This document shows, in pieces, positions 1-64,000 of a DNA stretch of 64,000 nucleotides. Position numbers and translations under genes: made by a program. Source of the stretch: Oceanibaculum indicum P24 (GTDB lineage: Bacteria > Pseudomonadota > Alphaproteobacteria > Oceanibaculales > Oceanibaculaceae); NCBI RefSeq assembly GCF_000299935.1, contig NZ_AMRL01000003.1, forward strand, positions 1 to 64,000. The letters are read 5' to 3'. The stretch's first letter is position 1. Every line of letters starts with the position of its first letter. The notes below the pieces were generated by a model. The model saw only the letters and a program-made list of their open reading frames with translations, ran no database searches and was not told the DNA's origin.

Positions 1-232
1 CAAGGATCGGGGAGTAGCTCAGAAGACGGAATAATGTTTCTCTCCCGGTTTGGTATCCCCGCCTGAGAGAATGTAAGTTGGCCCCTCAGTAGGTGAAGTC
101 ATGATACGCAGAGTGCTAAGAGGCTTCGCCCCTCGCGCGGGCAAGGCATCCAAACGTCTCCACCCCCTGCGGGGGCGGACCCTCGTTCGGAGCCTCCTTA
201 CCCTTGCTACCCCCACTCTTCGCCAGAGCGGC

Positions 233-254
233 AGGGTTGCAGGGCTGCAACCCT
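233..254. repeat. Inverted repeat downstream of the relaxase gene
   Basis: Two perfect 10-base arms (AGGGTTGCAG and CTGCAACCCT) are separated by two bases. The repeat lies about 25 bases beyond the relaxase stop codon. There is no T-run on either side, so it does not look like a classic terminator. Being next to a relaxase gene, it could belong to a transfer origin or to an element end, but no nic-site consensus was recognised. The remaining bases of 1-278 hold only short open frames without a ribosome binding site. Confidence 0.45.
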
Positions 255-278
255 TTCCAATTTAGGTATGCGGCGCAC

Positions 279-1616
279 TCAGCGCTCCGGCGTCGGGCCA
301 TCGCGGGAACGGGAGCGGCGGGGTTGGCGCTCTTCGGTGCGCCTGCGTTCCTTGAAGGCTTCCCGCCGGGCATTGCGTTCGGTTTCGGCATCCGTCTCCA
401 TCCGCTGGAATACCTTGGCATCCTCGGTCAGCTCGCGCGTGATGGCCTCGTTCTGCGTTCGCTGAACAGTCCGCTCCTGTATCAGTTCGCGACGCTGGAC
501 AAGCTGGACGGCGGTAAATTGCTGGAGCTCGGTCTGATCGCGTTCCTTGCCTGTCTCGGCTTCCAGTCGGTTGCGTTCAAGCTGGCGCTTCCGTTCGCCC
601 CGTATCCGGTCCCATAGCCCGGCAATGCCAGTACGCAGACGGGCTTGCCGCTGGCGCTCTTCCTCTTCGGCCCGGCGCTTGACTACCGCTTCGCGGTTAC
701 GGCGCTCGGCTTCCTGTTTAGCTTTGAGCGCAGCGCGGCGTTCCTCGGCATCACGGCGCTCTCGGTCTTCGCGCTCCGCGACCTCTTTTTGAAACTCTTC
801 CATCTTGGTCTGCATGGCCCGCGCAATTTCGACCTTGGCCTCTGCCACGGACGGCAGCGCTTCCATATCCCCAAGGCGCTCGCGCACGGCAGGCGTCTTC
901 ACATCCGCCCATTTGGCGACTGCATAGACCTCGCCCCGGTGATCGACGGCGACATAGCCGCGCTTGTCGCCTCGGGCGAGCCAGTACCCGCGTTCTTGAA
1001 GGGCGTGGGCGAAGGCCGCCTTACTGTCGGAGATCGCCCACGCATCCTGAAACGCCGCCTTGACCCCTTTCGGGTCCACCCCGGCGCGCTTGGCCTGTTG
1101 CCATTGTTCGAGGGTGAAGTTGCAGGGATCACGCTCGCCGCTGACAGCCAGCCCGTGCGGCATTTTCCAGCCGTGTTCGAGATATAGCTCCCGCGCTACG
1201 TCCTGAAGCTTGCGGTTGGAGTGCGGCAGCGGGATTGCTTTCATTTCCTCGACATCGATCCGGCTCCACACCGCATGCGCATGACGGCGCAGCTGTCCGT
1301 CATCGCCGCGCTTCTCGTGATAGACGAGAGCGCGGGGCTGCCCCGTAAGCCCGAGCTTCACCTCAACCTTGGCGACAGCCTGCTCGAAATCCTCATTGCT
1401 GGCGCTCACCCCCTTGGGCGGGTTCAGGCTCAGCGAAAAGAGATATTGCTGGCAGCGTGTCCCCCGGCTGATCGCGTAGGTTTCCCGAAACGCGCCATCC
1501 AGATCATCGGCCATGAAACCGCGAAGCTGCGCGACCTCGACGCGCTCGTTCTCCTGCTTCATCAGATGTTGCGCGAGATCGCGCCCACCGCCGCGCTGGT
1601 TGCCGACAAGAATCAC
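279..1616 (-). CDS. Relaxase/mobilisation nuclease domain protein
   Basis: This is probably the DNA-nicking relaxase of a mobilisable plasmid or integrative element. It would cut and covalently hold one strand at oriT. A histidine triad is visible: H100 and the H112-x-H114 pair in a motif reading RRHAHAVWSRID, typical of motif III of MobP-like relaxases. From about residue 260 to the end the protein is a highly charged Arg/Glu coiled coil. I chose the GTG at 1616 because it follows the stop of the upstream ribbon-helix-helix gene by one base, which suggests translational coupling. An in-frame extension upstream only overlaps that gene. No coupling protein or type IV secretion gene is present, so the element would be mobilisable rather than self-transmissible, unless such genes lie left of the window. 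The family call is good; the exact MOB class is inferred. Confidence 0.8.
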   Translation of the reverse strand: MILVGNQRGGGRDLAQHLMKQENERVEVAQLRGFMADDLDGAFRETYAISRGTRCQQYLFSLSLNPPKGVSASNEDFEQAVAKVEVKLGLTGQPRALVYHEKRGDDGQLRRHAHAVWSRIDVEEMKAIPLPHSNRKLQDVARELYLEHGWKMPHGLAVSGERDPCNFTLEQWQQAKRAGVDPKGVKAAFQDAWAISDSKAAFAHALQERGYWLARGDKRGYVAVDHRGEVYAVAKWADVKTPAVRERLGDMEALPSVAEAKVEIARAMQTKMEEFQKEVAEREDRERRDAEERRAALKAKQEAERRNREAVVKRRAEEEERQRQARLRTGIAGLWDRIRGERKRQLERNRLEAETGKERDQTELQQFTAVQLVQRRELIQERTVQRTQNEAITRELTEDAKVFQRMETDAETERNARREAFKERRRTEERQPRRSRSRDGPTPER

Positions 1617-1617
1617 G

Positions 1618-2064
1618 TCAGTCCTCCGAAGCCTTGGCGTAGGAGGGTTCTTCACCACGCAGGCCAAGCGCTCCCATCACCAACGCACGCACCTCGCGCA
1701 TATCGGCGCAGGCCGCATGCAGGGCGGCGCGATCTTTCTTCCCCATCGTGACACGCTCGTTCTCCGCTGCCGCCAGCAGCAGAAACAGCACCGTGACCTG
1801 TTCGGACTGGCCGAACTTTCCCAGCACCTTGCCGAGCAGAACGGAGTCAATAGACGGCTTGGCCACGCTCCTGCGGCGCGGAGCTTGTTCATCGCCGAGC
1901 GCTTTCTCGCGGACATACGCCCCGATGGAGCGCTTGCCCGCCTTCCGCTGGAGGATCGCCCGTTCTTCGTCGCTCACACGGATCGAGAGCGAGGACGGGC
2001 GGCGGCGCTTCGGTTTCGCAGGCTTGGCGGTATCCGTGAATTGCTTTGAGAGGGTCCGGCTCAT
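1618..2064 (-). CDS. MobC-like ribbon-helix-helix mobilisation accessory protein
   Basis: The product is a 148-residue basic protein. Residues 25-55 fit a ribbon-helix-helix DNA-binding fold (LSIRVSDEERAILQRKAG), as seen in relaxosome accessory proteins that bind oriT and help the relaxase. The rest is helical with no recognised catalytic motif. The gene stops one base before the relaxase start, so the two are almost certainly co-translated. The relaxosome role comes from this neighbourhood and the RHH-like segment. A transcriptional repressor of the mob operon is an alternative, and the two roles are often combined. Confidence 0.7.
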   Translation of the reverse strand: MSRTLSKQFTDTAKPAKPKRRRPSSLSIRVSDEERAILQRKAGKRSIGAYVREKALGDEQAPRRRSVAKPSIDSVLLGKVLGKFGQSEQVTVLFLLLAAAENERVTMGKKDRAALHAACADMREVRALVMGALGLRGEEPSYAKASED

Positions 2065-2298
2065 GGCGTCGGTCCCTCCAAATCCTTGGGGATAACCGAC
2101 TCCGCATCCTTTAGTTGGGCTTCACAGCACGCTAGAGTCTCGAAGAAAGCGCTTAAACACTCTCTCTCTTCCTCCGCCAGATTTCCTTTCCCCGTTTGAT
2201 TGATAGATATTCTCCCGATGGATGGGAATTTGACCCATCTCGTCGCCGTCCTGCTGATTTTGTCACCAACCGCAGGATGACCGGAACCAAGCGGACTT

Positions 2299-2317
2299 GC
2301 GATTAATTCTCATCGTC
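2299..2317. promoter_or_regulatory. Possible Fur-type box upstream of the fecI-like gene
   Basis: On the minus strand this stretch reads CGATGAGAATTAATCGC. It resembles part of the Fur consensus (GATAATGATAATCATTATC) and lies about 50-70 bases before the sigma-factor start. Iron control is usual for fecI genes. The match is partial. The rest of the 2065-2367 gap shows no gene; the fecIR promoter and the mob promoter should both lie here. Confidence 0.3.
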
Positions 2318-2367
2318 GATATGGTCCCGGATGACCGGTTCGATGTCCGTATTTCCTCAGGTCCGCA

Positions 2368-2874
2368 ATGCAGAATCCTGCGCTTCTTGTCGCCTACCGC
2401 GCACATGAGCGGGAGCTGGTGCGCTTTCTGGCGCGACGGCTACACTGCGTAGCAACGGCACGCGATCTGGCGCAGGATCTCTATGTAAAGCTGCATGACC
2501 AGCCACCAACTGGCGAGTTGCGGCACGAGAAAGCCTATCTGTTCCGCATGGCCGCCAATCTGGCGACCGATCATCTGCGCAGCGTTTCCCGCCGCGCGGA
2601 ATTGCTGGCTGAAGCACAGGCAATGCTGTGGGACGGGCTGGAACAGCCAACGCCCGAACGTGCCCTGGCTGCGCGCCGCGAGGTGCAGGCCATGCGCCGC
2701 GCCGTCGCCGGCCTGCAACCGCTCAGCCGCCGGATATTCGAGATGAACCGGTTTGAGGGAAAGTCCCAGCGCGAGATCGCCGCCCTTCTGGGCGTCTCGC
2801 AGACCACCGTGGAGAATCACATGCGCAAGGTGCTGGCTATTCTGACGGCGGCCCGCGCTGGCCGCACTCCATAA
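2368..2874 (+). CDS. FecI-like ECF sigma factor
   Basis: This is an extracytoplasmic-function sigma factor of 168 residues, the normal length for the family. Region 2 occupies about residues 8-75 (DLAQDLYVKL, then KAYLFRMAANLATDHLR). Region 4 occupies about residues 110-160 and has the helix-turn-helix REIAALLGVSQTTVENHM. It directs RNA polymerase to the promoter of the adjacent TonB-dependent receptor when the receptor senses its ferric siderophore. The gene is followed by a FecR-type anti-sigma regulator and an STN-domain receptor, the classic three-gene cell-surface signalling order. Confidence 0.92.
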   Translation: MQNPALLVAYRAHERELVRFLARRLHCVATARDLAQDLYVKLHDQPPTGELRHEKAYLFRMAANLATDHLRSVSRRAELLAEAQAMLWDGLEQPTPERALAARREVQAMRRAVAGLQPLSRRIFEMNRFEGKSQREIAALLGVSQTTVENHMRKVLAILTAARAGRTP

Positions 2875-2961
2875 TTGTCCCCCGCCCATACGGTGAAATG
2901 CCCTGCCAAACGTCATAGCTACAAATAGGCAGTATCGCCGCCAGCCAGGAACGCGCCGACC

Positions 2962-3909
2962 ATGAGCTTTCAGCCTACCGACCCCAGACCGGACAGCACC
3001 GCCGACGCGGCGCATGGCTGGGTCGTGCGCCTTGCCTCCGGCGAGATGACGCAGGCCGAGATGGCGTCGCTGCGCGACTGGCTCGACCGTGATGCCTCCC
3101 ATCGTGCCGCCTTCGAGGAAGCGCGGGTGACCTGGCAAATGGCGGCTGGTCTGCGGCAGGATTTTGCCGCAGTGCCACAGCCAGCGCGCAGCCGGCAATT
3201 TACGCGCTGGGCCGCCGGAATAGCCGCCGCCGCGCTGGTCGCGCTGGCGCTGTTCGCCGATCCGCTGACCGCCTTGCGCGCCGATGCCAGCACGGCGGTA
3301 GGCGAGCAACGGCGGCTGGTCCTGGATGATGGTTCCATCGTGCATCTGAACACCGACAGTGCGCTTGCCGTGCGTTTCAGCGCGGCGGAACGGCGTATCG
3401 AGCTGCTGCGCGGTGAGGCCTTTTTCGAGGTCGCCCCCAATCCCACACGGCCCTTCATGGTGGCGGCACGGGACGGCACGGCGCGGGCCGTCGGAACCGC
3501 CTTCTCTGTGCGGGAAGCCAGCGATCATGTCGCGGTTGCTGTCACTGAAGGCAAGGTCAGCGTCACCGCCCCGGCACAGGGAGCGAACAGCATTCTGCTG
3601 GGGCCGGGCGGGCAGGCACGTTACAGCACTGGCCCGGCAGCGAAGGTGGCTCGCGCCATCGCGCCGGAGAACGTGGCTGCCTGGCGTGACGGCCGGATCA
3701 TCTTTGACGGGCTTCCCTTCGACGAGGCGGTAGCAGAGCTGGACCGGTATCTGCCGGGGGCCATCGTGATCGCCCGCGCGCTGCCGGCAGCGCGGCCGGT
3801 CAGCGGCGTATTCGCCACCGATGCGCTGGAGGGCGCTATTGCCGCACTGGCGGAAACCCAGGGTCTGCGCGTATTCCGCATCACCCGTTACCTCACCATC
3901 CTGCGCTGA
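2962..3909 (+). CDS. FecR-type iron-sensing transmembrane regulator
   Basis: The 315-residue protein carries the outer-membrane receptor signal across the inner membrane to the FecI-like sigma factor. Residues 15-60 form the cytoplasmic DUF4880 segment with the sequence RLASGEMTQAEMASLRDWL. One membrane segment follows at about 78-95 (AAGIAAAALVALALFA). The FecR domain spans about 105-210 (LVLDDGSIVHLNTDSAL, GEAFFEVAPNPTRPF). The C-terminal segment is an STN-like fold expected to touch the receptor signalling domain. It lies 87 bases after the sigma gene and before the receptor. Confidence 0.92.
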   Translation: MSFQPTDPRPDSTADAAHGWVVRLASGEMTQAEMASLRDWLDRDASHRAAFEEARVTWQMAAGLRQDFAAVPQPARSRQFTRWAAGIAAAALVALALFADPLTALRADASTAVGEQRRLVLDDGSIVHLNTDSALAVRFSAAERRIELLRGEAFFEVAPNPTRPFMVAARDGTARAVGTAFSVREASDHVAVAVTEGKVSVTAPAQGANSILLGPGGQARYSTGPAAKVARAIAPENVAAWRDGRIIFDGLPFDEAVAELDRYLPGAIVIARALPAARPVSGVFATDALEGAIAALAETQGLRVFRITRYLTILR

Positions 3910-4013
3910 ATTTTCTGCTTGGGTAAGCGGTCTGCCCATCCGTCATAGCCATAACAAGTGCGAATGACTGGCACTTGCATTTTGGGCTGTATCGAAGAAA
4001 AAGGGGCGACGAT

Positions 4014-6430
4014 ATGCGGATCGGTAAGGCGCGCGGCGGCATTGGCCGCGGGAAACAGGGGTGGCGCGATCTTCTTCTCATGGGTGCTGCGTTGGTGGTG
4101 CTGGCCCATGGGACGCCAGCGATAGCACAGGGTCAGGCCGCCCAGACCGCGCAGGCAGAGGAAATACGCAACTTCCAGATTCCAGCACAGCCACTGCCGG
4201 CTGCATTGCGTTTGTTCGCCGATCAGGCCGGTCTGCAGCTGGCCTACAAAACGGACGAACTGCAGGCTTTGACCGGCAACCCGGTCACTGGCAGCTATCG
4301 CACGGAAGACGCACTACGTCTGCTGCTATCGGGGCGCGGCGTTTCCTGGCGCTTCACCGATGCCCGAACGGTCGTTCTGGAACGCATCGCCGCCGGTGAC
4401 GCGATGACACTCGACCCGGTGACCGTGGAGGGAAAGCGTGTCGTCGAGACCGGAAAGGGGGCGTTTGATGGCTATGTGGCGACGCGCAGCACGGCCGGCA
4501 CCAAGACCGACACGCCGCTGATCGAGACACCGCAATCCATCTCCGTCGTCGGGGCCGAGCAGATCGACCGGCTGAAGCCGCAGACCGTGGGCGAGGCCCT
4601 GCGCTACACGCCGGGTTTGCTGAAGGGGCAAGGCTTCAACCGTACTGACGACGGTTTCTACATGCGCGGCTTTCAGGTGAATCACGAATCCCTCTATATG
4701 GACGGGTTGCGCGGCCAGCCGAATATCTATTCGAGCAGTGCCGAGCCCTACGCGCTGGAGCGTATCGAGGTGCTTCGCGGTCCGGCCTCGGTACTGTACG
4801 GCCAGGCCGGCCCCGGCGGCGTGATCAACATGGTCAGCAAGCGTCCGACCGAAGACGCGCTTCATGAAGTGCAGTTCCAGGCCGGGAATTTCGAGCGCAA
4901 GCAGGTTACCACCGACCATGCCGGCAAGCTGGATGCGGAGGGTAAATTCACCTACCGCCTGACCGCGCTGGCCCGTGACAGCGACACGATGGTGGACCAT
5001 ATCCCCGACGACAAGGTCTTCATCGCGCCGTCGCTGACCTGGAAGCCGACCGACGACACCTCGCTGACGCTGCTGACCAGCTACACCAAGACGGAGACCG
5101 CCTACTATTACGGCTTCCCGGCCGAGGGAACGGTACTGCCGAACCCGAACGGAGAGATCGCCCGCGACCGTTTCCGGGCGAGCCGGACTACAATAAATGG
5201 GACCGCACGGTCTATTCCGCCGGTTACGAGTTCGAGCACCGTTTCGCCGACGGTCTGCAGTTCAGGCAGAATTTGCGCTATTCGGACTTCAAGAACGAAT
5301 ACAAAGATATCGGCTTTGGCAGCTGGCAGCCCGGCCAGCGCGTGATCAATCGCAGCGCCTATGAACGGGTGGACGATTCCAGCATGTTTGCGGTGGACAA
5401 CCAGATGCTGTGGGACGTCCAGACCGGCCCGCTGGCGCATAAGGTCCTGGCAGGGCTGGACTACACCAGGGGCACCTTCGAGCGGGTGCAGTATAGTGGT
5501 ACGGTCGCACCGCTCGACCTCTATGCGCCGGTTTATGGCGCGCCCGTCACGCGCTCGGCCAGCCCCGTGACCAGCGTCGATCAGAGCTACGATCAGGTCG
5601 GTGTGTACCTGCAGGACCAGATCAAGTTCGACGAGAAATGGGTGCTGCTGCTGGGCGGCCGGCAGGATTGGGTCGAGGATGAAAGCCTCAACCGGCTGAA
5701 CGGCGCCCGGACCAGCAACAGCCAGGACGCTTTCACCGGCCGGGTCGGGCTGGTTTACCTGTCGGAAACGGGCCTGGCGCCCTATGTCAGCTATTCGGAA
5801 TCCTTCCAGCCGCAGGCCGGCGTGCAGGCCAACGGCTCCTCCTTCGTGCCGACCACCGGTCAGCAATATGAGGCCGGCGTGAAATACCAGCCGCCTGGCC
5901 GCGATTCCTCGGTGACTGTCGCGGTGTATGAGCTGACGCGGCAGAATGTGGTGACCAGCGACCCTGCCAATCCCGGCTTCAGCGTGCAGACCGGCGAAAT
6001 CCAGTCGCGTGGCTTCGAGGTGGAGGCGAAGCTGCGCCTCGCCAAGGGGCTGAACCTACTGGCCAGCTATACCTACACCGACGCCGAGGTGACCAAGACC
6101 AACGGCGCCGACCTCGGCAACCGGCCAACCAACACGCCCCAGCACATGGCCTCGCTGTGGGGCGAATATGCGGTACAGGAACCGTTGCTCCGCGGCCTGA
6201 CGCTGGGGGCCGGCCTGCGCTATGTGGGCGACACGGTCAATCTGGCGGATACCTATACCGCACCCAGCTATACCGTCTATGACGCCATGGTCGGCTACGA
6301 GCTGGGACAGTGGGAACTTGCGCTGAACGTGATCAATCTCACCGATGAGAAATACATCGCCGCCTGCACCTATGGCTGTTTCTACGGCGACGCCCGCACG
6401 GTGATGGCAACGGTTTCCTATCACTGGTAA
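4014..6430 (+). pseudogene. TonB-dependent siderophore receptor with STN domain, frameshifted
   Basis: This gene should encode a FecA/FpvA-type outer-membrane receptor of about 805 residues. It starts at ATG 4014 behind AAGGGGCGAC. A signal peptide (about residues 1-39, ending near AIAQ) precedes an STN signalling domain (about 55-110: FQIPAQPLPAALRLFADQAG, then YRTEDALRLLLSGRG). The plug domain (TPQSISVVGAEQIDRL, VLRGPASVLYGQAGPGG) and barrel follow. Near 5174-5176 one base is missing. The frame used up to RDRF runs on through unrelated residues to a stop at 5345. The frame carrying the family sequence GEPDYNKWDRTVYSAGYEF starts at 5177 and continues to 6430, ending in a C-terminal aromatic residue. 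This is either a true pseudogene or an assembly error, since both halves look well conserved. Confidence 0.85.
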
Positions 6431-6440
6431 CAGCCAAAAT

Positions 6441-6476
6441 CCGGCATCGCTGCGCGGGAAAACGCAGCGGTGCCGG
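6441..6476 (+). terminator. Hairpin after the receptor gene
   Basis: A 14-bp stem (6441-6454 with 6463-6476, one G-U pair) encloses an 8-base loop ten bases after the receptor stop. The T-run expected after an intrinsic terminator is missing on the plus strand, so it may be a weak or Rho-assisted terminator. Confidence 0.45.
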
Positions 6477-6607
6477 CTCGTGCTACGAACACCGATATTG
6501 CTGACAACCAGTTCTCATGCGCTTCCCTGACGCCGATATCGACACGGCCTTCTGTGCCTGCGTATAAGGAAAGCAGGACTGACCCAAACCGGACGAGAGG
6601 GAGGGAC

Positions 6608-7090
6608 GTGACGCCTTCAACCGCCTCCCTTTCTGCCAAGCCTCTGACGCCGGAAGGGTTCGCGCCCTTCGGGCGGGTCGTCGTGGCACCCGAGCAGCCA
6701 GGCCGGGCCTTTCTGGGCAGCCTGATCGAAAACCGCCGTGAGGCCGCCGACCTCGATTTCTCGCTCACTCATACCGCCGCCAGCCCCCTGCCCTTCGAGG
6801 CACGGCTGATGGAGCGACACCCGTTCTCCTCCCAGGCCTTCCTGGCGCTGGATGTCGCGCGGTTTCTGGTCATCGTCGCCCCATCGGGCAGCAATGGGCC
6901 GGAGATGGGCCAGGCGCAGGCCTTCATCGGCAGCGCCGGGCAGGCGCTGGTCTATGCGCCCGGCACCTGGCATCACGGAATGGTCGCGCTCGACCGGCCC
7001 GGCCGTTTTGCCATCATCATGTGGTGCGCCGAGGATGGCCGGAACGACGAATTCCACCCACTGGCGCAGCCGGTGATGGTGGCCGGTTAA
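6608..7090 (+). CDS. allA: Ureidoglycolate lyase
   Basis: The enzyme splits ureidoglycolate into glyoxylate and urea, the last step of one allantoin degradation route. The protein has 160 residues, normal for the family. It shows LTPEGFAPFGRVV near the start and the cupin-like APGTWHHGMVAL motif at about 118-129. I place the start at GTG 6608 because GAGGGAGGGAC lies just upstream; the longer frame to 6470 has no ribosome binding site. It faces an allantoinase gene (puuE) in convergent orientation, and the two stop codons overlap in the sequence TTAA, so both genes serve purine-nitrogen recovery. Confidence 0.88.
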   Translation: MTPSTASLSAKPLTPEGFAPFGRVVVAPEQPGRAFLGSLIENRREAADLDFSLTHTAASPLPFEARLMERHPFSSQAFLALDVARFLVIVAPSGSNGPEMGQAQAFIGSAGQALVYAPGTWHHGMVALDRPGRFAIIMWCAEDGRNDEFHPLAQPVMVAG

Positions 7091-8046
7091 CCCTTATAGG
7101 GGTGCGTCGCCATCCAGTGGCGGGCGATGTCGATGCGGCGGGCGCACCAGACGCCGTCATGCTTCTGTACATAATCCATGAAGCGCGCCAGCGACGCCGC
7201 CCGGCCCGGCCGGCCAACCAGCCGCAGATGCAGGCCGATGCTCATCATCTTCGGCGCGCCCTCGGCCCCTTCGCGGTACAGCACGTCGAACGCATCCTTC
7301 AGATAGTCGAAGAAATCCGTGCCCGTCGCGAAGCCGTGCACCTGGCCGAACTTCATGTCGTTATTGTCGATGGTGTAAGGGATGATGAGCTGCGGCTTGC
7401 CGGCCTCGACTGACCAGTGCGGCAGGTCGTCGTCATAAGCGTCGGAGCTGTAGAGGAAGCCGCCCTCCTCGGAGACCAGCCGGCGGGTGTTAGAGGACAG
7501 CCTTCCTGTGTACCAGCCCAACGGCCGTTCGCCCGTCGCCTGCCGGATCGCGGCGATGGCGAGGCGCATATGCTCGCGCTCGGTCTTGATGGGCATGCCG
7601 CTATAGTCGATCCAGCGCCAGCCATGGCTGGCGATCTCGTGCCCGGCCTCATGCATCGCGCGCACCGCCTCCGGATAGCGCGCCACGGCCATGCCGACCG
7701 CCCAGGAGGTGAAAGGGATATTCCTCTCGCCAAACAGCCGCATCAGCCGCCACAGGCCGGCACGCATCCCGTAATCATAGACCGATTCGACCTGCTCGTC
7801 GCGCAGCCCCTCGCGCGGTGTGCCGCCCGGCACCTCATGCAGGAAGACCTCGGAGGTGGGATCGCCATGCAGGATGCTGCGCTCGCCGCCTTCCTCGAAA
7901 TTCACCACGAAGCTGAGCGCGATCTTCGCGCCATTGGGCCAGCGCGGATCGGGCGGCGTCGGGCCATAGCCCTTCAGGTCGCGCGGATAGGGCGCCGCGC
8001 CCAGCGCATTGGCAACCAGCTTCTCATCGGCATAACGGTCCTGCAT
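7087..8046 (-). CDS. puuE: Allantoinase PuuE (polysaccharide deacetylase family)
   Basis: This is a metal-independent allantoinase of the NodB-like fold, which opens allantoin to allantoate. It has 319 residues from ATG 8046, which has GGAGGTGGGGG directly upstream. Family hallmarks are FVVNFEEGGERSILHGD near residue 50, SWAVGMAVARYPE, and HEIASHGWRWIDY. This branch of the deacetylase superfamily lacks the usual metal-binding acid set. An in-frame extension to 8124 lacks a ribosome binding site and is not used. Together with allA it gives a partial allantoin pathway. Allantoicase was not seen in this window. Confidence 0.9.
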   Translation of the reverse strand: MQDRYADEKLVANALGAAPYPRDLKGYGPTPPDPRWPNGAKIALSFVVNFEEGGERSILHGDPTSEVFLHEVPGGTPREGLRDEQVESVYDYGMRAGLWRLMRLFGERNIPFTSWAVGMAVARYPEAVRAMHEAGHEIASHGWRWIDYSGMPIKTEREHMRLAIAAIRQATGERPLGWYTGRLSSNTRRLVSEEGGFLYSSDAYDDDLPHWSVEAGKPQLIIPYTIDNNDMKFGQVHGFATGTDFFDYLKDAFDVLYREGAEGAPKMMSIGLHLRLVGRPGRAASLARFMDYVQKHDGVWCARRIDIARHWMATHPYKG

Positions 8047-8313
8047 GTCCCCCACCTCCATCGTGATGAGGGAATCACACGTTATCCGGCCCAGCTTGTC
8101 CAGACGAACTAGATCAGACGTCAAAGACGCTTTTGGTCACTTCCTCCAATGCCGAAACGACTCGCGATAAGCTCGACTGGACCAAGAGATGCAAAACAGC
8201 ATTCCATTAGCTAATTCGAAGAAATCCACATAATGACATTTTAGCAGCGATACGCCATCATGATGGCCGCTAAGCTCATGAATGAAAAAGCTTCTTACAG
8301 AATAGTCTGTCGT

Positions 8314-9213
8314 ATGAGCCACTGTGTATTCATGTTTCGACCGGACTCGATCTATAACGACAGTCCTGCAATACAATACCATTTTCCAAAGCAATATCTG
8401 GAACGGGCAAGTGGCTGCATTGGCGACTGGATCGTATATTTAGAGCCGAGAAAACTGCGTGAAACGCGCGGTTATTTTGGGGTCGCCCGTGTTCATAAAA
8501 TCATTCCAGATCAAATGGCACCAGGTATGTTCTATGCCATAATTGAGCCTGGAAGTTATCTCGACTTTGCTGAGCCTGTGCCATTCAATGATAATCGCGG
8601 TCCTATCGAGCGCGGACTGCTCAACGATGAAGGTCGTCTATCAGGTCGTGCCCAAGCGGCAGTTAGACCAATTTCAACACCAGATTTCATGCGTATCATT
8701 GAAAAGGGGTTAAGCGACAATAACCCATTGTTACCACGCCTTGAAACGGACACAGCCACACCCGGTCTTGCTGAAGACCAACTACCTTATAAATTCGAAA
8801 CAACGCGAATACGCCTTGAACATTTAACTAATCGGATGGTGCGTGACAGAATATTCCGTCAGGTTGTACTTCGGGCCTATGAAGAGCGCTGTGCAATCAC
8901 CAGATTGAAATTTATTAACGGGGGTGGCCGGGCGGAAGCCAATGCCGCTCATATCCGACCAGTTCAATATGGTGGTCCTGATATCGTAAATAACGGCATT
9001 GCCCTTTCGGGCACGGCCCATTGGATGTTTGACCGGGGACTAATCAGCCTTTCGGATGATCTTGAAATCCTTATCTCAAGACAGGTGAATGATCCGCGAA
9101 GCATAGAGAAGCTCATTGATGGAAATAGCAAAGCCATCATGCCATTGCGCGCAGCTGACCGCCCGCATCCTAGTTTTCTTTCGTGGCATCGTGAGAACTG
9201 TTTTAAACACTAA
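8314..9213 (+). CDS. HNH endonuclease domain protein, probably acquired
   Basis: The C-terminal half (about residues 175-265) is an HNH nuclease domain: CAITRLKF, AEANAAHIRPVQYGGPD, then NNGIALSGTAHWMFDRGLIS. The N-terminal half (YHFPKQYLERASGCIGDWIVYLEPR) resembles the partner domain found in putative HNH-type restriction endonucleases. The gene and its 5' flank (about 8130-9215) are visibly richer in A and T than the surrounding genes and use AT-ending codons. It sits alone between allantoinase and gamma-glutamyltransferase with no methylase partner. I prefer ATG 8314, since the family starts shortly before the RPDSIY motif, but ATG 8260 is possible. Target and role are unknown. Confidence 0.78.
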   Translation: MSHCVFMFRPDSIYNDSPAIQYHFPKQYLERASGCIGDWIVYLEPRKLRETRGYFGVARVHKIIPDQMAPGMFYAIIEPGSYLDFAEPVPFNDNRGPIERGLLNDEGRLSGRAQAAVRPISTPDFMRIIEKGLSDNNPLLPRLETDTATPGLAEDQLPYKFETTRIRLEHLTNRMVRDRIFRQVVLRAYEERCAITRLKFINGGGRAEANAAHIRPVQYGGPDIVNNGIALSGTAHWMFDRGLISLSDDLEILISRQVNDPRSIEKLIDGNSKAIMPLRAADRPHPSFLSWHRENCFKH

Positions 9214-9219
9214 TACACC

Positions 9220-10923
9220 TTAATACTTCCTCCCCCGCCTCGGATCGGGCCAGAAGGAGGTGCCGCGCCGGGCAAGGCCGCCGCCCACGCCCATCGGCAC
9301 GCCGTCGGCGCGCCAGCAGGACGCCCCTTCCATCGTGCCATCATCGTTGAAGGCGATGGCGCCCATGCCGCCAGCCACATGGTCGGTGGCGATCACCGTA
9401 TGGCCCAGTGCTTCGAAGCGGTCGCGCACATCCTGCGGCACCGCATTCTCGATCTCGACCTCCTGCCCTTGCGTGAAGAGGCGCGGCGCTTCCACCGCCT
9501 CCTGCAGGCTCATGCCGTGATCGACCCGGTTCAGGATGAACTGGAACACGGCGGACGGGATGCGGTGCGCGCCCGGCAGGCCCACGGCGAAGATCGGCTT
9601 GCCGTCGCGCTTGCCGATGGTCGCCGAGATGCCGCTGGTGATGCGCTTGCCCGGCTGTAGCGACAGCGCGTTGCCCGGATGCGGATCGAACAGATACATG
9701 TAGTTGGTCGGGATGATGCCGGTGCCCGGGATCATGATGCGCGCGCCGAACAGGCTGTTGATGGTCTGGGTCGAGGTGACGATGTTGCCCGCCGCGTCGG
9801 CCACGGTCAGGTGCGTGGTGTTGGCCGATTCGACATTCAGGATCTTCGCCTCGAAGGCGCTGGCCCGGTCCGTCCTGATTTCCGGCCGGCGTTCATCGGC
9901 ATAGTCCTTGGAGATCAGCCGTTCCACAGGCACATCGACGAAGGCCGGGTCGGCGGTGGTGGCGCGCCGGTCAGCCGCCGCGATCTTCAGCGCCTCGGCC
10001 ATCAGATGCAGCGTCTCCGTGGTGCCGAAGCCCATGCCGGCGATGTCATAAGCCTCCAGCAGGTTCAGCATCTGCACGATATGCACACCACCGGAACAGG
10101 GCGGCGGCGGACCGACGATCTCCACCCCGCGATAGGTGCCGCGCACCGGCTGGCGCTCGACCGTGCGGTAATTCGCCAGATCCTCCAGCGCGACGTAGGA
10201 GCCGGCCTGCTGCAGATAGTCGGCGATCCGCTTGCCCAGATCGCCGCCGTAAAGGTGATCCGGCCCCTTCTCCGCGATTTCCCGCAGGGTCTGGGCGTAA
10301 TCCGCCTGCACCAGCAGCGCACCTTCTGCCAGCGGCTTGCCGCCGGGCAGGAAAACAGCGGCAATCGCCGGGTCGAGCTTCAGATCGTCGGAAATCTCCT
10401 CGATGCAGGAGGCCAGGTAATTGGTCACCTGGAAACCGCGCGCGGCATGGCGGATCGCCGGCTCCATGACGGTTGCCAGCGGCAGGCTGCCGAAGCGTTC
10501 CAGCGTCTCGCACCAGGCCTTAAGGTTCCCCGGCACGGCGACCGAAGCCGGGCCGACGCGGTTGCGGCGCCCTTCCGATTCCATGTAGTCCGGCCAGACA
10601 TCGGAGATCGGCTTGAAGCTGTCGGGCTTTGCCGCCATCGGCGCGGTGGCGAGGCCGTCGATCACCGTCTCGCGCCCGTCCGCCAGATGCAGCACCGCCG
10701 TGCCGCCGCCGAAGATGCCGACCATCATCGGCTCCACCACGGTCAGGGTGAACAGGGCGGAGATCGCGGCATCGATGGCGTTGCCGCCCATCGCAAACAT
10801 CTCGGCCGAGGCGGCGGAGGCCAGCGGATGGTTCGTAACCGCCATGCCGCGTGAGGCCGTTACCGGCGTCTTTTCGCACTGAAAGAGCGTTCCGGCGCGG
10901 CCGCGCCAGCCTGAATTGGTCAT
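9220..10923 (-). CDS. Gamma-glutamyltransferase family protein
   Basis: This is an Ntn-hydrolase of 567 residues that moves or hydrolyses gamma-glutamyl groups, or acts on related acylated amines. It is made as a proenzyme that cuts itself before a catalytic threonine, here in ANTTHLTVADAAGN. Other hallmarks are GGNAIDAAISALFTL near the N-terminus, the GPPPPCSGGVH segment, and the small-subunit glycine motif LPGAHRIPSAVF. No signal peptide is visible, so it may be cytoplasmic, like many alphaproteobacterial GGT-like hydrolases. The start has AGGGTGAG upstream. It converges with the HNH gene, six bases apart. Confidence 0.9.
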   Translation of the reverse strand: MTNSGWRGRAGTLFQCEKTPVTASRGMAVTNHPLASAASAEMFAMGGNAIDAAISALFTLTVVEPMMVGIFGGGTAVLHLADGRETVIDGLATAPMAAKPDSFKPISDVWPDYMESEGRRNRVGPASVAVPGNLKAWCETLERFGSLPLATVMEPAIRHAARGFQVTNYLASCIEEISDDLKLDPAIAAVFLPGGKPLAEGALLVQADYAQTLREIAEKGPDHLYGGDLGKRIADYLQQAGSYVALEDLANYRTVERQPVRGTYRGVEIVGPPPPCSGGVHIVQMLNLLEAYDIAGMGFGTTETLHLMAEALKIAAADRRATTADPAFVDVPVERLISKDYADERRPEIRTDRASAFEAKILNVESANTTHLTVADAAGNIVTSTQTINSLFGARIMIPGTGIIPTNYMYLFDPHPGNALSLQPGKRITSGISATIGKRDGKPIFAVGLPGAHRIPSAVFQFILNRVDHGMSLQEAVEAPRLFTQGQEVEIENAVPQDVRDRFEALGHTVIATDHVAGGMGAIAFNDDGTMEGASCWRADGVPMGVGGGLARRGTSFWPDPRRGRKY

Positions 10924-11049
10924 CTCACCCTGCCTGCCCGTCGATGGATCGCCAAAGAATGGAAGACCATCCTAACGGCTGAGCAGGCGAGGACCAGCCG
11001 AAACCCGTGCGCCAGGCTGCACGGAAAGCGCGGCAGCCATGCCGGTGTC

Positions 11050-12669
11050 TCAGCTTTCCTCTTGGGTTATGGCCAGAGGCGCCTTCTGCGTCATCTCCCG
11101 CAGCATCCAGATCAGCCGCTCGAACAGGCCAGTCAGCTGCAACAGCCCCAGCTTTTCCTCGCGGCCAAGCGAAACCGTCTCGTCGCTGAGGAACTGCCGG
11201 CGCACCCCTTCCATCAGATCGCCACGATCCCCGGTGATCCGCTGGATCAGCGCCATATCCTCGGGATCGCCGCTCTCCATCGCCTCAACGAAGGACAGCA
11301 GCACGGCATCCAGCCCTTCGACCAGGGCGATGCGGATATCCTCCAGCGCGGCGCTGCCCTGCAGCAGCGGGGCGGCCTCGGCAAACTCCGCCAGCGCGGC
11401 TTCCAGCGTCTCCAGCCGGCTGTGCCGGTCCACGATGCGATAGACCCGCTCGTGATTCTCCGCGACCAGCCGGTCATCCGCCAGATCGTCGATATAGATG
11501 CCCGCCTGCCTGTGCACTGACCGGAAGGCCTCGCGCAATTCTGCCATCCGTCTGCCGCGCTGGCCGGCCTCCGGCAGGCGCGGCACGTCGATATAGCGCG
11601 GCAGCCGCTGCAACAGGCGCAGCTGCTCCTTCTCCGCCATGATCAGCGCGATCTCCGGGTTGCCAGCCACATGGTCGCTGAGATAGGCGAGGCGCGATTC
11701 ATCCTCCTGCTCGGTCGGCGGATAAAGCCGGGCGAGCAGCCTTTCCGACGGTCCGATCAGCGGCAGCAACACAAATCCGGCAATCATGTTGAAGAACAGA
11801 TAGGCGAAGGCGATCTGCTGGCCGACATCGTCGGACAATGACTGCACCGCCGCCATGAGCGGCGGAAACCCGAAAAGGGTTTCCGTATAGAACAACGGTA
11901 CCAGCACGATGCAGCCGACGATGTTGAAGGAAAACTGATACATAGCGACCTGGCGCGCAGTTCCCCTGATCTGCCCGGACAGAAGCCAGGTGGCAATCGA
12001 ACTGCCCAGGTTTGTGCCGTAGGCAACCATGACGGTCTGCTCGAAGCTCAGCAGGCCGCTCGCGGCGAAGGCAATGGCCAGCAGCGAGACGCTGACGGAA
12101 GACTGGCTGATCAGGGTCAGGGCCGCACCGATGGCAAGCGCCGCCATGGGCGAGCCCCCGGCCCCCGCCATCATCTCCTTGAAGAAGGGCTCCTCGGCGA
12201 TCGGTGCCGCCCCCATCTTCAGCAGCACCAGCCCGTAATAGAGCAGGCACAGGCCGAAGACGGCACGCAGCACCGCCTGCCAGTTCTGGAAACGCTGCAT
12301 GGTCATCAGGATGCCGCTGCCGCCCAGCGCCATCAGCACCACGATCTCGATATCCAGCGTGACGACAAAGATAATGACTGAGGCGCCCACATTGGCGCCG
12401 ACGATCATCGGCAGGGCGCGGCGCGCATCGATCATCCGCGCCATCAGCAGCCCGACCAGAATGAAGGTAACGATTTGCGTGCTCTGGGTGATCGCGCCCA
12501 GGATGGCACCCCACATCAGCCCCGCCGGGATCGAGGAAGCGACCCGCGCGATTTCCTGCTGTATGCGGCGGTTGGCGAGGCTGCGCAGATTGCCGGTCAG
12601 CATGTCGCTGCCAGCGAAGAACAGTCCCAAGCCGCCCAGAATGGTCGCAATGATCCAGGCTGCTTCCAT
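11050..12669 (-). CDS. Na/Pi cotransporter family protein with PhoU-like tail
   Basis: The 539-residue membrane protein has two Na_Pi_cotrans repeats: one near residues 15-150 with ANVGASVIIFVVTL, and one near 170-300 with ISQSSVSVSLLAIAFAA and YGTNLGSSIATW. The QSS and GxNxG motifs of the NptA/YjbB group are present. A cytoplasmic helical PhoU-like domain fills about 350-530. The expected role is sodium-coupled phosphate movement or export. It is transcribed away from the AraC gene and stands alone. Confidence 0.85.
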   Translation of the reverse strand: MEAAWIIATILGGLGLFFAGSDMLTGNLRSLANRRIQQEIARVASSIPAGLMWGAILGAITQSTQIVTFILVGLLMARMIDARRALPMIVGANVGASVIIFVVTLDIEIVVLMALGGSGILMTMQRFQNWQAVLRAVFGLCLLYYGLVLLKMGAAPIAEEPFFKEMMAGAGGSPMAALAIGAALTLISQSSVSVSLLAIAFAASGLLSFEQTVMVAYGTNLGSSIATWLLSGQIRGTARQVAMYQFSFNIVGCIVLVPLFYTETLFGFPPLMAAVQSLSDDVGQQIAFAYLFFNMIAGFVLLPLIGPSERLLARLYPPTEQEDESRLAYLSDHVAGNPEIALIMAEKEQLRLLQRLPRYIDVPRLPEAGQRGRRMAELREAFRSVHRQAGIYIDDLADDRLVAENHERVYRIVDRHSRLETLEAALAEFAEAAPLLQGSAALEDIRIALVEGLDAVLLSFVEAMESGDPEDMALIQRITGDRGDLMEGVRRQFLSDETVSLGREEKLGLLQLTGLFERLIWMLREMTQKAPLAITQEES

Positions 12670-12772
12670 GCTGTCCCCTAGCCCCTGACGCCCGTGATTA
12701 AACTAATAATTACAGTAGTTTCGATGCGGGAGCGAAGTCCAGCCCCTCGTGATGGGCCAGAAATGGGGCCGG

Positions 12773-13819
12773 TCAGAGGGTGCGAATCCAGCCCTCCCAC
12801 TCCCGGTCGCCGAAGATATCCGGCTCGCCGGAAGAAGCATCAGTCTCCCGCGCAGCATGCAGCACGCCGGCCTGGCGAGCCTCCGACGGGGTGAAGCCAT
12901 AGTGCCGGCGAAAGGCGCGGATGAAGGAGGACTCGCCGCTGAACCCGACCGAGAGCGCAATGTCGATGATCTTGCGCTGCTGCTGCGCAGGGTCGGTGAG
13001 CAGGGTCAGCGCGTGCGCCAGCCGGCGGTCGCGGATATAGGAAGCGACACCGTCATAATACTGGAAAAGCTTGTACAGCCGGCTGCGGGAGACACCGAAG
13101 ACCTCCGCAACGCTCTCCGGCGACAGGGCCGGGTCCTCGATATTTTCCTCGATATAGCGTTTCAGCGTGGTGACGATTGCCATGCGGATCGCCTGTTCGC
13201 CGCCTTCATTCTCGTGCGGGTTTCCGTTCAGCGTCGCGGCGACGAGATTCATCGTCGGCGAGACGATGAGCCCGCCCTGCTCCGTTGTCAGCCGGGGCGC
13301 CTGCTTCTGCAGTTCCAGCATATGGGTGCGCAGCAGCCGCGCGAACGGATCGTCTCCCCGGACGCACTGATAATGGCGATGGTCGGGGTCCTTGATGTGC
13401 GGCGCCAGCAGCGAGCGCGGCACGAACAGGGCCAGCAGGTCGAAATCCTCATTGGTGGTGTCCAGCGTCTGCGCATTGTCGAACACGCAGATATCGCCGG
13501 CCTCCATGATCACGTCGCCCTGCGGTGTGCGGGCATGGCAGCGGCCGCGCGTGAACAGCTGGATCATGTAATGATCGATGCCGTCGCGGTCGATCCGCAT
13601 GCGGTCGCGCTTGAAATGCTGCCGGCTCGCCTTGCAGCGGATCTGCGACAGGCCGCCGAACAGATAGCCGTCAGTCAGCGCATGAAAGCCGTTTTCCTGA
13701 TCAGGCGAGGTCAGGTCGGCCTGGTAGAGAACCGAAACACTGTCCCGCCAGACCTGAAACTTCTCCGCCCCTTCCAGCCGGTCGGTCGAGAAATAGGAAT
13801 GCGGCAGCAATTCCCCCAT
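12773..13819 (-). CDS. AraC family transcriptional regulator
   Basis: The 348-residue regulator has an N-terminal AraC-binding-like sensor domain and a C-terminal double helix-turn-helix at about 245-345 (SPESVAEVFGVSRSRLYKLFQ, then IALSVGFSGESSFIRAFRRHYG, then TPSEAR). I use ATG 13819, which has GGAGAAGGTCG upstream; the longer frame begins with TTG and has no binding site. It is transcribed away from the subtilase/RiPP run, with about 180 bases between the two starts (13820-13997), so it is the natural candidate to control that run. Its ligand is unknown. Confidence 0.88.
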   Translation of the reverse strand: MGELLPHSYFSTDRLEGAEKFQVWRDSVSVLYQADLTSPDQENGFHALTDGYLFGGLSQIRCKASRQHFKRDRMRIDRDGIDHYMIQLFTRGRCHARTPQGDVIMEAGDICVFDNAQTLDTTNEDFDLLALFVPRSLLAPHIKDPDHRHYQCVRGDDPFARLLRTHMLELQKQAPRLTTEQGGLIVSPTMNLVAATLNGNPHENEGGEQAIRMAIVTTLKRYIEENIEDPALSPESVAEVFGVSRSRLYKLFQYYDGVASYIRDRRLAHALTLLTDPAQQQRKIIDIALSVGFSGESSFIRAFRRHYGFTPSEARQAGVLHAARETDASSGEPDIFGDREWEGWIRTL

Positions 13820-13997
13820 CGACCTTCTCCCCCGTTTTATTTGCAAATCTTCTAATTGATAAAAAGCTTGGCATATTGCCGTATTCGGAGCAACCCGCCC
13901 GCTCGGGGATCCGGGCCGTTCGGGACGGAATGGGCATCGTTCCGGGACGGAATGTCAGGTCGGCCGCAACGGCATGGAGGACAGTGAAGGCTGAGCC

Positions 13998-16289
13998 ATG
14001 CCGAAAACCGGAACACAGGACCTTATTCCCATGCTCCCGACCGACACCTACTTCCCCTATCAGTGGCACCTCATCAATACCGGCCAAGATGGCGCCAGAG
14101 TTGGCGTTGACCTGAATGTCGTGCCGGTCTGGCAGGACTACACCGGCAAGGGGGTGATTGTCGGGATTTACGATTCCGGCGTCCAGGTCGGCCATCCGGA
14201 CCTGTCGGCGAACTTCGACCCTGCCTTGCAGCCGACAACGGTTTTCGGACCGCACGATCCCGATCCGGTCGATGGACGCTTTGTCACCCAGGATGGGCAC
14301 GGCACGGCTGTTGCCGGGCTGATCCTGGCGGCGAACAACGGGTTCGGGGTGGTCGGCGTCGCCTATGACGCCACCTTCGGCGCGGTTAACCTGATCCTGT
14401 CCGACAGCTATGAGTCGGATAATGAGGCGGGCGACGCCACCGAACTGACCGCCCTGAACTACCAGATGGCGCTGTACGATGTGATCAACCACAGCTATGG
14501 GCCGGACACACCCTTCATCTCCAACTTCACCGAATTCGAGAATTTCGCCAATCTCGCATCGATGGACCGGGCGGCCCTGCTGGGGCGGGATGGCCTCGGC
14601 ACCGTCCATGTCGTCGCCGGCGGCAACGAGCGTACCGACGGCAACATGACGACCTATGGCGATCTCGGCAATCTGCGCTACACCATCAATGTCGCCGCCG
14701 GCTCCGCCGAAGGCGATATCCTCTATTACAGCAATCCCGGCGCCTCGCTGGTCGTCACTGCCCCGGTGGACCGCAATCCCGGCGATGACGGCTTCAAGTC
14801 GGTTACCACCGACCTGCTGGCCGGCCTCGGCTATTCCGGTAGCAACAATGCCGAAATCGATAGCTCGGACTATTCCGACCAGATGAACGGCACCTCCGCC
14901 GCGGCGCCGATGGTGACCGGCGTGGTCGCGCTGATGCTGGAGGCGAACCCGTTGCTGGGCTATCGCGACGTGCAGGAAATCCTCGCGCTGACTGCCCGCG
15001 CGAACTGGCAGGAAGGCGCGTACGAGCTGTATGACTGGCAGACCAATGGCGCCACCTACTGGAATGGCGGCGGCCTGGAGTTCAGCCATGATTACGGCTT
15101 CGGCTTCGTCGATGCGCTGGCCGCCGTGCGGCTGGCCGAAAGCTGGACCGACCAGCGCACCCGCTACAACGAACAGATCGAAGTCGTCGAGGCGCTGGAC
15201 ATCGACACCGCCATCCCCAACACCGGCGTGCCGCTCAGCTACAGCTTCGAGGTGGAGGCCGATTTCACCGTCGAATGGGTGGAACTGGCGGTCGGGCTGG
15301 ACCACAGCTGGTGGGGCGATCTGACAGTCACGCTGCTGTCGCCGGACGGCACGGAGAGCGTCCTGATGAACCGGCCCGGTGTGACGCCGGACACCAATGC
15401 CGGTCTGGATATTCCGGTCAGTGCTTCCGGTTTCGAGGGCGAGGACGAATTGCAGTTCATCTTCGCCAGCAACGCCCCGCGTGGCGAGCTGGCGGACGGC
15501 GCCTGGACGGTGACTGTCACCGATGCCGGCGCGGCCGGTTTCGGTGTCCTGGAGGACCTGACCCTGCTGCTCTATGGCCGCCCGGAAGAGGATGTCCAGA
15601 CGTTCTACTACACTGACCGCTATGCCGATCTGGCAGCGGAACAGGCGGGCCGCCAGAGCCTGCAGACCGACGGACCGGCGAAGATCAACGCGGCGGCGGT
15701 CAGCGGCGATGTCGTCATCGACCTCTCGCCCGGCATGCTGGGCAGCATTGCGGGGGCGGACTTCACCCTCGTTGCGGGCAGCATCGTCACGGAAATCCTG
15801 GCGGGTGGCGGCAATGACAGCCTGACCGCCAGCGATATCGGCACCATCCTGGCCGGCGCACACGGCCACGATGCGCTGACCGGTGGCGCCGGGGCCGACC
15901 TGCTGGAAGGCAACAAGAATGCCGACACGCTGGTCGGCGGACTTGGGGATGACACGTTGCGCGGCGGCAAGGGGCACGACCGTCTGGACGGTGGTGGCGG
16001 CAACGATGTGATGCATGGCGGCCTCGGCGAGAACATCTTCGCCTTCGCCGACGGCAGCGGCATCGACACGATCATGGATTTCGGGATCGGCCGCGACCGT
16101 ATCGAGGTCAGCCAGGGCATCAACGGCACGAATATCTCCACCGCGGCGGACCTGCTGGCGCTCGTCGCCTCGGATATTGCCGGCAACGCGGTGCTTGACT
16201 TGGGCAGTGGGAACCACGTCACTCTTGTCGGGGTCGCGGCGGCCGCGCTGGCCGAGGATCACTTCCTGATATCCGCGCCGATAGCATGA
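13998..16289 (+). CDS. Secreted S8 subtilase with P domain and RTX repeats
   Basis: This 763-residue serine protease is of the kexin/furin-like type. The catalytic triad is visible: D59 (IYDSGVQ), H101 (QDGHGTAVAG) and S300 (MNGTSAAAPMVTG), with N210 as oxyanion residue. A P/Homo-B domain covers about 395-530. The C-terminal 150 residues hold RTX calcium-binding nonapeptides (GGAGADLLEG, GGLGDDTLRGG, GGGGNDVMHGG) and end like type I secretion substrates. There is no signal peptide, so export by an ABC/HlyD/TolC machine is expected. Such a machine lies 6 kb downstream on the same strand. The start follows the sequence GTGAAGGCTGAGCC. It may process secreted peptides, including the RiPP, or degrade external protein. 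The link to the RiPP is inference. Confidence 0.9.
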   Translation: MPKTGTQDLIPMLPTDTYFPYQWHLINTGQDGARVGVDLNVVPVWQDYTGKGVIVGIYDSGVQVGHPDLSANFDPALQPTTVFGPHDPDPVDGRFVTQDGHGTAVAGLILAANNGFGVVGVAYDATFGAVNLILSDSYESDNEAGDATELTALNYQMALYDVINHSYGPDTPFISNFTEFENFANLASMDRAALLGRDGLGTVHVVAGGNERTDGNMTTYGDLGNLRYTINVAAGSAEGDILYYSNPGASLVVTAPVDRNPGDDGFKSVTTDLLAGLGYSGSNNAEIDSSDYSDQMNGTSAAAPMVTGVVALMLEANPLLGYRDVQEILALTARANWQEGAYELYDWQTNGATYWNGGGLEFSHDYGFGFVDALAAVRLAESWTDQRTRYNEQIEVVEALDIDTAIPNTGVPLSYSFEVEADFTVEWVELAVGLDHSWWGDLTVTLLSPDGTESVLMNRPGVTPDTNAGLDIPVSASGFEGEDELQFIFASNAPRGELADGAWTVTVTDAGAAGFGVLEDLTLLLYGRPEEDVQTFYYTDRYADLAAEQAGRQSLQTDGPAKINAAAVSGDVVIDLSPGMLGSIAGADFTLVAGSIVTEILAGGGNDSLTASDIGTILAGAHGHDALTGGAGADLLEGNKNADTLVGGLGDDTLRGGKGHDRLDGGGGNDVMHGGLGENIFAFADGSGIDTIMDFGIGRDRIEVSQGINGTNISTAADLLALVASDIAGNAVLDLGSGNHVTLVGVAAAALAEDHFLISAPIA

Positions 16290-16311
16290 CCATGCAGCAT
16301 ATGGCGTTCAG

Positions 16312-17445
16312 ATGGCGGAACTGTCGGCAAGGACCCGAAGATTGGCAGCCCTGAACGATAGCCTGACCGAAACGCTCTCAGCGTTCCTGCGGGACGGGGA
16401 CGCCGTCGATATGCCCGGCCTGATCGCCGAACTGCAGGAACATGCCCAGATCTGCAACACGACCCGCGCGATGAACAAGGTATCGGGCGTCGTCGGTGTC
16501 GAGGATAATGCGCAGGGCTTTCACAAGCTGCTGACCACCAGAATCCTGCCGGTCATCGAGCTGAAATTGCCGTCCTACAGTGCAACGGCGGGACAGGCGA
16601 ATTTGCTCGACCTCGTCGAACTGCTGAACGCGCTTGTCGCCTGGGAGACGCGATCGGGGGTCGGGTTCGAGATACAGCGCTTCCGCCAGCAGCTTGCCGA
16701 CCGGCTCTATGGCGACATACAGCGGCAGACCGAGGCCTTCATCCGGCGGCTGGACAAGGCGGATTACGCGGAAATGCCGCAGGCCGGTGCCCTGATCCTG
16801 CAGCTTGATGCCCATATCTGGCTGCTGGAAGGCTTCGGCCAGCGCCAGAAGATGGCGGAGCTGCAGAATGCCTCCGCCCGCCTGGCCCGCAGCATCGTGC
16901 GCTCGGTCAGCCGCACCCTTCAGGGTTTCCTGGCCGATGGCGACATGGTGCGCCATTTCGACGTCTCAGCCGTGCTGCTCTATGTCGAGGATCTGGTCGT
17001 CGCCATGCTGCGCGTGCTGGAATCGACCAGGGAGGAAGAGGCCAAGGGCGCGGCACACCCCTTCATCCTGTCGCTTGGCGAACAGATCGCGACGGCTAAC
17101 CTCGCCGATCTGGATGCGCTTCTGTCCTACTATCTGCGCGCCCTGGAGCGCGCCCTCGACACGCCGAAGGTGAGCAAGGACACGTTCCGCATCTTCTCGA
17201 CACATGCCGGCATGACCTTGCGGCTGCTGCGCGGGCTTGCCCGCCAAGGGGGACAGGCGAAAGCCAGTGGCCTTTACGAGCGCGGCATGCAGCGGGTCTA
17301 TGGCCTGCAGGCAAAGGCGCGTAGCCTGCACCGTGACAGTGCCGAACCGCATATCGCGGACAAGCTTGCCCTGCTTGAAGCGATCACGGCCGATTTCGAA
17401 AAGCCCCTCGTCCAGATCATCCCTTCTGCCACAGACCGTCTTTGA
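16312..17445 (+). CDS. Unrecognised all-helical protein in the RiPP locus
   Basis: I do not recognise this 377-residue protein. It has no signal peptide or membrane segment and is predicted to be almost entirely helical. Several stretches look like diverged copies of one helical hairpin. Residues 18-44 (LTETLSAFLRDGDAVDMPGL), 131-168 (RLYGDIQRQTEAFIRRLDKA) and 196-232 (VRSVSRTLQGFLADGDMVRH) share a pattern of helix, F-[LI]-x-[DR]-x-D, short turn, helix. Residues 74-110 may be another copy. It lies 22 bases after the protease and its stop is four bases before the RiPP precursor start, so it is probably co-expressed. Immunity, chaperone or adaptor roles are possible; none is shown. Confidence 0.75.
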   Translation: MAELSARTRRLAALNDSLTETLSAFLRDGDAVDMPGLIAELQEHAQICNTTRAMNKVSGVVGVEDNAQGFHKLLTTRILPVIELKLPSYSATAGQANLLDLVELLNALVAWETRSGVGFEIQRFRQQLADRLYGDIQRQTEAFIRRLDKADYAEMPQAGALILQLDAHIWLLEGFGQRQKMAELQNASARLARSIVRSVSRTLQGFLADGDMVRHFDVSAVLLYVEDLVVAMLRVLESTREEEAKGAAHPFILSLGEQIATANLADLDALLSYYLRALERALDTPKVSKDTFRIFSTHAGMTLRLLRGLARQGGQAKASGLYERGMQRVYGLQAKARSLHRDSAEPHIADKLALLEAITADFEKPLVQIIPSATDRL

Positions 17446-17449
17446 CCCC

Positions 17450-17851
17450 ATGATCGATAAACCCCTGTCTCCCGCGGAACGCCTGAAGGACACGGTCTGG
17501 CAACAGATTGTGCGGCTGGCCACGACAGACGCCCATTTCCGCGACAGGCTGCAGACCGAGCCGGTGGCCCTGTTGCAGGCTGTCGGCATCACGGTGCCGG
17601 CCGGCATCCGCTTCGTCTGTGTCGAGACGGCTCCGGACCAGGTCGCCGAGGTGCTGGGGCGCTCGGACGGCAATCTCGTCTATGTTCCCATCGTGACATC
17701 TGCCGCGCCGGACGCCGCTGGCGAACTCGAAGACGAGGCGCTGGATGCCGTGGTCGGCGGCACCGGACCGCTGACAGGTACGCCCATGCCATCGAACTTT
17801 TCCGCGATGATCTCCTTCACGGATGGCGTCAATGTCGGTTCCGCCAATTGA
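17450..17851 (+). CDS. NHLP leader peptide family RiPP precursor
   Basis: This is a 133-residue peptide precursor. Residues 10-82 match the nitrile hydratase alpha-subunit-like leader (WQQIVRLATTDAHFRDRL, LLQAVGITVPAGIRFVCVE), without the CxxCSC metal site of the true enzyme. The leader ends in a double-glycine site: L93, L98 and V101 sit at -12, -7 and -4, with G103-G104 at -2/-1. Cleavage there would release a 29-residue core. ATG 17450 starts four bases after the upstream stop; the longer frame only overlaps that gene. The NHLM exporter set downstream supports the call. The core has no cysteine, so lanthionine or thiazole chemistry is not expected. Confidence 0.92.
   Translation: MIDKPLSPAERLKDTVWQQIVRLATTDAHFRDRLQTEPVALLQAVGITVPAGIRFVCVETAPDQVAEVLGRSDGNLVYVPIVTSAAPDAAGELEDEALDAVVGGTGPLTGTPMPSNFSAMISFTDGVNVGSAN
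17762..17848 (+). other. Predicted core peptide after the GG site
   Basis: These codons follow G103-G104 and encode residues 105-133, starting TGPLTGTPMP and ending TDGVNVGSAN. The core holds four Thr, four Ser, two Pro-flanked turns, two Met and no Cys, Lys, Arg or His, with one Asp as its only charge. The cleavage position is inferred from the double-glycine consensus and the C39 peptidase encoded downstream. Confidence 0.75.
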
Positions 17852-17890
17852 GCCGGATATGTTAGCTTCAATGTCAGCATCGCCGGGCAA

Positions 17891-17910
17891 GCCGCTGGGT
17901 ATCCAGTGGC
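17891..17910 (+). promoter_or_regulatory. Intercistronic hairpin after the RiPP precursor
   Basis: An 8-bp stem with one G-U pair (GCCGCTGG with CCAGTGGC) and a GTAT loop lies 40 bases after the precursor stop and 41 bases before the STAS gene. It has no T-run. A hairpin at this place could stabilise the precursor message or thin out read-through, a common way to make more precursor than machinery. Confidence 0.4.
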
Positions 17911-17951
17911 CCAACCGGATGCATCCAACAGCAGGCAATCGGTAGAGGGCT

Positions 17952-18287
17952 ATGGAGATCAAGGAAAGCGATCACGGCGATACGCTGGTCGTCATCTTGT
18001 CCGGCAGGCTGGACAGCACGACAGCGCCGGAGTTCGAGCGGCACATCATCGGACGCATCGAAGGCGGCCGGAACGACATCGTGATCGATTTCGGCGGGCT
18101 CGAATTCATCTCCAGCGCCGGCTTGCGCGTCATGCTGATGGCGGCCAAGCGGGTGAAGGCCGGCAAGGGTCGCCTCAGCCTGTGCGCGCTGAACGACAAT
18201 ATCGCCAAGGTCTTCGAGATCAGTGGCTTTCTCGCGATCTTCACCATCTATCCGGACAGCGGCGCCGCCTTGGCCGGTAACAGGTAA
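17952..18287 (+). CDS. STAS-domain anti-sigma-factor antagonist (RsbV-like)
   Basis: The 111-residue single STAS domain is of the SpoIIAA/RsbV type. The conserved phosphorylation segment DFGGLEFISSAGLRVMLMA is present at about 53-71, so one of its two serines should be the switch residue. Unphosphorylated, such proteins bind an RsbW-like kinase and free that kinase's partner. A matching phosphatase lies immediately downstream and a matching ATPase four genes further on, completing a partner-switching set. GAGGGCT precedes the start. Confidence 0.9.
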   Translation: MEIKESDHGDTLVVILSGRLDSTTAPEFERHIIGRIEGGRNDIVIDFGGLEFISSAGLRVMLMAAKRVKAGKGRLSLCALNDNIAKVFEISGFLAIFTIYPDSGAALAGNR

Positions 18288-18355
18288 GCTGTGATGCCTT
18301 CGACCGGGCCGCGCACCGCCGGCCCCCTTTCCGTCGTTCGGGGCATTCCCTCACC

Positions 18356-20317
18356 ATGTCGCTGAAACTCCGCCTCCTGTTGCTGATCGTCGGGTTGCTG
18401 AGCGCCGCCATCCTAGGGCTGGCGGTCTCGCTCGGCTGGCAGGCGCGCAACGCGATCCTGCTGCAGGCGGAATCCGATGGCACCCGCATCGCCCGCGTGC
18501 TGGCGCAGGCGGCCTCCGTCGCCAACACGGTGCCGGCGGAAATCGAGCAGGTGATCGGCCGGCAGATGGTGTCCGAGGCGCTGCTGACAGCGCATCTGTT
18601 CGACATCGCGGAGCAGGCTGGCCTCTCCACCGAGGCGGTCAATGCCCGGCTGATGGAGATCACGGCGCGCAGCGCGATCACCGAAATCTGGGGTTTCGAC
18701 GAATCCGGCACTTCGACCTATGGCAGCCTGCCGGATGTCGGCCTGCAGATCTTCCCCGACCCGGAACGCAGCCCGGTCCTGTCGCGCTTCTGGCATCTGC
18801 TGTCGGGCGAGAAATTCTCCGTCACCGGCCCCGGCATCGACCGCGATCTCGACGGAAAGCGCTTCAAATATGCCGGCGTACGCGGCGTCAGCGCACCGGG
18901 GGCGGCGCTGGTCGGCTATGATTTCGACTTTATCGGCGGCATCGTGGACAGGATCGGCCTCGTGCAGGTGGTGCGCAGCCTGCTGGATAGCGGCCGCGTG
19001 AACGCGATCTGGGTGTTCGACTATCAGTTCCAGCCGCTCGCCCAGGGCACGGTGTTCGGTGACGAGGTGAACCAGCCGCCGGACAGCCGGGAGCAAGAAG
19101 CGCTGGACGACAGCATCCGCACCGGCAGCACGGCAAGCTGGCTGGCCGGGCGCGACATGGTGGTGGTGACGCCGATCCCCGGTCCCGATGGCGGCCCGAT
19201 TGGCGCCACGCTGCTGCGCCTGCCGACCGACGGGCTGCAGAAGCTGATGCAGTCCAGCCTGATCTATACCGCCATCGTCGCCGGGCTGGTGCTGGCCGCC
19301 AGCCTGATCACCGCGACCTGGTTCTCGCACCGGCTGACCCGCCCGCTCACCAGCATCGGCGAGGCGGCCCACGCGGTCGAGCAGCAGCGTTATGTCCGGG
19401 GCCAGCTTCAGCAGGTCGCCGGCCGCAGCGACGAGTTCGGCAACCTCGCCCGCGTGTTCGAGGAGATGGCCAAGCAGGTCTTCGCCCGCCAGGAGGAACT
19501 GGATGCGCTGGTGAAGGAACGCACCCTGCAGCTGCAGCAGAAGAATGAACAGCTGGAAGCCGCCAACGCGCAGATCGAGCAGGAGCTGCTGCTCGCCCAG
19601 AACATGCAGACCGCCATCCTGCCGGCCGCCTTCCCGCAGGACCCGCGCTTCACCGGGTACGCGATGATGAAGGCGGCGCGCCATGTCGGCGGCGATTTCT
19701 ACGATTACTTCATGCTGGACGAGGACCGCATCGCCGTGGTCATGGCCGACGTGTCCGGCAAGGGCGTGCCGGCGGCCTTCTTCATGGCAGTGTCGCGCAC
19801 GGTGATCCAGAGCGTGGCGCAGAAGGCGGACGGTCCGGGCGACTGCCTTGCCCGCGCCAACGATCTGGTATGCCAGGAGAACCCGCTGGAGCTGTTCGTT
19901 ACCGTGTTCTACGGCATCCTCAATGCCCGCACCGGCGAGTTCCGCTTTGCCAATGGCGGGCATAACCCGCCCTATCTGATCGGCGCGGACGGTACCGTCA
20001 CGGCGCTGGAGACCACCGGCGGCATGGCGCTCGGCATCCTCGACGAGATGCCCTTCGCGGAAAAAAGCGTGACCCTGCGGCCGGGCGACTCGCTGTTCCT
20101 GTTCACCGATGGCGTGACGGAAGCCTTCGACCCTGCCAACGAGGAATATGGCGAGGCCCGGCTGGAATCTGCCCTGCAGGGCAGCCATTCCCTTGCCATC
20201 GAGGTGCTGGCCCAGCGCGTGGTGGACGATGTGGGCGCCTTCAGCAACACCGCCCCGCAATCGGATGATCTGACATGCCTGGCGTTGCGCTATGCCGGGC
20301 CGGGCGGGCGGACATGA
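18356..20317 (+). CDS. Membrane-anchored PP2C/SpoIIE phosphatase with HAMP domain (RsbU-like)
   Basis: The 653-residue protein has a first membrane segment at about 5-27, an extracytoplasmic sensor region at about 28-301 and a second membrane segment at about 302-323 (YTAIVAGLVLAASLITATWF). A HAMP linker, a coiled coil (about 376-415) and a C-terminal SpoIIE/PP2C domain follow. Metal-site residues are seen at D447 in HVGGDFYDY and in MADVSGKGVPAAFFMA, with FTDGVTEA later. It should dephosphorylate the STAS protein in response to an outside signal. Its stop overlaps the methyltransferase start as ATGA. The ligand is unknown; the size fits a Cache-like sensor, but I cannot prove that. Confidence 0.9.
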   Translation: MSLKLRLLLLIVGLLSAAILGLAVSLGWQARNAILLQAESDGTRIARVLAQAASVANTVPAEIEQVIGRQMVSEALLTAHLFDIAEQAGLSTEAVNARLMEITARSAITEIWGFDESGTSTYGSLPDVGLQIFPDPERSPVLSRFWHLLSGEKFSVTGPGIDRDLDGKRFKYAGVRGVSAPGAALVGYDFDFIGGIVDRIGLVQVVRSLLDSGRVNAIWVFDYQFQPLAQGTVFGDEVNQPPDSREQEALDDSIRTGSTASWLAGRDMVVVTPIPGPDGGPIGATLLRLPTDGLQKLMQSSLIYTAIVAGLVLAASLITATWFSHRLTRPLTSIGEAAHAVEQQRYVRGQLQQVAGRSDEFGNLARVFEEMAKQVFARQEELDALVKERTLQLQQKNEQLEAANAQIEQELLLAQNMQTAILPAAFPQDPRFTGYAMMKAARHVGGDFYDYFMLDEDRIAVVMADVSGKGVPAAFFMAVSRTVIQSVAQKADGPGDCLARANDLVCQENPLELFVTVFYGILNARTGEFRFANGGHNPPYLIGADGTVTALETTGGMALGILDEMPFAEKSVTLRPGDSLFLFTDGVTEAFDPANEEYGEARLESALQGSHSLAIEVLAQRVVDDVGAFSNTAPQSDDLTCLALRYAGPGGRT

Positions 20318-21261
20318 CCATGGCCGGGTGCAAGATGAAACGGAATGCCAGTGAAAGCGGGATGCCCGGCACGGCGGAGGAGACCTCCCTGCCCTATGGT
20401 TCCCAGGCTGAACAGGCGATGGAAAAGACGGACGAGATGAACGACGCTGCGGCCATACAGAACGCGAGCGATGGCGAGATCGCGGCCATTGCGCGTGCCT
20501 ATGAACGCTATTTCGCCAGTGGCTTCTACGACCAGCGCTATCCCCGCCACAATGCGCAGAGCCTGGCGACGATTCTGCAGGTCGGCAGGGAGGCCCGCGC
20601 CATCCTGGATTTCGGCTGCGGCGACGGGCGCTATGTGCTGCCGCTGCTGCATACGACAGGCGCGCGGATATTCGCCTATGACATCTGCCCGGTGGCGCTG
20701 AAGAGCCTGGAGCGCCGCATCGCCAATGAACCGGCACGCGACCGGGTGCAGACGATCCTCGGCCCGCGCGAGGACTATACCGAGGGCGCGCCGGTCGATC
20801 TGGCGCTCATCATGTTCGGCGTGCTGGGGCATATTCCGGGCCGGGCGAACCGGGTGGCAACGCTGCGCCGCATCCGCGACCTGCTGACGCAGCAAGGCAG
20901 CGGAAACCTCGTCGTCAGCGTGCCCAATGCCGCCCGGCGGTTCCGGTTGGAGCAGCAGGAACACAAGGCTGCCCTGGCGGCAGGCCAGCCGCGCCCGCCG
21001 GCCCGCGAGGACGGCGATATTCTTTACAGCCGCGCGCATGACGGCGAGCGGATCGAACTGTTCTATCATCTCTACAGCCCGGCCATGCTGGCCGGTGAAC
21101 TGCGCGATGCCGGCTTCCGGAACGTCCGGATGCAGGCGGAGAGTGTGTGGCCGGAATCCGGCGTCACCCGCTCCGCCACGCTGGCTACGTTCGACAGGCT
21201 GTTGCGGTCGGTCACCCCGCCGGGCCTCGGCTATGGCATTCTGGCGACGGCGGAGGCATGA
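20314..21261 (+). CDS. Class I SAM-dependent methyltransferase
   Basis: The 315-residue Rossmann-fold methyltransferase has motif I ILDFGCGDGRYVLPLL at about 107-122 and the post-I region FAYDICPVALKSLERR. An acidic/hydrophobic motif near DLALIMFGVLGHIPG is followed by a C-terminal half with LFYHLYSPAMLAGELRDAGF. Its ATG overlaps the phosphatase stop (ATGA) and its own stop is adjacent to the next start, so it is tightly coupled in the operon. No other RiPP-modifying enzyme is present, which makes it the only visible candidate for tailoring the peptide. It could instead act on a small molecule. A ~45-residue low-conservation N-terminus means the true start could be later. Confidence 0.85.
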   Translation: MTMAGCKMKRNASESGMPGTAEETSLPYGSQAEQAMEKTDEMNDAAAIQNASDGEIAAIARAYERYFASGFYDQRYPRHNAQSLATILQVGREARAILDFGCGDGRYVLPLLHTTGARIFAYDICPVALKSLERRIANEPARDRVQTILGPREDYTEGAPVDLALIMFGVLGHIPGRANRVATLRRIRDLLTQQGSGNLVVSVPNAARRFRLEQQEHKAALAAGQPRPPAREDGDILYSRAHDGERIELFYHLYSPAMLAGELRDAGFRNVRMQAESVWPESGVTRSATLATFDRLLRSVTPPGLGYGILATAEA

Positions 21262-21263
21262 GG

Positions 21264-21995
21264 ATGGGAAACACGGCCTTGGCAACGGAAACGGTGACAA
21301 CGGCGGCGATCCGCTTCGAGGATGTCAGCAAGCACTTCGGAGAGACACCCGTGCTGGAGGCGGTCTCCTTCACCGTCCTGCCCGGCCAGGTGGTCTGCAT
21401 CGCCGGACCGTCGGGGACCGGCAAGACCACGTTGCTGCGCCTGGTGAATGCGCTCACCCCCGCCGATCAGGGGCATATCCAGGCCGGCCCCTTCAACGTC
21501 ACCCAGCCCGGTACCGACCTGCAGGCGCTGCGCCGCTATGTCGGGATGGTGTTCCAGCGCTACAGCCTGTTTCCACACAAGAGCGTGCTGGAGAATTTGA
21601 CCATGGGGCCGCGCCAGGTGCTGCGCCGGCCGCGCGCGGAGGCTGAGGAGCAGGCCATCGATTTGCTGAACCGGCTGGAAGTGGCGGAGCTGCGCGAGCG
21701 CTATCCGGGGGAGCTTTCGGCCGGCCAGCAGCAGCGCGTGGCGCTGGTGCGCGCCCTGACGATGGATCCGAAAATCCTGCTGCTGGACGAGGTGACCGCC
21801 GCCCTCGATCCGCGCATGGTGGACAAGGTGGCGGAGCTGATCCGCCAGATGGCGGCCACCGGCATGACCATCCTGGCCTCCAGCCATGACATGCGCTTCG
21901 CCACCCTGTGCGCCGATCTGCTGGCGCAGCTGGACCGGGGCCGGCTCGGGCCGCTGCAGCCCCCTCCGCCCCCCTCTCCGGCAGTGGAACCGTAA
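21264..21995 (+). CDS. Amino-acid-type ABC transporter ATP-binding protein (orphan)
   Basis: This is a 243-residue ABC ATPase of the GlnQ/HisP group. It has Walker A GPSGTGKTT, the Q-loop region FQRYSLFPHKSVLENL, signature LSAGQQQRVALVRAL, Walker B ILLLDEVTAALDP, and H-loop SSHDMRF. I choose ATG 21264 because GGAGG lies seven bases before it; the ATG at 21258 overlaps the previous stop but is too close to that site. No permease is adjacent. A convergent operon at 31-34 kb encodes amino-acid-type permeases and binding proteins without an ATPase, so the two probably form one importer. Confidence 0.88.
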   Translation: MGNTALATETVTTAAIRFEDVSKHFGETPVLEAVSFTVLPGQVVCIAGPSGTGKTTLLRLVNALTPADQGHIQAGPFNVTQPGTDLQALRRYVGMVFQRYSLFPHKSVLENLTMGPRQVLRRPRAEAEEQAIDLLNRLEVAELRERYPGELSAGQQQRVALVRALTMDPKILLLDEVTAALDPRMVDKVAELIRQMAATGMTILASSHDMRFATLCADLLAQLDRGRLGPLQPPPPPSPAVEP

Positions 21996-22001
21996 CGGGC
22001 T

Positions 22002-22418
22002 ATGGCGGCGCGGCTGGAAATCTCCATCGCCAATGACCGGAACGCCATCCCGGAAATCGTCGGCGCGGTCACCGCGCTGATCGAGGAGAACGGCCTTGCC
22101 CCCGATATCGCCTATGCCATCGAACTCGCCATCGACGAGCTGGTGACGAACGCGATCTCCTACGGCTATCCGGACGGCGCGGCCGGCACGGTCACGGTCG
22201 AGGTCGCAATCGAGAGCGACCGCATCGTGCTGGTCGTGCGCGATGACGGTATCGCCTTCGATCCGCTGGCGCAGGCGCCCGAACCGACACTGGAGGGCAA
22301 TGTCGAGGATAGGCCGGTCGGGGGGCTTGGCCTGCATCTGGTGGAAGCGATGATGGATGAAGTCGCCTATGAACGGCGCAACGGGGAGAACCGGCTGACC
22401 TGCGTGAAGCGGCGCTAA
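22002..22418 (+). CDS. RsbW/SpoIIAB-like ATP-binding protein
   Basis: The 138-residue GHKL-type ATPase is of the anti-sigma kinase family. The N-box ELAIDELVTNAISYGYP is at about 41-57, the G1 box VVRDDGIAFDP near 75-85, and the G2 box GGLGLHLVEAM near 106-116. Such proteins phosphorylate a STAS partner and hold a sigma factor or other target. The STAS and PP2C partners are in the same operon. No sigma factor of the usual partner-switching type is encoded here, so its output target is open. Confidence 0.88.
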   Translation: MAARLEISIANDRNAIPEIVGAVTALIEENGLAPDIAYAIELAIDELVTNAISYGYPDGAAGTVTVEVAIESDRIVLVVRDDGIAFDPLAQAPEPTLEGNVEDRPVGGLGLHLVEAMMDEVAYERRNGENRLTCVKRR

Positions 22419-22459
22419 GCCGCGCAAGGACGGCGGGAACGAAGGAAGGGGCGGAATCG

Positions 22460-23716
22460 ATGGCGGACGGTATCTTCAGGAAGACCGCGCTGGAACGGCT
22501 GTCCTCGCCGGACCAGCTCGACCGTCTGATCACCGTCACCAGACCGCGCGGCTGGATGGCGCTGGTCATGCTGTGCGTGATCGCCGCCGCCGCCATCGCC
22601 TGGGGCATCCTCGGCAGCATCCCGACGCGCGTGCAGGGCAATGGCATCCTCATCAGCACCGGTGGGCAGGTCGTCAATGTGCAGGCCCCGGGCAGCGGCA
22701 CGCTGAGCGAGATCGACATCCGTGTCGGCGAGACGGTCGCTGCCGGACAGGTCGTCGCCCGGCTGTCCCAGACCGATGCCGCGCAGCGCTATGAGAATGC
22801 GCTGGCCGTGGTCGAGGAGAAGCTGGACAACCAGCGCCGCGTGGAAGAACAGGCCGACCAGGAATGGGCGGTGAAGCAGCAGAATTTCGACCGCCGCCGG
22901 GCGGCCCTGCGCGACCGGCTGGCCGCCGGGCAGCAAAGGCTGGACTTCCTGCGCGGGCGGCTGGCCGATGAGGAAAGGTTGCTGGCGGACAAGGTCATCA
23001 CCCGCGAGGTCGTGGCCCGGACCCGCGACGAGGCCAACCGCGCCGCCCAGGAAGTGGCGGAGGTGCGCAACGACCTGGCGCGGATCGAGGCCGAGGCGCT
23101 GGACCTCTCGGCAACGCTCGACAATCGCCGCCGGGCCGCCGAGGATGCGGTCAGCGAGGCACGCCGGCAACTGGCGCAGGTCGAGGCGACGCTGAACCGC
23201 GCCACCATCGTCATCGCTCCGGCCAGCGGCACGGTTACCGAGGTGAAGGTCTCGCAGGGCGCGCTGGTCACGGAAGGCCAGTCGCTGTTCGCCTTCCAAT
23301 CCGGCGGCACGTTCCTCGATCTTGTCCTCTACATCCCCCCGCAGCATGGCAAGCGGGTAAAGCCCGGTATGCCGGTGCAGATTTCCCCCTCCACCGCCCG
23401 GCGCGAGGAATATGGCACCGCGCTTGGCACTGTGGACTGGGTCTCCGACTTCCCGGCGACGCTGGAGGGCATGCGCGCGGTGCTGCAGAATGACGAGCTG
23501 GCGCGCAATTTCCAGCAGGGGGGACCGCCCTACGTCGCCCGTGTGGCGCTGCAGCACGACCCCGAGACGGTCAGCGGCTATCGCTGGAGTTCCGCCAAGG
23601 GAGCGACGCTGGCACTGTCCGGCGGCACACTGGCCAGCGCGGAGATCACGGTTTCCGAGCAAGCGCCGGTGACCCTCATCATCCCGCTGCTGCGCGAATA
23701 TACCGGGCTGTTCTGA
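22460..23716 (+). CDS. NHLP bacteriocin system secretion protein (HlyD-like adaptor)
   Basis: The 418-residue membrane-fusion protein belongs to the NHLM_micro_HlyD type. One inner-membrane segment (about 32-50) is followed by a biotinyl-lipoyl-like half (NVQAPGSGTLSEIDIRVGE), a long coiled coil at about 115-245, the second lipoyl half (IVIAPASGTVTEVKVSQG) and a beta-barrel region ending PLLREYTGLF. It should bridge the ABC exporters to TolC. AAGGAAGGGGCGG precedes the start; the next gene begins six bases after its stop. Confidence 0.92.
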   Translation: MADGIFRKTALERLSSPDQLDRLITVTRPRGWMALVMLCVIAAAAIAWGILGSIPTRVQGNGILISTGGQVVNVQAPGSGTLSEIDIRVGETVAAGQVVARLSQTDAAQRYENALAVVEEKLDNQRRVEEQADQEWAVKQQNFDRRRAALRDRLAAGQQRLDFLRGRLADEERLLADKVITREVVARTRDEANRAAQEVAEVRNDLARIEAEALDLSATLDNRRRAAEDAVSEARRQLAQVEATLNRATIVIAPASGTVTEVKVSQGALVTEGQSLFAFQSGGTFLDLVLYIPPQHGKRVKPGMPVQISPSTARREEYGTALGTVDWVSDFPATLEGMRAVLQNDELARNFQQGGPPYVARVALQHDPETVSGYRWSSAKGATLALSGGTLASAEITVSEQAPVTLIIPLLREYTGLF

Positions 23717-23722
23717 TCGCCG

Positions 23723-25978
23723 ATGACCGACAGCACATCCGCCCCCGTAGCCCCCGGCGCTCCTGCCCCATCCCCGGCGCCGAAGCCGAATGCCCCGAAA
23801 GGCGGCCGGCGCTTCCGCACGCCCACCATCCTGCAGATGGAGGCAACGGAATGCGGCGCCGCCGCACTTGCGATGATCCTCGCCCGGTTCGGTCGCTGGG
23901 TGCCGCTGGAGGAGTTGCGGGTGGAGTGCGACGTGTCGCGCGACGGCTCCAAGGCCTCCAACATCCTGCGCGCGGCACGGCGCTACGGGCTGGTGGCGAA
24001 GGGCTACCGGCGCGAGCCGGAGAGTGTCACCAACCTGCCCTTCCCGATGATCATCTTCTGGAACTTCAACCACTTCCTGGTTCTGGAAGGGATCGATCGG
24101 AAAGCCGGAAAGGTGTGGCTGAACGACCCGGCGCTGGGTCCGCGTACGGTCAGTCTGGAGGAGTTCGATTCGGGCTTCACCGGTGTGTGCCTGGTGTTCG
24201 AGCGCACGCCGGACTTCAAAAAGGGCGGCGAGAAGCCCAGCATCATTGGCCCGCTGAAGCGCCGGCTGCGCGGCTCGCAGGGCGCTATGGCCTATGTCAT
24301 GCTGGCCACCCTGCTGCTGGTGCTCCCCGGCCTGGTCATTCCGGTCTTTTCCAAGATCTTCGTCGATGACGTGCTGATCGGCGGCACCTCGCAATGGCTG
24401 CTGCCGTTGTTGATCGGCATGGCGGTGACCGCCGCGCTGCAGGGCACCCTCACCTGGCTGCAGCAGATCCACCTGTCGCGGCTGGAGATGAAGCTGGCGC
24501 TCAGCTCCTCCGCCCAGTTCTTCTGGCATGTGCTGCGGCTGCCGGTGGAGTTCTTCAACCAGCGCTTCCCCGGCGATATCTCGGCGCGGGTCTCCTCCAA
24601 CGACGACATTGCCACCCTGCTGTCCGGGCAGCTGGCGAACAACATCATCGGCCTGGTGATGATCGGTTTCTACGCCATCGTCATGCTGTTCTACGATGTC
24701 TGGCTGACCATCATCGGCGTCGGGCTGGCACTGCTGAACTTCCTGGCGCTGAAGGTCGTCGCCCGCCGCCGCGAGGACAGCAGCCGCAAACTTGTGAACG
24801 AACAGGGCAAGCTGGCCGCCACCTCGATCAGCGGCATCCAGCTGATCGAGACGCTGAAATCCAGCGGGTCGGAGAGCGATTTCTTCTCCAAATGGTCCGG
24901 GTTGCAGGCCAAGTACCTGACCGCCCAGCAGGAGCTGGCGGTCACCACGACGCTGATCTCCGCCGCCCCCATCCTGCTGTCCGCGCTGTCCACGGCGGCG
25001 ATCCTGGCGGTGGGCGGCTTCCGGGTCATCGACGGCGAACTGACCATCGGCGGGCTGGTCGCCTTCCAGGCGCTGCTGGCGAATTTCTCCACACCCATCG
25101 AACAGCTGGTCGGGCTGGGCGGCGAGATCCAGACCATCAAGGGCAGCCTGACGCGCATCGAGGATGTGCAGAAGTACCGGATCGATGACCGGCTGGGCGA
25201 AACCGAACGGATGTTCGCCACCGCCGCGCCGGAGCGCCCTCTGCCGCCGAAGCTGCGCGGCCATATCGAGCTGCGCGACCTGGTGTTCGGCTATAACCGC
25301 TCCGACAAGCCGCTGATCGATGGGCTGAACCTGACCGTGCAGCCGGGCCAGCGCGTCGCCCTGATTGGCGGGTCGGGCAGCGGCAAATCGACCATCGCCA
25401 AGATCGTCAGCGGCCTGTACCGCCCCTGGTCCGGCAGCGTGCTCTATGACGGCATCCCGCTGGACGAACTGCCGCACGCCTATTTCGCCAACTCCGTCTC
25501 CACGGTGGATCAGGAAATCTTCCTGTTTGCCGGCACGGTGCGGGAAAATATCGGCATGTGGGACAATTCCGTCAGCGAGGAGATGATCACCAGGGCGCTG
25601 CGCGATGCCTGCATCCTGGATGCCATCGAAAGCCGGGCCGGCCGCTACGAGTCGCTGATTGCCGAGAATGGCGGGAATTTCAGCGGTGGCCAGCGCCAGC
25701 GGCTGGAGATCGCCCGCGCGCTGGCCGGCAACCCGACCGTGCTGATCCTCGATGAGGCAACCAGTGCGCTGGACCCGGTGGTCGAGAAACGCATCGACGA
25801 GAATCTGCGGCGGCGCGGCTGCACCTGCCTGATCGTCGCACACCGCCTCAGCACGATCCGCGACTGCGACGAGATCATCGTGCTGGAACGCGGACAGGCA
25901 GCGCAACGCGGCAAGCACGAAGAACTGATCGCCGTGGACGGCCCCTATCGTCGGCTGATCCGGTCGGGAGAAGCCTGA
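23723..25978 (+). CDS. NHLP family export ABC transporter with C39 peptidase
   Basis: The 751-residue peptidase-permease-ATPase fusion (NHLM_micro_ABC1 type) cuts the leader after the double glycine and exports the core. The C39 domain spans about 30-160, with C44 in ATECGAAAL, oxyanion Q38, H117 in NFNHFLVL and D135 in NDPALG all intact. Six membrane helices lie at about 180-460. The ATPase has Walker A GGSGSGKST, signature FSGGQRQRLEIARAL, Walker B VLILDEATSALD and H-loop AHRLSTI. It lies between the adaptor and the second ABC exporter with one to six bases between genes. Confidence 0.95.
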   Translation: MTDSTSAPVAPGAPAPSPAPKPNAPKGGRRFRTPTILQMEATECGAAALAMILARFGRWVPLEELRVECDVSRDGSKASNILRAARRYGLVAKGYRREPESVTNLPFPMIIFWNFNHFLVLEGIDRKAGKVWLNDPALGPRTVSLEEFDSGFTGVCLVFERTPDFKKGGEKPSIIGPLKRRLRGSQGAMAYVMLATLLLVLPGLVIPVFSKIFVDDVLIGGTSQWLLPLLIGMAVTAALQGTLTWLQQIHLSRLEMKLALSSSAQFFWHVLRLPVEFFNQRFPGDISARVSSNDDIATLLSGQLANNIIGLVMIGFYAIVMLFYDVWLTIIGVGLALLNFLALKVVARRREDSSRKLVNEQGKLAATSISGIQLIETLKSSGSESDFFSKWSGLQAKYLTAQQELAVTTTLISAAPILLSALSTAAILAVGGFRVIDGELTIGGLVAFQALLANFSTPIEQLVGLGGEIQTIKGSLTRIEDVQKYRIDDRLGETERMFATAAPERPLPPKLRGHIELRDLVFGYNRSDKPLIDGLNLTVQPGQRVALIGGSGSGKSTIAKIVSGLYRPWSGSVLYDGIPLDELPHAYFANSVSTVDQEIFLFAGTVRENIGMWDNSVSEEMITRALRDACILDAIESRAGRYESLIAENGGNFSGGQRQRLEIARALAGNPTVLILDEATSALDPVVEKRIDENLRRRGCTCLIVAHRLSTIRDCDEIIVLERGQAAQRGKHEELIAVDGPYRRLIRSGEA

Positions 25979-25979
25979 G

Positions 25980-28940
25980 ATGACCGATCCCGCCATCACC
26001 GGATATGACAGTTTCGATGCCGAACTGCTGGCCAAGATCGACGGCGAGAAGCTGTCGGTCGGCTATCACAATCCCTTCCTGGTCAGCGACCCCGGCCTGA
26101 TCTGGCTGGTGCTGAAGGGCAGCGTGGATATCTATGCCGTGCCGCTGACCGATGGCGCCGTCGCCGGCACCGGCCAGCATCTGATGAGGGTAAGCGAGGG
26201 CGAGCTGATCTTCGGCATGCCGGCTATCCCCGATGACACTGTTGCCGATGGCCGCTCCCAGATCGGCCTGCGCGCGGTGGCGACCATGGGGACGGAGCTG
26301 TTCCGCGCCCGGCGCAGCGATATCGAGCAGGATGATTTCGACCTGATCGTGGTGGACTGGATCGACCGCTGGATCGCCGCCCTGGCGGAGATCGTGGCAC
26401 CGGTCGGCGGACCGCGCCCGACCGGCTATCTGGAAGCCGAGCCGGACATCGCCTTCACCGCCGGCGCGGTACTGACGCCGCAGCGCGGAGACACGATCTG
26501 GGTCACGCTGGATGCCGGATATGCAACCGCCATCGGCCGCTGGCGCCTGACGGAGGACACTGCCGGCATTCCGCTGCCGCTGGCCGGCAATATGTGGCTG
26601 GCCTGCGAGTCCGACTGCCGCCTCACCGGCGCCTATACGCCGACCGCCTTGTTCCGGGGCATGCTGTGGGCAAGCCTCGATTCCTTCCACCTGGCTGTCA
26701 TGCAGGTCATCGCCCGGCAGCGCGAGGAGGCCGGTGCCAGCGAGACCAGCCGGCTGGAGCGCAAGGCCGGCGCCAACCGCGCCACCTTCAACGCCTCGCT
26801 GCGGCGGATCGGCGGCATCCTGACAGGGCCGGAGGCCGAAGGCACCGTCACCGGCACGGCGGCGACCGGCGACCCGCTGTTCGACGCCGCAAGCCTGGTC
26901 GCCCAGGCCGCCGGCATCACGCTGACGCCACCAACCGACGATACCGATGCCGCGCCCCGCCTGCTCTCCGACATCGTCCGGCGCTCGCACATCCGCGTGC
27001 GGCGGGTCGTGCTGTTCGACGACTGGTACCGACGCGACAATGGCCCGCTGCTGGCCTATCGGGCGGCGGACAACAGGCCGGTTGCACTGCTGCCTGATGG
27101 CGTTGACCGCTATGTGATGGCCGATCCGGCGGACAGCACGCGGCGCCCCGTCACAGCAGCCCTGGCGGACAGCCTGTCCGGCGAGGCGCATGTCTTCTAC
27201 CGTCCGTTCCCAGCGCGCGCGATGCGCGTACGCGAGGTTTTCGCCTTCGGGCTACGCGGGCTGCGCCGCGACATGGCGACCATCGTGATGATGGGCATCC
27301 TGGCCGGGCTGATCGCGCTGGCGACACCGATCGCGACCGGGCAGATTTTCGCCAGCATCATCCCGCGCGCCGATATTCCGGGGCATCTGACGATCATTGC
27401 CGGGCTGGTGCTGGCGGCGCTGGGCACCGCAACCTTCACGGTAACCCGCAGCTTCGCCGTGCTGCGGGTGCAGACCCGCATGGATGCCAGCATCCAGACT
27501 GCCGTCTGGGACCGTCTGCTGGCCCTGCCGGTGCCGTTCTTCCGGGAATACTCGTCCGGCGACCTGGCCGACCGCGCCAACGGCATCAACGCGATCCGCG
27601 AACTGCTGAGCGGCACCATCATGCAATCGGTCATGACGGTGCTGTTCTCGCTGTTCAGCCTGCTGCTGCTGTTCTGGTACAGCTGGAAGCTGGCCTTTAT
27701 CGCGCTGGCCATCGTTGCCGTGCTGCTGGGGGCTTCGCTGACCATCGCGCTGGCGATGGTGCCGCTGCAGCGCGAGATGATCGGCCGCGGCGGCAGGATC
27801 GAAGGGCTGATCTTCCAGCTTCTCACCGGCCTGTCGAAGCTGCGCATCTCGGCCAGCGAGCCGCGCGCCTTCGCGAAATGGGCCGAACAGTTCGGCATCA
27901 CCAAGGAGATCACCTACAAGGCGCGCAAACTGGCCGCGATACAGGCGGTCATCACCGCGCTGTTTCCTCTGCTGGCCTCTATCGTGCTGTTCGCCTCGAT
28001 CAGCTATCTGCTGAAGGGCGGCGAACAGGGAGAGGGCGGTTTCGGCATCGGCGATTTCCTGGCCTTCAACGCAGCCTTCGGGCAGTTCAGCGCCGCCATG
28101 GTCGGGCTGCTGGGCACAGTCTCGGTGCTGATCGCCATCGTGCCGCTGTATGAGCGCGTGCGCCCGATCCTGGAAACGGTGCCGGAGATCACCGACGGCA
28201 AGGCCGATCCCGGCGCCATCGATGGTACCGTGGAGTTCTCCCGGGTGGTGTTCCGCTACAACCCCGAAACGCCGCCGATCATCGACGGCGTGTCGCTGAC
28301 CATCGACAGCGGCAGCTATGTCGCCTTTGTCGGCGCCTCGGGCTCTGGCAAATCGACACTGGTGCGGCTGGTGCTGGGCTTCGAGCAGCCCGAAGCCGGC
28401 GGCGTCTATATCGACGGCAAGGACATTTCCGGCCTCGACATGCAGGCGGTGCGCCGGCAGATCGGTGTGGTGCTGCAGAATGGCCGCATCATGTCGGGCT
28501 CGATCTTCGACAATATCGTCGGCAGCCTGCCGCTCACCATCGACGATGCCTGGGAGGCCGCGCGCATGGCCGGGTTCGACCAGGATGTCGAGGCGATGCC
28601 GATGGGCATGCACACCGTACTGTCGGAAGGGGCCGGCACGCTGTCCGGCGGGCAGCGCCAGCGCCTGATGATCGCCCGCGCGCTGGTGCACAAGCCGCGC
28701 ATCCTGATCCTGGACGAGGCGACCAGCGCGCTCGACAACCGCACGCAGGAGGTGGTGAATGCCAGCCTGGCGCGGATGAACATGACGCGCATCGTGGTCG
28801 CCCACCGGCTCAGCACCATCCAGAATGTGGATCGCATCTTCGTGATGCGGCAGGGCCGTGTCGTCGAGCAGGGCGATTTCAACGCGCTGATGGCGCTGAA
28901 TGGCGAGTTCGCGGAACTCGCCCGCCGCCAGTTGGTCTGA
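25980..28940 (+). CDS. NHLP export ABC transporter permease/ATPase, second subunit
   Basis: The 986-residue protein (NHLM_micro_ABC2 type) has no peptidase domain. Instead it carries a ~410-residue N-terminal region that begins like a cyclic-nucleotide-binding or cupin fold (NPFLVSDPGLIWLVLKGSVD, GELIFGMPAI). The membrane domain lies at about 420-720 and the ATPase at about 745-980, with GASGSGKST, LSGGQRQRLMIARAL, ILILDEATSALD and AHRLSTI. It probably pairs with the peptidase exporter as a heterodimer or passes the peptide in a second step. It starts one base after the upstream stop. Confidence 0.94.
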   Translation: MTDPAITGYDSFDAELLAKIDGEKLSVGYHNPFLVSDPGLIWLVLKGSVDIYAVPLTDGAVAGTGQHLMRVSEGELIFGMPAIPDDTVADGRSQIGLRAVATMGTELFRARRSDIEQDDFDLIVVDWIDRWIAALAEIVAPVGGPRPTGYLEAEPDIAFTAGAVLTPQRGDTIWVTLDAGYATAIGRWRLTEDTAGIPLPLAGNMWLACESDCRLTGAYTPTALFRGMLWASLDSFHLAVMQVIARQREEAGASETSRLERKAGANRATFNASLRRIGGILTGPEAEGTVTGTAATGDPLFDAASLVAQAAGITLTPPTDDTDAAPRLLSDIVRRSHIRVRRVVLFDDWYRRDNGPLLAYRAADNRPVALLPDGVDRYVMADPADSTRRPVTAALADSLSGEAHVFYRPFPARAMRVREVFAFGLRGLRRDMATIVMMGILAGLIALATPIATGQIFASIIPRADIPGHLTIIAGLVLAALGTATFTVTRSFAVLRVQTRMDASIQTAVWDRLLALPVPFFREYSSGDLADRANGINAIRELLSGTIMQSVMTVLFSLFSLLLLFWYSWKLAFIALAIVAVLLGASLTIALAMVPLQREMIGRGGRIEGLIFQLLTGLSKLRISASEPRAFAKWAEQFGITKEITYKARKLAAIQAVITALFPLLASIVLFASISYLLKGGEQGEGGFGIGDFLAFNAAFGQFSAAMVGLLGTVSVLIAIVPLYERVRPILETVPEITDGKADPGAIDGTVEFSRVVFRYNPETPPIIDGVSLTIDSGSYVAFVGASGSGKSTLVRLVLGFEQPEAGGVYIDGKDISGLDMQAVRRQIGVVLQNGRIMSGSIFDNIVGSLPLTIDDAWEAARMAGFDQDVEAMPMGMHTVLSEGAGTLSGGQRQRLMIARALVHKPRILILDEATSALDNRTQEVVNASLARMNMTRIVVAHRLSTIQNVDRIFVMRQGRVVEQGDFNALMALNGEFAELARRQLV

Positions 28941-28956
28941 CGGGAGGAGACGGATC

Positions 28957-30303
28957 ATGCGGATACGCGCCCTCCTGCTCTCCACCGCCGCCATGCTGGC
29001 GCTGACCGGACCTGCCTCGGCGGAGACCATCATCGACGCGCTGGTCTCGGCCTATCAGAACAATGCCGACCTGATGGCGGCGCGGGAGGAGCTGCGCGTA
29101 ACCAACGAGCAGCGCCCGCAGGCGCTGGGCGGCTGGATGCCGACCGTCACGCTGCGCGGCAATGCCGACGAGGCCACCATCGACCAGCGCATTTCGCCCT
29201 CCTATGACCGCCGCACCCTGAGCGGCGCGCTGGAATATAACCAGACGCTCTATCGCGGCGGCGCGCTGTCAGCGACGCTAGACCAGGCGGAGAACACCAT
29301 CCGCCGGCAGCGGGCGCTGCTGACCGATACCGAGCAGACAGTGCTGCTGCAGGCCGGCAGCATCTTCATGGACGTGATCCGCGACAGCCGCACCCTGGCG
29401 CTGAACCGGAACAATATCGCGGTGCTGGAGGAGCGGCGGCGCACGACACGCGCGCTCTACGATGTGGGCGACGCCACCCAGGCCGACCTGTCGCAGGCCG
29501 AGGCGCGGCTGGCGCAGGCCCGCGCGCAGTTGATCGCGGCACAGGGTCAGCTCGACGCGTCGCGCGCGACCTATGCGCAGATCGTCGGCCAGCCGCCGGA
29601 AGCACCGGAGATGCCGGGCCCGGTCAGTGGCCTGCCGGAAACGCTGGAGGCGGCCATCGACCTGGCGGAACGCTGGAACCCTGTGCTGCGCGCCTCCGGC
29701 CTCGCCGAGACCATCGCCCGCGACCAGATCCGTATCCGCCGGGGTGAGATGCTGCCCTCTGTGGCACTGGTCGGCCGGGTGCAGGAGGACAGCTATGACG
29801 ATCCCCTGCCGCTGGACCGCCAGAGCCAGGCCTCGCTCGGCGTGCAGCTGACCGTGCCGCTCTATCAGTCGGGGGCGGATCATGCCCGGCTGCGCGAGGC
29901 GAAGAAGCGCGCCAACCAGCGCCAGCTGGAAACCGTCTCGCAGCTGCGCAAGGTGCAGGAACAGGTGATCCGTGCCTGGCGCGACCTGCAGACGGCACGG
30001 GCCAGCGTCGGTGCATTGGACGAACAGATCGCCGCCGCCCGGCTGGCGCTGGAGAGCGTGCGCCGCGAGGTGGAGATTGGCCGGCGCCCGCTGCTCGACC
30101 TGCTGGACGCGCAGCAGGAATTGCTGGATGCGGAGGTGAATCGTACGGGACGGCAACGCGATGTCGTGGTCGGCGAACTGACCCTGCTGTCCACCATCGG
30201 CGCGCTGACCGCCGAATCGCTGGCCCTGCCGACCGACCTGTACGATCCTCTGGCGGATTACGAAGCCACAAAGTGGCGGTTGTTCGGTACCGGCATACGC
30301 TGA
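28957..30303 (+). CDS. TolC family outer membrane efflux protein
   Basis: The 448-residue outer-membrane channel has a signal peptide (about 1-23, ending ASAE) and two OEP repeats. The first contains TLSGALEYNQTLYRGGALSA and the second ASLGVQLTVPLYQSGADHAR, the repeated Y-[RQ]-x-G turn typical of TolC. Long alpha-helices with few aromatics lie between. ATG 28957 has GGGAGGAG upstream. As the last gene of the export block it completes a type I secretion system that could serve both the RiPP and the RTX protease. Confidence 0.93.
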   Translation: MRIRALLLSTAAMLALTGPASAETIIDALVSAYQNNADLMAAREELRVTNEQRPQALGGWMPTVTLRGNADEATIDQRISPSYDRRTLSGALEYNQTLYRGGALSATLDQAENTIRRQRALLTDTEQTVLLQAGSIFMDVIRDSRTLALNRNNIAVLEERRRTTRALYDVGDATQADLSQAEARLAQARAQLIAAQGQLDASRATYAQIVGQPPEAPEMPGPVSGLPETLEAAIDLAERWNPVLRASGLAETIARDQIRIRRGEMLPSVALVGRVQEDSYDDPLPLDRQSQASLGVQLTVPLYQSGADHARLREAKKRANQRQLETVSQLRKVQEQVIRAWRDLQTARASVGALDEQIAAARLALESVRREVEIGRRPLLDLLDAQQELLDAEVNRTGRQRDVVVGELTLLSTIGALTAESLALPTDLYDPLADYEATKWRLFGTGIR

Positions 30304-30370
30304 CCGCAAACGCCCTGGTTGAAGTTGCGCGCCGCCACCCGATATCCATCGGGAACGGAGGCCTTCAGCC

Positions 30371-31171
30371 ATGCGCTCGTTGTTCCACGGCTTCGCCGCA
30401 CTCGTGCTCACCACCCCCATCGCCCTGGCCGCTCCACTGGAGCAGCCGCGCGAGATATCGATTGCCGTCGATGTGTTTGCCGGCGGTTTGCATGTGCTGA
30501 CCATCGACAGCCGCACCCGGCTGAAGGCAGATGGCTATAATCTGGAAACACAGCTGCAAAGCCGCGGCTTTGCCGGCTGGGTGTCGGGCTTCTCCCAGCA
30601 TACGCTGTCCGAGGGCCGCATCGCCGATGGCGAGTTGCAGCCCAGCGTCCATCTGAACAAGGGCATCTGGCGCGGCGATTCGCGGCTGGTCGAGATGCGC
30701 TATGGCGATCATGGCCCGGTCGAGGTGACGGTGGAGCCCGTCGAGGACCCGTCGGAGCGCGAGCCGGTACCCGCCCGCCTGCGCCGCGATACCATCGATC
30801 CGCTGAGCGCCGTCCTCTTCGTGAACCAGCCGGCCTACGCGCAGGCCGGCGCGTGCGAGTGGAAGGTACCGGTGTTCGACGGGCGGCGGCGCTATGATCT
30901 GCGGTTCGAACGGATTGCCGAGGAAACCCTGCCAGCCGGGCGCCATGGCGTCTATGCCGGCCCGGCCGTCAAGTGCCGGGTGCATTACGACAGCATCGCC
31001 GGGCGCTATACCGGCACACGCTGGCGCACCAGCAGCGAACCGATGCCGCCCTCCCATGTCTGGTTCGCCAAGCCCGAGGGAACCGATCTATGGGTGCCCG
31101 TGCGGTTCGAGGCGGAGCATTCGCTGGGCTGGGTGCTGGCCTACCTCACCCGCCTGGACGTGACGCCCTAA
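30371..31171 (+). CDS. DUF3108 domain-containing exported protein
   Basis: The 266-residue protein has a signal peptide (about 1-21) and matches the DUF3108 pattern: DVFAGGLHVLTID early, SGFSQHTLSEGRI, RRDTIDPLSAVLFV in the middle and PVRFEAEHSLGWVLAYL at the end. It is a periplasmic or outer-membrane-associated beta-rich protein of unknown function. It lies 67 bases after tolC on the same strand and converges with the amino-acid transporter operon. Whether it belongs to the RiPP system is unclear, since DUF3108 genes are common elsewhere. Confidence 0.82.
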   Translation: MRSLFHGFAALVLTTPIALAAPLEQPREISIAVDVFAGGLHVLTIDSRTRLKADGYNLETQLQSRGFAGWVSGFSQHTLSEGRIADGELQPSVHLNKGIWRGDSRLVEMRYGDHGPVEVTVEPVEDPSEREPVPARLRRDTIDPLSAVLFVNQPAYAQAGACEWKVPVFDGRRRYDLRFERIAEETLPAGRHGVYAGPAVKCRVHYDSIAGRYTGTRWRTSSEPMPPSHVWFAKPEGTDLWVPVRFEAEHSLGWVLAYLTRLDVTP

Positions 31172-31177
31172 CGCTGA

Positions 31178-31855
31178 CTACCGCCAGCGCCGCCGTTCGA
31201 ACCAGCGGGTGATGTGCGAGAACGGGTAGCAGAACACGAAGAACCAGCACAGCACGTAGAAATACATCGGGATCACCAGCGCCGGGTCGCTGACCGATTC
31301 CATCGCCACGGTCGCACTCGACAATATCTCCTTCACCCCGACCATGGAGGCCGTCGAGGAGGCCATGACGATGACCGCAAAATAGCTCATCCAGGGCGGC
31401 AGCAGCATCGGCGTCGCCTGCGGCAGGATCACCGAGGTCATGGTCTGGTAATGGCTGAGCGGCAGTGCCGCCGCCGCGTCCCACTGGTCGGTGTGGATGT
31501 TTCGGATAGCGCCATAGACATTGTCCGACATGAAGCCGATCACCGGCATCGACAGGCCGATCACCGCCTTCAGCCAGCCCGGCAGCGGAATGGTCATGCC
31601 GGCCAGCTGCACCTCATAGGGCAGCATGTAGGCAAGGTAGAACAGCAGCACCAGCGACGGTGTGTTGCGCAGGAACTGCGTCACCCCCCAGCAGGACCGG
31701 CGCAGCCAGTCGCGGCTGGAATTGCGGCCCAGCCCGACCAGCATGCCGATGGCGGTGCCCAGCGCCATCGCACCTAGGCTGATGACGATGTTCATCAGGA
31801 AGCCCGCCGCCAGCTCCGGCGTCCAGGCGATCAGCGTGTCCAGCGTCCTGCCCAT
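31178..31855 (-). CDS. Amino acid ABC transporter permease
   Basis: The 225-residue inner-membrane permease is of the HisMQ type. It has five or so membrane segments, with FLMNIVISLGAMALGTAIGML in the first and a degenerate EAA loop (AAAALPLSHYQTMTSVILPQ). ATG 31855 has GAGG upstream and lies seven bases after the stop of the binding-protein/permease fusion; a longer frame would overlap that gene. With the fusion it should form a two-permease channel. The ATPase is not in this operon. Confidence 0.88.
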   Translation of the reverse strand: MGRTLDTLIAWTPELAAGFLMNIVISLGAMALGTAIGMLVGLGRNSSRDWLRRSCWGVTQFLRNTPSLVLLFYLAYMLPYEVQLAGMTIPLPGWLKAVIGLSMPVIGFMSDNVYGAIRNIHTDQWDAAAALPLSHYQTMTSVILPQATPMLLPPWMSYFAVIVMASSTASMVGVKEILSSATVAMESVSDPALVIPMYFYVLCWFFVFCYPFSHITRWFERRRWR

Positions 31856-31862
31856 GCCGGCC

Positions 31863-33527
31863 TCAGCCCCCCTGCCCTGGAATGCGCAGACGCTTTTCCA
31901 GACGGTGCATGCCATAGACCAGCACCGAGACCAGCAGGAAGAAGATCACCAGCAGCACATTCATCATCTCGACCGTGTTGCCCTCCTCCGGCCAGATCTG
32001 GTTGGTGACATAGAGCAGTTCCGGCACGGCGATGGCGGAGGCAAGGCCGGTCGCCTTCACGATGTTCACCAGATTGGCGTTCAGTGCCGCCAGGCAGTTG
32101 CGCAGCGCCAGCGGCAGGATGATCCGCACATAGGCCTGCAAGGGGCTGTAGCCCAGCGCCACGGCGGAATCGTGGATATCGGCGGGCACCGCGTCGATGC
32201 CGGCGCGGAAAATCACCGTGTTGGAGGCACCGGCATAGATACCCAGCGCGATCACCGCCCAGGCAAAGCCACCCATCAGCGGCGTCTCCACCCCGTTTGC
32301 CGCAGTGACCAGCGGCAGCATCGCGCCGATGCCGAAGAAGAAGAAATAGAGCTGCACCAGCGGCGGCGTGTAGCGGAAGAATTCCACATAGGCGGTCGCC
32401 ATCCAGCGCACCGGCGGAAAGCCGACTCCCAGCAGCCAGGCGCCGGTAATGCCGATGGCGACACTGAGCACGATGCAGCCCAGCGCCAGCAGGATGGTGT
32501 TGGCAAGGCCGCGCAGGAACTGCGCGCGGTCATAGGGATCGTAGAGGATGGTCAGGTTGAGGCCGGCCGATTTCAGCCAGGCCTCCAGCGCGCCAGGCTG
32601 GCGCGGGGCGGCCTGCTGCGCCTCCACCCGGGTCGGCCGGCACGCCATGGGGAAGCTGCCATCCGCCCCGCGCCGGCAGATATAGTCCCCGTTCGCGTCG
32701 CGCGCCCTCCACAGCTGGTTCATCTCGACCAGGAAGCCGGTTTGCTTGATGCCCCATTTCGCTTCCAGCGCCAGCAGCAGCCCCTCGCGATGCCATTCCG
32801 CCACCGCATCGGACAGCAGCCGGTCCAGATCGCCGCCCAGCGCCTGCTGGCGGATGCCGATGGCCCAGCCGATCTCGTCCAGCGTCGGCAACGGCATGGT
32901 ATAGCCCTGCCATTCCGGCTGCAGCAGGTCGGCGGCAATGGCCGAATCGTCGAACAGGAAGCCGACGCAGCGATGGTCGCGCAGCGCCAGCTTGGCATTG
33001 CGCGTCTCCTTGAAGATGCGCAGGTCGAGATCGTAGCGGCGCGCCACCGACTTGTTGAAATAGGCCCCCTGCTTGGCGCAGACCGGCATGCCGCGCAGAT
33101 CCTCCCAGCGCGCGATCCGCAATTCCTCGCGGGCCAGCAGATTGATGCCGGAGGCATAATAATGCGGCTCGACCATGCCGATGATGCGCCGCCGGCTGGC
33201 ATTATCGCCCATGGTGGCGATCACGATGTCCGCCTGGTTCTGGCGCAGCACCTCCAGCCGGTTGGCGGACTGCACGGCGACGATCTGGGCCGGCACGCCG
33301 ATCCGCCGGGCGATATCCTGCGCTAGGTCGATCTCCATACCGATCAGCCGCCCCTGAGGATCGCGGAAGCCCCAGGGCGGATAATCCGCCTTCACGGCAA
33401 TGGTCACCTGCCCCTTGGCGCGCAGGGCAGCCAGATCGTCTGCCGCCATGACCGGCCCGCCGATGGTCAGCAGAAGCAGCAGGGACAGGACCAGCGTGCG
33501 CAGCAAGTCCCTGACCGCATCACTCAT
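31863..33527 (-). CDS. ABC transporter substrate-binding protein fused to permease
   Basis: The 554-residue fusion starts with a signal peptide or anchor (about 1-29) and an SBP_bac_3 domain at about 35-260 (VTIAVKADYPPWGF, GMEIDLAQDIARRIG, RQNQADIVIATMGDN). It continues with a HisMQ-type permease at about 330-545, with EAA loop SAVALGYSPLQAYVRIILP. Fusing receptor and channel is a known variant of polar amino acid importers. ATG 33527 overlaps the stop of the upstream binding protein as ATGAGTGA. The linker segment at about 270-320 is unusual and contains cysteines. Confidence 0.88.
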   Translation of the reverse strand: MSDAVRDLLRTLVLSLLLLLTIGGPVMAADDLAALRAKGQVTIAVKADYPPWGFRDPQGRLIGMEIDLAQDIARRIGVPAQIVAVQSANRLEVLRQNQADIVIATMGDNASRRRIIGMVEPHYYASGINLLAREELRIARWEDLRGMPVCAKQGAYFNKSVARRYDLDLRIFKETRNAKLALRDHRCVGFLFDDSAIAADLLQPEWQGYTMPLPTLDEIGWAIGIRQQALGGDLDRLLSDAVAEWHREGLLLALEAKWGIKQTGFLVEMNQLWRARDANGDYICRRGADGSFPMACRPTRVEAQQAAPRQPGALEAWLKSAGLNLTILYDPYDRAQFLRGLANTILLALGCIVLSVAIGITGAWLLGVGFPPVRWMATAYVEFFRYTPPLVQLYFFFFGIGAMLPLVTAANGVETPLMGGFAWAVIALGIYAGASNTVIFRAGIDAVPADIHDSAVALGYSPLQAYVRIILPLALRNCLAALNANLVNIVKATGLASAIAVPELLYVTNQIWPEEGNTVEMMNVLLVIFFLLVSVLVYGMHRLEKRLRIPGQGG

Positions 33528-34416
33528 CAATCCAGCCCCGGATCTGGTTGAAATGATTGATCGCGTCGCGGTTCAGCGGGTAGTGCAGGTCGCCGTTCGG
33601 GCCGAACCATTTCTGATAGGTCTCGAAATAGGGCCCGCGATACTCCTCGATCCCCTTCAGCAGTCGTACCAGCGTGCGGTCCACGAAATCGCGCCAGCGC
33701 GAATCGTCCTGCGGCAGGATGCAGGCCATCGGCTCGCCATTCAGATAACCGGCGCGCGGCAGGATGATGTAGCGGCCGGGCTGTGCCGCCTGGCGCTGCA
33801 AATCGCGGAGCACGATGGAAATATTGGAGATGCCGGACACCTCGCCCGCTTCCAGCGCCGCCATCGCGGTATTCATGGACGGGAACTGCACAAGCTCTAC
33901 CGACGGCAGGGACCGGCGCAGCACATCGATGGTGGCACTGTTGGCGATGACGCCAACCTGCCGGCCTTCCAGCCCACCAAGCCCGGCCAGCCCGATCTGC
34001 CGTTCGGTGAGGATGCGCGTGCCATTGTAGAAGATGGTCAGGCTGTAATCGATGCGCTGCTCGCGCACCCAGGTCTTGCTGGCAATGTCGCAGGTGATGT
34101 CGAGCGTGCCGTCGGCGACGCGGTCGATTCGGCTCTGCGCGTCAACCTGGCCGATCTCCAGCGCAATATCGCGGCCAAGCTCCGCCTCCAGCGCGGCATG
34201 GATATGGTGGATGATATCGACGGAAAAGCCGACAAACCGCCCATCCTCGCCCCGGAAGGCGAAGGGGCGGATCTGGTCGCGCGTGCCGGCATTCAGCACG
34301 CCGGTGCGCTCCACCCTGTCCAGGACGGATTCCGCCGCCGCCTGCGGGGCAAATGCCAAGCCGGCAAGCAGGGCGAACCCTGTCGCAAGGTACAGAAAGC
34401 GGGAGAAAGCGGGCAT
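33520..34416 (-). CDS. Periplasmic amino-acid-type substrate-binding protein
   Basis: The 298-residue periplasmic protein has a signal peptide (about 1-27) and an SBP_bac_3 fold: GTRDQIRPFAFRGEDGRFVG, SVDIIHHIHAALEAELG, VADGTLDITCDIASKT, then EAGEVSGISNIS. It is similar to glutamate/aspartate-type receptors. It is the first gene of a three-gene operon and overlaps the next gene by eight bases. Having a second binding protein beside a receptor-permease fusion suggests two substrates or a sensing role. The start at ATG 34416 is the most likely; a longer frame would spoil the signal peptide. Confidence 0.88.
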   Translation of the reverse strand: MPAFSRFLYLATGFALLAGLAFAPQAAAESVLDRVERTGVLNAGTRDQIRPFAFRGEDGRFVGFSVDIIHHIHAALEAELGRDIALEIGQVDAQSRIDRVADGTLDITCDIASKTWVREQRIDYSLTIFYNGTRILTERQIGLAGLGGLEGRQVGVIANSATIDVLRRSLPSVELVQFPSMNTAMAALEAGEVSGISNISIVLRDLQRQAAQPGRYIILPRAGYLNGEPMACILPQDDSRWRDFVDRTLVRLLKGIEEYRGPYFETYQKWFGPNGDLHYPLNRDAINHFNQIRGWIDE

Positions 34417-34544
34417 CGAGACGTCCGTCCGCGGGGAAGGCAAAACCGGTGCCCCCAAAACAAGCATGAGGGCGCCTGCTCCGCAACCCCCTGCCCCGGC
34501 CATCGTCCCGCAAGCCACGGGCGAAAAACCGCCCGGACAGAAAA

Positions 34545-34579
34545 CGGCACGCGCCGACCCGAAGGCGCAGCGCGTGCCG
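34545..34579 (-). terminator. Terminator of the second TonB receptor gene
   Basis: A perfect 10-bp stem (CGGCACGCGC with GCGCGTGCCG) lies 19 bases after the receptor stop and is followed on the minus strand by TTTTCTG. It is a credible intrinsic terminator separating the receptor from the amino-acid operon. Confidence 0.75.
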
Positions 34580-34597
34580 GTTCCGTGTCAGTTGGCG

Positions 34598-36796
34598 TCA
34601 GAAATCGACGGCCACCGAGAATTTCGCCGTCAGCGGCCGGCCCTGCACCAGATAGCCGCCCTGCGCGGACGACCAGTAGGCCTCGTCCGTCACATTCTCG
34701 ATATTGGCGCGGAATACCACCGGCTGTTCGCGGATCATGGTGGCGTAGCGCGCACCGATGTCGAGGCGCGTCCAGTCCGGAATTTCCAGCGTGTTGGCGT
34801 CGTTTACATATTGCGAGCCGGTATGGATCACCCGGCCGGACAGGGTAAGGCCGCGCAGGAAGGGCGTATCCCACTCGACGCCGGCATTGGCCAGGAACTC
34901 CGGCACGCCGACGGCGGTGTTGCCGTCATTGGCGCCGCCGGCCGTACCGTTCAGCTCCGCCTCGATGAAGGTGAGGCCGCCCAGCAGGCGCAGCCCCTTC
35001 ATCGGCTCGCCGAACAGCATCAGCTCGATGCCGCGATTTTCCTGCTCGCCGGAAACGCCATAATACTGCGTGGCCGGATCGAGCACCGCGTTCGGCTTCT
35101 CGATCTGGAACACCGCCACCGACGCGCCGACCCGCCCGAAGTCGAGCTTCGCGCCAACCTCATACTGGGTCGAGACATAGGGCGGCAGTACCTCGCCGAC
35201 ATTGACCGCCGTGGAGGGCGCGCTGTCGCCCTGCGACAGGCCTTCGATGCGGTTGGCGTAGAGCGACAGGTAATCCAGCGGCTTCACCACGATGCCGACC
35301 ACCGGGCTGGTCTCGGACTCGTCGTAATTGCTGGTGCGCGCGCCGCTGCTGCGGTCAAAATTCTCGACCTGCAGCCACTGGTGCCGGGCACCCAGCGTCA
35401 GCTGCACGCGGTCGTCATACACTGACAGCGTGTCCGAGAAGAAGACGCTGCGCAGCTCGGTCTCGCTGACCTTCGGCAGGTCGGTCTGCGACCCGCTGAA
35501 CAGATAGGCATCGGGCCGGGAATAATCGACCGGGTTATAGATGCTGGTCGGGTTGCTGGCCGCGAAATCGAAGGAATTGCGGTTCTCCGTATGCGCGCCG
35601 GAGACACCGCCATCCAGGCGATGCGCAACCATGCCGGTCACCGCCTCGCCGCGCAGGCCAGCGATGCCGCTGGTGGTGAAATCCTCGCGCGGGACATACA
35701 TGCGGCCGACCGTGCCGTCACCATTGCCATTCACCGTCAGCGAGGCAAACTCGCCATCCTCGCGGGTGTCGCGCACGCCGACGGCGGCATAGCCCATGAG
35801 GTTGTCGGTGAAATCATACTCGACACGGGTCTGCGCCGTGGTTTCTCGCATCTCCGAATAGGCGTAGGGCTGGCCGTAATTGATGTCGGAATCCGGCGCG
35901 CCGGGCACCGACGTGCCGTTCAGCCGAACCGTGGGACGGCCCTGATCGACCCGCAGGCGCTGGTTGGACAGGTCTAGCGTGGCGCGCAGGCGCTCGCCGC
36001 GATAATCCAGCGCCAGCGCGCCCAGCATCGCATCCCGCTGCTCATTCTCGATGGCGGTCTCGCCATCGCGCAGCGCCACATTGGCGCGCACGCCGAATTC
36101 CTTGTTGTCGCCATAGCGGCGGCCGATATCGAGATGGGCGCCGATGCGGCTTTCCTGCTCCCAGCCAAAGGTCAGGCGGGTCAGCGGCTCGTCCCCGGCG
36201 CGCTTCGGCACCAAGTTGATGCCGCCGCCAATGCCGGAGCTGCTGAGGCCGATACCGTTCAGGAAGGCGTTGGAACCGCGCAGCACCTCAACCTGGCCCA
36301 GCGATTCGACGGCGCTGACCTGACGTGGCGCCATGCCGGCCAGACCGTCCACGGTAATGTCCTCGCCATTCACCGGAAAACCGCGGATCACGAACAGCTC
36401 CGCGAAATTGCCGAAGCCATAGGTGCTGCGCACGCCGGGATCGTTCTCCAGCACGTCGGCCAGCGTCTCGGCCTGCTGGTTCTGGATCAGCTCCTCGGTG
36501 TAGGAGGTCACGCTGAACGGCACGTCCATGATGTCGCGGTTGCCCAGCGCACCGACCCGCGCGCCGCGCGACACCTGGCCGCCGGCATAGGCCGGCGGCG
36601 GCGTACCGATATCCGACTTGGCATTGCCGCCCTCGCCTTCGACCACAACCGGCGACAGCTGCACCGCACCGCCCGAACCGGCCTGCTGCGCCTTCACCGG
36701 CACAGCACCCGCCACAAGGGCGGTCGTCGCCAGCAGCATCCCCAGCATCGCCGCGCGGCCGCAGCCCCGGCCAGCGGTCTCCGTGACCCCGATCAT
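34598..36796 (-). CDS. TonB-dependent siderophore receptor
   Basis: The 732-residue outer-membrane receptor has a signal peptide at about 1-36. The plug domain follows (MDVPFSVTSYTEELIQNQQA, SLGQVEVLRGSNAFLNGIG), then a barrel of about 22 strands ending in SVAVDF with the terminal Phe needed for assembly. There is no STN signalling domain, so unlike the receptor at 4 kb it is not expected to signal through FecI/FecR. GGAG lies upstream of ATG 36796. The upstream region contains a possible iron box. Ferric siderophore uptake is the likely role; the ligand is not predictable. Confidence 0.92.
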   Translation of the reverse strand: MIGVTETAGRGCGRAAMLGMLLATTALVAGAVPVKAQQAGSGGAVQLSPVVVEGEGGNAKSDIGTPPPAYAGGQVSRGARVGALGNRDIMDVPFSVTSYTEELIQNQQAETLADVLENDPGVRSTYGFGNFAELFVIRGFPVNGEDITVDGLAGMAPRQVSAVESLGQVEVLRGSNAFLNGIGLSSSGIGGGINLVPKRAGDEPLTRLTFGWEQESRIGAHLDIGRRYGDNKEFGVRANVALRDGETAIENEQRDAMLGALALDYRGERLRATLDLSNQRLRVDQGRPTVRLNGTSVPGAPDSDINYGQPYAYSEMRETTAQTRVEYDFTDNLMGYAAVGVRDTREDGEFASLTVNGNGDGTVGRMYVPREDFTTSGIAGLRGEAVTGMVAHRLDGGVSGAHTENRNSFDFAASNPTSIYNPVDYSRPDAYLFSGSQTDLPKVSETELRSVFFSDTLSVYDDRVQLTLGARHQWLQVENFDRSSGARTSNYDESETSPVVGIVVKPLDYLSLYANRIEGLSQGDSAPSTAVNVGEVLPPYVSTQYEVGAKLDFGRVGASVAVFQIEKPNAVLDPATQYYGVSGEQENRGIELMLFGEPMKGLRLLGGLTFIEAELNGTAGGANDGNTAVGVPEFLANAGVEWDTPFLRGLTLSGRVIHTGSQYVNDANTLEIPDWTRLDIGARYATMIREQPVVFRANIENVTDEAYWSSAQGGYLVQGRPLTAKFSVAVDF

Positions 36797-36862
36797 TGCT
36801 TACACTCCATGGAGGTTTGGAAAAACATGACCCTAAGCAGGCCGCAAATATACGGCCCATCT

Positions 36863-36885
36863 AATAATGCGACTAATTATCATTA
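36863..36885. promoter_or_regulatory. Possible iron-regulator box upstream of the TonB receptor
   Basis: This AT-rich stretch, about 67-89 bases upstream of the receptor start, reads on the minus strand TAATGATAATTAGTCGCATT. Its first half resembles the Fur repeat (GATAAT), but the second half is poor. The AT-rich island 36840-36895 stands out from its surroundings. Confidence 0.35.
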
Positions 36886-36983
36886 GACTATTAAAGCCCG
36901 CTGAAGCAGAGCGCAAGCCTTCAATGCGGTTATGTGAAGCGGGTCAGCCGCTTCCCGGCATGACGCGGCGATATGGGCCCGCC

Positions 36984-38021
36984 TCAGAACACCGCGTGAT
37001 CGCCCCTGTCGTCCCTGGCCTCGCCGCGGATCAGGCGGGCATAGTGCCCGGCCAGCGTCTCGGTTCCGGTGGAGGGGGTGGCGTCCGCGTCATACATTCC
37101 GGTCTCAGGGTTCAGGACCAGCATCGATTCGCGGGCATAGTAGAGACCGATGCTGGCGAGTTCCGCCTTGTCCGCCATTTTCGGACTGACGCGGCCCAGT
37201 GCGGCCAGAATCCAGCGGATGCCCCAGAGCAGCGCCAGCGGCACCTGCCGGAATCGGGGTTCGCGGCCCAGCTGGGCGAACAGCATCTCGCCCTGCTGGC
37301 GGGGCGTAATCGCATCCCCTGGCCCGCCAATCGGCAGGATGCGGTTCCAGCGCTCTTCATCGTCCAGGCAGCCAGCTAGATAACGCCCAAGATCGCCATC
37401 GCTGATCGGCTTGCAGGCGGTAAGAGTGCCATCGCCGAAGATGAGGAAAGGCTTGCCGCGCTTGACGCGCCCGACCTGCCCGGACAGCGACTTGAAGAAG
37501 GCGGTGGGCCGCACGATGGAATAGGTCAGGCCGGAGTGGATCAGTTCGTGCTCGAAAGCAAGCTTGGCGTGCTGAAAGGCCAGAAGCGGTTTCTGCACGC
37601 AGATCGCCGACAGCAGCACCATATGCGCAACACCCGCCTGTTTCGCGGCTGCCAGGGCATCGGCATGGGCCTGATGATCGATCTTCCAGGCGTCGCGGGC
37701 CCTGCCGGTGCGCGAGGCAAGACAGGAGACCAGCGCATCGAACGCCTCGCCGCGGAAGCCGTCGCGCGCAATCGAACTGGCATCCGTTACATCGCCATAG
37801 CGCAGGCTGGCGCCCGGCAGAATCCCCGCGATTTCGTCAGCGCCCGGCACGCCTCCCGACCCAGCACGGGGGCGGATGAAACAGACCACCTCATGCCCCC
37901 GGTCAACGAGCGCGCGTACCGTCGCCCGGCCGATGGTTCCGGTTGCGCCCAGCACCAGCACGCGGCGCGGACGCGGAGATCGCGTTTGCGCGGAAGGATC
38001 AGTCGGCGATGCTGGGACCAT
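36984..38021 (-). CDS. bciA: Divinyl (proto)chlorophyllide 8-vinyl-reductase, BciA type
   Basis: This 345-residue NADPH-dependent reductase of the extended SDR fold reduces the 8-vinyl group of divinyl chlorophyllide in (bacterio)chlorophyll synthesis. It has the cofactor motif VLVLGATGTIGRATVRALV near 22-40. The long family signature is strikingly conserved: AFQHAKLAFEHELI, YSIVRPTAFFKSLSGQVGRV, FGDGTLTACKPISDGDLGRY, RILPIGGPGDAITPRQQGEM and ESMLVLNPETGMYDADATPS. This long match argues for DVR/BciA rather than a generic NmrA-like reductase. ATG 38021 is used because the longer frame starts with TTG. No other photosynthesis gene is in the window. Confidence 0.85.
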   Translation of the reverse strand: MVPASPTDPSAQTRSPRPRRVLVLGATGTIGRATVRALVDRGHEVVCFIRPRAGSGGVPGADEIAGILPGASLRYGDVTDASSIARDGFRGEAFDALVSCLASRTGRARDAWKIDHQAHADALAAAKQAGVAHMVLLSAICVQKPLLAFQHAKLAFEHELIHSGLTYSIVRPTAFFKSLSGQVGRVKRGKPFLIFGDGTLTACKPISDGDLGRYLAGCLDDEERWNRILPIGGPGDAITPRQQGEMLFAQLGREPRFRQVPLALLWGIRWILAALGRVSPKMADKAELASIGLYYARESMLVLNPETGMYDADATPSTGTETLAGHYARLIRGEARDDRGDHAVF

Positions 38022-38127
38022 GGGCAACCGGCACGTTGATTTGGACGCCTCTATCGCAGAGAGTAACCGTAACGGGTGTCGATATCGACCCGCCGCAGGG
38101 CGCCCCTTCCCCGCTGTTCAGCGCCGG

Positions 38128-39363
38128 CTAGGCGACCTGCCGCCTGGACAGCCGGTACAGCAGCCCGACGCAGATCAGCATCGCGGCGGAAAGGCCCGCC
38201 AGCAGGGTAAGGCCGGCCTGAAAGCCGCCGGTCATGTCGTACAGCATGCCCAAAGCGAAGGGACCACCTGCCCCGCCCACCTCGGCGGCGGCGAAGAACA
38301 GGCCGCTGGCCGCCCCGGCCCGCCTGGTGCCGATGCCCGGCGTCTCCACCAGGATCAGGATGGCGATGGTCATGAGGGAGGAGCGCGCAATGCCCTGCAG
38401 CACCAGGCCGGCCATCAGGCTGGGCTGCCACACCGTACCGATCAGCAGGCAGGACAGGAAGGCGGCGACGAACAGGCCGGCCAGGATCGGCAGCCGTCGC
38501 GCCGGGGTAGCGAGGCGCGGGATGACCAGCGATCCCAGGATACCGATCAGCGTCGGCACCGCTGCCCAGTAGCCGGCCTCGGCCGGTGTCATGCCCGACA
38601 CGCGCAGCAGCTCCGGCAGCCAGTTATTGAGGCCGTGATTGTAGGTGAAGATGCCCACGCTCATGACCAGGATGATAGGTACCGCCGGGATGCGTAGCAG
38701 TTCGGCCACGCCGCCGCCCTGCCCGTCCTTGCGCGCCGCAGCCTCCTCCGCATCGTCGCGGGCGCGGATCGTCGGCAGGCTGGCGATCATCAGCCACAGT
38801 AGCCCGCCCGCCACCGAGATCGTCGCCCACAGCCACAGCACGGCGCGCCAGTCGTCGCCGAAGGCCGGCATCAGCACGGAATTGGTCAGCGAAAAGGCGA
38901 TGATGCCGCCAATATTCGGCCCGGTGATGTAGATGCCCATCGCAAATCCGCGCTCCGAGCCTGCGAACCAGCGCGCGATCACCTTCGGCGCGCCGGCGGA
39001 GACGATGGGCCCGCCGATGCCGAACAGCGCTACCGCCAGATAAAGCAGCGTCGCACCTTCCGCCATGCCGCGCAGATAGCCCGAGGCCGCGATGATCATC
39101 GCCCCCAGCAGCAGCGCCCAGCGCGCGCCCATGCGATCTAGTAACGCGCCGCAGGGAATCGCGGCACCGATATAGACCAGCTGCCAGATGCCCAGCACGC
39201 CGCCCATCGCCGTGTTGCTGATGCCAAGATCGCGGGTGATCGGCCCGATCAGCGGCGCGAGGCCGGCGATGGTGAGGCCGAAACAGCAATAGACGACCCA
39301 CACGCCGAACAGCACAAGCCAGCGGAGCGGCGTCGGCAAGGCGGCATCGGTCGGTGGCGTCAT
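38128..39363 (-). CDS. MFS transporter
   Basis: The 411-residue protein has about 12 membrane segments and belongs to the major facilitator superfamily (CynX/NarK-like style). The loop 2-3 signature region reads GALLDRMGARWALLLGAMI, and the second half has the matching RLATPARRLPILAGL. It lies about 106 bases upstream of bciA on the same strand, but nothing ties the two functionally. The substrate is unknown. Confidence 0.85.
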   Translation of the reverse strand: MTPPTDAALPTPLRWLVLFGVWVVYCCFGLTIAGLAPLIGPITRDLGISNTAMGGVLGIWQLVYIGAAIPCGALLDRMGARWALLLGAMIIAASGYLRGMAEGATLLYLAVALFGIGGPIVSAGAPKVIARWFAGSERGFAMGIYITGPNIGGIIAFSLTNSVLMPAFGDDWRAVLWLWATISVAGGLLWLMIASLPTIRARDDAEEAAARKDGQGGGVAELLRIPAVPIILVMSVGIFTYNHGLNNWLPELLRVSGMTPAEAGYWAAVPTLIGILGSLVIPRLATPARRLPILAGLFVAAFLSCLLIGTVWQPSLMAGLVLQGIARSSLMTIAILILVETPGIGTRRAGAASGLFFAAAEVGGAGGPFALGMLYDMTGGFQAGLTLLAGLSAAMLICVGLLYRLSRRQVA

Positions 39364-39496
39364 GCAGGCTCATCGGGATAAACGGGCGGGTGCGGCACGA
39401 TAGCATGGCGGGCCATCGGGGAAAGAGGGCTAGAGAGCTGCATTCCCCGCCCGAGAGACTGACGCTACGGCGGCAGCCACTGACATTGCCCGTCCC

Positions 39497-39599
39497 CCCC
39501 CGCACTTGTTGCGGGGGTCCAGGCCTCGGCTTGCTGGATGCCCGCCCGTGTAAGCTGAACCCTGGATTCCCGGCACCCATGGGGCTTGGGGCCGGGAAT
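39497..39599. repeat. Pair of intergenic hairpins, REP-like
   Basis: Two palindromes lie between the chemoreceptor and MFS genes. One is an 8-bp stem CCCCCGCA/TGCGGGGG with a 5-base loop (39497-39517). The other is a 9-bp stem ATTCCCGGC/GCCGGGAAT with a 16-base loop (39566-39599), flanked by CTGG and GACG. Palindromes built around GGATTCCCGG...CCGGGAATGACG are widespread dispersed repeats in alphaproteobacterial genomes. The gap 39364-39711 otherwise holds only the chemoreceptor terminator. Confidence 0.6.
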
Positions 39600-39656
39600 G
39601 ACGACCTGAGAAAGCCATCTTTCACAATTCAAGCGTCAGAATTACAGACAAACACA

Positions 39657-39686
39657 AAAGAAAACGCCGGGCACGAGGCCCGGCGT
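39657..39686 (-). terminator. Terminator of the chemoreceptor gene
   Basis: A 9-bp stem (ACGCCGGGC with GCCCGGCGT, 5-base loop) lies 26 bases after the chemoreceptor stop and is followed on the minus strand by TTTTCTTTT. This is a strong intrinsic terminator. Confidence 0.9.
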
Positions 39687-39711
39687 CTTTGGTAGTTCCT
39701 TGCGGCCCAGA

Positions 39712-41802
39712 TCAGGCTGCGCGGATATCGGCCAGGAAGGTTTCGATCTCGCGGCGCATCTGCTCCGACTTTTCCGAAAGCTCCTGCGCCGCGCTCAGCA
39801 CCTCCGCACCGGCGGCACCGGTCTGCTCGGCGGCGCCGCTGACCTTCTCGATGCTGTCGGTCACGCCTTCGGTCGCCGAGGCGGCTTCCTGCACATTGCG
39901 TGCGATCTCCGCCGTGGTCGCGTTCTGCTCCTCGACCGCGGCCGAGATGGTGGCGGAAATCTCGTTCACCTGAGCGATGACCGCGGCGATGGACGCGATC
40001 GCCTCCACCGTCGAGCCGGTGGCCGACTGCATGGCGTTGATCTGCTCGACGATGTCCTCGGTCGCCTTGGCGGTCTGGCTGGCGAGGTTCTTCACCTCCG
40101 AGGCCACCACGGCGAAGCCCTTGCCGGCTTCACCAGCGCGGGCCGCCTCGATGGTGGCGTTCAGTGCCAGCAGATTGGTCTGCTCCGCGATGTCGTTAAT
40201 CAGGCCGACAACCTCGCCGATGCGCTTCGCCGAATTGGCGAGATTCTCGACGATGCTGCTGGTCTGCTCCGCCTCATGCGAGGCCTGACGGGCAACCTTG
40301 GTGCTCTGCTCGACCTGACGGGCAATCTCGGCGGTCGAGCTAGACATCTCGTCGGTCGCCGCCGCCACGGTCTGCACATTGGCCGAGGTCTGCTGCGCCG
40401 CCGTCGAGGTGGCCTGCGCCTGGTCGCTGGCGACCTGGGCGACATCGGTCATGCTGGTGGCGGTGCGCTCCAGCTCCGTGGCCGCGGCGGCGACACCGCC
40501 CAGCACACCGGAGATGCTGCTGTCGAACTTCATCAGCATCGCCTCGATGGCGCGCTGGCGCTCCTCGCGCTTGCGCTGCTCCTCGGCGGTGGCGGCTTCC
40601 ATGCGCCGCTTGGCCTCCGCATTGTCGCGGAACACGACCAGCGTACCGGCCAGATCGCCGATCTCGTCCTTGCGGTCCTTGTAGGGAATCTCACCATCGA
40701 GATCGCCCTCGGAGACACGCAGCATGGCGGCCGTGATGCCAGCCATGGGCCGGGTGACACGGCCCCGCACGATCATCAGGCCGGCGACACCGATGGCCAG
40801 CGCCAGCAGCAGCAGGCCGGTGTTCAGCGTCAACATCATCTGGGCATTCGCGTTGCGGTTCGCCGCATAGTCCGACAAGGCGGAAAGCGCGGTGGTGGCA
40901 ACGCCGACCATGTCGTCCAGCGCCGCAATGCTGATCTTGCCCCATTCCGCCTTGGACACCGGCGAAGCGGTACCGGCGGCAAGCGCCGCGTCGATCTTGT
41001 CGCGCGCCGGGATCAGCGTATCGATGTAGATGGTCTTTGCCTTGGCGAAGGCAGCCGCGACCCTGGGGTCAACGCCATCGCGCGACACCAGCATCTCCAG
41101 CTGGCTCCAGCCCGCCTGGGCCTGGCCACGCCAGACCAGCATCCGGGCCTGCTGGGCAGGCTTCACACTGCCGGCATCGATGGCGTCGCCGACCACGACG
41201 CGCTCCAGCCCAACCGCATCGCGGGTCAGGTAGGCGGCGTCCTTGATGGCGATCAGCTCGGCGCTGATCGGGCCAGCCAGGCGCATTTCGGTGCCAAGAT
41301 GATTCGAGATGGATTCCAGAAGGTTCACCATGACCGTGGCGTTCTTCTGCCATTCATCGGCAAGGCCGGCACGGCGATTGGACAGCGGACCACGCAGGCC
41401 GGGATCGACCTCGGTACGCAGTGCCTTCAGCTTGTCGAGGGCCGCCGTCAGCTTCTGCACCGAGGCATCGGGACCGCAATCGATCTCGCCGCAGGCCTTG
41501 ATAACGGCCTCGGTCGCCGGGCCGGAGATGCCGCGCACCTTGGTGATCGTCTCCAGCAGACCGTTGGAGGCCACAGCATCAGCCTTCAGCGCGCTGGTCA
41601 CGGGACCGCGCTCCAGCCGGGTATTCTGCAGCGCGTCGAACACGTCACCGGCCGCATTGGCCTGGATCAGGACCTGACCGGCCTGACGCTGCTGAGAGAC
41701 GGCCGAGACCATCTCGCGGATACAGAAGGTGAGAAGGAAGACCAGCAGAACGGCGAACAGGCCGGTCAGCAGGTTGGCAATACGAATGCCCTTGGCGAAC
41801 AT
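39712..41802 (-). CDS. Methyl-accepting chemotaxis protein
   Basis: The 696-residue chemoreceptor has a first membrane segment at about 9-30 and a periplasmic sensor of about 290 residues containing [16 protein letters not shown], which recalls the ERG motif of NIT (nitrate/nitrite-type) sensor domains. A second membrane segment is near 330-350, with a HAMP domain at about 352-405. The cytoplasmic signalling tip contains [35 protein letters not shown], shown here as two adjoining conserved blocks. No pentapeptide tether is seen at the C-terminus. It is transcribed alone with its own terminator. AAGGATATCGCC precedes the start. Confidence 0.93.
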
Positions 41803-42010
41803 GGCGATATCCTTGTGGATTATGATTACCGCCTCTTCTTATTCCCAAGTAATTAACAAAAGGTTATAGGGTTAATTGCATAAAATGCCGTACAAATTCC
41901 TTGCGTTACTTGATCGCCAGCCGGAGGTGGCTCAGGTGACAAGATACGTGAAGGGATGGTGCATAAAGGCTTTCCATGCCAATATTATTAGAAAATATGC
42001 ATGGAGAAGT

Positions 42011-42346
42011 ATGATCGCACTGTTAGCCACCATCACAGGCCTGACACCGTCCCTTGCCGCCGGCATGGGACTGTTGACGCTGGTGCATGGCGATGCCTAC
42101 TGGATACAGAGCGACCCGCGCTACATGGGCACGGACGGCCTGCATTGCTGCGGCGTGGAGGATTGCCGGCCGGCACACAAGGGCGAGGTTGTCGCCTTCG
42201 AAAGCGGCTATGTCATCACCTCGACCGGGCAGGTGGTGCGGCCTGACCGCAACCGCGCAATCTATACCTCGATCGACGACCGCTTCTGGCTGTGCTTCTG
42301 GAAGGGGCATGTGCGCTGCATGTTCATCCCGAACCTGACGCAGTAG
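42011..42346 (+). CDS. Small exported cysteine-rich protein
   Basis: The 111-residue protein has a signal peptide at about 1-18. The mature part has paired cysteines: HCCGVEDC at about 46-53 and LCFWKGHVRC near 93-102. I do not know a function, but similar short periplasmic proteins with an early HCCG motif occur in other alphaproteobacteria. ATG 42011 has GGAG upstream. The frame continues to 41876 without a binding site and with an implausible hydrophilic extension, so the shorter form is preferred. The cysteine spacing suggests two disulfides or a metal site. Confidence 0.65.
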   Translation: MIALLATITGLTPSLAAGMGLLTLVHGDAYWIQSDPRYMGTDGLHCCGVEDCRPAHKGEVVAFESGYVITSTGQVVRPDRNRAIYTSIDDRFWLCFWKGHVRCMFIPNLTQ

Positions 42347-42367
42347 CCCAACCCGCTCGCCAGCCGC

Positions 42368-42979
42368 CTACCACATGCTCTTGCGGGCGCGCTCCGGCCA
42401 TTCCCGGTCATAGGCATCGCCGCCGACCGTCTCGTCAGACAGATTGGCGAGGATACGCCCCGGTGTCGGCAGGCTCTTCGGATCGACATGGCGCTCCGGG
42501 TTCCACAGCTCGGACCGCACAATGGCGCGGGCGCACTGGAAATAGACGCGCTCCACCTTCATGACGATGACGCTGCGCGGCGCCTTCTCCTCCACCGCGA
42601 AGCTTTCCAGCAAGTCCGGATCGGTTGAGAGCTGCGCAGTTCCGTTCACCCGCAGCGTGGTGCCGGAACCGGGGATCAGGAACAGCAGCGCCACACGCGG
42701 GTCGCGCACGATATTGGCCAGCGAATCGACGCGGTTGTTGCCGCGCCGGTCCGGCATCAGCAGGGTTTTCTCATCGGCTATCCTGACGAAACCTGCCTTG
42801 TCGCCGCGCGGGGAGCAGTCCAGCCCCTCCGGCCCTGATGTCGCCAGCGCCACGAAGGGCGAGGCCTCGATGAAGCGGCGGTAATCCGGCGTGATCCGGT
42901 CCACCTCCTTCACCAGCGATGCCTCGGATGCCTCGCCATACAGCGCGTTCAATTCCTCGACAGTGGCGATGATCGGCAT
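42368..42979 (-). CDS. PPOX-family FMN-dependent flavoprotein (MSMEG_1061 type)
   Basis: The 203-residue protein has the pyridoxamine-5'-phosphate-oxidase-like split barrel: SPFVALATSGPEGLDCSPRGD, MPDRRGNNRVDSLANI, VALLFLIPGSGTTLRVNG and a C-terminal VERVYFQCARAIVRS. This subgroup is usually predicted to bind FMN and act on small xenobiotics or flavin-linked substrates. ATG 42979 with AAGGGAAAATGCC is used rather than the longer frame. It is next to a dehalogenase-like hydrolase gene on the same strand, about 107 bases away. Confidence 0.85.
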   Translation of the reverse strand: MPIIATVEELNALYGEASEASLVKEVDRITPDYRRFIEASPFVALATSGPEGLDCSPRGDKAGFVRIADEKTLLMPDRRGNNRVDSLANIVRDPRVALLFLIPGSGTTLRVNGTAQLSTDPDLLESFAVEEKAPRSVIVMKVERVYFQCARAIVRSELWNPERHVDPKSLPTPGRILANLSDETVGGDAYDREWPERARKSMW

Positions 42980-43086
42980 GGCATTTTCCCTTTTCCGCGA
43001 AACCGGCGGGAGCATAGTCGAAGCCGCACCACCCGCCTATCCGGACGATGCCGCTGATTGGTCGGGGGGCAGCCTATTGGTCGGGA

Positions 43087-43974
43087 TCAGCTGAAGAAAT
43101 CCAGCAGCGCGGATGCTGCCTGCTCCGGCTCCTCCTCGACAACGAAATGCCCGCAATCCAGCGCCACCTCGGACACTTCATTGGCCCAGCCGCGCCAGAT
43201 ATCCGCCGGGGAGGACGCCTTCGGCCCCAGATAGCCACGCGCCCACAGCACCAGCACCGGGCAGGCGATCTTCCGCCCGGCGGCGCGGTCCTCCGCATCC
43301 TGGCGACGGTCGATGCCGGCCCCGGCACGGTAATCCTCGCAGGTGGCGGCAATGACGTAGGGATCGTGGAACTGCCGCAGATATTCCCGCACCGCCGCCG
43401 GGTCCAGCCGGTCGCGATAGACCGCCCAGCGTTCCAGCAGATGGCTGAAATAGAAATCGGGATCGCTGCCAATCAGCCTTTCCGGCACCGGCGCCGGGAC
43501 GGCCAGGAACGGCCAGTGATAGGTGGCAATGGCATTGTCGGCATTCATCCGCTCCCAGTTCTCTAGGGTCGGGATGATGTCGAGCGCGGCGAACTTGGTC
43601 ACCCGCTCCGGATGGTCGAGGCACAGCCGGTAGCCGACGCGCCCGCCCCGGTCATGGCCCGCCAGCGCGAAACGCTTATGGCCAAGGCCCTCCATCAGCA
43701 CCACCATGTCGGCGGCCATGACGCGCTTGGAATAGGCCAGGTGATCGGGATCGCGCGCCTCATCCGGCGCCGGTCCCCGGCTGCGGCCATAGCCGCGCAG
43801 ATCCGGCAGCACCAGCGTGAAGCGCTTGGCCAGCGCCGGGGCCACCTTGTGCCAGGCGTGATGGGTCTGCGGATAGCCGTGCAGCAACAGCAAGGGCGGT
43901 CCGCTGCCGCCGGTGCGGTAATAGACCTCCGCCTCGCCGAGACGGGCCGTGCCTTCCCTGAAGCCGTCGAACAT
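43087..43974 (-). CDS. Alpha/beta hydrolase, fluoroacetate-dehalogenase-like
   Basis: The 295-residue alpha/beta hydrolase has nucleophile Asp in AGHDRGGRVGYRL (about residue 108), oxyanion region HGYPQTHHAWHKVAP and catalytic His in DCGHFVVEE (about 275). The DRGGR arginine pair and the ATYHWPFLAVP segment (His-Trp pair) match the halide and carboxylate pocket of fluoroacetate/haloacetate dehalogenases. This makes a haloacid dehalogenase more likely than an epoxide hydrolase. GGGAGG precedes the start. Substrate is not shown by the sequence alone. Confidence 0.85.
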   Translation of the reverse strand: MFDGFREGTARLGEAEVYYRTGGSGPPLLLLHGYPQTHHAWHKVAPALAKRFTLVLPDLRGYGRSRGPAPDEARDPDHLAYSKRVMAADMVVLMEGLGHKRFALAGHDRGGRVGYRLCLDHPERVTKFAALDIIPTLENWERMNADNAIATYHWPFLAVPAPVPERLIGSDPDFYFSHLLERWAVYRDRLDPAAVREYLRQFHDPYVIAATCEDYRAGAGIDRRQDAEDRAAGRKIACPVLVLWARGYLGPKASSPADIWRGWANEVSEVALDCGHFVVEEEPEQAASALLDFFS

Positions 43975-44102
43975 GATCCGCCTCCCTACAGGCGAACAGA
44001 ATGGCGGAAACGATCATGGCCCACAATCCGCTGGACAGGCGCATCCTCCGACCGGCACCCTGCCGACACCCCTGAAACGGGCAAAGAAAAAAGCGGAGGA
44101 AC

Positions 44103-45491
44103 ATGATGCAGCACGATGTTCGCGGCCTGGCCCTGTCCACCGACAGCGCGGAGGCAGCCACCGCCTTCAACGCCGCCATCGCCGACTATCTGGAATACCG
44201 CCTGTCGGCCGGCGAGAAGGTGAAGCAGGTGCTGGCCGCCGATCCGGATTTCGCGATGGGGCATATCCTGCGCGGCTATTTCATGCTGCTGATCGGCTCC
44301 AATGCCACCCTGCCGGCGGCCCAGAAGGCGCTGGCGCAGGCCAAGACCCTGGCCGCAGGAATCACGCCACGCGAGACGCTGCATCTGGCCGCCCTGGAAG
44401 CCTGGGCCGCGGGCGACACGATCAAGGCCTGCGCCGTGTGGGAAGAGCTGCTGGCCGCCCACCCGACCGATCTGCTGGCGCTCAGGCTGCAGCATTTCGC
44501 CAGCTTCTGGCTCGGCCGTTCGGCGGCGCTGCGCGACCTGCCGGCCGGCGTTCTGCCGGCCTGGAGTGCCGACATGCCGGGCTATGGCAATGTGCTGGGC
44601 ATGCTGGCCTTCGGGCTGGAGGAATGCGGCGCCTATGCCGAGGCGGAGAAGGCTGGCCGTGAAGCGGTCGGTCACAATGGCGAGGATCTGTGGGCGATCC
44701 ACGCCGTCGCCCATGTGCTGGAGATGCAGGGACGGCTGAAGGACGGCATCGCCTGGCTGAACCAGCCCGCCGGCACCTGGTCCGACCGTAACCCGTTCAA
44801 GGACCATGTGTGGTGGCACCGCGCGCTCTATTCGCTGGAGGGCGGCGATTTCGACCGGGTGCTGGAACTGTACGATTCCGAGATCGAGGTGGATGAGAAC
44901 GGCTTCTATCTCGATGTACAGAACGCCGCCTCCCTGCTGCTGCGGCTGGAATTCTGCGGCGTCGATGTCGGCACGCGCTGGGATCTTCTGGCCAGTGTCG
45001 CCGGCAAGCGGCTGCAGGACCATGTGCTGGCCTTCACCGACACGCATTTTGCCCTGGCGCTGGCCAGGGGCGGACGCACGGATGAGGCAAACACGCTGAT
45101 CGGCTCGCTGCGGTCCTTCGGCGCCAGCCCCGGCGACAACAGCGCGGCAAAGGTGGCCCTGCCACTGACCGCGCCGATTTCCGAGGCGATGCTGGCCTTT
45201 GCCGAGAAGCGCCACGACCGCGCGCTGGAGCTGCTGCTACCGCTGCGCTACGAATGGCAGGGTGTCGGCGCCAGCCATGCCCAGCGCGACCTGTTCCAGC
45301 AGGTCGTCATCGAGGCCGCCATCGGCGCCGGCCGCACCGATCTGGCCCGGCTGCTGCTGGCCGAGCGCAGCCAGCTGAAGCCGAACAGCCTGTATAGCTG
45401 GCAGCGCTATGCCGATGTGCTGGAGGCATCGGGCGAGGCGGCACAGGCGGCGGAAGCGCGGCAGCGCGCCGCGTTGGTGCGGCTGCATTGA
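44103..45491 (+). CDS. TTC38-family tetratricopeptide repeat protein
   Basis: The protein has about 462 residues and is built of helical TPR-like repeats. It contains AADPDFAMGHILRGYFMLL, the motif HAVAHVLEMQGRLKDGIAWL near residue 200, and FKDHVWWHRALYSLEGGDFD, all typical of the TTC38 group found in bacteria and animals. There is no signal peptide, so it is cytoplasmic. The function is unknown. GGAGG lies just before tandem ATG codons at 44103 and 44106. It is followed 25 bases later by a DUF2254 gene. Confidence 0.85.
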   Translation: MMQHDVRGLALSTDSAEAATAFNAAIADYLEYRLSAGEKVKQVLAADPDFAMGHILRGYFMLLIGSNATLPAAQKALAQAKTLAAGITPRETLHLAALEAWAAGDTIKACAVWEELLAAHPTDLLALRLQHFASFWLGRSAALRDLPAGVLPAWSADMPGYGNVLGMLAFGLEECGAYAEAEKAGREAVGHNGEDLWAIHAVAHVLEMQGRLKDGIAWLNQPAGTWSDRNPFKDHVWWHRALYSLEGGDFDRVLELYDSEIEVDENGFYLDVQNAASLLLRLEFCGVDVGTRWDLLASVAGKRLQDHVLAFTDTHFALALARGGRTDEANTLIGSLRSFGASPGDNSAAKVALPLTAPISEAMLAFAEKRHDRALELLLPLRYEWQGVGASHAQRDLFQQVVIEAAIGAGRTDLARLLLAERSQLKPNSLYSWQRYADVLEASGEAAQAAEARQRAALVRLH

Positions 45492-45516
45492 CCCTTCAGG
45501 CAGAACAGGAAGGCGG

Positions 45517-46815
45517 ATGATCACCAAGCTGAACAACGCCGTCATCCGCCTGCGCTCCGCCCTGTGGTTCCGGCCCACCGTGGCGTCGCTCGGTGCTGCC
45601 GCGCTGGCGCTGTTGCTGGCCGGCACCGACCGGCTGCTGCCGGAATTCATCGCCATACCGGAGGTCGATGGCGGCAGCGTTAAGGAGCTGCTGACGCTGC
45701 TTGCCAGCGCCATGCTGACCGTGACAACGGTGACGCTGTCGGCGCTGCTGGTCGTGCTGAACATGGCGGTCAGCCAGGCCTCGCCACGCGCCCTGCCCGG
45801 CCTGATGGCGGACGAGGTGACGCAGAACGCGCTCAGCACCTTCATCGCCACCTTCGTCTTCGCGCTGTTTGGCATGCTGGGGCTGGCCATCGAGGCTTAT
45901 GACAAGAGCGGCCTCAGCCTGCTGTTCGGCTGCGGCCTTGTACTGACGATCATGGCGCTGCGCTATCTGGTGCAGTGGATCCACCACATCGCCAGCACGC
46001 TGCGGCTGGGCAATATCGCCGCCCGCGTGCATGCCGATACGCAGGCCAGCATCGACCGCTTCCTGTCCGACCCGCTCATGGGGGCGCATCCGGTGGAGGG
46101 AAAGCGCGAGGTCGAGGACGGCACGGCGACGCTCGCCACGACACGCAGCGCCTATCTGTGCGGCATCGACATGGAGGAGATGCAGGAGATCGCCGCGCGC
46201 AACGGCCTGACCATCGAGCTGCTGTGCCGCCCCGGCGACTTCCTGCACCGCGACCGCCCGGCGATCGCTATCCATATTGGCGAGGAACGGCTGGACGATG
46301 CGCTGCGCGGGAAGCTGCTGGATTGCTTCCTGCTGGGGGAGGAGCGCTCCTACCACCAGGACCCGCTGCTCGGCCTGCAGATATTGGGGGAAATGGCCAG
46401 CCGCGCTTTGTCGCCCGGAATCAATGACCCGAAGACCGCGATCATCTGCCTGGACCGTCTTGAGGCGCTGCTGTCGCAAGCGGCGCGACCACCTGAACAG
46501 GAAGAGGTGCCGCGCCATGAGCGGCTGTCGCTGCCGGCGCTGACCTTCGACACCATGCTGGACCGGGCGATGCATTCCATCGCCCGCGATGCCGCGCCGA
46601 ATGTCGAGGTCGTGCTGCGGCAGATCGCGGCGCTGGAGCGCATCGGCATGGCGGCCGGGTCGGAAAGGATACAGCCTGCCCTTATGAACATGCTGGGGCT
46701 GACCGCCGACTATGCCCGCAACGCCATCGCCGTGGCGCAGGACCGCGAGGCGGTGGAGCAGGCGGCGATGCGGGCGCGCCGCCGCCTGTCCGGAAGCCTC
46801 ACGCCAGCCGGCTAG
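45517..46815 (+). CDS. DUF2254 predicted membrane protein
   Basis: The 432-residue protein has four membrane segments in the first 170 residues (VASLGAAALALLLAGTD, LLASAMLTVTTVTLSALLVVLNM and two more) and a large cytoplasmic tail. DUF2254 features include QASPRALPGLMADEVTQNALSTF and a tail motif SRALSPGINDPKTAIICLDRL. ATG 45517 has AGGAAGGCGG upstream. It is probably co-transcribed with the TTC38 gene. It converges with the SDR gene so that both stops share CTAG. Confidence 0.88.
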   Translation: MITKLNNAVIRLRSALWFRPTVASLGAAALALLLAGTDRLLPEFIAIPEVDGGSVKELLTLLASAMLTVTTVTLSALLVVLNMAVSQASPRALPGLMADEVTQNALSTFIATFVFALFGMLGLAIEAYDKSGLSLLFGCGLVLTIMALRYLVQWIHHIASTLRLGNIAARVHADTQASIDRFLSDPLMGAHPVEGKREVEDGTATLATTRSAYLCGIDMEEMQEIAARNGLTIELLCRPGDFLHRDRPAIAIHIGEERLDDALRGKLLDCFLLGEERSYHQDPLLGLQILGEMASRALSPGINDPKTAIICLDRLEALLSQAARPPEQEEVPRHERLSLPALTFDTMLDRAMHSIARDAAPNVEVVLRQIAALERIGMAAGSERIQPALMNMLGLTADYARNAIAVAQDREAVEQAAMRARRRLSGSLTPAG

Positions 46816-47588
46816 ATCAGCGAGCCGCCGCTCGCCTCGATATACTGGCCGGTAACCCAGCGGCTGTCCGGCCCGGCGAGGAAGACAGCCGCATCGCCGA
46901 TATCCTCCGCCTTGCCGATGCGCTTCAGCGCCTGCATCGACGTGATCATCGCCTCCGACTCGGCGTTGCCGCGCAGCCAGCCGGCATTCATGTCGGTGTC
47001 GATGGCGCCGGGTGCCAGCGAGTTCACGGTGATGCCGCGCCCGCCATAGGCCACCGCCCATTGCCGGGTCAGCACATCCACCGCCCCCTTGGTCGCAGAA
47101 TAGGCCGGAATGTTCATGCCGCCGACGGCCCGGGAGAGGCCCGACGAGATGTTGATGATCCGCCCGCCATCGCGCAGCCGGCCAATGGCCTGCTTGGTGA
47201 CGAAGAACAGCCCCTTCACATTCACGTCGAACAGCCGGTCGAAGGTTTCCTCGTCCGTCTCCTCCATCGGCAGGTTCGGCGCGATGCCGGCATTGTTCAC
47301 CAGAATGTCGAAGCGCGCGGCGCCGGTGCGGGCCGTCAGCTCCTTGTCCAGCGTGGCGAACATCTCCCCGATGCTCTTTACCGAGCCGATCTCCGCCTGC
47401 ACGGCAAAGGCGTCGCCACCCGCCGCCTTGATAGTCCCGACGACTTCATCCGCCGCCTCGCGGTTCTTGCCGTAATGCACGGCGACCGTGGCCCCCTCGC
47501 GGCCCAGCCGCTCGGCAATGGCGCGGCCCAGCCCGCGGCTGGCGCCGGTGACGAGGGCGACCTTGCCCTCAAGTGACTTGCTGCTCAT
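46812..47588 (-). CDS. SDR family oxidoreductase
   Basis: The 258-residue short-chain dehydrogenase has cofactor motif VTGASRGLGRAIAERLG at about 13-29, NNAGIAPN, catalytic Ser in NISSGLSR and YSATKGAVD with the Tyr-x-x-x-Lys pair. It resembles 3-oxoacyl-ACP-reductase-like SDRs that prefer NADP(H), but the substrate is unknown. ATG 47588 has GGAGGAACAG upstream. A divergent ArsR-type regulator begins 112 bases away, with a palindrome between them, so it is probably the regulator's target. Confidence 0.88.
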   Translation of the reverse strand: MSSKSLEGKVALVTGASRGLGRAIAERLGREGATVAVHYGKNREAADEVVGTIKAAGGDAFAVQAEIGSVKSIGEMFATLDKELTARTGAARFDILVNNAGIAPNLPMEETDEETFDRLFDVNVKGLFFVTKQAIGRLRDGGRIINISSGLSRAVGGMNIPAYSATKGAVDVLTRQWAVAYGGRGITVNSLAPGAIDTDMNAGWLRGNAESEAMITSMQALKRIGKAEDIGDAAVFLAGPDSRWVTGQYIEASGGSLI

Positions 47589-47645
47589 CTGTTCCTCCAG
47601 AGCAAAGTGTTTCGATGCCGGAGAGATGGCCTGTAAAGTTCCATA

Positions 47646-47662
47646 GTTCAAGAATATTGAAC
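47646..47662. promoter_or_regulatory. Palindromic operator candidate between SDR and ArsR genes
   Basis: Arms GTTCAA and TTGAAC are separated by GAATA. The flanking sequence adds another ATTGAA half-site at 47664-47669. Inverted repeats of TTCAA-n-TTGAA form are typical ArsR/SmtB-type operators. It lies in the divergent promoter region, so the regulator could control both its own gene and the SDR gene. Confidence 0.6.
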
Positions 47663-47700
47663 AATTGAATTAAGACGGCTAGGATGTCATATGGGTCGGC

Positions 47701-48021
47701 ATGCGTCCCTTGTTCCACCCCGACACAGAGGCGATCACGCTGCAGGGCGTGCTGCACGCGCTGAGCGATCCGGCGCGGCTGGCGATCGTGCGCGCGCTCC
47801 GGGAATCGCCGGACCTCTCCTGCAGCAAGGCCGCCCCGGTGCCGGAGATGGCGAAATCCACCCTCTCCAACCATTTCCGCATCCTGCGCGAGGCCGGGCT
47901 GCTGTGCAGCCGGCGCGAGGGCACGCAATACGCCAACTGCCTGCGCCTGGACGATCTGGACGCCCGCTTCCCCGGCCTGCTCGATGCCATCCTGAATGCG
48001 GCCGAGCCGTCCGACAGTTAG
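47701..48021 (+). CDS. ArsR-type helix-turn-helix transcriptional regulator
   Basis: The 106-residue winged-helix regulator starts LHALSDPARLAIVRALRES and has recognition helix region AKSTLSNHFRILREAGLLCSRREG. No ELCVCDL metal-binding motif is present. One cysteine sits at C46 (DLSCSKAAP), so it may respond to a thiol-reactive or organic signal rather than to metals. It is divergent from the SDR gene. Confidence 0.9.
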   Translation: MRPLFHPDTEAITLQGVLHALSDPARLAIVRALRESPDLSCSKAAPVPEMAKSTLSNHFRILREAGLLCSRREGTQYANCLRLDDLDARFPGLLDAILNAAEPSDS

Positions 48022-48032
48022 GCCCTAAAGCA

Positions 48033-48061
48033 GAAGCCCCGCCAGCGATGGGCGGGGCTTC
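48033..48061 (+). terminator. Terminator after the ArsR gene
   Basis: An 11-bp stem (GAAGCCCCGCC with GGCGGGGCTTC) with a 7-base loop begins 12 bases after the stop. Only a weak T-run follows. The rest of the gap to 48291 shows no gene. Confidence 0.65.
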
Positions 48062-48291
48062 ATTCGGCGCGGGAGTCTTCCCGGCACCCGGTGCTAAATC
48101 CGGGTATTTTCATATTCAGACTATCCAGTGATGTGGTTTTGCTAGTCAGGCGGATTCATGTCCAGTTCGACACCCTCCCTGCTGCGGTCACGGCCCTCTC
48201 TCGCAATATTCTTAACAGAATACCGCCAGAAACGGTAATTATCAGCATATTCTTATGATGCTTTTGTGTCAAGGGATCAAGTTCACCCACC

Positions 48292-49500
48292 CTACCCCAG
48301 CAACTCCGCATAGACGGCCAGCGTGCGGGCGCACATCAGGTCCTTGGTGTAGTTGGCGCGGACATGGGCGATGGCCCGGGCGGCCCATTGCTCGCGCTGG
48401 CCATTGTCGAGCGTCAGCGCCGCGCGTAAAGCGCCAGCCAGGGCCGCCGGGTCGCCCGCCGGCACCAGCCAGCCGGTCTCGCCGGGGCGCACCGTCTCCG
48501 CCACGCCGCCATGGTTGGAGCCGACCACCGGCTTGCCCATCGCCTGCGCCTCGACCGAGACACGGCCGAACCCTTCCGGCTCGATACTGGCGGAGACCAC
48601 CACATCGGCCAGCATGTAGCCCGCCGCCATGTCGCGGCATTCCCCGGCGAAGCGCACCACGCTCTTCAGGTTCAGCTTCTCGGTCAGCGCCTCCAGCTCC
48701 TCGCGGTAGCGCACGCGCCCCTGGTCGGAGCCGACCAGCACGCACAGCACCGGGATGTCGCGCAGATGTGCCATCGCCTCGATCAGCACCCCCTGCCCCT
48801 TCCAGCGCGTCAGCCGCCCCGGCAGCATGACCACCGGCACGCCATCCTCCAGCCTCCAGGCCTCGCTCAGCTGGATCATGCGCTCGGCACTCACCCGCTC
48901 GGGATCGAAGATGGCGGTGTCGGCGCCGCGCGGGATCACGCGCAGCTTTTCCGGCTCGATGGGGTAATTGTCGAGGATGTGGCGGCTGATGAATTCCGAG
49001 ATGGCGATGACGCGGTCGCCCTTGGTCATCACCGAATTGTACCAGCGCTTCACCGGGCCGGTGATACTGTAGGGCGCGTGGAAGGAGGTGACGAAGGGCG
49101 TGCCGGTGCGCCGCGTCGCCGACCAGGCGCTCCAGGCTGGGGCGCGGCTGCGGGCATGCACGATGTCCACGCCCTCCTTCGCGATCAGCTCTTCCAGCGC
49201 TGTGGCGTTCTTGCGCAGGCGGATCGGGTTCTTGCTGGCCAGCGGCAAGGTGAAGTGCTCGCCGCCCACCCGCTCCAGCTCGCGCACCATCGGCCCGCCG
49301 CTGGAGGCGACCAGCGCCCGCCAGCCGGCGCGCACCAGCGCATCGGCCATATCGACGGTGCCGCGCTCTACGCCGCCGGTCACCAGCCCGGGCAGCACCT
49401 GCAGCACGGTCGGCCGGCGGGGTTCCTGCGCAGTGTCCGCCGGGGCGTCCGCCGGGGTGTCCGCGAGGGCGGTATCAATGTTAAGGTCGCTGTCCGTCAT
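48292..49500 (-). CDS. Glycosyltransferase family 4 protein
   Basis: The 402-residue GT-B glycosyltransferase has VLQVLPGLVTGGVERGTVDM in the acceptor half and the donor-half motif SIEPEGFGRVSVEAQAMGKP, which holds the two glutamates of the E-x7-E signature. It resembles alphaproteobacterial lipopolysaccharide-core or polysaccharide mannosyl/glucosyl transferases. ATG 49500 has GGGAGAGA upstream. It is divergent from an alpha/beta hydrolase. The first 30 residues are Asp/Ala-rich and unlikely to be part of the fold. Confidence 0.88.
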   Translation of the reverse strand: MTDSDLNIDTALADTPADAPADTAQEPRRPTVLQVLPGLVTGGVERGTVDMADALVRAGWRALVASSGGPMVRELERVGGEHFTLPLASKNPIRLRKNATALEELIAKEGVDIVHARSRAPAWSAWSATRRTGTPFVTSFHAPYSITGPVKRWYNSVMTKGDRVIAISEFISRHILDNYPIEPEKLRVIPRGADTAIFDPERVSAERMIQLSEAWRLEDGVPVVMLPGRLTRWKGQGVLIEAMAHLRDIPVLCVLVGSDQGRVRYREELEALTEKLNLKSVVRFAGECRDMAAGYMLADVVVSASIEPEGFGRVSVEAQAMGKPVVGSNHGGVAETVRPGETGWLVPAGDPAALAGALRAALTLDNGQREQWAARAIAHVRANYTKDLMCARTLAVYAELLG

Positions 49501-49550
49501 TCTCTCCCGTGCCGGCCTTCTGCCGCCCTTCCGCAACGATGGTCCGTCTC

Positions 49551-50306
49551 ATGTCCGAAACACCTTTCGATACCCTAGTCCGTCCCGGTGGGGAATGCCT
49601 CGCTTATCGACGCACAGCAGGCAAGACTCCGGGCATCGTGTTTCTGGGCGGCTTCAAGTCGGACATGACCGGCTCCAAGGCGGTGGCGCTGGAGGCCTTC
49701 GCGAAGGCGCGCGGCCAGGCTTTCCTGCGCTTCGACTATGCCGGCCATGGTGCGTCGGGCGGCACCTTCACCGACGGCTGCATCGGCGACTGGGCGAAGG
49801 ACGCCATCGCCCTGCTGGACGCGCAGACCGAAGGGCCGCAGATCCTCGTCGGCTCCTCCATGGGCGGCTGGCTGATGCTGCTGACCGCCCTCGCCCGGCC
49901 GGATCGCGTCGCCGGCCTGGTCGGCATCGCGGCGGCACCCGACTTCACGGAAGATCTGATGTGGGAGACATTCTCGCATGAGGTCCGCGAGACGATCCTG
50001 CGCGACGGGTCCTATGCCGAACCGTCGGCCTATAGCGACGATCCCTACATCATCACCCGCAAGCTGATCGAGGATGGTCGCGAGCATCTGCTTCTGCGCG
50101 ATCCGATTCAGCTTCACTGTCCGGTGCGGCTGCTGCACGGCATGCGCGACCCGGACGTGCCCTGGCAGGTCTCCGTCCGGCTGGCCGAAGCGCTGGAGAC
50201 GGAGGATGTCCGCCTGTCGCTGGTGAAGGATGGCGACCACCGCCTGTCGCGCGAGCAGGACCTCGCCCTGCTGCGCGCCACGGTGGGTGAATTGCTGGAC
50301 GGCTAG
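49551..50306 (+). CDS. Alpha/beta hydrolase
   Basis: The 251-residue serine hydrolase has LGGFKSDMTGSKA (oxyanion region), FDYAGHGASGG, nucleophile elbow GSSMGGWLML (Ser near residue 103), acid in HGMRDPDVPWQ and His in KDGDHRLSRE. It is close in layout to the ABHD10-like/bacterial thioesterase group. The start is not sharply defined: ATG 49551 and ATG 49539 are both possible, and neither has a strong binding site. The substrate is unknown. Confidence 0.85.
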   Translation: MSETPFDTLVRPGGECLAYRRTAGKTPGIVFLGGFKSDMTGSKAVALEAFAKARGQAFLRFDYAGHGASGGTFTDGCIGDWAKDAIALLDAQTEGPQILVGSSMGGWLMLLTALARPDRVAGLVGIAAAPDFTEDLMWETFSHEVRETILRDGSYAEPSAYSDDPYIITRKLIEDGREHLLLRDPIQLHCPVRLLHGMRDPDVPWQVSVRLAEALETEDVRLSLVKDGDHRLSREQDLALLRATVGELLDG

Positions 50307-50326
50307 GCCGCCTCAGCACATGTGCC

Positions 50327-51049
50327 CTAGTACATGTGTTGGCCGCCATTGATGGACAGCGTCGAGCCGGTGATGAAACCGCCCTCATCATCCACCAGGA
50401 AGACCACGCCGCGCGCGATCTCCGACGCCTTGCCAAGCCGCCCGACCGGCACGCGGGCGACGATCTTCTCCAGCACGTTGGCCGGCACGGCGGCCACCAT
50501 GTCGGTGTCGATATAGCCGGGGGCGATGGCGTTCACGGTGATGCCCTTGCCCGCCCCTTCCTGCGCCAGCGCCTTGGTGAAGCCATGGATGCCCGACTTG
50601 GCGGCGGCATAGTTCACCTGACCATACTGGCCGGCCTGGCCGTTGATGGAGCCGATATTCACGATGCGGCCGAAATTGCGCTCGCGCATGCTGTCGATGA
50701 CGGAACGGCACATGTTGAAGCAGGAGCCGAGATTGGTGTCGATCACCTCCTGCCACATGTCATGGGACATCTTGTGCATGGTGCCGTCACGGGTGATGCC
50801 GGCATTGTTCACCAGGATATCGACCGGCCCCAGATCGGCCGTGACCTTCGCCACGCCCTCCTGACAGGCCTTGAAGTCCGAGACGTCCCATTTGTAGGCG
50901 GCGATGCCGGTCTCGTCGGTGAACTGCTTCGCCCGCTCGTCATTGCCGCCGTAATTGGCCGCAACCTTGTAGCCCTTGTCCTTGAGCGCCAGGCAGATCG
51001 CCTTGCCGATGCCCCGCGTTCCGCCCGTCACGATTGCCACACGCGCCAT
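50327..51049 (-). CDS. phaB: Acetoacetyl-CoA reductase
   Basis: The 240-residue SDR makes (R)-3-hydroxybutyryl-CoA from acetoacetyl-CoA with NADPH, the second step of PHB synthesis. Cofactor motif VTGGTRGIGKAICLAL, GIAAYKWDVSDF, NNAGITRDG, catalytic Ser in GSINGQAGQYGQVNYAAAKSG and a C-terminal GSTLSINGGQHMY are all PhaB-like. GGGAGGATGGC precedes ATG 51049. It is separated from phaA by an intrinsic terminator, so it should have its own promoter. Confidence 0.93.
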   Translation of the reverse strand: MARVAIVTGGTRGIGKAICLALKDKGYKVAANYGGNDERAKQFTDETGIAAYKWDVSDFKACQEGVAKVTADLGPVDILVNNAGITRDGTMHKMSHDMWQEVIDTNLGSCFNMCRSVIDSMRERNFGRIVNIGSINGQAGQYGQVNYAAAKSGIHGFTKALAQEGAGKGITVNAIAPGYIDTDMVAAVPANVLEKIVARVPVGRLGKASEIARGVVFLVDDEGGFITGSTLSINGGQHMY

Positions 51050-51161
51050 GCCATCCTCCCTGTTCTGTCCGCCAGTTGGTTTCGTCCAAGGCGGTATTTA
51101 CCCATTAATCATGACACGAGTTCGGCAGCTTTCAATTGACGGAGGTCAAATGGCACGAAAA

Positions 51162-51187
51162 AGCCGCCCCGGATGCCCAGGGCGGCT
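51162..51187 (-). terminator. Terminator between phaA and phaB
   Basis: An 8-bp stem (AGCCGCCC with GGGCGGCT) lies 24 bases after the phaA stop, followed on the minus strand by TTTTTCG. It implies that phaB is not simply read through from phaA. Confidence 0.8.
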
Positions 51188-51210
51188 GTTCGGGTCGGCT
51201 GCGTAAAAGC

Positions 51211-52383
51211 TTACCGCTCCAGACACATGGCGATGCCCATGCCGCCGCCGATGCACAGGGTGGTCAGGCCCTTCTTCGCGTCGCGCTTCTGCATTTCGTG
51301 CAGCAGCGTGACCAGCACGCGGGCACCCGACGCACCAATTGGGTGACCCAGCGCAATGGCGCCGCCATTGACATTCACCTTGGCCGTATCCCAGCCCATA
51401 TCCTTGTTCACCGCGCAGGCCTGCGCGGCGAAGGCCTCATTGGCCTCGACCAGATCCAGATCGGCGGCCTTCCAGCCGGCCTTCTCCAGCGCCGCCCGGC
51501 TGGCCGGGATCGGCCCGGTGCCCATGACCGCCGGATCGACACCCCGCGTCGCCCAGGAAGCAATGCGCGCCAGCGGCGTCAGCCCGCGCTTCGCCGCCTC
51601 ATCGGCGCTCATCAGCACCAGCGCCGCCGCCCCGTCATTGATGCCGGATGCATTACCGGCGGTCACACTGCCTTCCTTCTCAAAGGCCGGCTTCAGCTTG
51701 GCCAGCGTGTCCATCGTCGTGCCATGGCGCGGATATTCGTCGGCATCGACAACAATGTCGCCCTTGCGGCTGGGAACGGTGACCGGCACGATCTCATCCT
51801 TGAAGCGGCCGGATTTCTGCGCCGCCTCCGCCTTCTGCTGCGAGGAGGCGGCAAACTCATCCTGCTGCTCGCGGCTGATCTGCCACTGCTTGGCGACATT
51901 CTCCGCCGTGTTGCCCATGTGGTAGCCGTTGAAGGCGTCCCACAGCCCGTCCTTGATCATGGTATCGACCATCTTCAGGTCGCCCATCTTGGTGCCGTTG
52001 CGCAGATGCGCGCAGTGGGTGGACTGGCTCATGCTCTCCTGCCCGCCGGCCACCACGATGGAGGAATCGCCGGCAAGGATCGCCTGGTAGCCCAGCGCCA
52101 CGGTACGCAGGCCGGACCCGCAGACCTGGTTCACGACATAGGCCGTCGCTTCCTTGGGGATGCCAGCGGCGATGGCGGCCTGGCGCGCCGGATTCTGGCC
52201 GGCGCCGGCAGTCAGAACCTGACCGAAGATCAGCTCCGACACCTCGGCCGCATCGACCTTCGCGCGGCCCAACGCCTCGCGGATGGCAACCTCGCCCAGC
52301 GTATGCGCGGGCAGCGAGCCCAGCGCACCGTTGAAGGCGCCGATTGCGGTGCGGGCGGCGCTGACGATCACAACATCGGTCAT
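51211..52383 (-). CDS. phaA: Acetyl-CoA C-acetyltransferase
   Basis: The 390-residue thiolase condenses two acetyl-CoA to acetoacetyl-CoA, feeding PHB synthesis and acetate metabolism. The acylated cysteine lies in [17 protein letters not shown] near residue 88. The base histidine is in [13 protein letters not shown] near 349, and the second cysteine is in [12 protein letters not shown] near 379. AGGAGGAGTTAGCC precedes the start. It lies in the PHA locus upstream of phaB and downstream of phaC on the same strand. Confidence 0.95.
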
Positions 52384-52489
52384 GGCTAACTCCTCCTGAG
52401 ATAGGCGGCTGGTGGTCCGCCGTGCGGTTGCTTTTCGGCTACCATAGTTGCAGTGCAGCGAAGGCGCAAATGCCTCGCCTAAGGGCTTG

Positions 52490-53761
52490 TCAGCGGTGGT
52501 TTTTCAGCCAGTCGGCCAGCGGCGACCAGACCTTTTCGATAGCACTTCCGCCGGCCATCATCCCGATATGGCCGAGCGGCGGGCGCAGCACTGTGCATCC
52601 CGGCAGCGCTGTGGCCAGTGCCAGGGCGGAGGCCGGCGGCACGATCCGGTCATCCGCCGGGACCATGGCCAGCGACGGCAGGCGAATGGCTATGGGATCG
52701 ACGGCTTCTCCCGCCACCCGCCAGTTGCCCCGGGCCGGGTCATTGTTGATGTACCAGCCTTCCAGGCACTCGCGGGCGACCGGGCCGGCCAGCGCCACGC
52801 CATCATTCAGCCAGTCCTCCAGCGCCACGAAGGCATGCGCTTTCGCGGAGTCCGGGTCCAGCCCGGCGAAGGCGCGGAACTTGCGGTAGCCCAGATGCGG
52901 GTCCAGCCCCAGGAACAGCGACTGGATGATATCGGTCGGCAATTCGCCCAACGCCGCGATCACTCCCATCAGGCCCGGCAGCATGCCGGGCAGCGCCGCG
53001 ATCATCGGCGTCGGATCAGCCTGGAAATCCCAGGGTGCCGTCAGCAGAACCAAGCCGGAAAGATCGGCCTGCCGCCGCTGCGCCAGCGCCACCGACATGG
53101 TACCGCCCATGCAATAGCCGACCAGCGCCGGCCTCGTGCCGGTCTCGGTCAGGACAGCGTTCAGTGCCGCATCCAGCCGCCCGGTGATGTAGTCGCCCAG
53201 CGTGAAGCCGCGCTCGGCCCCGCTCGGTTGCCCCCAATCGACCAGATAGGGCCGGAAGCCGCGCGCCGCGAGGTCGCGCAGGAAGCTGCGCTCTTCCGTC
53301 AGGTCCAGAATATAGGCGCGGTTGATGAGCGAGGGGACGACCAGCACCGGCCGACCGGTCCGGCGGCCTTTCGGCGCGTAGGCCAGCAGCCTGGTAGCGC
53401 CTTCCTGCCAAACGGTGCAGGCGTCCGGCAGGGTGCGCCGGTAGCCATGCCGGCGATAGGCCAGCACGCCTTTCAGGAAGTCGGACCAGCGCCGCGCTGC
53501 CGCCGCGTCGAGCGCCTGCTCAACCTGCCTTTCGTCGAGGGCTTCGGCGCTTTGGCGCAGACTTGCCGCCTTCGCCGCCAGTTCCGGCCTCCAGTCGAGC
53601 GAGCCTTTCCTCAAGAGCGGCAAGGCGCCACGCGAGGTCAGTAGCGTCATCGCCGCCACCGTCAGGTGCAGCGGCAGCGGCCTTGGCCCCAGCCTTGTTT
53701 CCGCCAGTCTTGTTTCCGCCTGGGGCCGAGGTGGGGGCGGACTGTCCTGTTCGCGCGTCAC
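52490..53761 (-). CDS. phaC: Class III-like PHA synthase, PhaC subunit
   Basis: The protein has about 423 residues and polymerises 3-hydroxyacyl-CoA. The lipase-box cysteine lies in [14 protein letters not shown], the acid in [14 protein letters not shown] and the histidine in [11 protein letters not shown]. The oxyanion-side segment [17 protein letters not shown] is also conserved. Size and motifs fit class III or the short alpha/beta PHA synthases of Rhodospirillales rather than the ~600-residue class I. The start is uncertain: GTG 53761 keeps the segment [14 protein letters not shown], while ATG 53650 is shorter. Either way it overlaps the upstream PhaE-like gene. Confidence 0.85.
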
Positions 53762-53999
53762 TGCCGGGCCTCATCGCGTTGAAGAAAGCGTCGAACGGTG
53801 CCGGAAAGGCGCCGGGAGCCGCAGCCGTTCCCGAGGCCATATCGGCCAGCATGCGCGACCAGAGCTGCATCCCCTGCCCGGCCGCACGGGCGAATTCCGG
53901 ATCACGGGACAGCGCGCCGAGCTGCTGCTGCCACAAATCCAGGAACTGCTCGGCCAGTTGCTTTGCGTCGATACCGTTTTCGTCTCTGTCGTCTGCCAT
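53520..53999 (-). CDS. PhaE-like PHA synthase partner protein
   Basis: The 159-residue protein starts at ATG 53999. The N-terminal third (QLAEQFLDLWQQQLGALSRDP, then QGMQLWSRMLADMASG) resembles PHA synthase accessory subunits or phasin-like proteins. A low-complexity Ala/Gly/Lys linker follows, then a short coiled coil ([19 protein letters not shown]) and a basic tail. The coiled coil and position upstream of phaC support a PhaE-like partner, though the family is weakly conserved. Its last 131 to 242 bases overlap the start of phaC in another frame on the same strand. Confidence 0.7.
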   Translation of the reverse strand: MADDRDENGIDAKQLAEQFLDLWQQQLGALSRDPEFARAAGQGMQLWSRMLADMASGTAAAPGAFPAPFDAFFNAMRPGSDARTGQSAPTSAPGGNKTGGNKAGAKAAAAAPDGGGDDATDLAWRLAALEERLARLEAGTGGEGGKSAPKRRSPRRKAG

Positions 54000-54090
54000 G
54001 ACCGCACTATAAGAGCCCCACCGCCGGATCGCCAGAATCCGCTTCCGGACGAGCGGCAGCCGACCCCGACGGCGACAATGCTGCGGATCA

Positions 54091-54102
54091 TGCTGCGCAG
54101 CA
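54091..54102. promoter_or_regulatory. PhaR operator candidate
   Basis: The perfect palindrome TGCTGCGCAGCA lies within a TGC/GCA-rich stretch (54079-54120) between the divergent phaE-like and phaR genes. Known PhaR sites are built of CTGC and GCAG-type repeats, so autoregulation and control of phaEC from here is plausible. Confidence 0.5.
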
Positions 54103-54214
54103 AGATTTCTGTTGCAAAGCAAAAACAGAAGGCTGACCTTAAGGGCGATTTTGGGCGGAAAGGCACGCTCAACAGCGTGTTACGCGCCCAGGGAGGCAAC
54201 CGGAAAGGTCCCTA

Positions 54215-54883
54215 ATGGCCGACAAGAAGAAGCAAGGGGAAGGCGAGACCGTCACCATCAAGAAATATGCGAACCGACGGCTCTACAACACCGCGACCAG
54301 CAGCTACGTGACCCTCGACCATCTGTGCCAGATGGTGAAGGACGGGGTCGAATTTCACGTCTATGACGCCAAGACCGGCGACGACATCACCCATTCCGTG
54401 CTGACGCAGATCATCGTCGAGGAAGAGTCGAAAGGGCAGAATCTGCTGCCGATCAGCTTCCTCAGGATGCTCATCAGCTTCTATGGCGACAGCCTGCAAT
54501 GGGTGCTGCCGAAATATCTCGAACACAGCATGTCCTCCTTCTCCCGGAATCAGGACAGCATGCGCTCCTACATGGACAAGACGTTCGGCGGCATCTTTCC
54601 CTTCGGCTCCAATCTGGAGGAGATGGGCAAACAGAACATGGCGATGCTGGACAGCGCGATGCGCATGTTCTCGCCCTTCGGTGCAGAGGGAATGGCCAAC
54701 CGGGGCAGCGGGACTGCGCCAAATGCCGCGCCCGGTGCCGCGAAGCCGGAGTCGCCGGCCGCCAGCGACCCGGTGGTCAGCGCGATGAAGGAGCAGATCG
54801 ACAATCTGCAGCATCAGATCGAGGCGATGGTCCGCCTGCAGACCGAGGCCATGAAGGCCGCCACAAAGCAGGACAAGGAATAG
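54215..54883 (+). CDS. phaR: Polyhydroxyalkanoate synthesis repressor PhaR
   Basis: The 222-residue regulator has the N-terminal PHB/PHA accumulation DNA-binding domain (VTIKKYANRRLYNTATSSYV at about 14-33) and the central PHB-binding part (LLPISFLRMLISFYGDSLQW). A flexible Ala/Pro linker and a C-terminal coiled coil (SAMKEQIDNLQHQIEAMVRL) follow. It binds PHA granules and represses phasin and PHA genes when granules are absent. It is divergent from the PHA synthase genes with a candidate operator between. Confidence 0.95.
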   Translation: MADKKKQGEGETVTIKKYANRRLYNTATSSYVTLDHLCQMVKDGVEFHVYDAKTGDDITHSVLTQIIVEEESKGQNLLPISFLRMLISFYGDSLQWVLPKYLEHSMSSFSRNQDSMRSYMDKTFGGIFPFGSNLEEMGKQNMAMLDSAMRMFSPFGAEGMANRGSGTAPNAAPGAAKPESPAASDPVVSAMKEQIDNLQHQIEAMVRLQTEAMKAATKQDKE

Positions 54884-54892
54884 GGCTCAGAC

Positions 54893-54924
54893 CCAGGCTG
54901 GGGGAGGCTACTCCTCCAGCCTGG
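54893..54924. terminator. Hairpin between phaR and the convergent gene
   Basis: A 14-bp stem with one G-U pair (54893-54906 with 54911-54924) has a GCTA loop. It starts ten bases after the phaR stop and covers the stop of the facing gene. No clear T-run follows on either strand, so it may act as a two-way, Rho-assisted terminator. Confidence 0.5.
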
Positions 54925-55651
54925 TCGCCACTTCGCTTTCCTTCTGGTTTTGCAGCCATTCGACCAGCTTCTTCTCGGACGATTGCAGCTGCTCGATATG
55001 CACGGGCAGCATCTGCTTGCCGATGCGGACATGCTCGACCTGCAACTCCTTAAGGAAGATGCCGAGCGTCTTCTTGACCTCGGTCGTCTCATCCATCAGG
55101 CGGTTGGTCTCGTCCTGCTTTTGCTGCCAGTCGGTGGCAATGCTGTGCAGATAGGCGCGGTGGTCGCTGATCATGCCGTCGAGCGCCTTCAGGACATTCT
55201 TGTTGTAATTGTCCACCGCCTCCTTGCGCTCGCCACTCTTGATGAGGCCCAGGAAGCTGGCGCCCCGGACGATACCCAGCCGGTCCGGGTCCTTGAACAT
55301 CACCTTCAGCTTGGAGGGTGGATGGTTCAGCGCGAACCCGTCGAGATTCGCGATCACCCGATCGGGGCTGCGGTAGGTCCCCGACAGATATCCGCGCAGG
55401 GTCGTCAGCCGGGCCTGATGGCGGCGGATGAAGGCAATCTCGTCGCGGTAGGAATTGCGTTCCTGGCTGAGCTTCGTAATCCGCGACTCGACCGTGCGGA
55501 TGGCCTGGCGCGTCTCGTCGAACAGGGTATTCATCGCCCGGAAGCGTTCGACACCCACCTCCATCTGCAGGATCGCGCGATGCGAGGACAACAGCCCCTG
55601 CAGCAACGCACCGCTGTCAGTGGCATCTGCCTCATCATGTTCAGCCGTCAT
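54908..55651 (-). CDS. Uncharacterised coiled-coil protein
   Basis: I do not recognise this protein of about 247 residues. It is cytoplasmic and helical: residues 15-80 (RFRAMNTLFDETRQAIRTVE, ITKLSQERNSYRDEIAFIRR) and 170-245 are likely coiled coils. The middle holds LDGFALNHPPSKLKVMFKD. Several start codons are possible (GTG 55687, ATG 55669, ATG 55651); I use the last, which has GGGGCG upstream. It shares its 3' end with a hairpin facing phaR and is followed upstream by a DUF2333 gene on the same strand. Confidence 0.6.
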   Translation of the reverse strand: MTAEHDEADATDSGALLQGLLSSHRAILQMEVGVERFRAMNTLFDETRQAIRTVESRITKLSQERNSYRDEIAFIRRHQARLTTLRGYLSGTYRSPDRVIANLDGFALNHPPSKLKVMFKDPDRLGIVRGASFLGLIKSGERKEAVDNYNKNVLKALDGMISDHRAYLHSIATDWQQKQDETNRLMDETTEVKKTLGIFLKELQVEHVRIGKQMLPVHIEQLQSSEKKLVEWLQNQKESEVATRLEE

Positions 55652-55746
55652 CGCCCCGGTAAGCCCCATCCCATATTGCAACGACACTTATCGTGTATAG
55701 CCCAGCGTCTGGCCAGCGCCAACCAATCCTGAGTAAACTCTTCTTT

Positions 55747-56736
55747 CTATTTCAACAGGATGTTAACGACCTCATAAAGCTGGGTCCGGGCCCGCAGCAG
55801 GTAGAAGCCCTGCGCCGTCAGATGATTCGGCAGGATCAGCGCATCGGGCGAGCCGCCGATGACGACCAGCGGCTCCAGCTGAGAGCCCTCGCGCAGGCTG
55901 TCGATCATCTGCTGCCAGACACCGTCGAGCTGGCGTTCACGCAGGATCGGCGCGAAATCACGGCCCAGCTCGCGCAGCAGGATGTAATGCCCGTACAGCT
56001 GACCCTTGGTCGAATAAAACAGGTCATCGACAGTGGTATCGAACAGCCAGAAACCCGCACCGAGTATGTGGGAATCGATCTGCGCCGAGGCGGAGCCGAG
56101 GTCGGAGGCGATGCGCTCCAGCATCGACATCAGATTGTCCCCGCGCTTGTCGAACACCGCCTGCCCGGCCGACAGCCGGTCATTGTAGGAAAGCAGCGCC
56201 CGCGCGGCCGCCCGGTATTGCGATTCGGAGGTTGCCGTGGGCGCCAGCGATACTGACGGGTCCCACACCCACACATTGCCCGGATATTTCAGCAGGCCGG
56301 CGGCGCGCTCCAGATCCTTGTCGATCTGGCTGGTGCCCCGGATACGGCCGATATGGTCCATCATCTCGACGCTGAAGCGCGAGGCCGCCTTCAGGATGCC
56401 CTGCTGGTAATTCGGCATATTGTCGAGGATCGCCGAAGGCATGAAGAAGGGATCATTGGCGGTCCAGCCATTCTCGTCCACCTCGCGGCTGACCAGCGCC
56501 GCCGCTGCCGCGATGGCATTGCTGCCGCCCTCGGCCACATTCTGCAGAACGAAATCCGGGTCGGCGTCGATCTTGTTGATGATCGCCGCTCCCGCCCCGT
56601 AATAGAGCAGGACAAGAACGATCAGCACGCCCAGGCTGCGCGCCAGCGGGATGCGGCGCAGCCACTGCGTCACCCGGCGGCGCGGCGCGGAATATTCGTC
56701 ATAGGGGAACTCGTCCCGCGTCTCGTTGCCCGACAT
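55747..56736 (-). CDS. DUF2333 family membrane protein
   Basis: The 329-residue protein has one membrane segment at about 33-53 (LGVLIVLVLLYYGAGAAII). A DUF2333 periplasmic domain follows (VAEGGSNAIAAAAALVSREV, NGWTANDPFFMPSAILDNMP, NVWVWDPSVSLAPTATSESQ). The role is unknown in the family. AGGACCAGAGT precedes ATG 56736. It lies about 95 bases upstream of the coiled-coil gene and may be co-transcribed with it. Confidence 0.88.
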   Translation of the reverse strand: MSGNETRDEFPYDEYSAPRRRVTQWLRRIPLARSLGVLIVLVLLYYGAGAAIINKIDADPDFVLQNVAEGGSNAIAAAAALVSREVDENGWTANDPFFMPSAILDNMPNYQQGILKAASRFSVEMMDHIGRIRGTSQIDKDLERAAGLLKYPGNVWVWDPSVSLAPTATSESQYRAAARALLSYNDRLSAGQAVFDKRGDNLMSMLERIASDLGSASAQIDSHILGAGFWLFDTTVDDLFYSTKGQLYGHYILLRELGRDFAPILRERQLDGVWQQMIDSLREGSQLEPLVVIGGSPDALILPNHLTAQGFYLLRARTQLYEVVNILLK

Positions 56737-56823
56737 ACTCTGGTCCTGCTAAATTTCCGGATCATCGACAGATAGGTACGCGCGGCCCGAAAGTCAGCCT
56801 GCCGTCTGTAATGCCTGCCTTGA

Positions 56824-57402
56824 TCAGTCCGTGCGCCCGACGCCTTCCTCTGCCGCCCGGCGCTCACGCCGGCGCTGTTTCTTCATCCACAGCGGTGCGC
56901 CAAACACCGGTTCCGGCAGCGGCTCCGCCGGTCCGCCCGGCATGGTCGGGCGCGGCGCGAAACGGCCCAGGCTGATCAGCCGGTCATACATCACGATGGC
57001 GCCGGCAATGCCGACATTGACGCAGAACTTCATCGGTATCTGCACCACATGGTCGCACAGCCCGACAATCTCCGGGTCCAGGCTGTTGCGCTCCGGTCCC
57101 AGAATATAGGCGGCCTGGCGCGGATGGCGGAAACTCGGCAACGCCACCGCCTCCTCCACCAGCTCCACCCCGACCAGCGTGCAACCATCCGGCAGACGGA
57201 AATCGCGCGGGCCATCGAACCGGTAATAGGGAAGATTGCGCAAGGTATTCGATGTGTCGCTCTGGTTCAGCTTCTTGTGGTCGTAGGATTCGCCCACGGT
57301 AAAGACGAAGCTGGCGCCGAAAGCGTGCGCGGTGCGGAACAGCGTCCCCGCGTTCTGCGCCTTGCTCAAGCCCTGAACGCCGATGGCGAAATAGCCTTTC
57401 AT
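56824..57402 (-). CDS. SpoU/TrmH family RNA methyltransferase
   Basis: The 192-residue SPOUT methyltransferase has the knot motifs YILGPERNSLDPEIVGLCDH (motif 2) and IPMKFCVNVGIAGAIVMYDR (motif 3), with an N-terminal FAIGVQGLSKAQNAGTLFRT. It is likely to 2'-O-methylate tRNA or rRNA. AGGAGAGGTC directly precedes ATG 57402. The longer upstream frame has no binding site. It is divergent from the asparaginase gene with about 100 bases between them. The exact RNA target is not predictable here. Confidence 0.88.
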   Translation of the reverse strand: MKGYFAIGVQGLSKAQNAGTLFRTAHAFGASFVFTVGESYDHKKLNQSDTSNTLRNLPYYRFDGPRDFRLPDGCTLVGVELVEEAVALPSFRHPRQAAYILGPERNSLDPEIVGLCDHVVQIPMKFCVNVGIAGAIVMYDRLISLGRFAPRPTMPGGPAEPLPEPVFGAPLWMKKQRRRERRAAEEGVGRTD

Positions 57403-57505
57403 GACCTCTCCTTTTCCTTCCCTCCTGCTTGCCAGCGCCGGGGCGGCAGGGCAAGGTTGCCGGCATCGGAGTTCCCACCAGCCTTTTTTTTTGCGGATGC
57501 CCCCA

Positions 57506-58561
57506 ATGACAGAAGAAATCCTCCGCGTCCAGACCAACACCGCCGGCAGCGGCAGCGCCGCGCCCATCGCCGTCGAGGTGACGCGCGGCGGCATGGTCGA
57601 GAGCTTCCACCGGGTCATCGCCGCCGTGGCGGACGCCTCGGGCAGCCTGCGCCATGCCTGGGGCGATGCCGGAAGGCTGGTCTATGGCCGCTCCGCGATC
57701 AAGCCGCTACAGGCGATCCCCTTCGTGGAAAGCGGCGCCGCCGATGCCTATGGGCTGGCCGACCGCCATATCTCCCTATCCTGCGCCTCGCACAGCGGCG
57801 AGACGATGCATACGGAGACGGTGGATGCCTGGCTGTCGCAGCTTGGCCTCGGCAATGACGATCTGGAATGCGGCAACCAGATGCCGAGCCACGAGCCGAC
57901 CGCGCATGCGATGATCCGCAAGGGCGAGAACGCCTGCCGCATCCACAACAATTGCTCGGGCAAGCATTGCGGCTTCCTGTCCACGGCAAAGCATCTGGGC
58001 GAGCCGACCAGGGGCTATACAAGCGCCGACCATCCGGTGCAGCAGCGCCTCATCAGGATCTGCGAGGAGCTGGGCGGCGAGGATCTGTCCGCCACACCGC
58101 GCGGCATCGATGGCTGCGGCATCCCGGTCTTCGGCATGTCGCTGAAGGCGATGGCGGTGGCGATGGCGCGCATGGCCGACCCGGCGGAACTCTCCGCCAA
58201 ACGGCGGGAGGCGATCCTGCGCATCCGCAAAGCGGTTGCCGCCGAGCCGCTGATGATCGCCGGCACCGGTCGCTTCGGCAGCCTCGTGCTCCAGCAGCTG
58301 GGAGAACGCATCCTGCTGAAGACCGGCGCGGAGGGCGTCTATACCGCCGCCCTGCCGGAACTTGGCCTTGGCATCGCGCTGAAGGTGGATGACGGCAATG
58401 GCCGCGCCTCCACCGTGGCACTGGGCTGGATCCTGACTCAGCTCGGTGTGCTGAAGCAGGCTGATCGGGATGCGCTGGCCAATCAGCTCACCGTTCCCAT
58501 CACCAACTGGGAAGGTGTCGGCTGCGGGGTGATCCGCCCGGCCCCGGACCTGAGCCTCTAG
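57506..58561 (+). CDS. L-asparaginase II family protein
   Basis: This 351-residue enzyme belongs to the rhizobial-type asparaginase family (Asparaginase_II, unrelated to E. coli AnsB), which hydrolyses asparagine to aspartate and ammonia. It has VTRGGMVESFHRVIAAVADA, SAIKPLQAIPFVESGAADAY, SCASHSGE, the NNCSGKHCGFLSTAK block with two cysteines and a lysine near the active centre, and GCGIPVFGMSL. ATG 57506 or ATG 57497 could start it; neither has a good binding site. It converges with the DinB gene so both stops share CTAG. Confidence 0.9.
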   Translation: MTEEILRVQTNTAGSGSAAPIAVEVTRGGMVESFHRVIAAVADASGSLRHAWGDAGRLVYGRSAIKPLQAIPFVESGAADAYGLADRHISLSCASHSGETMHTETVDAWLSQLGLGNDDLECGNQMPSHEPTAHAMIRKGENACRIHNNCSGKHCGFLSTAKHLGEPTRGYTSADHPVQQRLIRICEELGGEDLSATPRGIDGCGIPVFGMSLKAMAVAMARMADPAELSAKRREAILRIRKAVAAEPLMIAGTGRFGSLVLQQLGERILLKTGAEGVYTAALPELGLGIALKVDDGNGRASTVALGWILTQLGVLKQADRDALANQLTVPITNWEGVGCGVIRPAPDLSL

Positions 58562-59073
58562 GCCCCGACCTCGCGCAGATAATAGATCAGGTCGATGGCG
58601 GGCGGCTCTTCCCCCGCCCCCATTCCGGCCATGCCGATCATGTGATGCACCTGCCCGCGATGGTGGGTCTGGTGGTTGAACACATGGCCCAGCACCAGCC
58701 GCACCGGCATGGTGAAGGTGTCGCCGCGCGTGTTGGTGTAACGGAGGTCGCCGGCCAGATAGTCCGGCGTCATCGCCGCAATGAAATCGATGAAGGTCTG
58801 GTCCTGCGCCGCCCGCGCCGCCTTCAGCGCATCGAAGTCCGGGTACGGCACCTCGTCCAGCCTGTAGCGGTAAGCCGGCTGGCCGGGAAAGCGCGACAGC
58901 CACAGACGGTCACCGACCATGATGTGGTTCAGCGTGTTGTGGATCGACCCGAAGAAGCCCTGCCGGTCGGCGCGCCGGGCGGCGTCTCCCAACGCCTCTG
59001 CCGCGGCGTAGAGCTTCCCGTTCGCCCAGCAATTATAGGCCGCCAGCGTCGCGAAATAGGTCTTGTCGGTCAT
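58558..59073 (-). CDS. DinB family protein
   Basis: The 171-residue four-helix-bundle protein of the DinB superfamily has the three metal-binding histidines: IHNTLNHIMVGDRLW (near residue 51), then FNHQTHHRGQVHHMIG with the H-x3-H pair (near 133-137). Members act as metal-dependent thiol or glutathione transferases, or are of unknown function. AAGGAGAGGGGGCA precedes the start. ATG overlaps the rarD stop as ATGA, so it is translationally coupled to rarD. Confidence 0.9.
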   Translation of the reverse strand: MTDKTYFATLAAYNCWANGKLYAAAEALGDAARRADRQGFFGSIHNTLNHIMVGDRLWLSRFPGQPAYRYRLDEVPYPDFDALKAARAAQDQTFIDFIAAMTPDYLAGDLRYTNTRGDTFTMPVRLVLGHVFNHQTHHRGQVHHMIGMAGMGAGEEPPAIDLIYYLREVGA

Positions 59074-59999
59074 TGCCCCCTCTCCTTGCTGCCGCGCAGC
59101 GCATCCACCGTGTAGAGCGCAAGGCCGGCCCAGATGCAGCCGAACGTCACCATGTGCGCCGGCGTGAACTCCTCCCCGAACAGCAGCACCGCCAGCAGAA
59201 ACTGACCGGTCGGCGCCACATATTGCAGGATGCCGACCGTGGACAGCTTAAGGCGCCGCGCCGCCGCATTGAACCACAGCAGCGGCAGCAGCGTGACCAG
59301 CCCCGCCGCTACCAGCAGCAGGTCGGTGGCAAGGTCAACGGCGCCAAAGCTGCCGGCGCTGCCCAGCCAGAAGATATAGCCGAGCGCGAAGGGCGTCAGC
59401 GCCACCGCCTCGACCGACAGGCCGCTGATGGCATCGACCGGCACCAGCTTGCGGATCAGCCCGTAGAAACCGAAGGAAAAGCCCAGGAACAACGCAATCA
59501 GCGGCACCTCGCCCGCCGCACCGATCATGACCGCCACGCCGATGGCGGCCAGCGCCACGGCGGCAATCTGCGCCGGGCGCAGCCTTTCCTTCAGAAACAG
59601 CATACCCAGCAGCACATTGACCAGCGGGTTGATGTAATAGCCGAGGCTGGCCTGCAGCACCTGCCCGCTGTTCACCGCAACGATGTAGGTGAACCAGTTG
59701 GAGGACAGAATCGCCGCCGACAGCAGCAGCGGCAGGAACAGCCGCCAGGATGTCAGCGCCGTCACGACGCCGCGCCAGCGGCGCAGGAGCCCGATCAGCA
59801 GCAGCAGGAAAACCGCCGACCAGGCGATGCGGTGCGCCAGAATTTCCGCCGGGGCCACATGTGCCACTAGTTTGAAATAGATCGGCGCCACGCCCCAGAA
59901 CAGGAAGGCCGCCAGCCCATAGCCAACGCCGATCAGCGCCTCGCGGCGCGCCACGGCATCCAGGGGCGCACTGGCGCCGGATACGGATTTAACGGTCAT
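59070..59999 (-). CDS. rarD: EamA family transporter RarD
   Basis: The 309-residue membrane protein has about ten helices in two EamA halves. The RarD signature is clear: GVAPIYFKLVAHVAPAEILA near the start, SSNWFTYIVAVNSGQVLQAS, and YYINPLVNVLLGMLFLKERL. The substrate is unknown; E. coli RarD is linked to chloramphenicol sensitivity. ATG 59999 has GGAAAGTTCCCG upstream. It is first in a two-gene operon with the DinB gene. Confidence 0.92.
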   Translation of the reverse strand: MTVKSVSGASAPLDAVARREALIGVGYGLAAFLFWGVAPIYFKLVAHVAPAEILAHRIAWSAVFLLLLIGLLRRWRGVVTALTSWRLFLPLLLSAAILSSNWFTYIVAVNSGQVLQASLGYYINPLVNVLLGMLFLKERLRPAQIAAVALAAIGVAVMIGAAGEVPLIALFLGFSFGFYGLIRKLVPVDAISGLSVEAVALTPFALGYIFWLGSAGSFGAVDLATDLLLVAAGLVTLLPLLWFNAAARRLKLSTVGILQYVAPTGQFLLAVLLFGEEFTPAHMVTFGCIWAGLALYTVDALRGSKERGQ

Positions 60000-60084
60000 C
60001 GGGAACTTTCCAGGACAGGCGGACACCGGCCGCCACCCTATCGGCAAGGGCAGCGACCGGATCAGGAAGACCGCACCATAGACG

Positions 60085-60324
60085 TTAGCGGATCATCCAG
60101 AAAGTGGGGCCGTTTACACGGTCCAACTCGGCGCGGCTGAGGCCGACATCACGCAGCTGGCGGTCGTCCAGCTCCCGCAGATCATAGCGGTGGGCGGCGC
60201 GGGCCTGCGCATCGGCGAACCAGGCAAGCAGGCCGAAGAAGAAGGTTGAGAGGGACAGGCGCGTCTGCGTCTTCACGGAGGTGTTCAGACACGCCGGCTG
60301 CTGCTTCATCGTAAGGGTGGCCAT
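60085..60324 (-). CDS. DUF1127 small protein (first of two)
   Basis: The 79-residue protein has a DUF1127 C-terminus: RAAHRYDLRELDDRQLRDVGLSRAELDRV. The N-terminal segment TFFFGLLAWFADAQ is hydrophobic. Such small basic proteins are common in alphaproteobacteria, and some affect phosphate metabolism and bind RNA. GGAGAGTCGAG precedes ATG 60324. It lies about 250 bases downstream of a second DUF1127 gene with a terminator between, so the two are separate units. Confidence 0.82.
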   Translation of the reverse strand: MATLTMKQQPACLNTSVKTQTRLSLSTFFFGLLAWFADAQARAAHRYDLRELDDRQLRDVGLSRAELDRVNGPTFWMIR

Positions 60325-60474
60325 CTCGACTCTCCATCGCATTTGATAAAATGTCTTCATGACACTTTTAGGACGCTTGGCCTTCCTGTCGCTTTGATAT
60401 TCTTGTGAATTAGTAGATTTCACAAACGACCGTTTTTCATGCACCGATAAATAAAATTTATCTGGTAAAAAAAA

Positions 60475-60496
60475 GCCTCCGGCCGAAGCCGGAGGC
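60475..60496 (-). terminator. Strong intrinsic terminator after the second DUF1127 gene
   Basis: A 9-bp stem GCCTCCGGC/GCCGGAGGC closed by a TTCG loop on the minus strand is followed by eight T. It lies about 75 bases after the DUF1127 stop. The rest of 60325-60571 is AT-rich upstream sequence for the first DUF1127 gene. Confidence 0.92.
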
Positions 60497-60571
60497 AGTG
60501 ACAGGGTTGGCGAAGCGAAGGGAACCGGCCGTCGGTGAAACCGAAGATAGCCGGCGTTACTGGCGGATGCT

Positions 60572-60829
60572 TCAGGCCCGCCAGAAGGGTTTTGCGATTT
60601 CCGGCGCGATGTCGGCGCGACTGAGCGCGACATCCTTGAGCCCGCGCTCGTCAAGGCCGGCAAGGTGATGGCGCTGCGTGGCGCGCTCCTGCCAGGCGAC
60701 CAGCAGATCGACGATGCCGACCAGCAGCGCCTTGACAGTGGGCACACCGAAGCGCGACTGGAAGACGTCTCCGGTGATCTGAGGGGCAGCGGCGGAAGAC
60801 AGCGGGCAGGCAGTATGGGTGGCAGCCAT
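60572..60829 (-). CDS. DUF1127 small protein (second of two)
   Basis: The 85-residue protein has a DUF1127 pattern at residues 45-80 (ERATQRHHLAGLDERGLKDV, then LSRADIAPEIAKPFW). GGAGAGTGCC precedes ATG 60829. It is divergent from the GcvA-like regulator, sharing an AT-rich promoter region (60830-60984). Its own terminator follows. Confidence 0.82.
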   Translation of the reverse strand: MAATHTACPLSSAAAPQITGDVFQSRFGVPTVKALLVGIVDLLVAWQERATQRHHLAGLDERGLKDVALSRADIAPEIAKPFWRA

Positions 60830-60984
60830 GGCACTCTCCTTGAACGGTCAAATTGTCCTAATGACAATCCGGAACCATCAAATTCCTGACATAACGCCTA
60901 TATCTGCCTTTTCACCGTGGGCTACAAAGGATAGTTTTTTATCATGGTGATAAGTTTTTATAATACCTGGATGGAGCCGCTAAG

Positions 60985-61890
60985 ATGTCCCGCCGCCTGC
61001 CGCCGCTGACCGCCGTCCGCGCCTTCGAGGCCGCTGCACGGCATCTGAGCTTCACCAGGGCCGCCGACGAGCTGCATGTGACCCAGGCGGCGATCAGCCA
61101 TCAGGTGAAGTCGCTGGAAACCTGGCTGGGCCTGCCGTTGTTCCGGCGCGGCAGCCGCGCCCTGTTCCTGACCGAGGAGGGGCAGAGCTACCTTGCCGTG
61201 GCGCGAGATTGTCTCGACCGGCTGGCCGAGGGGACCGGCCGGCTTCTGATGCGCGACCGCGCCGGCCGGCTGACCGTCTCTACCTTCCAGTCCTTCGCCG
61301 CGACCTGGCTGGTGCCGCGCCTCGGCCGGTTCCGGGCGGCGCATCCGGATATCGATGTCTGGGTCGCGGCCAACGACAAGATCGTCGACTTCAACCAGGA
61401 GGATGTGGATTGCGCGATCCGCTATGGCGCCGGCGGCTGGCCCGGCGTGAAGGCGGTGCGCTTCATGACCGAGAGCGTGTTCCCGGTATGCAGCCCGAAA
61501 CTGCTGGAGGGCGCGCACCCGCTCCGCGCACCGCAGGATCTGAAGCATCACACGCTGCTGCACGACCATATGAACGAGGATTGGCGGATGTGGCTGCTGG
61601 CCGCCGGCATCGATGATGTCGATCCCACGCGCGGCCCCTCCTTCAGCCATTCCAGCATGGTGCTGCAGGCCGCGATGAACGGCCAGGGCGTGGCGCTGGG
61701 GCGCAGCCCGCTGGTGCGCGACGCGATTGCCGAGGGCACGCTGGTACAGCCCTTCAAATTCACGCTGAACGCCTATCATTCCTACTTCTTCGTGTGCCCC
61801 GAAGCCTCTGCCGAACGGCCGAAGATCGCCGCCTTCCGCGACTGGCTGTTCGCCGAGGCGGAGCGCGACGGCATGCGCATCAAGGAATAG
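60985..61890 (+). CDS. LysR-type regulator, GcvA-like
   Basis: The 301-residue LysR protein has a helix-turn-helix at about 20-45 (LSFTRAADELHVTQAAISHQ) within the GcvA-style opening RRLPPLTAVRAFEAAARHLS. The effector domain contains GRLTVSTFQSFAATWLVPRL and DVDCAIRYGAGGWPGVKA, typical of the GcvA group. The true target is not clear because no glycine-cleavage gene is near; the MFS carrier downstream is a candidate. GGAGCC precedes the start. Confidence 0.9.
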   Translation: MSRRLPPLTAVRAFEAAARHLSFTRAADELHVTQAAISHQVKSLETWLGLPLFRRGSRALFLTEEGQSYLAVARDCLDRLAEGTGRLLMRDRAGRLTVSTFQSFAATWLVPRLGRFRAAHPDIDVWVAANDKIVDFNQEDVDCAIRYGAGGWPGVKAVRFMTESVFPVCSPKLLEGAHPLRAPQDLKHHTLLHDHMNEDWRMWLLAAGIDDVDPTRGPSFSHSSMVLQAAMNGQGVALGRSPLVRDAIAEGTLVQPFKFTLNAYHSYFFVCPEASAERPKIAAFRDWLFAEAERDGMRIKE

Positions 61891-61982
61891 CCGCAAAGGC
61901 GCAAGACATCGGCTTGTAACCTTCTGGCGGATATCCCAGAATAACCGTCAATCAAGAACCGACACCAAGGCCGGAGCCCATC

Positions 61983-63242
61983 ATGCGCGACGCCTTCCCG
62001 GCGATTCTGGCCATTGTGCTGGGCGTCATGATCCTGCAGCTCGGCAACGGCCTGATCGGCGTGCTGGTGCCGCTGCGCATGGGGCTTGAAGGCCTCTCGC
62101 CGACAATGGTCGGCGTCGTCGCCACCTTCTATTCCTTCGGCTTCCTGATCGGCTGCCTGCTGGTGCCGCGCATGGTGCGCGGCATCGGCCATATCCGCAC
62201 CTTCGCCGTGTTCGCCGCCGCCGTCTCCGCCTCCACGCTGGGGCTGACGCTCGGCATCGACTGGGTGCTGTGGGGCGGCCTGCGCTTCCTGATGGGCATC
62301 TGCATGGCCGGGCTGTTCAGCGTCGCCGAAAGCTGGATCGTCGCCCAGGCGCCGCAGCCGATCCGCGGCCGCGTGCTATCGCTCTACATGATCTCCAACA
62401 AGCTGACGCTGGCCGGCGGGCAGATGCTACTGGCCATCGGCGACCCGATGGGCACCGGCTTCTTCCTGCTGATCAGCGTCTGCGCCTCGCTGTCCTTGAT
62501 CCCCGTGGCGCTGACCCGCGCCGTCACCCCGCCGCCGCCGACCGTCGCCACCATGTCGCTGAAGGAGGTGTACGGCATCGCGCCGGCTGCCCTGATCGGC
62601 TGCTTCGCCACCGGCATCATGAATGCCGCCGTCATCGGCATCACGCCGCTCTACGGGTTACAGATCGGCATGGCCGCCGGCCCCATCGCGGCGCTGGTCT
62701 CGGTCATGCAGATCGGCAGCCTGCTGGCGCAATGGCCGATGGGCTGGCTGTCCGACCGGATCGACCGGCGCCGGGTGATCGTTGCTGGCCTGCTGGTCGT
62801 GCTCGCCGCCTCGCTGGCCATCGCGCTTGTCGGCCCCAGCCTGCCGAACTGGGCGATGTACGGGCTGTTCGCAATCTGGGGGGCAACCGGCCTGTCGGTC
62901 TATGCGCTGTGCATCGCGCATGCCAGCGACTTCGCGGAGCCGGGCCAGATGGTGCCGCTGACCAGCACGCTGCTGCTGGCCTGGGCCATCGGCTCCACCA
63001 TCGGACCGCTGCTCGCCACGCTGGTGATGGAGCTGATCGGTCCCGCCGGCCTGTTCCTTTATGCCGCCGCCATCTCGGGTGCTACCGGCGGTTTCGTCGC
63101 CTACCGCATGACCCGCCGAGCCGCCAAGCCGGCCGATCTGCGCGAGAAGTTCGTGAATGTGCCGGCGACCAGCCCGCAGGCGATGAAGCTCGACCCGCGC
63201 ACCCCGATGGCCGACGACGAATCGGGACCTGGGGTCAAGTAG
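61983..63242 (+). CDS. MFS transporter, YcaD-like
   Basis: The 419-residue, 12-helix carrier has GLIGVLVPLRMGLEGLSPTM early, GRVLSLYMISNKLTLAGGQM and the loop motif WPMGWLSDRIDRRRVIVAGL. These fit the YcaD/putative-effector MFS group. It lies 92 bases downstream of the GcvA-like gene on the same strand and may be under its control. The substrate is unknown. GGAGCCCATC precedes the start. Confidence 0.86.
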   Translation: MRDAFPAILAIVLGVMILQLGNGLIGVLVPLRMGLEGLSPTMVGVVATFYSFGFLIGCLLVPRMVRGIGHIRTFAVFAAAVSASTLGLTLGIDWVLWGGLRFLMGICMAGLFSVAESWIVAQAPQPIRGRVLSLYMISNKLTLAGGQMLLAIGDPMGTGFFLLISVCASLSLIPVALTRAVTPPPPTVATMSLKEVYGIAPAALIGCFATGIMNAAVIGITPLYGLQIGMAAGPIAALVSVMQIGSLLAQWPMGWLSDRIDRRRVIVAGLLVVLAASLAIALVGPSLPNWAMYGLFAIWGATGLSVYALCIAHASDFAEPGQMVPLTSTLLLAWAIGSTIGPLLATLVMELIGPAGLFLYAAAISGATGGFVAYRMTRRAAKPADLREKFVNVPATSPQAMKLDPRTPMADDESGPGVK

Positions 63243-63248
63243 GCGGGA

Positions 63249-63539
63249 TCAGACCGGTCCCGGCGTGCGGAAGCGCAGCTTGGCCGCCAGGATCGCCAGG
63301 ATCAGCACCGCCGTCACCGCATTGGCCAGGATCAGCGGCATTGAACCGAGCGCCAGCCCGTAGCACAGCCACAGCAACACGCCGGCCAGGAACAGCAGCA
63401 GCATCAGCAGCGAGACATCGCGCGCCGAGCGGCTGCGCCAGGCCTTCAGCACCTGCGGCAGGAAGGACAGCGTGGTCAGCACGGCGGCGATGCCGCCGAC
63501 CAGCTCGACGAGATCTGGGGAGAGGACAGGAACGGGCAT
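63249..63539 (-). CDS. SemiSWEET family sugar transporter
   Basis: The 96-residue protein has three membrane helices (about 8-26, 40-62 and 66-88) and the PQ-loop FLPQVLKAWRSRSARDVSLLML, split here into two conserved parts. Half-size SWEETs work as dimers to pass sugars. It converges with the MFS gene, six bases apart. Confidence 0.88.
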   Translation of the reverse strand: MPVPVLSPDLVELVGGIAAVLTTLSFLPQVLKAWRSRSARDVSLLMLLLFLAGVLLWLCYGLALGSMPLILANAVTAVLILAILAAKLRFRTPGPV

Positions 63540-63758
63540 GGCCCGAACGCTCGCTTGGCAAGGAGGTTACGCAAGAGATTGCGACCGCGCGGGATAGTGC
63601 CGCGCCGCCCGGCATCCCGCAAGAGGACAAATGTAACTGCGACGCCGCACCCGCTTGACACACCAAGGCGGCGCATTAGAGTTGCAGCCCTTTTGCCGCG
63701 CTGCGGCAGAAGCCTTTTACAATGCCCTTTCAGCAACCCAAGCGGAACGCGACAGATC

Positions 63759-64000
63759 ATGGTTTCCATCACGCTTCCCGACGGCAGCGTCAAACAGTTC
63801 GAAGGCCCGGTCACGGGCGCGGACGTTGCTGCGTCGATCGGCGCCGGCCTGGCAAAGGCCGCGCTCGCCATCAAGGTGAACGGCGACGTGAAGGATCTGG
63901 CCAGCACTATCACCGCGGATTCCCGCATCGAGATCGTGACGACCAAGCACCCCGACGCGCTGGAGCTGCTGCGCCATGACGCCGCGCATGTGCTGGCCGA
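63759..64000 (+). CDS. thrS: Threonine--tRNA ligase, N-terminal part (cut by window edge)
   Basis: The first 80 residues are visible. They form the TGS domain (MVSITLPDGSVKQFEGPVTG, AALAIKVNGDVKDLASTITA), followed by the start of the editing domain with LLRHDAAHVLAE, whose histidine is a conserved editing-site residue. Identification is secure although most of the gene lies outside. The 219 bases upstream (63540-63758) hold no gene and no T-box was recognised. Confidence 0.95.
   Translation, partial: MVSITLPDGSVKQFEGPVTGADVAASIGAGLAKAALAIKVNGDVKDLASTITADSRIEIVTTKHPDALELLRHDAAHVLA

Follow-up and report, generated by a model that had tools for sequence, protein, structure and literature searches.

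The window, that is, the whole stretch of 64,000 nucleotides of Oceanibaculum indicum P24 DNA that was analysed, encodes on its plus strand, within a closely packed run, the three proteins of a putative partner switch, namely (i) a STAS protein of the anti-anti-sigma type (RsbV/SpoIIAA-like; 17952–18287), (ii) a membrane-bound phosphatase of the SpoIIE/RsbU PP2C type (18356–20317), and (iii) a predicted RsbW/SpoIIAB-like serine kinase of the HATPase (GHKL) type (22002–22418). The domain scores of all three are far above chance, and judged from the sequences their catalytic residues are intact. The STAS protein (PF01740, 71.7 bits) exceeds the cut-off of TIGR00377 (ant_ant_sig; 82.6 versus 53.45), and alignment to SpoIIAA chains places its S55 at the position of the SpoIIAA phospho-serine; S54 and S55 are invariant among the six relatives compared. 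A single STAS domain with a predicted phospho-acceptor serine marks it as a putative member of this type. The phosphatase consists of a transmembrane segment, an extracytoplasmic region, a second transmembrane segment, a HAMP domain (PF00672), a coiled linker and the PP2C domain (SpoIIE, PF07228, 177 bits), so that the first-pass annotation is right in seeing a membrane phosphatase with an extracytoplasmic region. Its SpoIIE domain carries the metal-binding Asp motifs (GDFYD, ADVSGKG, TDG and QSDD, invariant across eight relatives) that identify it as a PP2C phosphatase, and its AlphaFold model matches the RsbU domain of Rv1364c and SiaA-PP2C. The sensor part of that model is of moderate confidence (pLDDT about 55–80 in 1–290; pTM 0.44), and a Cache-like fold is not claimed for it, as all fold matches fall on the phosphatase domain. 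The kinase (HATPase_c_2, PF13581, 100.6 bits; cut-off 27.4) exhibits the HATPase_c_2 fold with N-box and G-boxes, has RsbW and SpoIIAB chains as best PDB matches, and contains E46 and N50, which do not vary within its family. Genome-wide, the phosphatase is the sole SpoIIE phosphatase and the kinase the sole strong HATPase_c_2 protein.

In this genome the switch is embedded in a RiPP gene set. Upstream are located an AraC-family regulator (12773–13846, minus strand) and, on the plus strand, an S8 (subtilisin-type) protease with C-terminal repeats (13998–16289; recognized from its translation and assigned to the RiPP set by neighbourhood), the all-helical protein U377 (16312–17445; no Pfam or NCBIfam match) and a putative NHLP-type precursor (17450–17851; TIGR03793, 41.5 bits, below the cut-off of 50.9). 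Downstream follows, on the same strand, an exporter (22460–28940) comprising HlyD (22460–23716), ABC1 with a C39 peptidase (23723–25978) and ABC2 (25980–28940), all three of which score above the curated NCBIfam cut-offs (TIGR03794, TIGR03796 and TIGR03797) and thus belong to the NHLM/NHLP export system (Haft et al. 2010, PMC2887384), and then the exporter's TolC-like outer-membrane protein (28900–30303), which accompanies the NHLM genes also in two other Oceanibaculum species (G002 and G003). Scanning positions 17300–23800 for promoters and terminators yielded no plus-strand site, with counts being the same as for shuffled sequence.

Between the phosphatase and kinase genes lie, likewise on the plus strand, genes for a class I SAM methyltransferase (20437–21261, with the reading frame reaching 5' to 20275; Pfam Methyltransf_23) and a GlnQ-like ABC importer ATPase (21264–21995; PF00005 (ABC_tran); PRK09493, 209 bits). 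The ATPase had been taken for an orphan, but its partners are encoded 9 kb downstream of it on the minus strand (31178–34518), that is, a permease with an EAA loop (31178–31915), an SBP_bac_3-type binding domain fused to a further permease with an EAA loop (31863–33530), and a second solute-binding protein (SBP2; 33520–34518). In the window, these permease and binding-protein genes and the switch are thus on opposite strands and 9 kb apart. The SBP_bac_3-type protein, the two EAA-loop permeases and the cognate ATPase together make up a predicted ABC importer of the polar amino-acid type.

Comparison within the genus separates the two neighbourhoods. In G002 and G003, STAS, phosphatase, methyltransferase, SBP2, binding protein/permease, permease, GlnQ-like ATPase and kinase genes form a single run of eight devoid of exporter genes, with the permease orthologue located between the binding protein/permease and ATPase genes, and the exporter is found on a different contig. 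In the nearest relative, of the same genus (G001), the protease and the precursor persist as 3' remnants only (the former with an in-frame stop), the NHLM exporter and the TolC-like protein are absent, and the AraC regulator is missing from the locus. The same genome retains the importer as well as the switch, the latter at 85–94% identity, with dN/dS values of 0.13–0.27 for all module genes; the whole switch is under purifying selection. In each of the four Oceanibaculum genomes, the kinase gene comes directly after that of the importer ATPase. Hence, the adjoining RiPP exporter of O. indicum is a separable neighbour, and the importer is the conserved partner. The methyltransferase belongs with importer and switch and not with the RiPP genes, being linked to the binding protein/permease gene in Oceanibaculum, G150, G262, Defluviicoccus and G531.

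Linkage of importer and switch extends beyond the genus. In four further Alphaproteobacteria (G150, G262, G171 and Defluviicoccus, locus L102), the binding protein/permease, the permease and a divergent binding protein are encoded together with the same phosphatase at full length, sensor region included, and in G290 the same grouping fits across a contig break; the divergent SBP2 homologue is present in G150, G262, G171 and G290. Two in-frame fusions, each a single case from a draft or metagenome assembly, join switch and importer parts in one open reading frame: permease and phosphatase in Defluviicoccus (L102, 10438–13005, minus strand; 855 residues), and permease and kinase in G171 (L158, 10806–11960), the latter with a possible internal start. 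A further apparent permease–phosphatase fusion (L157) was rejected, as the frames differ. Importer loci lacking an ATPase gene have lost the EAA loop from both membrane domains, whereas those with GlnQ keep it, and the EAA-less proteins form one clade (98/95) beside Oceanibaculum. The phosphatase gene adjoins 6 of 8 evaluable EAA-less importers versus 0 of 13 canonical ones, a contrast uncorrected for shared ancestry. Kinase and STAS genes adjoin related importers also in Gammaproteobacteria (L077, L078 and L096) and Bacteroidales (L098, L117, L128 and L130); two gammaproteobacterial genomes with EAA-less importers (G531 and G650) contain neither a full phosphatase nor the kinase. With no ATPase gene nearby and the EAA coupling loop lost in both membrane domains, the EAA-less importers resemble receptors rather than pumps. 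We put forward, at slightly less than even odds, that polar amino-acid importers gave rise to ATPase-free receptors (a binding protein and two EAA-less permease domains) which signal through the phosphatase/STAS/RsbW-like switch and are sometimes fused to it, Oceanibaculum having kept an ATPase-competent form that would act as both transporter and receptor.

Importer linkage in several lineages, the fusions and the EAA-loop loss in ATPase-less relatives, all observed at the level of sequence, suggest that the importer, or an importer turned sensor, feeds the switch. We therefore favour, with somewhat better than even confidence, that the STAS protein, the phosphatase and the kinase serve an ABC importer of the polar amino-acid type as its signalling arm. 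In the mechanism that we infer, ligand, signal direction and output included, SBP2, the binding protein/permease and the permease (in Oceanibaculum along with the GlnQ-like ATPase) would inform the membrane phosphatase, which has an extracytoplasmic region of its own as well, about ligand or transport state. The active phosphatase would dephosphorylate S55 of the STAS protein, which in its unphosphorylated state would capture the RsbW-like kinase and so release the kinase's other partner; without signal, the kinase would phosphorylate the STAS protein and keep hold of that partner. As output, a sigma factor of the SigB type is improbable, and candidates are the importer itself, a distant target, and the helical neighbour U377, as output or adaptor. 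Homologues of U377 adjoin the kinase in Oceanibaculum, Azospirillum, G054 and L072; its AlphaFold model is all-alpha and matches generic helical repeats only (TM ≤0.29).

The classical partners of RsbW and SpoIIAB are sigma factors. With RsbW and SpoIIAB chains as its top structural matches, the kinase might then act as anti-sigma factor on RpoD, RpoH or an ECF-type sigma factor encoded at a distance, the importer-linked phosphatase serving as input only. The genome has 16 sigma-70 matches, many of them ECFs, and the 10 scanned comprise RpoD, two RpoH and ECF types. However, none of these 10 exceeds the TIGR02980 cut-off for SigB/SigF/SigG-type factors, the other six matches being ECF-sized at 65–78 bits, and none of the related loci examined has a sigma gene linked to the switch. 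A complete RsbU/V/W-type module with no SigB/SigF-type factor among the sigma matches scanned is borne out, as is the initial supposition that the output may be something other than a sigma factor. The Bacillus switches RsbU/RsbV/RsbW and SpoIIE/SpoIIAA/SpoIIAB likewise combine a PP2C phosphatase, a STAS protein with aligned phospho-serine and a GHKL kinase with aligned N-box residues, but the Oceanibaculum proteins remain below the equivalog cut-offs of RsbW (59 versus 145), SpoIIAB (50.6 versus 135) and SpoIIAA, and on the input side they are connected with an ABC importer. Also comparable is RbaV/RbaW/RbaY of the alphaproteobacterium Rhodobacter capsulatus, which likewise unites STAS, HATPase and PP2C proteins without a linked sigma gene; experiments to identify a cognate sigma factor were unsuccessful there, and RbaV itself looked like the output (PMC3999984); RbaY differs in being a cytoplasmic REC-PP2C protein encoded elsewhere, with no reported importer link (PMC3999984). 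A distant sigma factor as target is hence considered unlikely.

We regard it as rather unlikely that control is purely local, with kinase and STAS protein regulating transport activity or permease state of the importer and no onward transcriptional output. The invariable position of the kinase gene behind the importer ATPase gene in Oceanibaculum and the permease–kinase fusion of G171 would accord with such a role, but ATPase-less relatives keep the phosphatase although no transport cycle remains to be regulated, and the module is accompanied by the methyltransferase and U377.

That the switch controls the RiPP exporter or precursor, with the phosphatase sensing exported peptide as feedback, is very unlikely even though the switch is flanked by precursor and exporter genes on the same strand at short distances, since G001 preserves the switch under selection after losing the RiPP set, exporter and switch occupy separate contigs in G002 and G003, none of the 24 further NHLM loci inspected across Pseudomonadota carries the switch within about 10 kb, and an AraC regulator, not the switch, recurs beside NHLM exporters. 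An independent NHLM–switch neighbourhood does exist in Vicinamibacterales (L073) and leaves such control a small probability; there, HlyD, ABC1 and ABC2 are followed after ≤7 nt by HATPase and STAS genes, then by genes for a Peripla_BP_6 protein and for a sensor kinase, and further on by a PP2C gene. A HATPase–STAS pair at a contig start (G423) was rejected as the lost terminus of such an NHLM gene run, the sequence upstream not being ABC2. Relatives of the AraC regulator (tblastn, 30–34% identity) also adjoin NHLM exporters elsewhere, beside HlyD in L047 and L052 and close to the exporter in L054, which makes the AraC protein the better candidate for regulating the RiPP set. STAS, anti-sigma and phosphatase genes go unmentioned in the text of Haft et al. 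(2010, PMC2887384), and the switch is no component of the NHLM/NHLP system; after comparison with the 24 other NHLM loci and three genomes of the same genus, the reading as a conserved NHLM component is rejected as the main one. Of the partner switch initially placed inside a RiPP export operon, the module without a SigB/SigF-type factor stands, and the membership in RiPP export is not supported.

Among other known systems, SiaA of Pseudomonas aeruginosa (SiaABCD) is likewise a membrane HAMP-PP2C protein with an extracytoplasmic region and represents the best full-length NCBIfam match of the phosphatase, but at 106.8 bits against a 700-bit cut-off, and neither the SiaA partner proteins nor a diguanylate cyclase output are seen at the locus. 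Rv1364c of Mycobacterium tuberculosis (a fused sensor-RsbU-RsbW-RsbV protein), the top fold match, demonstrates that switch parts can fuse, but has no ABC permease part. The importer shares SBP_bac_3, two related permeases and a GlnQ-like ATPase with polar amino-acid importers of the AapJQMP/GlnPQ type, and the fusion of binding protein and permease with GlnPQ; it differs in its link to a partner switch and in having relatives without ATPase gene and EAA loops. In the literature searched, which covered subscription journals and preprints thinly, we found no report of an ABC-importer-linked partner switch and no description of importers turned into non-pumping receptors by losing their ATPase gene and EAA loops.

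A striking neighbourhood in a single genome, here a switch inside a peptide-export run, can thus mislead on function. Partner switches are widespread outside Bacillus, with inputs and outputs that are mostly unknown. An ABC importer whose connection to the switch is conserved, and in some cases a fusion, offers a concrete input, which is testable with purified binding proteins, and importers that have lost ATPase gene and EAA loops would be receptors that signal without pumping.

The three partner-switch proteins that the first-pass annotation had recognized in the window are confirmed, all of them well above their Pfam cut-offs: a STAS protein (17952-18287; also above the TIGR00377 cut-off), a membrane phosphatase with HAMP and SpoIIE domains (SpoIIE/PP2C; 18356-20317) and an RsbW-like HATPase_c_2 protein (22002-22418). 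In the alignment, S55 of the STAS protein occupies the phospho-serine position of SpoIIAA; the predicted model of the phosphatase matches the RsbU domain of Rv1364c and SiaA-PP2C; and the HATPase, whose best PDB relatives are RsbW and SpoIIAB, has E46 and N50 invariant across its family. The genome as a whole encodes a single SpoIIE phosphatase and a single strong HATPase_c_2 protein; of its three STAS matches, the two besides the switch STAS sit in long open frames. The reported lack of a SigB/SigF-type sigma factor is likewise confirmed: the genome has 16 sigma-70 matches, among them RpoD, two RpoH and ECF factors, and none of the 10 scanned is of the SigB/F/G type. A FecI-like ECF gene at 2368-2874 is flanked by its own FecR and TonB genes.

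The best-supported reading, and a fairly probable one, is that the switch is coupled to a polar-amino-acid-type ABC importer. The GlnQ-like ATPase (21264-21995) had been taken for an orphan because the solute-binding protein (SBP) and permease genes of the window, as of its relative G001, lie apart from the switch on the opposite strand. It does have such partners: in the Oceanibaculum genomes G002 and G003, STAS, PP2C, methyltransferase, SBP2, SBP/permease fusion, permease, ATPase and HATPase form one run of eight genes. When the SBP/permease protein was searched against 385 alphaproteobacterial genomes and 20 loci were read, 12 proved to be canonical importers with an ATPase and without the switch, and one further locus (L161) was cut. 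In G150, G262 and G171 the fused SBP/permease type has as neighbours a divergent SBP and the same full-length phosphatase, joined by a methyltransferase in the first two and not in G171; in G290 the phosphatase opens another contig, as a contig break would predict, and all four genomes encode a related HATPase. In Defluviicoccus (L102), reached independently through the HATPase search, one locus combines HATPase, PP2C, permease, SBP/permease, methyltransferase, SBP and STAS. Of 80 HATPase loci, three from Chromatiaceae-type Gammaproteobacteria (L077, L078, L096) have importer permeases adjoining the HATPase, and four from Bacteroidales (L098, L117, L128, L130) unite HATPase, SBP/permease and ATPase, three of them with STAS.

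Gene fusions are found as well: in L102, a single 855-residue frame leads from the permease directly into the phosphatase, entering it at its first membrane helix, and in G171 (L158, 10806-11960) the permease reads without a stop into the HATPase. An internal start may exist ahead of this HATPase part, with a stretch resembling a ribosome-binding site, so that free HATPase may also be produced. In other Pseudomonadota (L189, L192, L193), PP2C and HATPase share one open frame, followed by STAS. The giant permeases of the Thiosymbion-type Gammaproteobacteria (L078:11572-15825, L096:11355-15605, L077:564-3878; about 1100-1400 aa), which adjoin PP2C/HATPase genes, carry many tandem SBP_bac_3-like domains, then one importer membrane domain.

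The EAA loop is the ATPase docking site of type I importer permeases. At this loop the second permease has a gap of about 19 residues in loci devoid of an ATPase gene (L102, L155, L157, L158, L178, L179 and the first modules of both L078 and L096; in L156 a single domain could be read), and their SBP/permease domain also lacks the EAA motif; the loop is retained in Oceanibaculum, canonical importers and the Bacteroidales proteins. In the SBP-domain tree the EAA-less SBP/permease proteins form one supported clade (98/95), and Oceanibaculum falls between it and the canonical importers in the midpoint-rooted drawing. PP2C adjoins 6 of 8 EAA-less versus 0 of 13 canonical importers (Fisher p about 0.0005, shared ancestry ignored). 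The genomes of the gammaproteobacterial EAA-less members G531 and G650 encode neither the full phosphatase nor the RsbW-like HATPase of such a switch.

It had been proposed instead that the switch serves RiPP export, the phosphatase sensing the exported peptide; as the main function of the switch this is unlikely. One independent exporter and switch neighbourhood was found, in Vicinamibacterales (L073:1753-11921), where HATPase and STAS come directly after NHLM HlyD-ABC1-ABC2, then a Peripla_BP_6 protein and an sCache histidine kinase, with PP2C further on. In none of 24 other readable NHLM loci in Pseudomonadota, some ending at contig ends, does a STAS, HATPase or PP2C gene lie within about 10 kb; in Tistrella-type genomes the distance to STAS-HATPase is about 15 kb. 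Among the four Oceanibaculum genomes compared (the window's own and G001-G003), exporter and switch lie on separate contigs in G002 and G003, and G001 lacks NHLM HlyD. DNA comparison revealed that G001 is missing window positions 12679-16232 (AraC regulator, most of the S8 protease), 17427-17785 (most of the NHLP precursor) and 22415-30318 (exporter and TolC-like protein); it retains the final S8 codons, with the stop at the identical place, and the precursor 3' end with a one-base gap. These remnants indicate that the common ancestor carried the RiPP set here and that G001 lost it, while keeping the switch, methyltransferase, ATPase, permeases and U377 (16312-17445). The kept genes exhibit dN/dS of 0.13-0.27, similar to the 0.17-0.18 of the neighbours NaPi and TonB; since part of this divergence is older than the loss, the values support, and do not prove, maintenance of the switch without the RiPP set. 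That set (precursor and S8 protease within 13998-17851, and the exporter) has no dedicated modifying enzyme recognized nearby, the methyltransferase not being counted because it goes with the importer. The AraC-family regulator (12773-13846), relatives of which adjoin NHLM exporters of other Alphaproteobacteria (L047, L052 and L054), likely controls it.

As for the output of the switch, the best unnamed candidate is U377, to which gene neighbourhood alone points; it is predicted to be all-helical with a fold yielding no informative structural match. In each of the four Oceanibaculum genomes it adjoins STAS or HATPase, and Azospirillum L104, G054 and L072 have homologues directly next to the HATPase. 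In L104 (6077-9886 and 10408-11499), helical proteins of this family accompany RsbW-like HATPases, and a Hanks-type kinase has a related region as its C-terminal part. In G002 and G003, a globin-coupled-sensor-like protein, as judged from its translation, adjoins the STAS gene (L036:1810-3159, L037:15660-17036).
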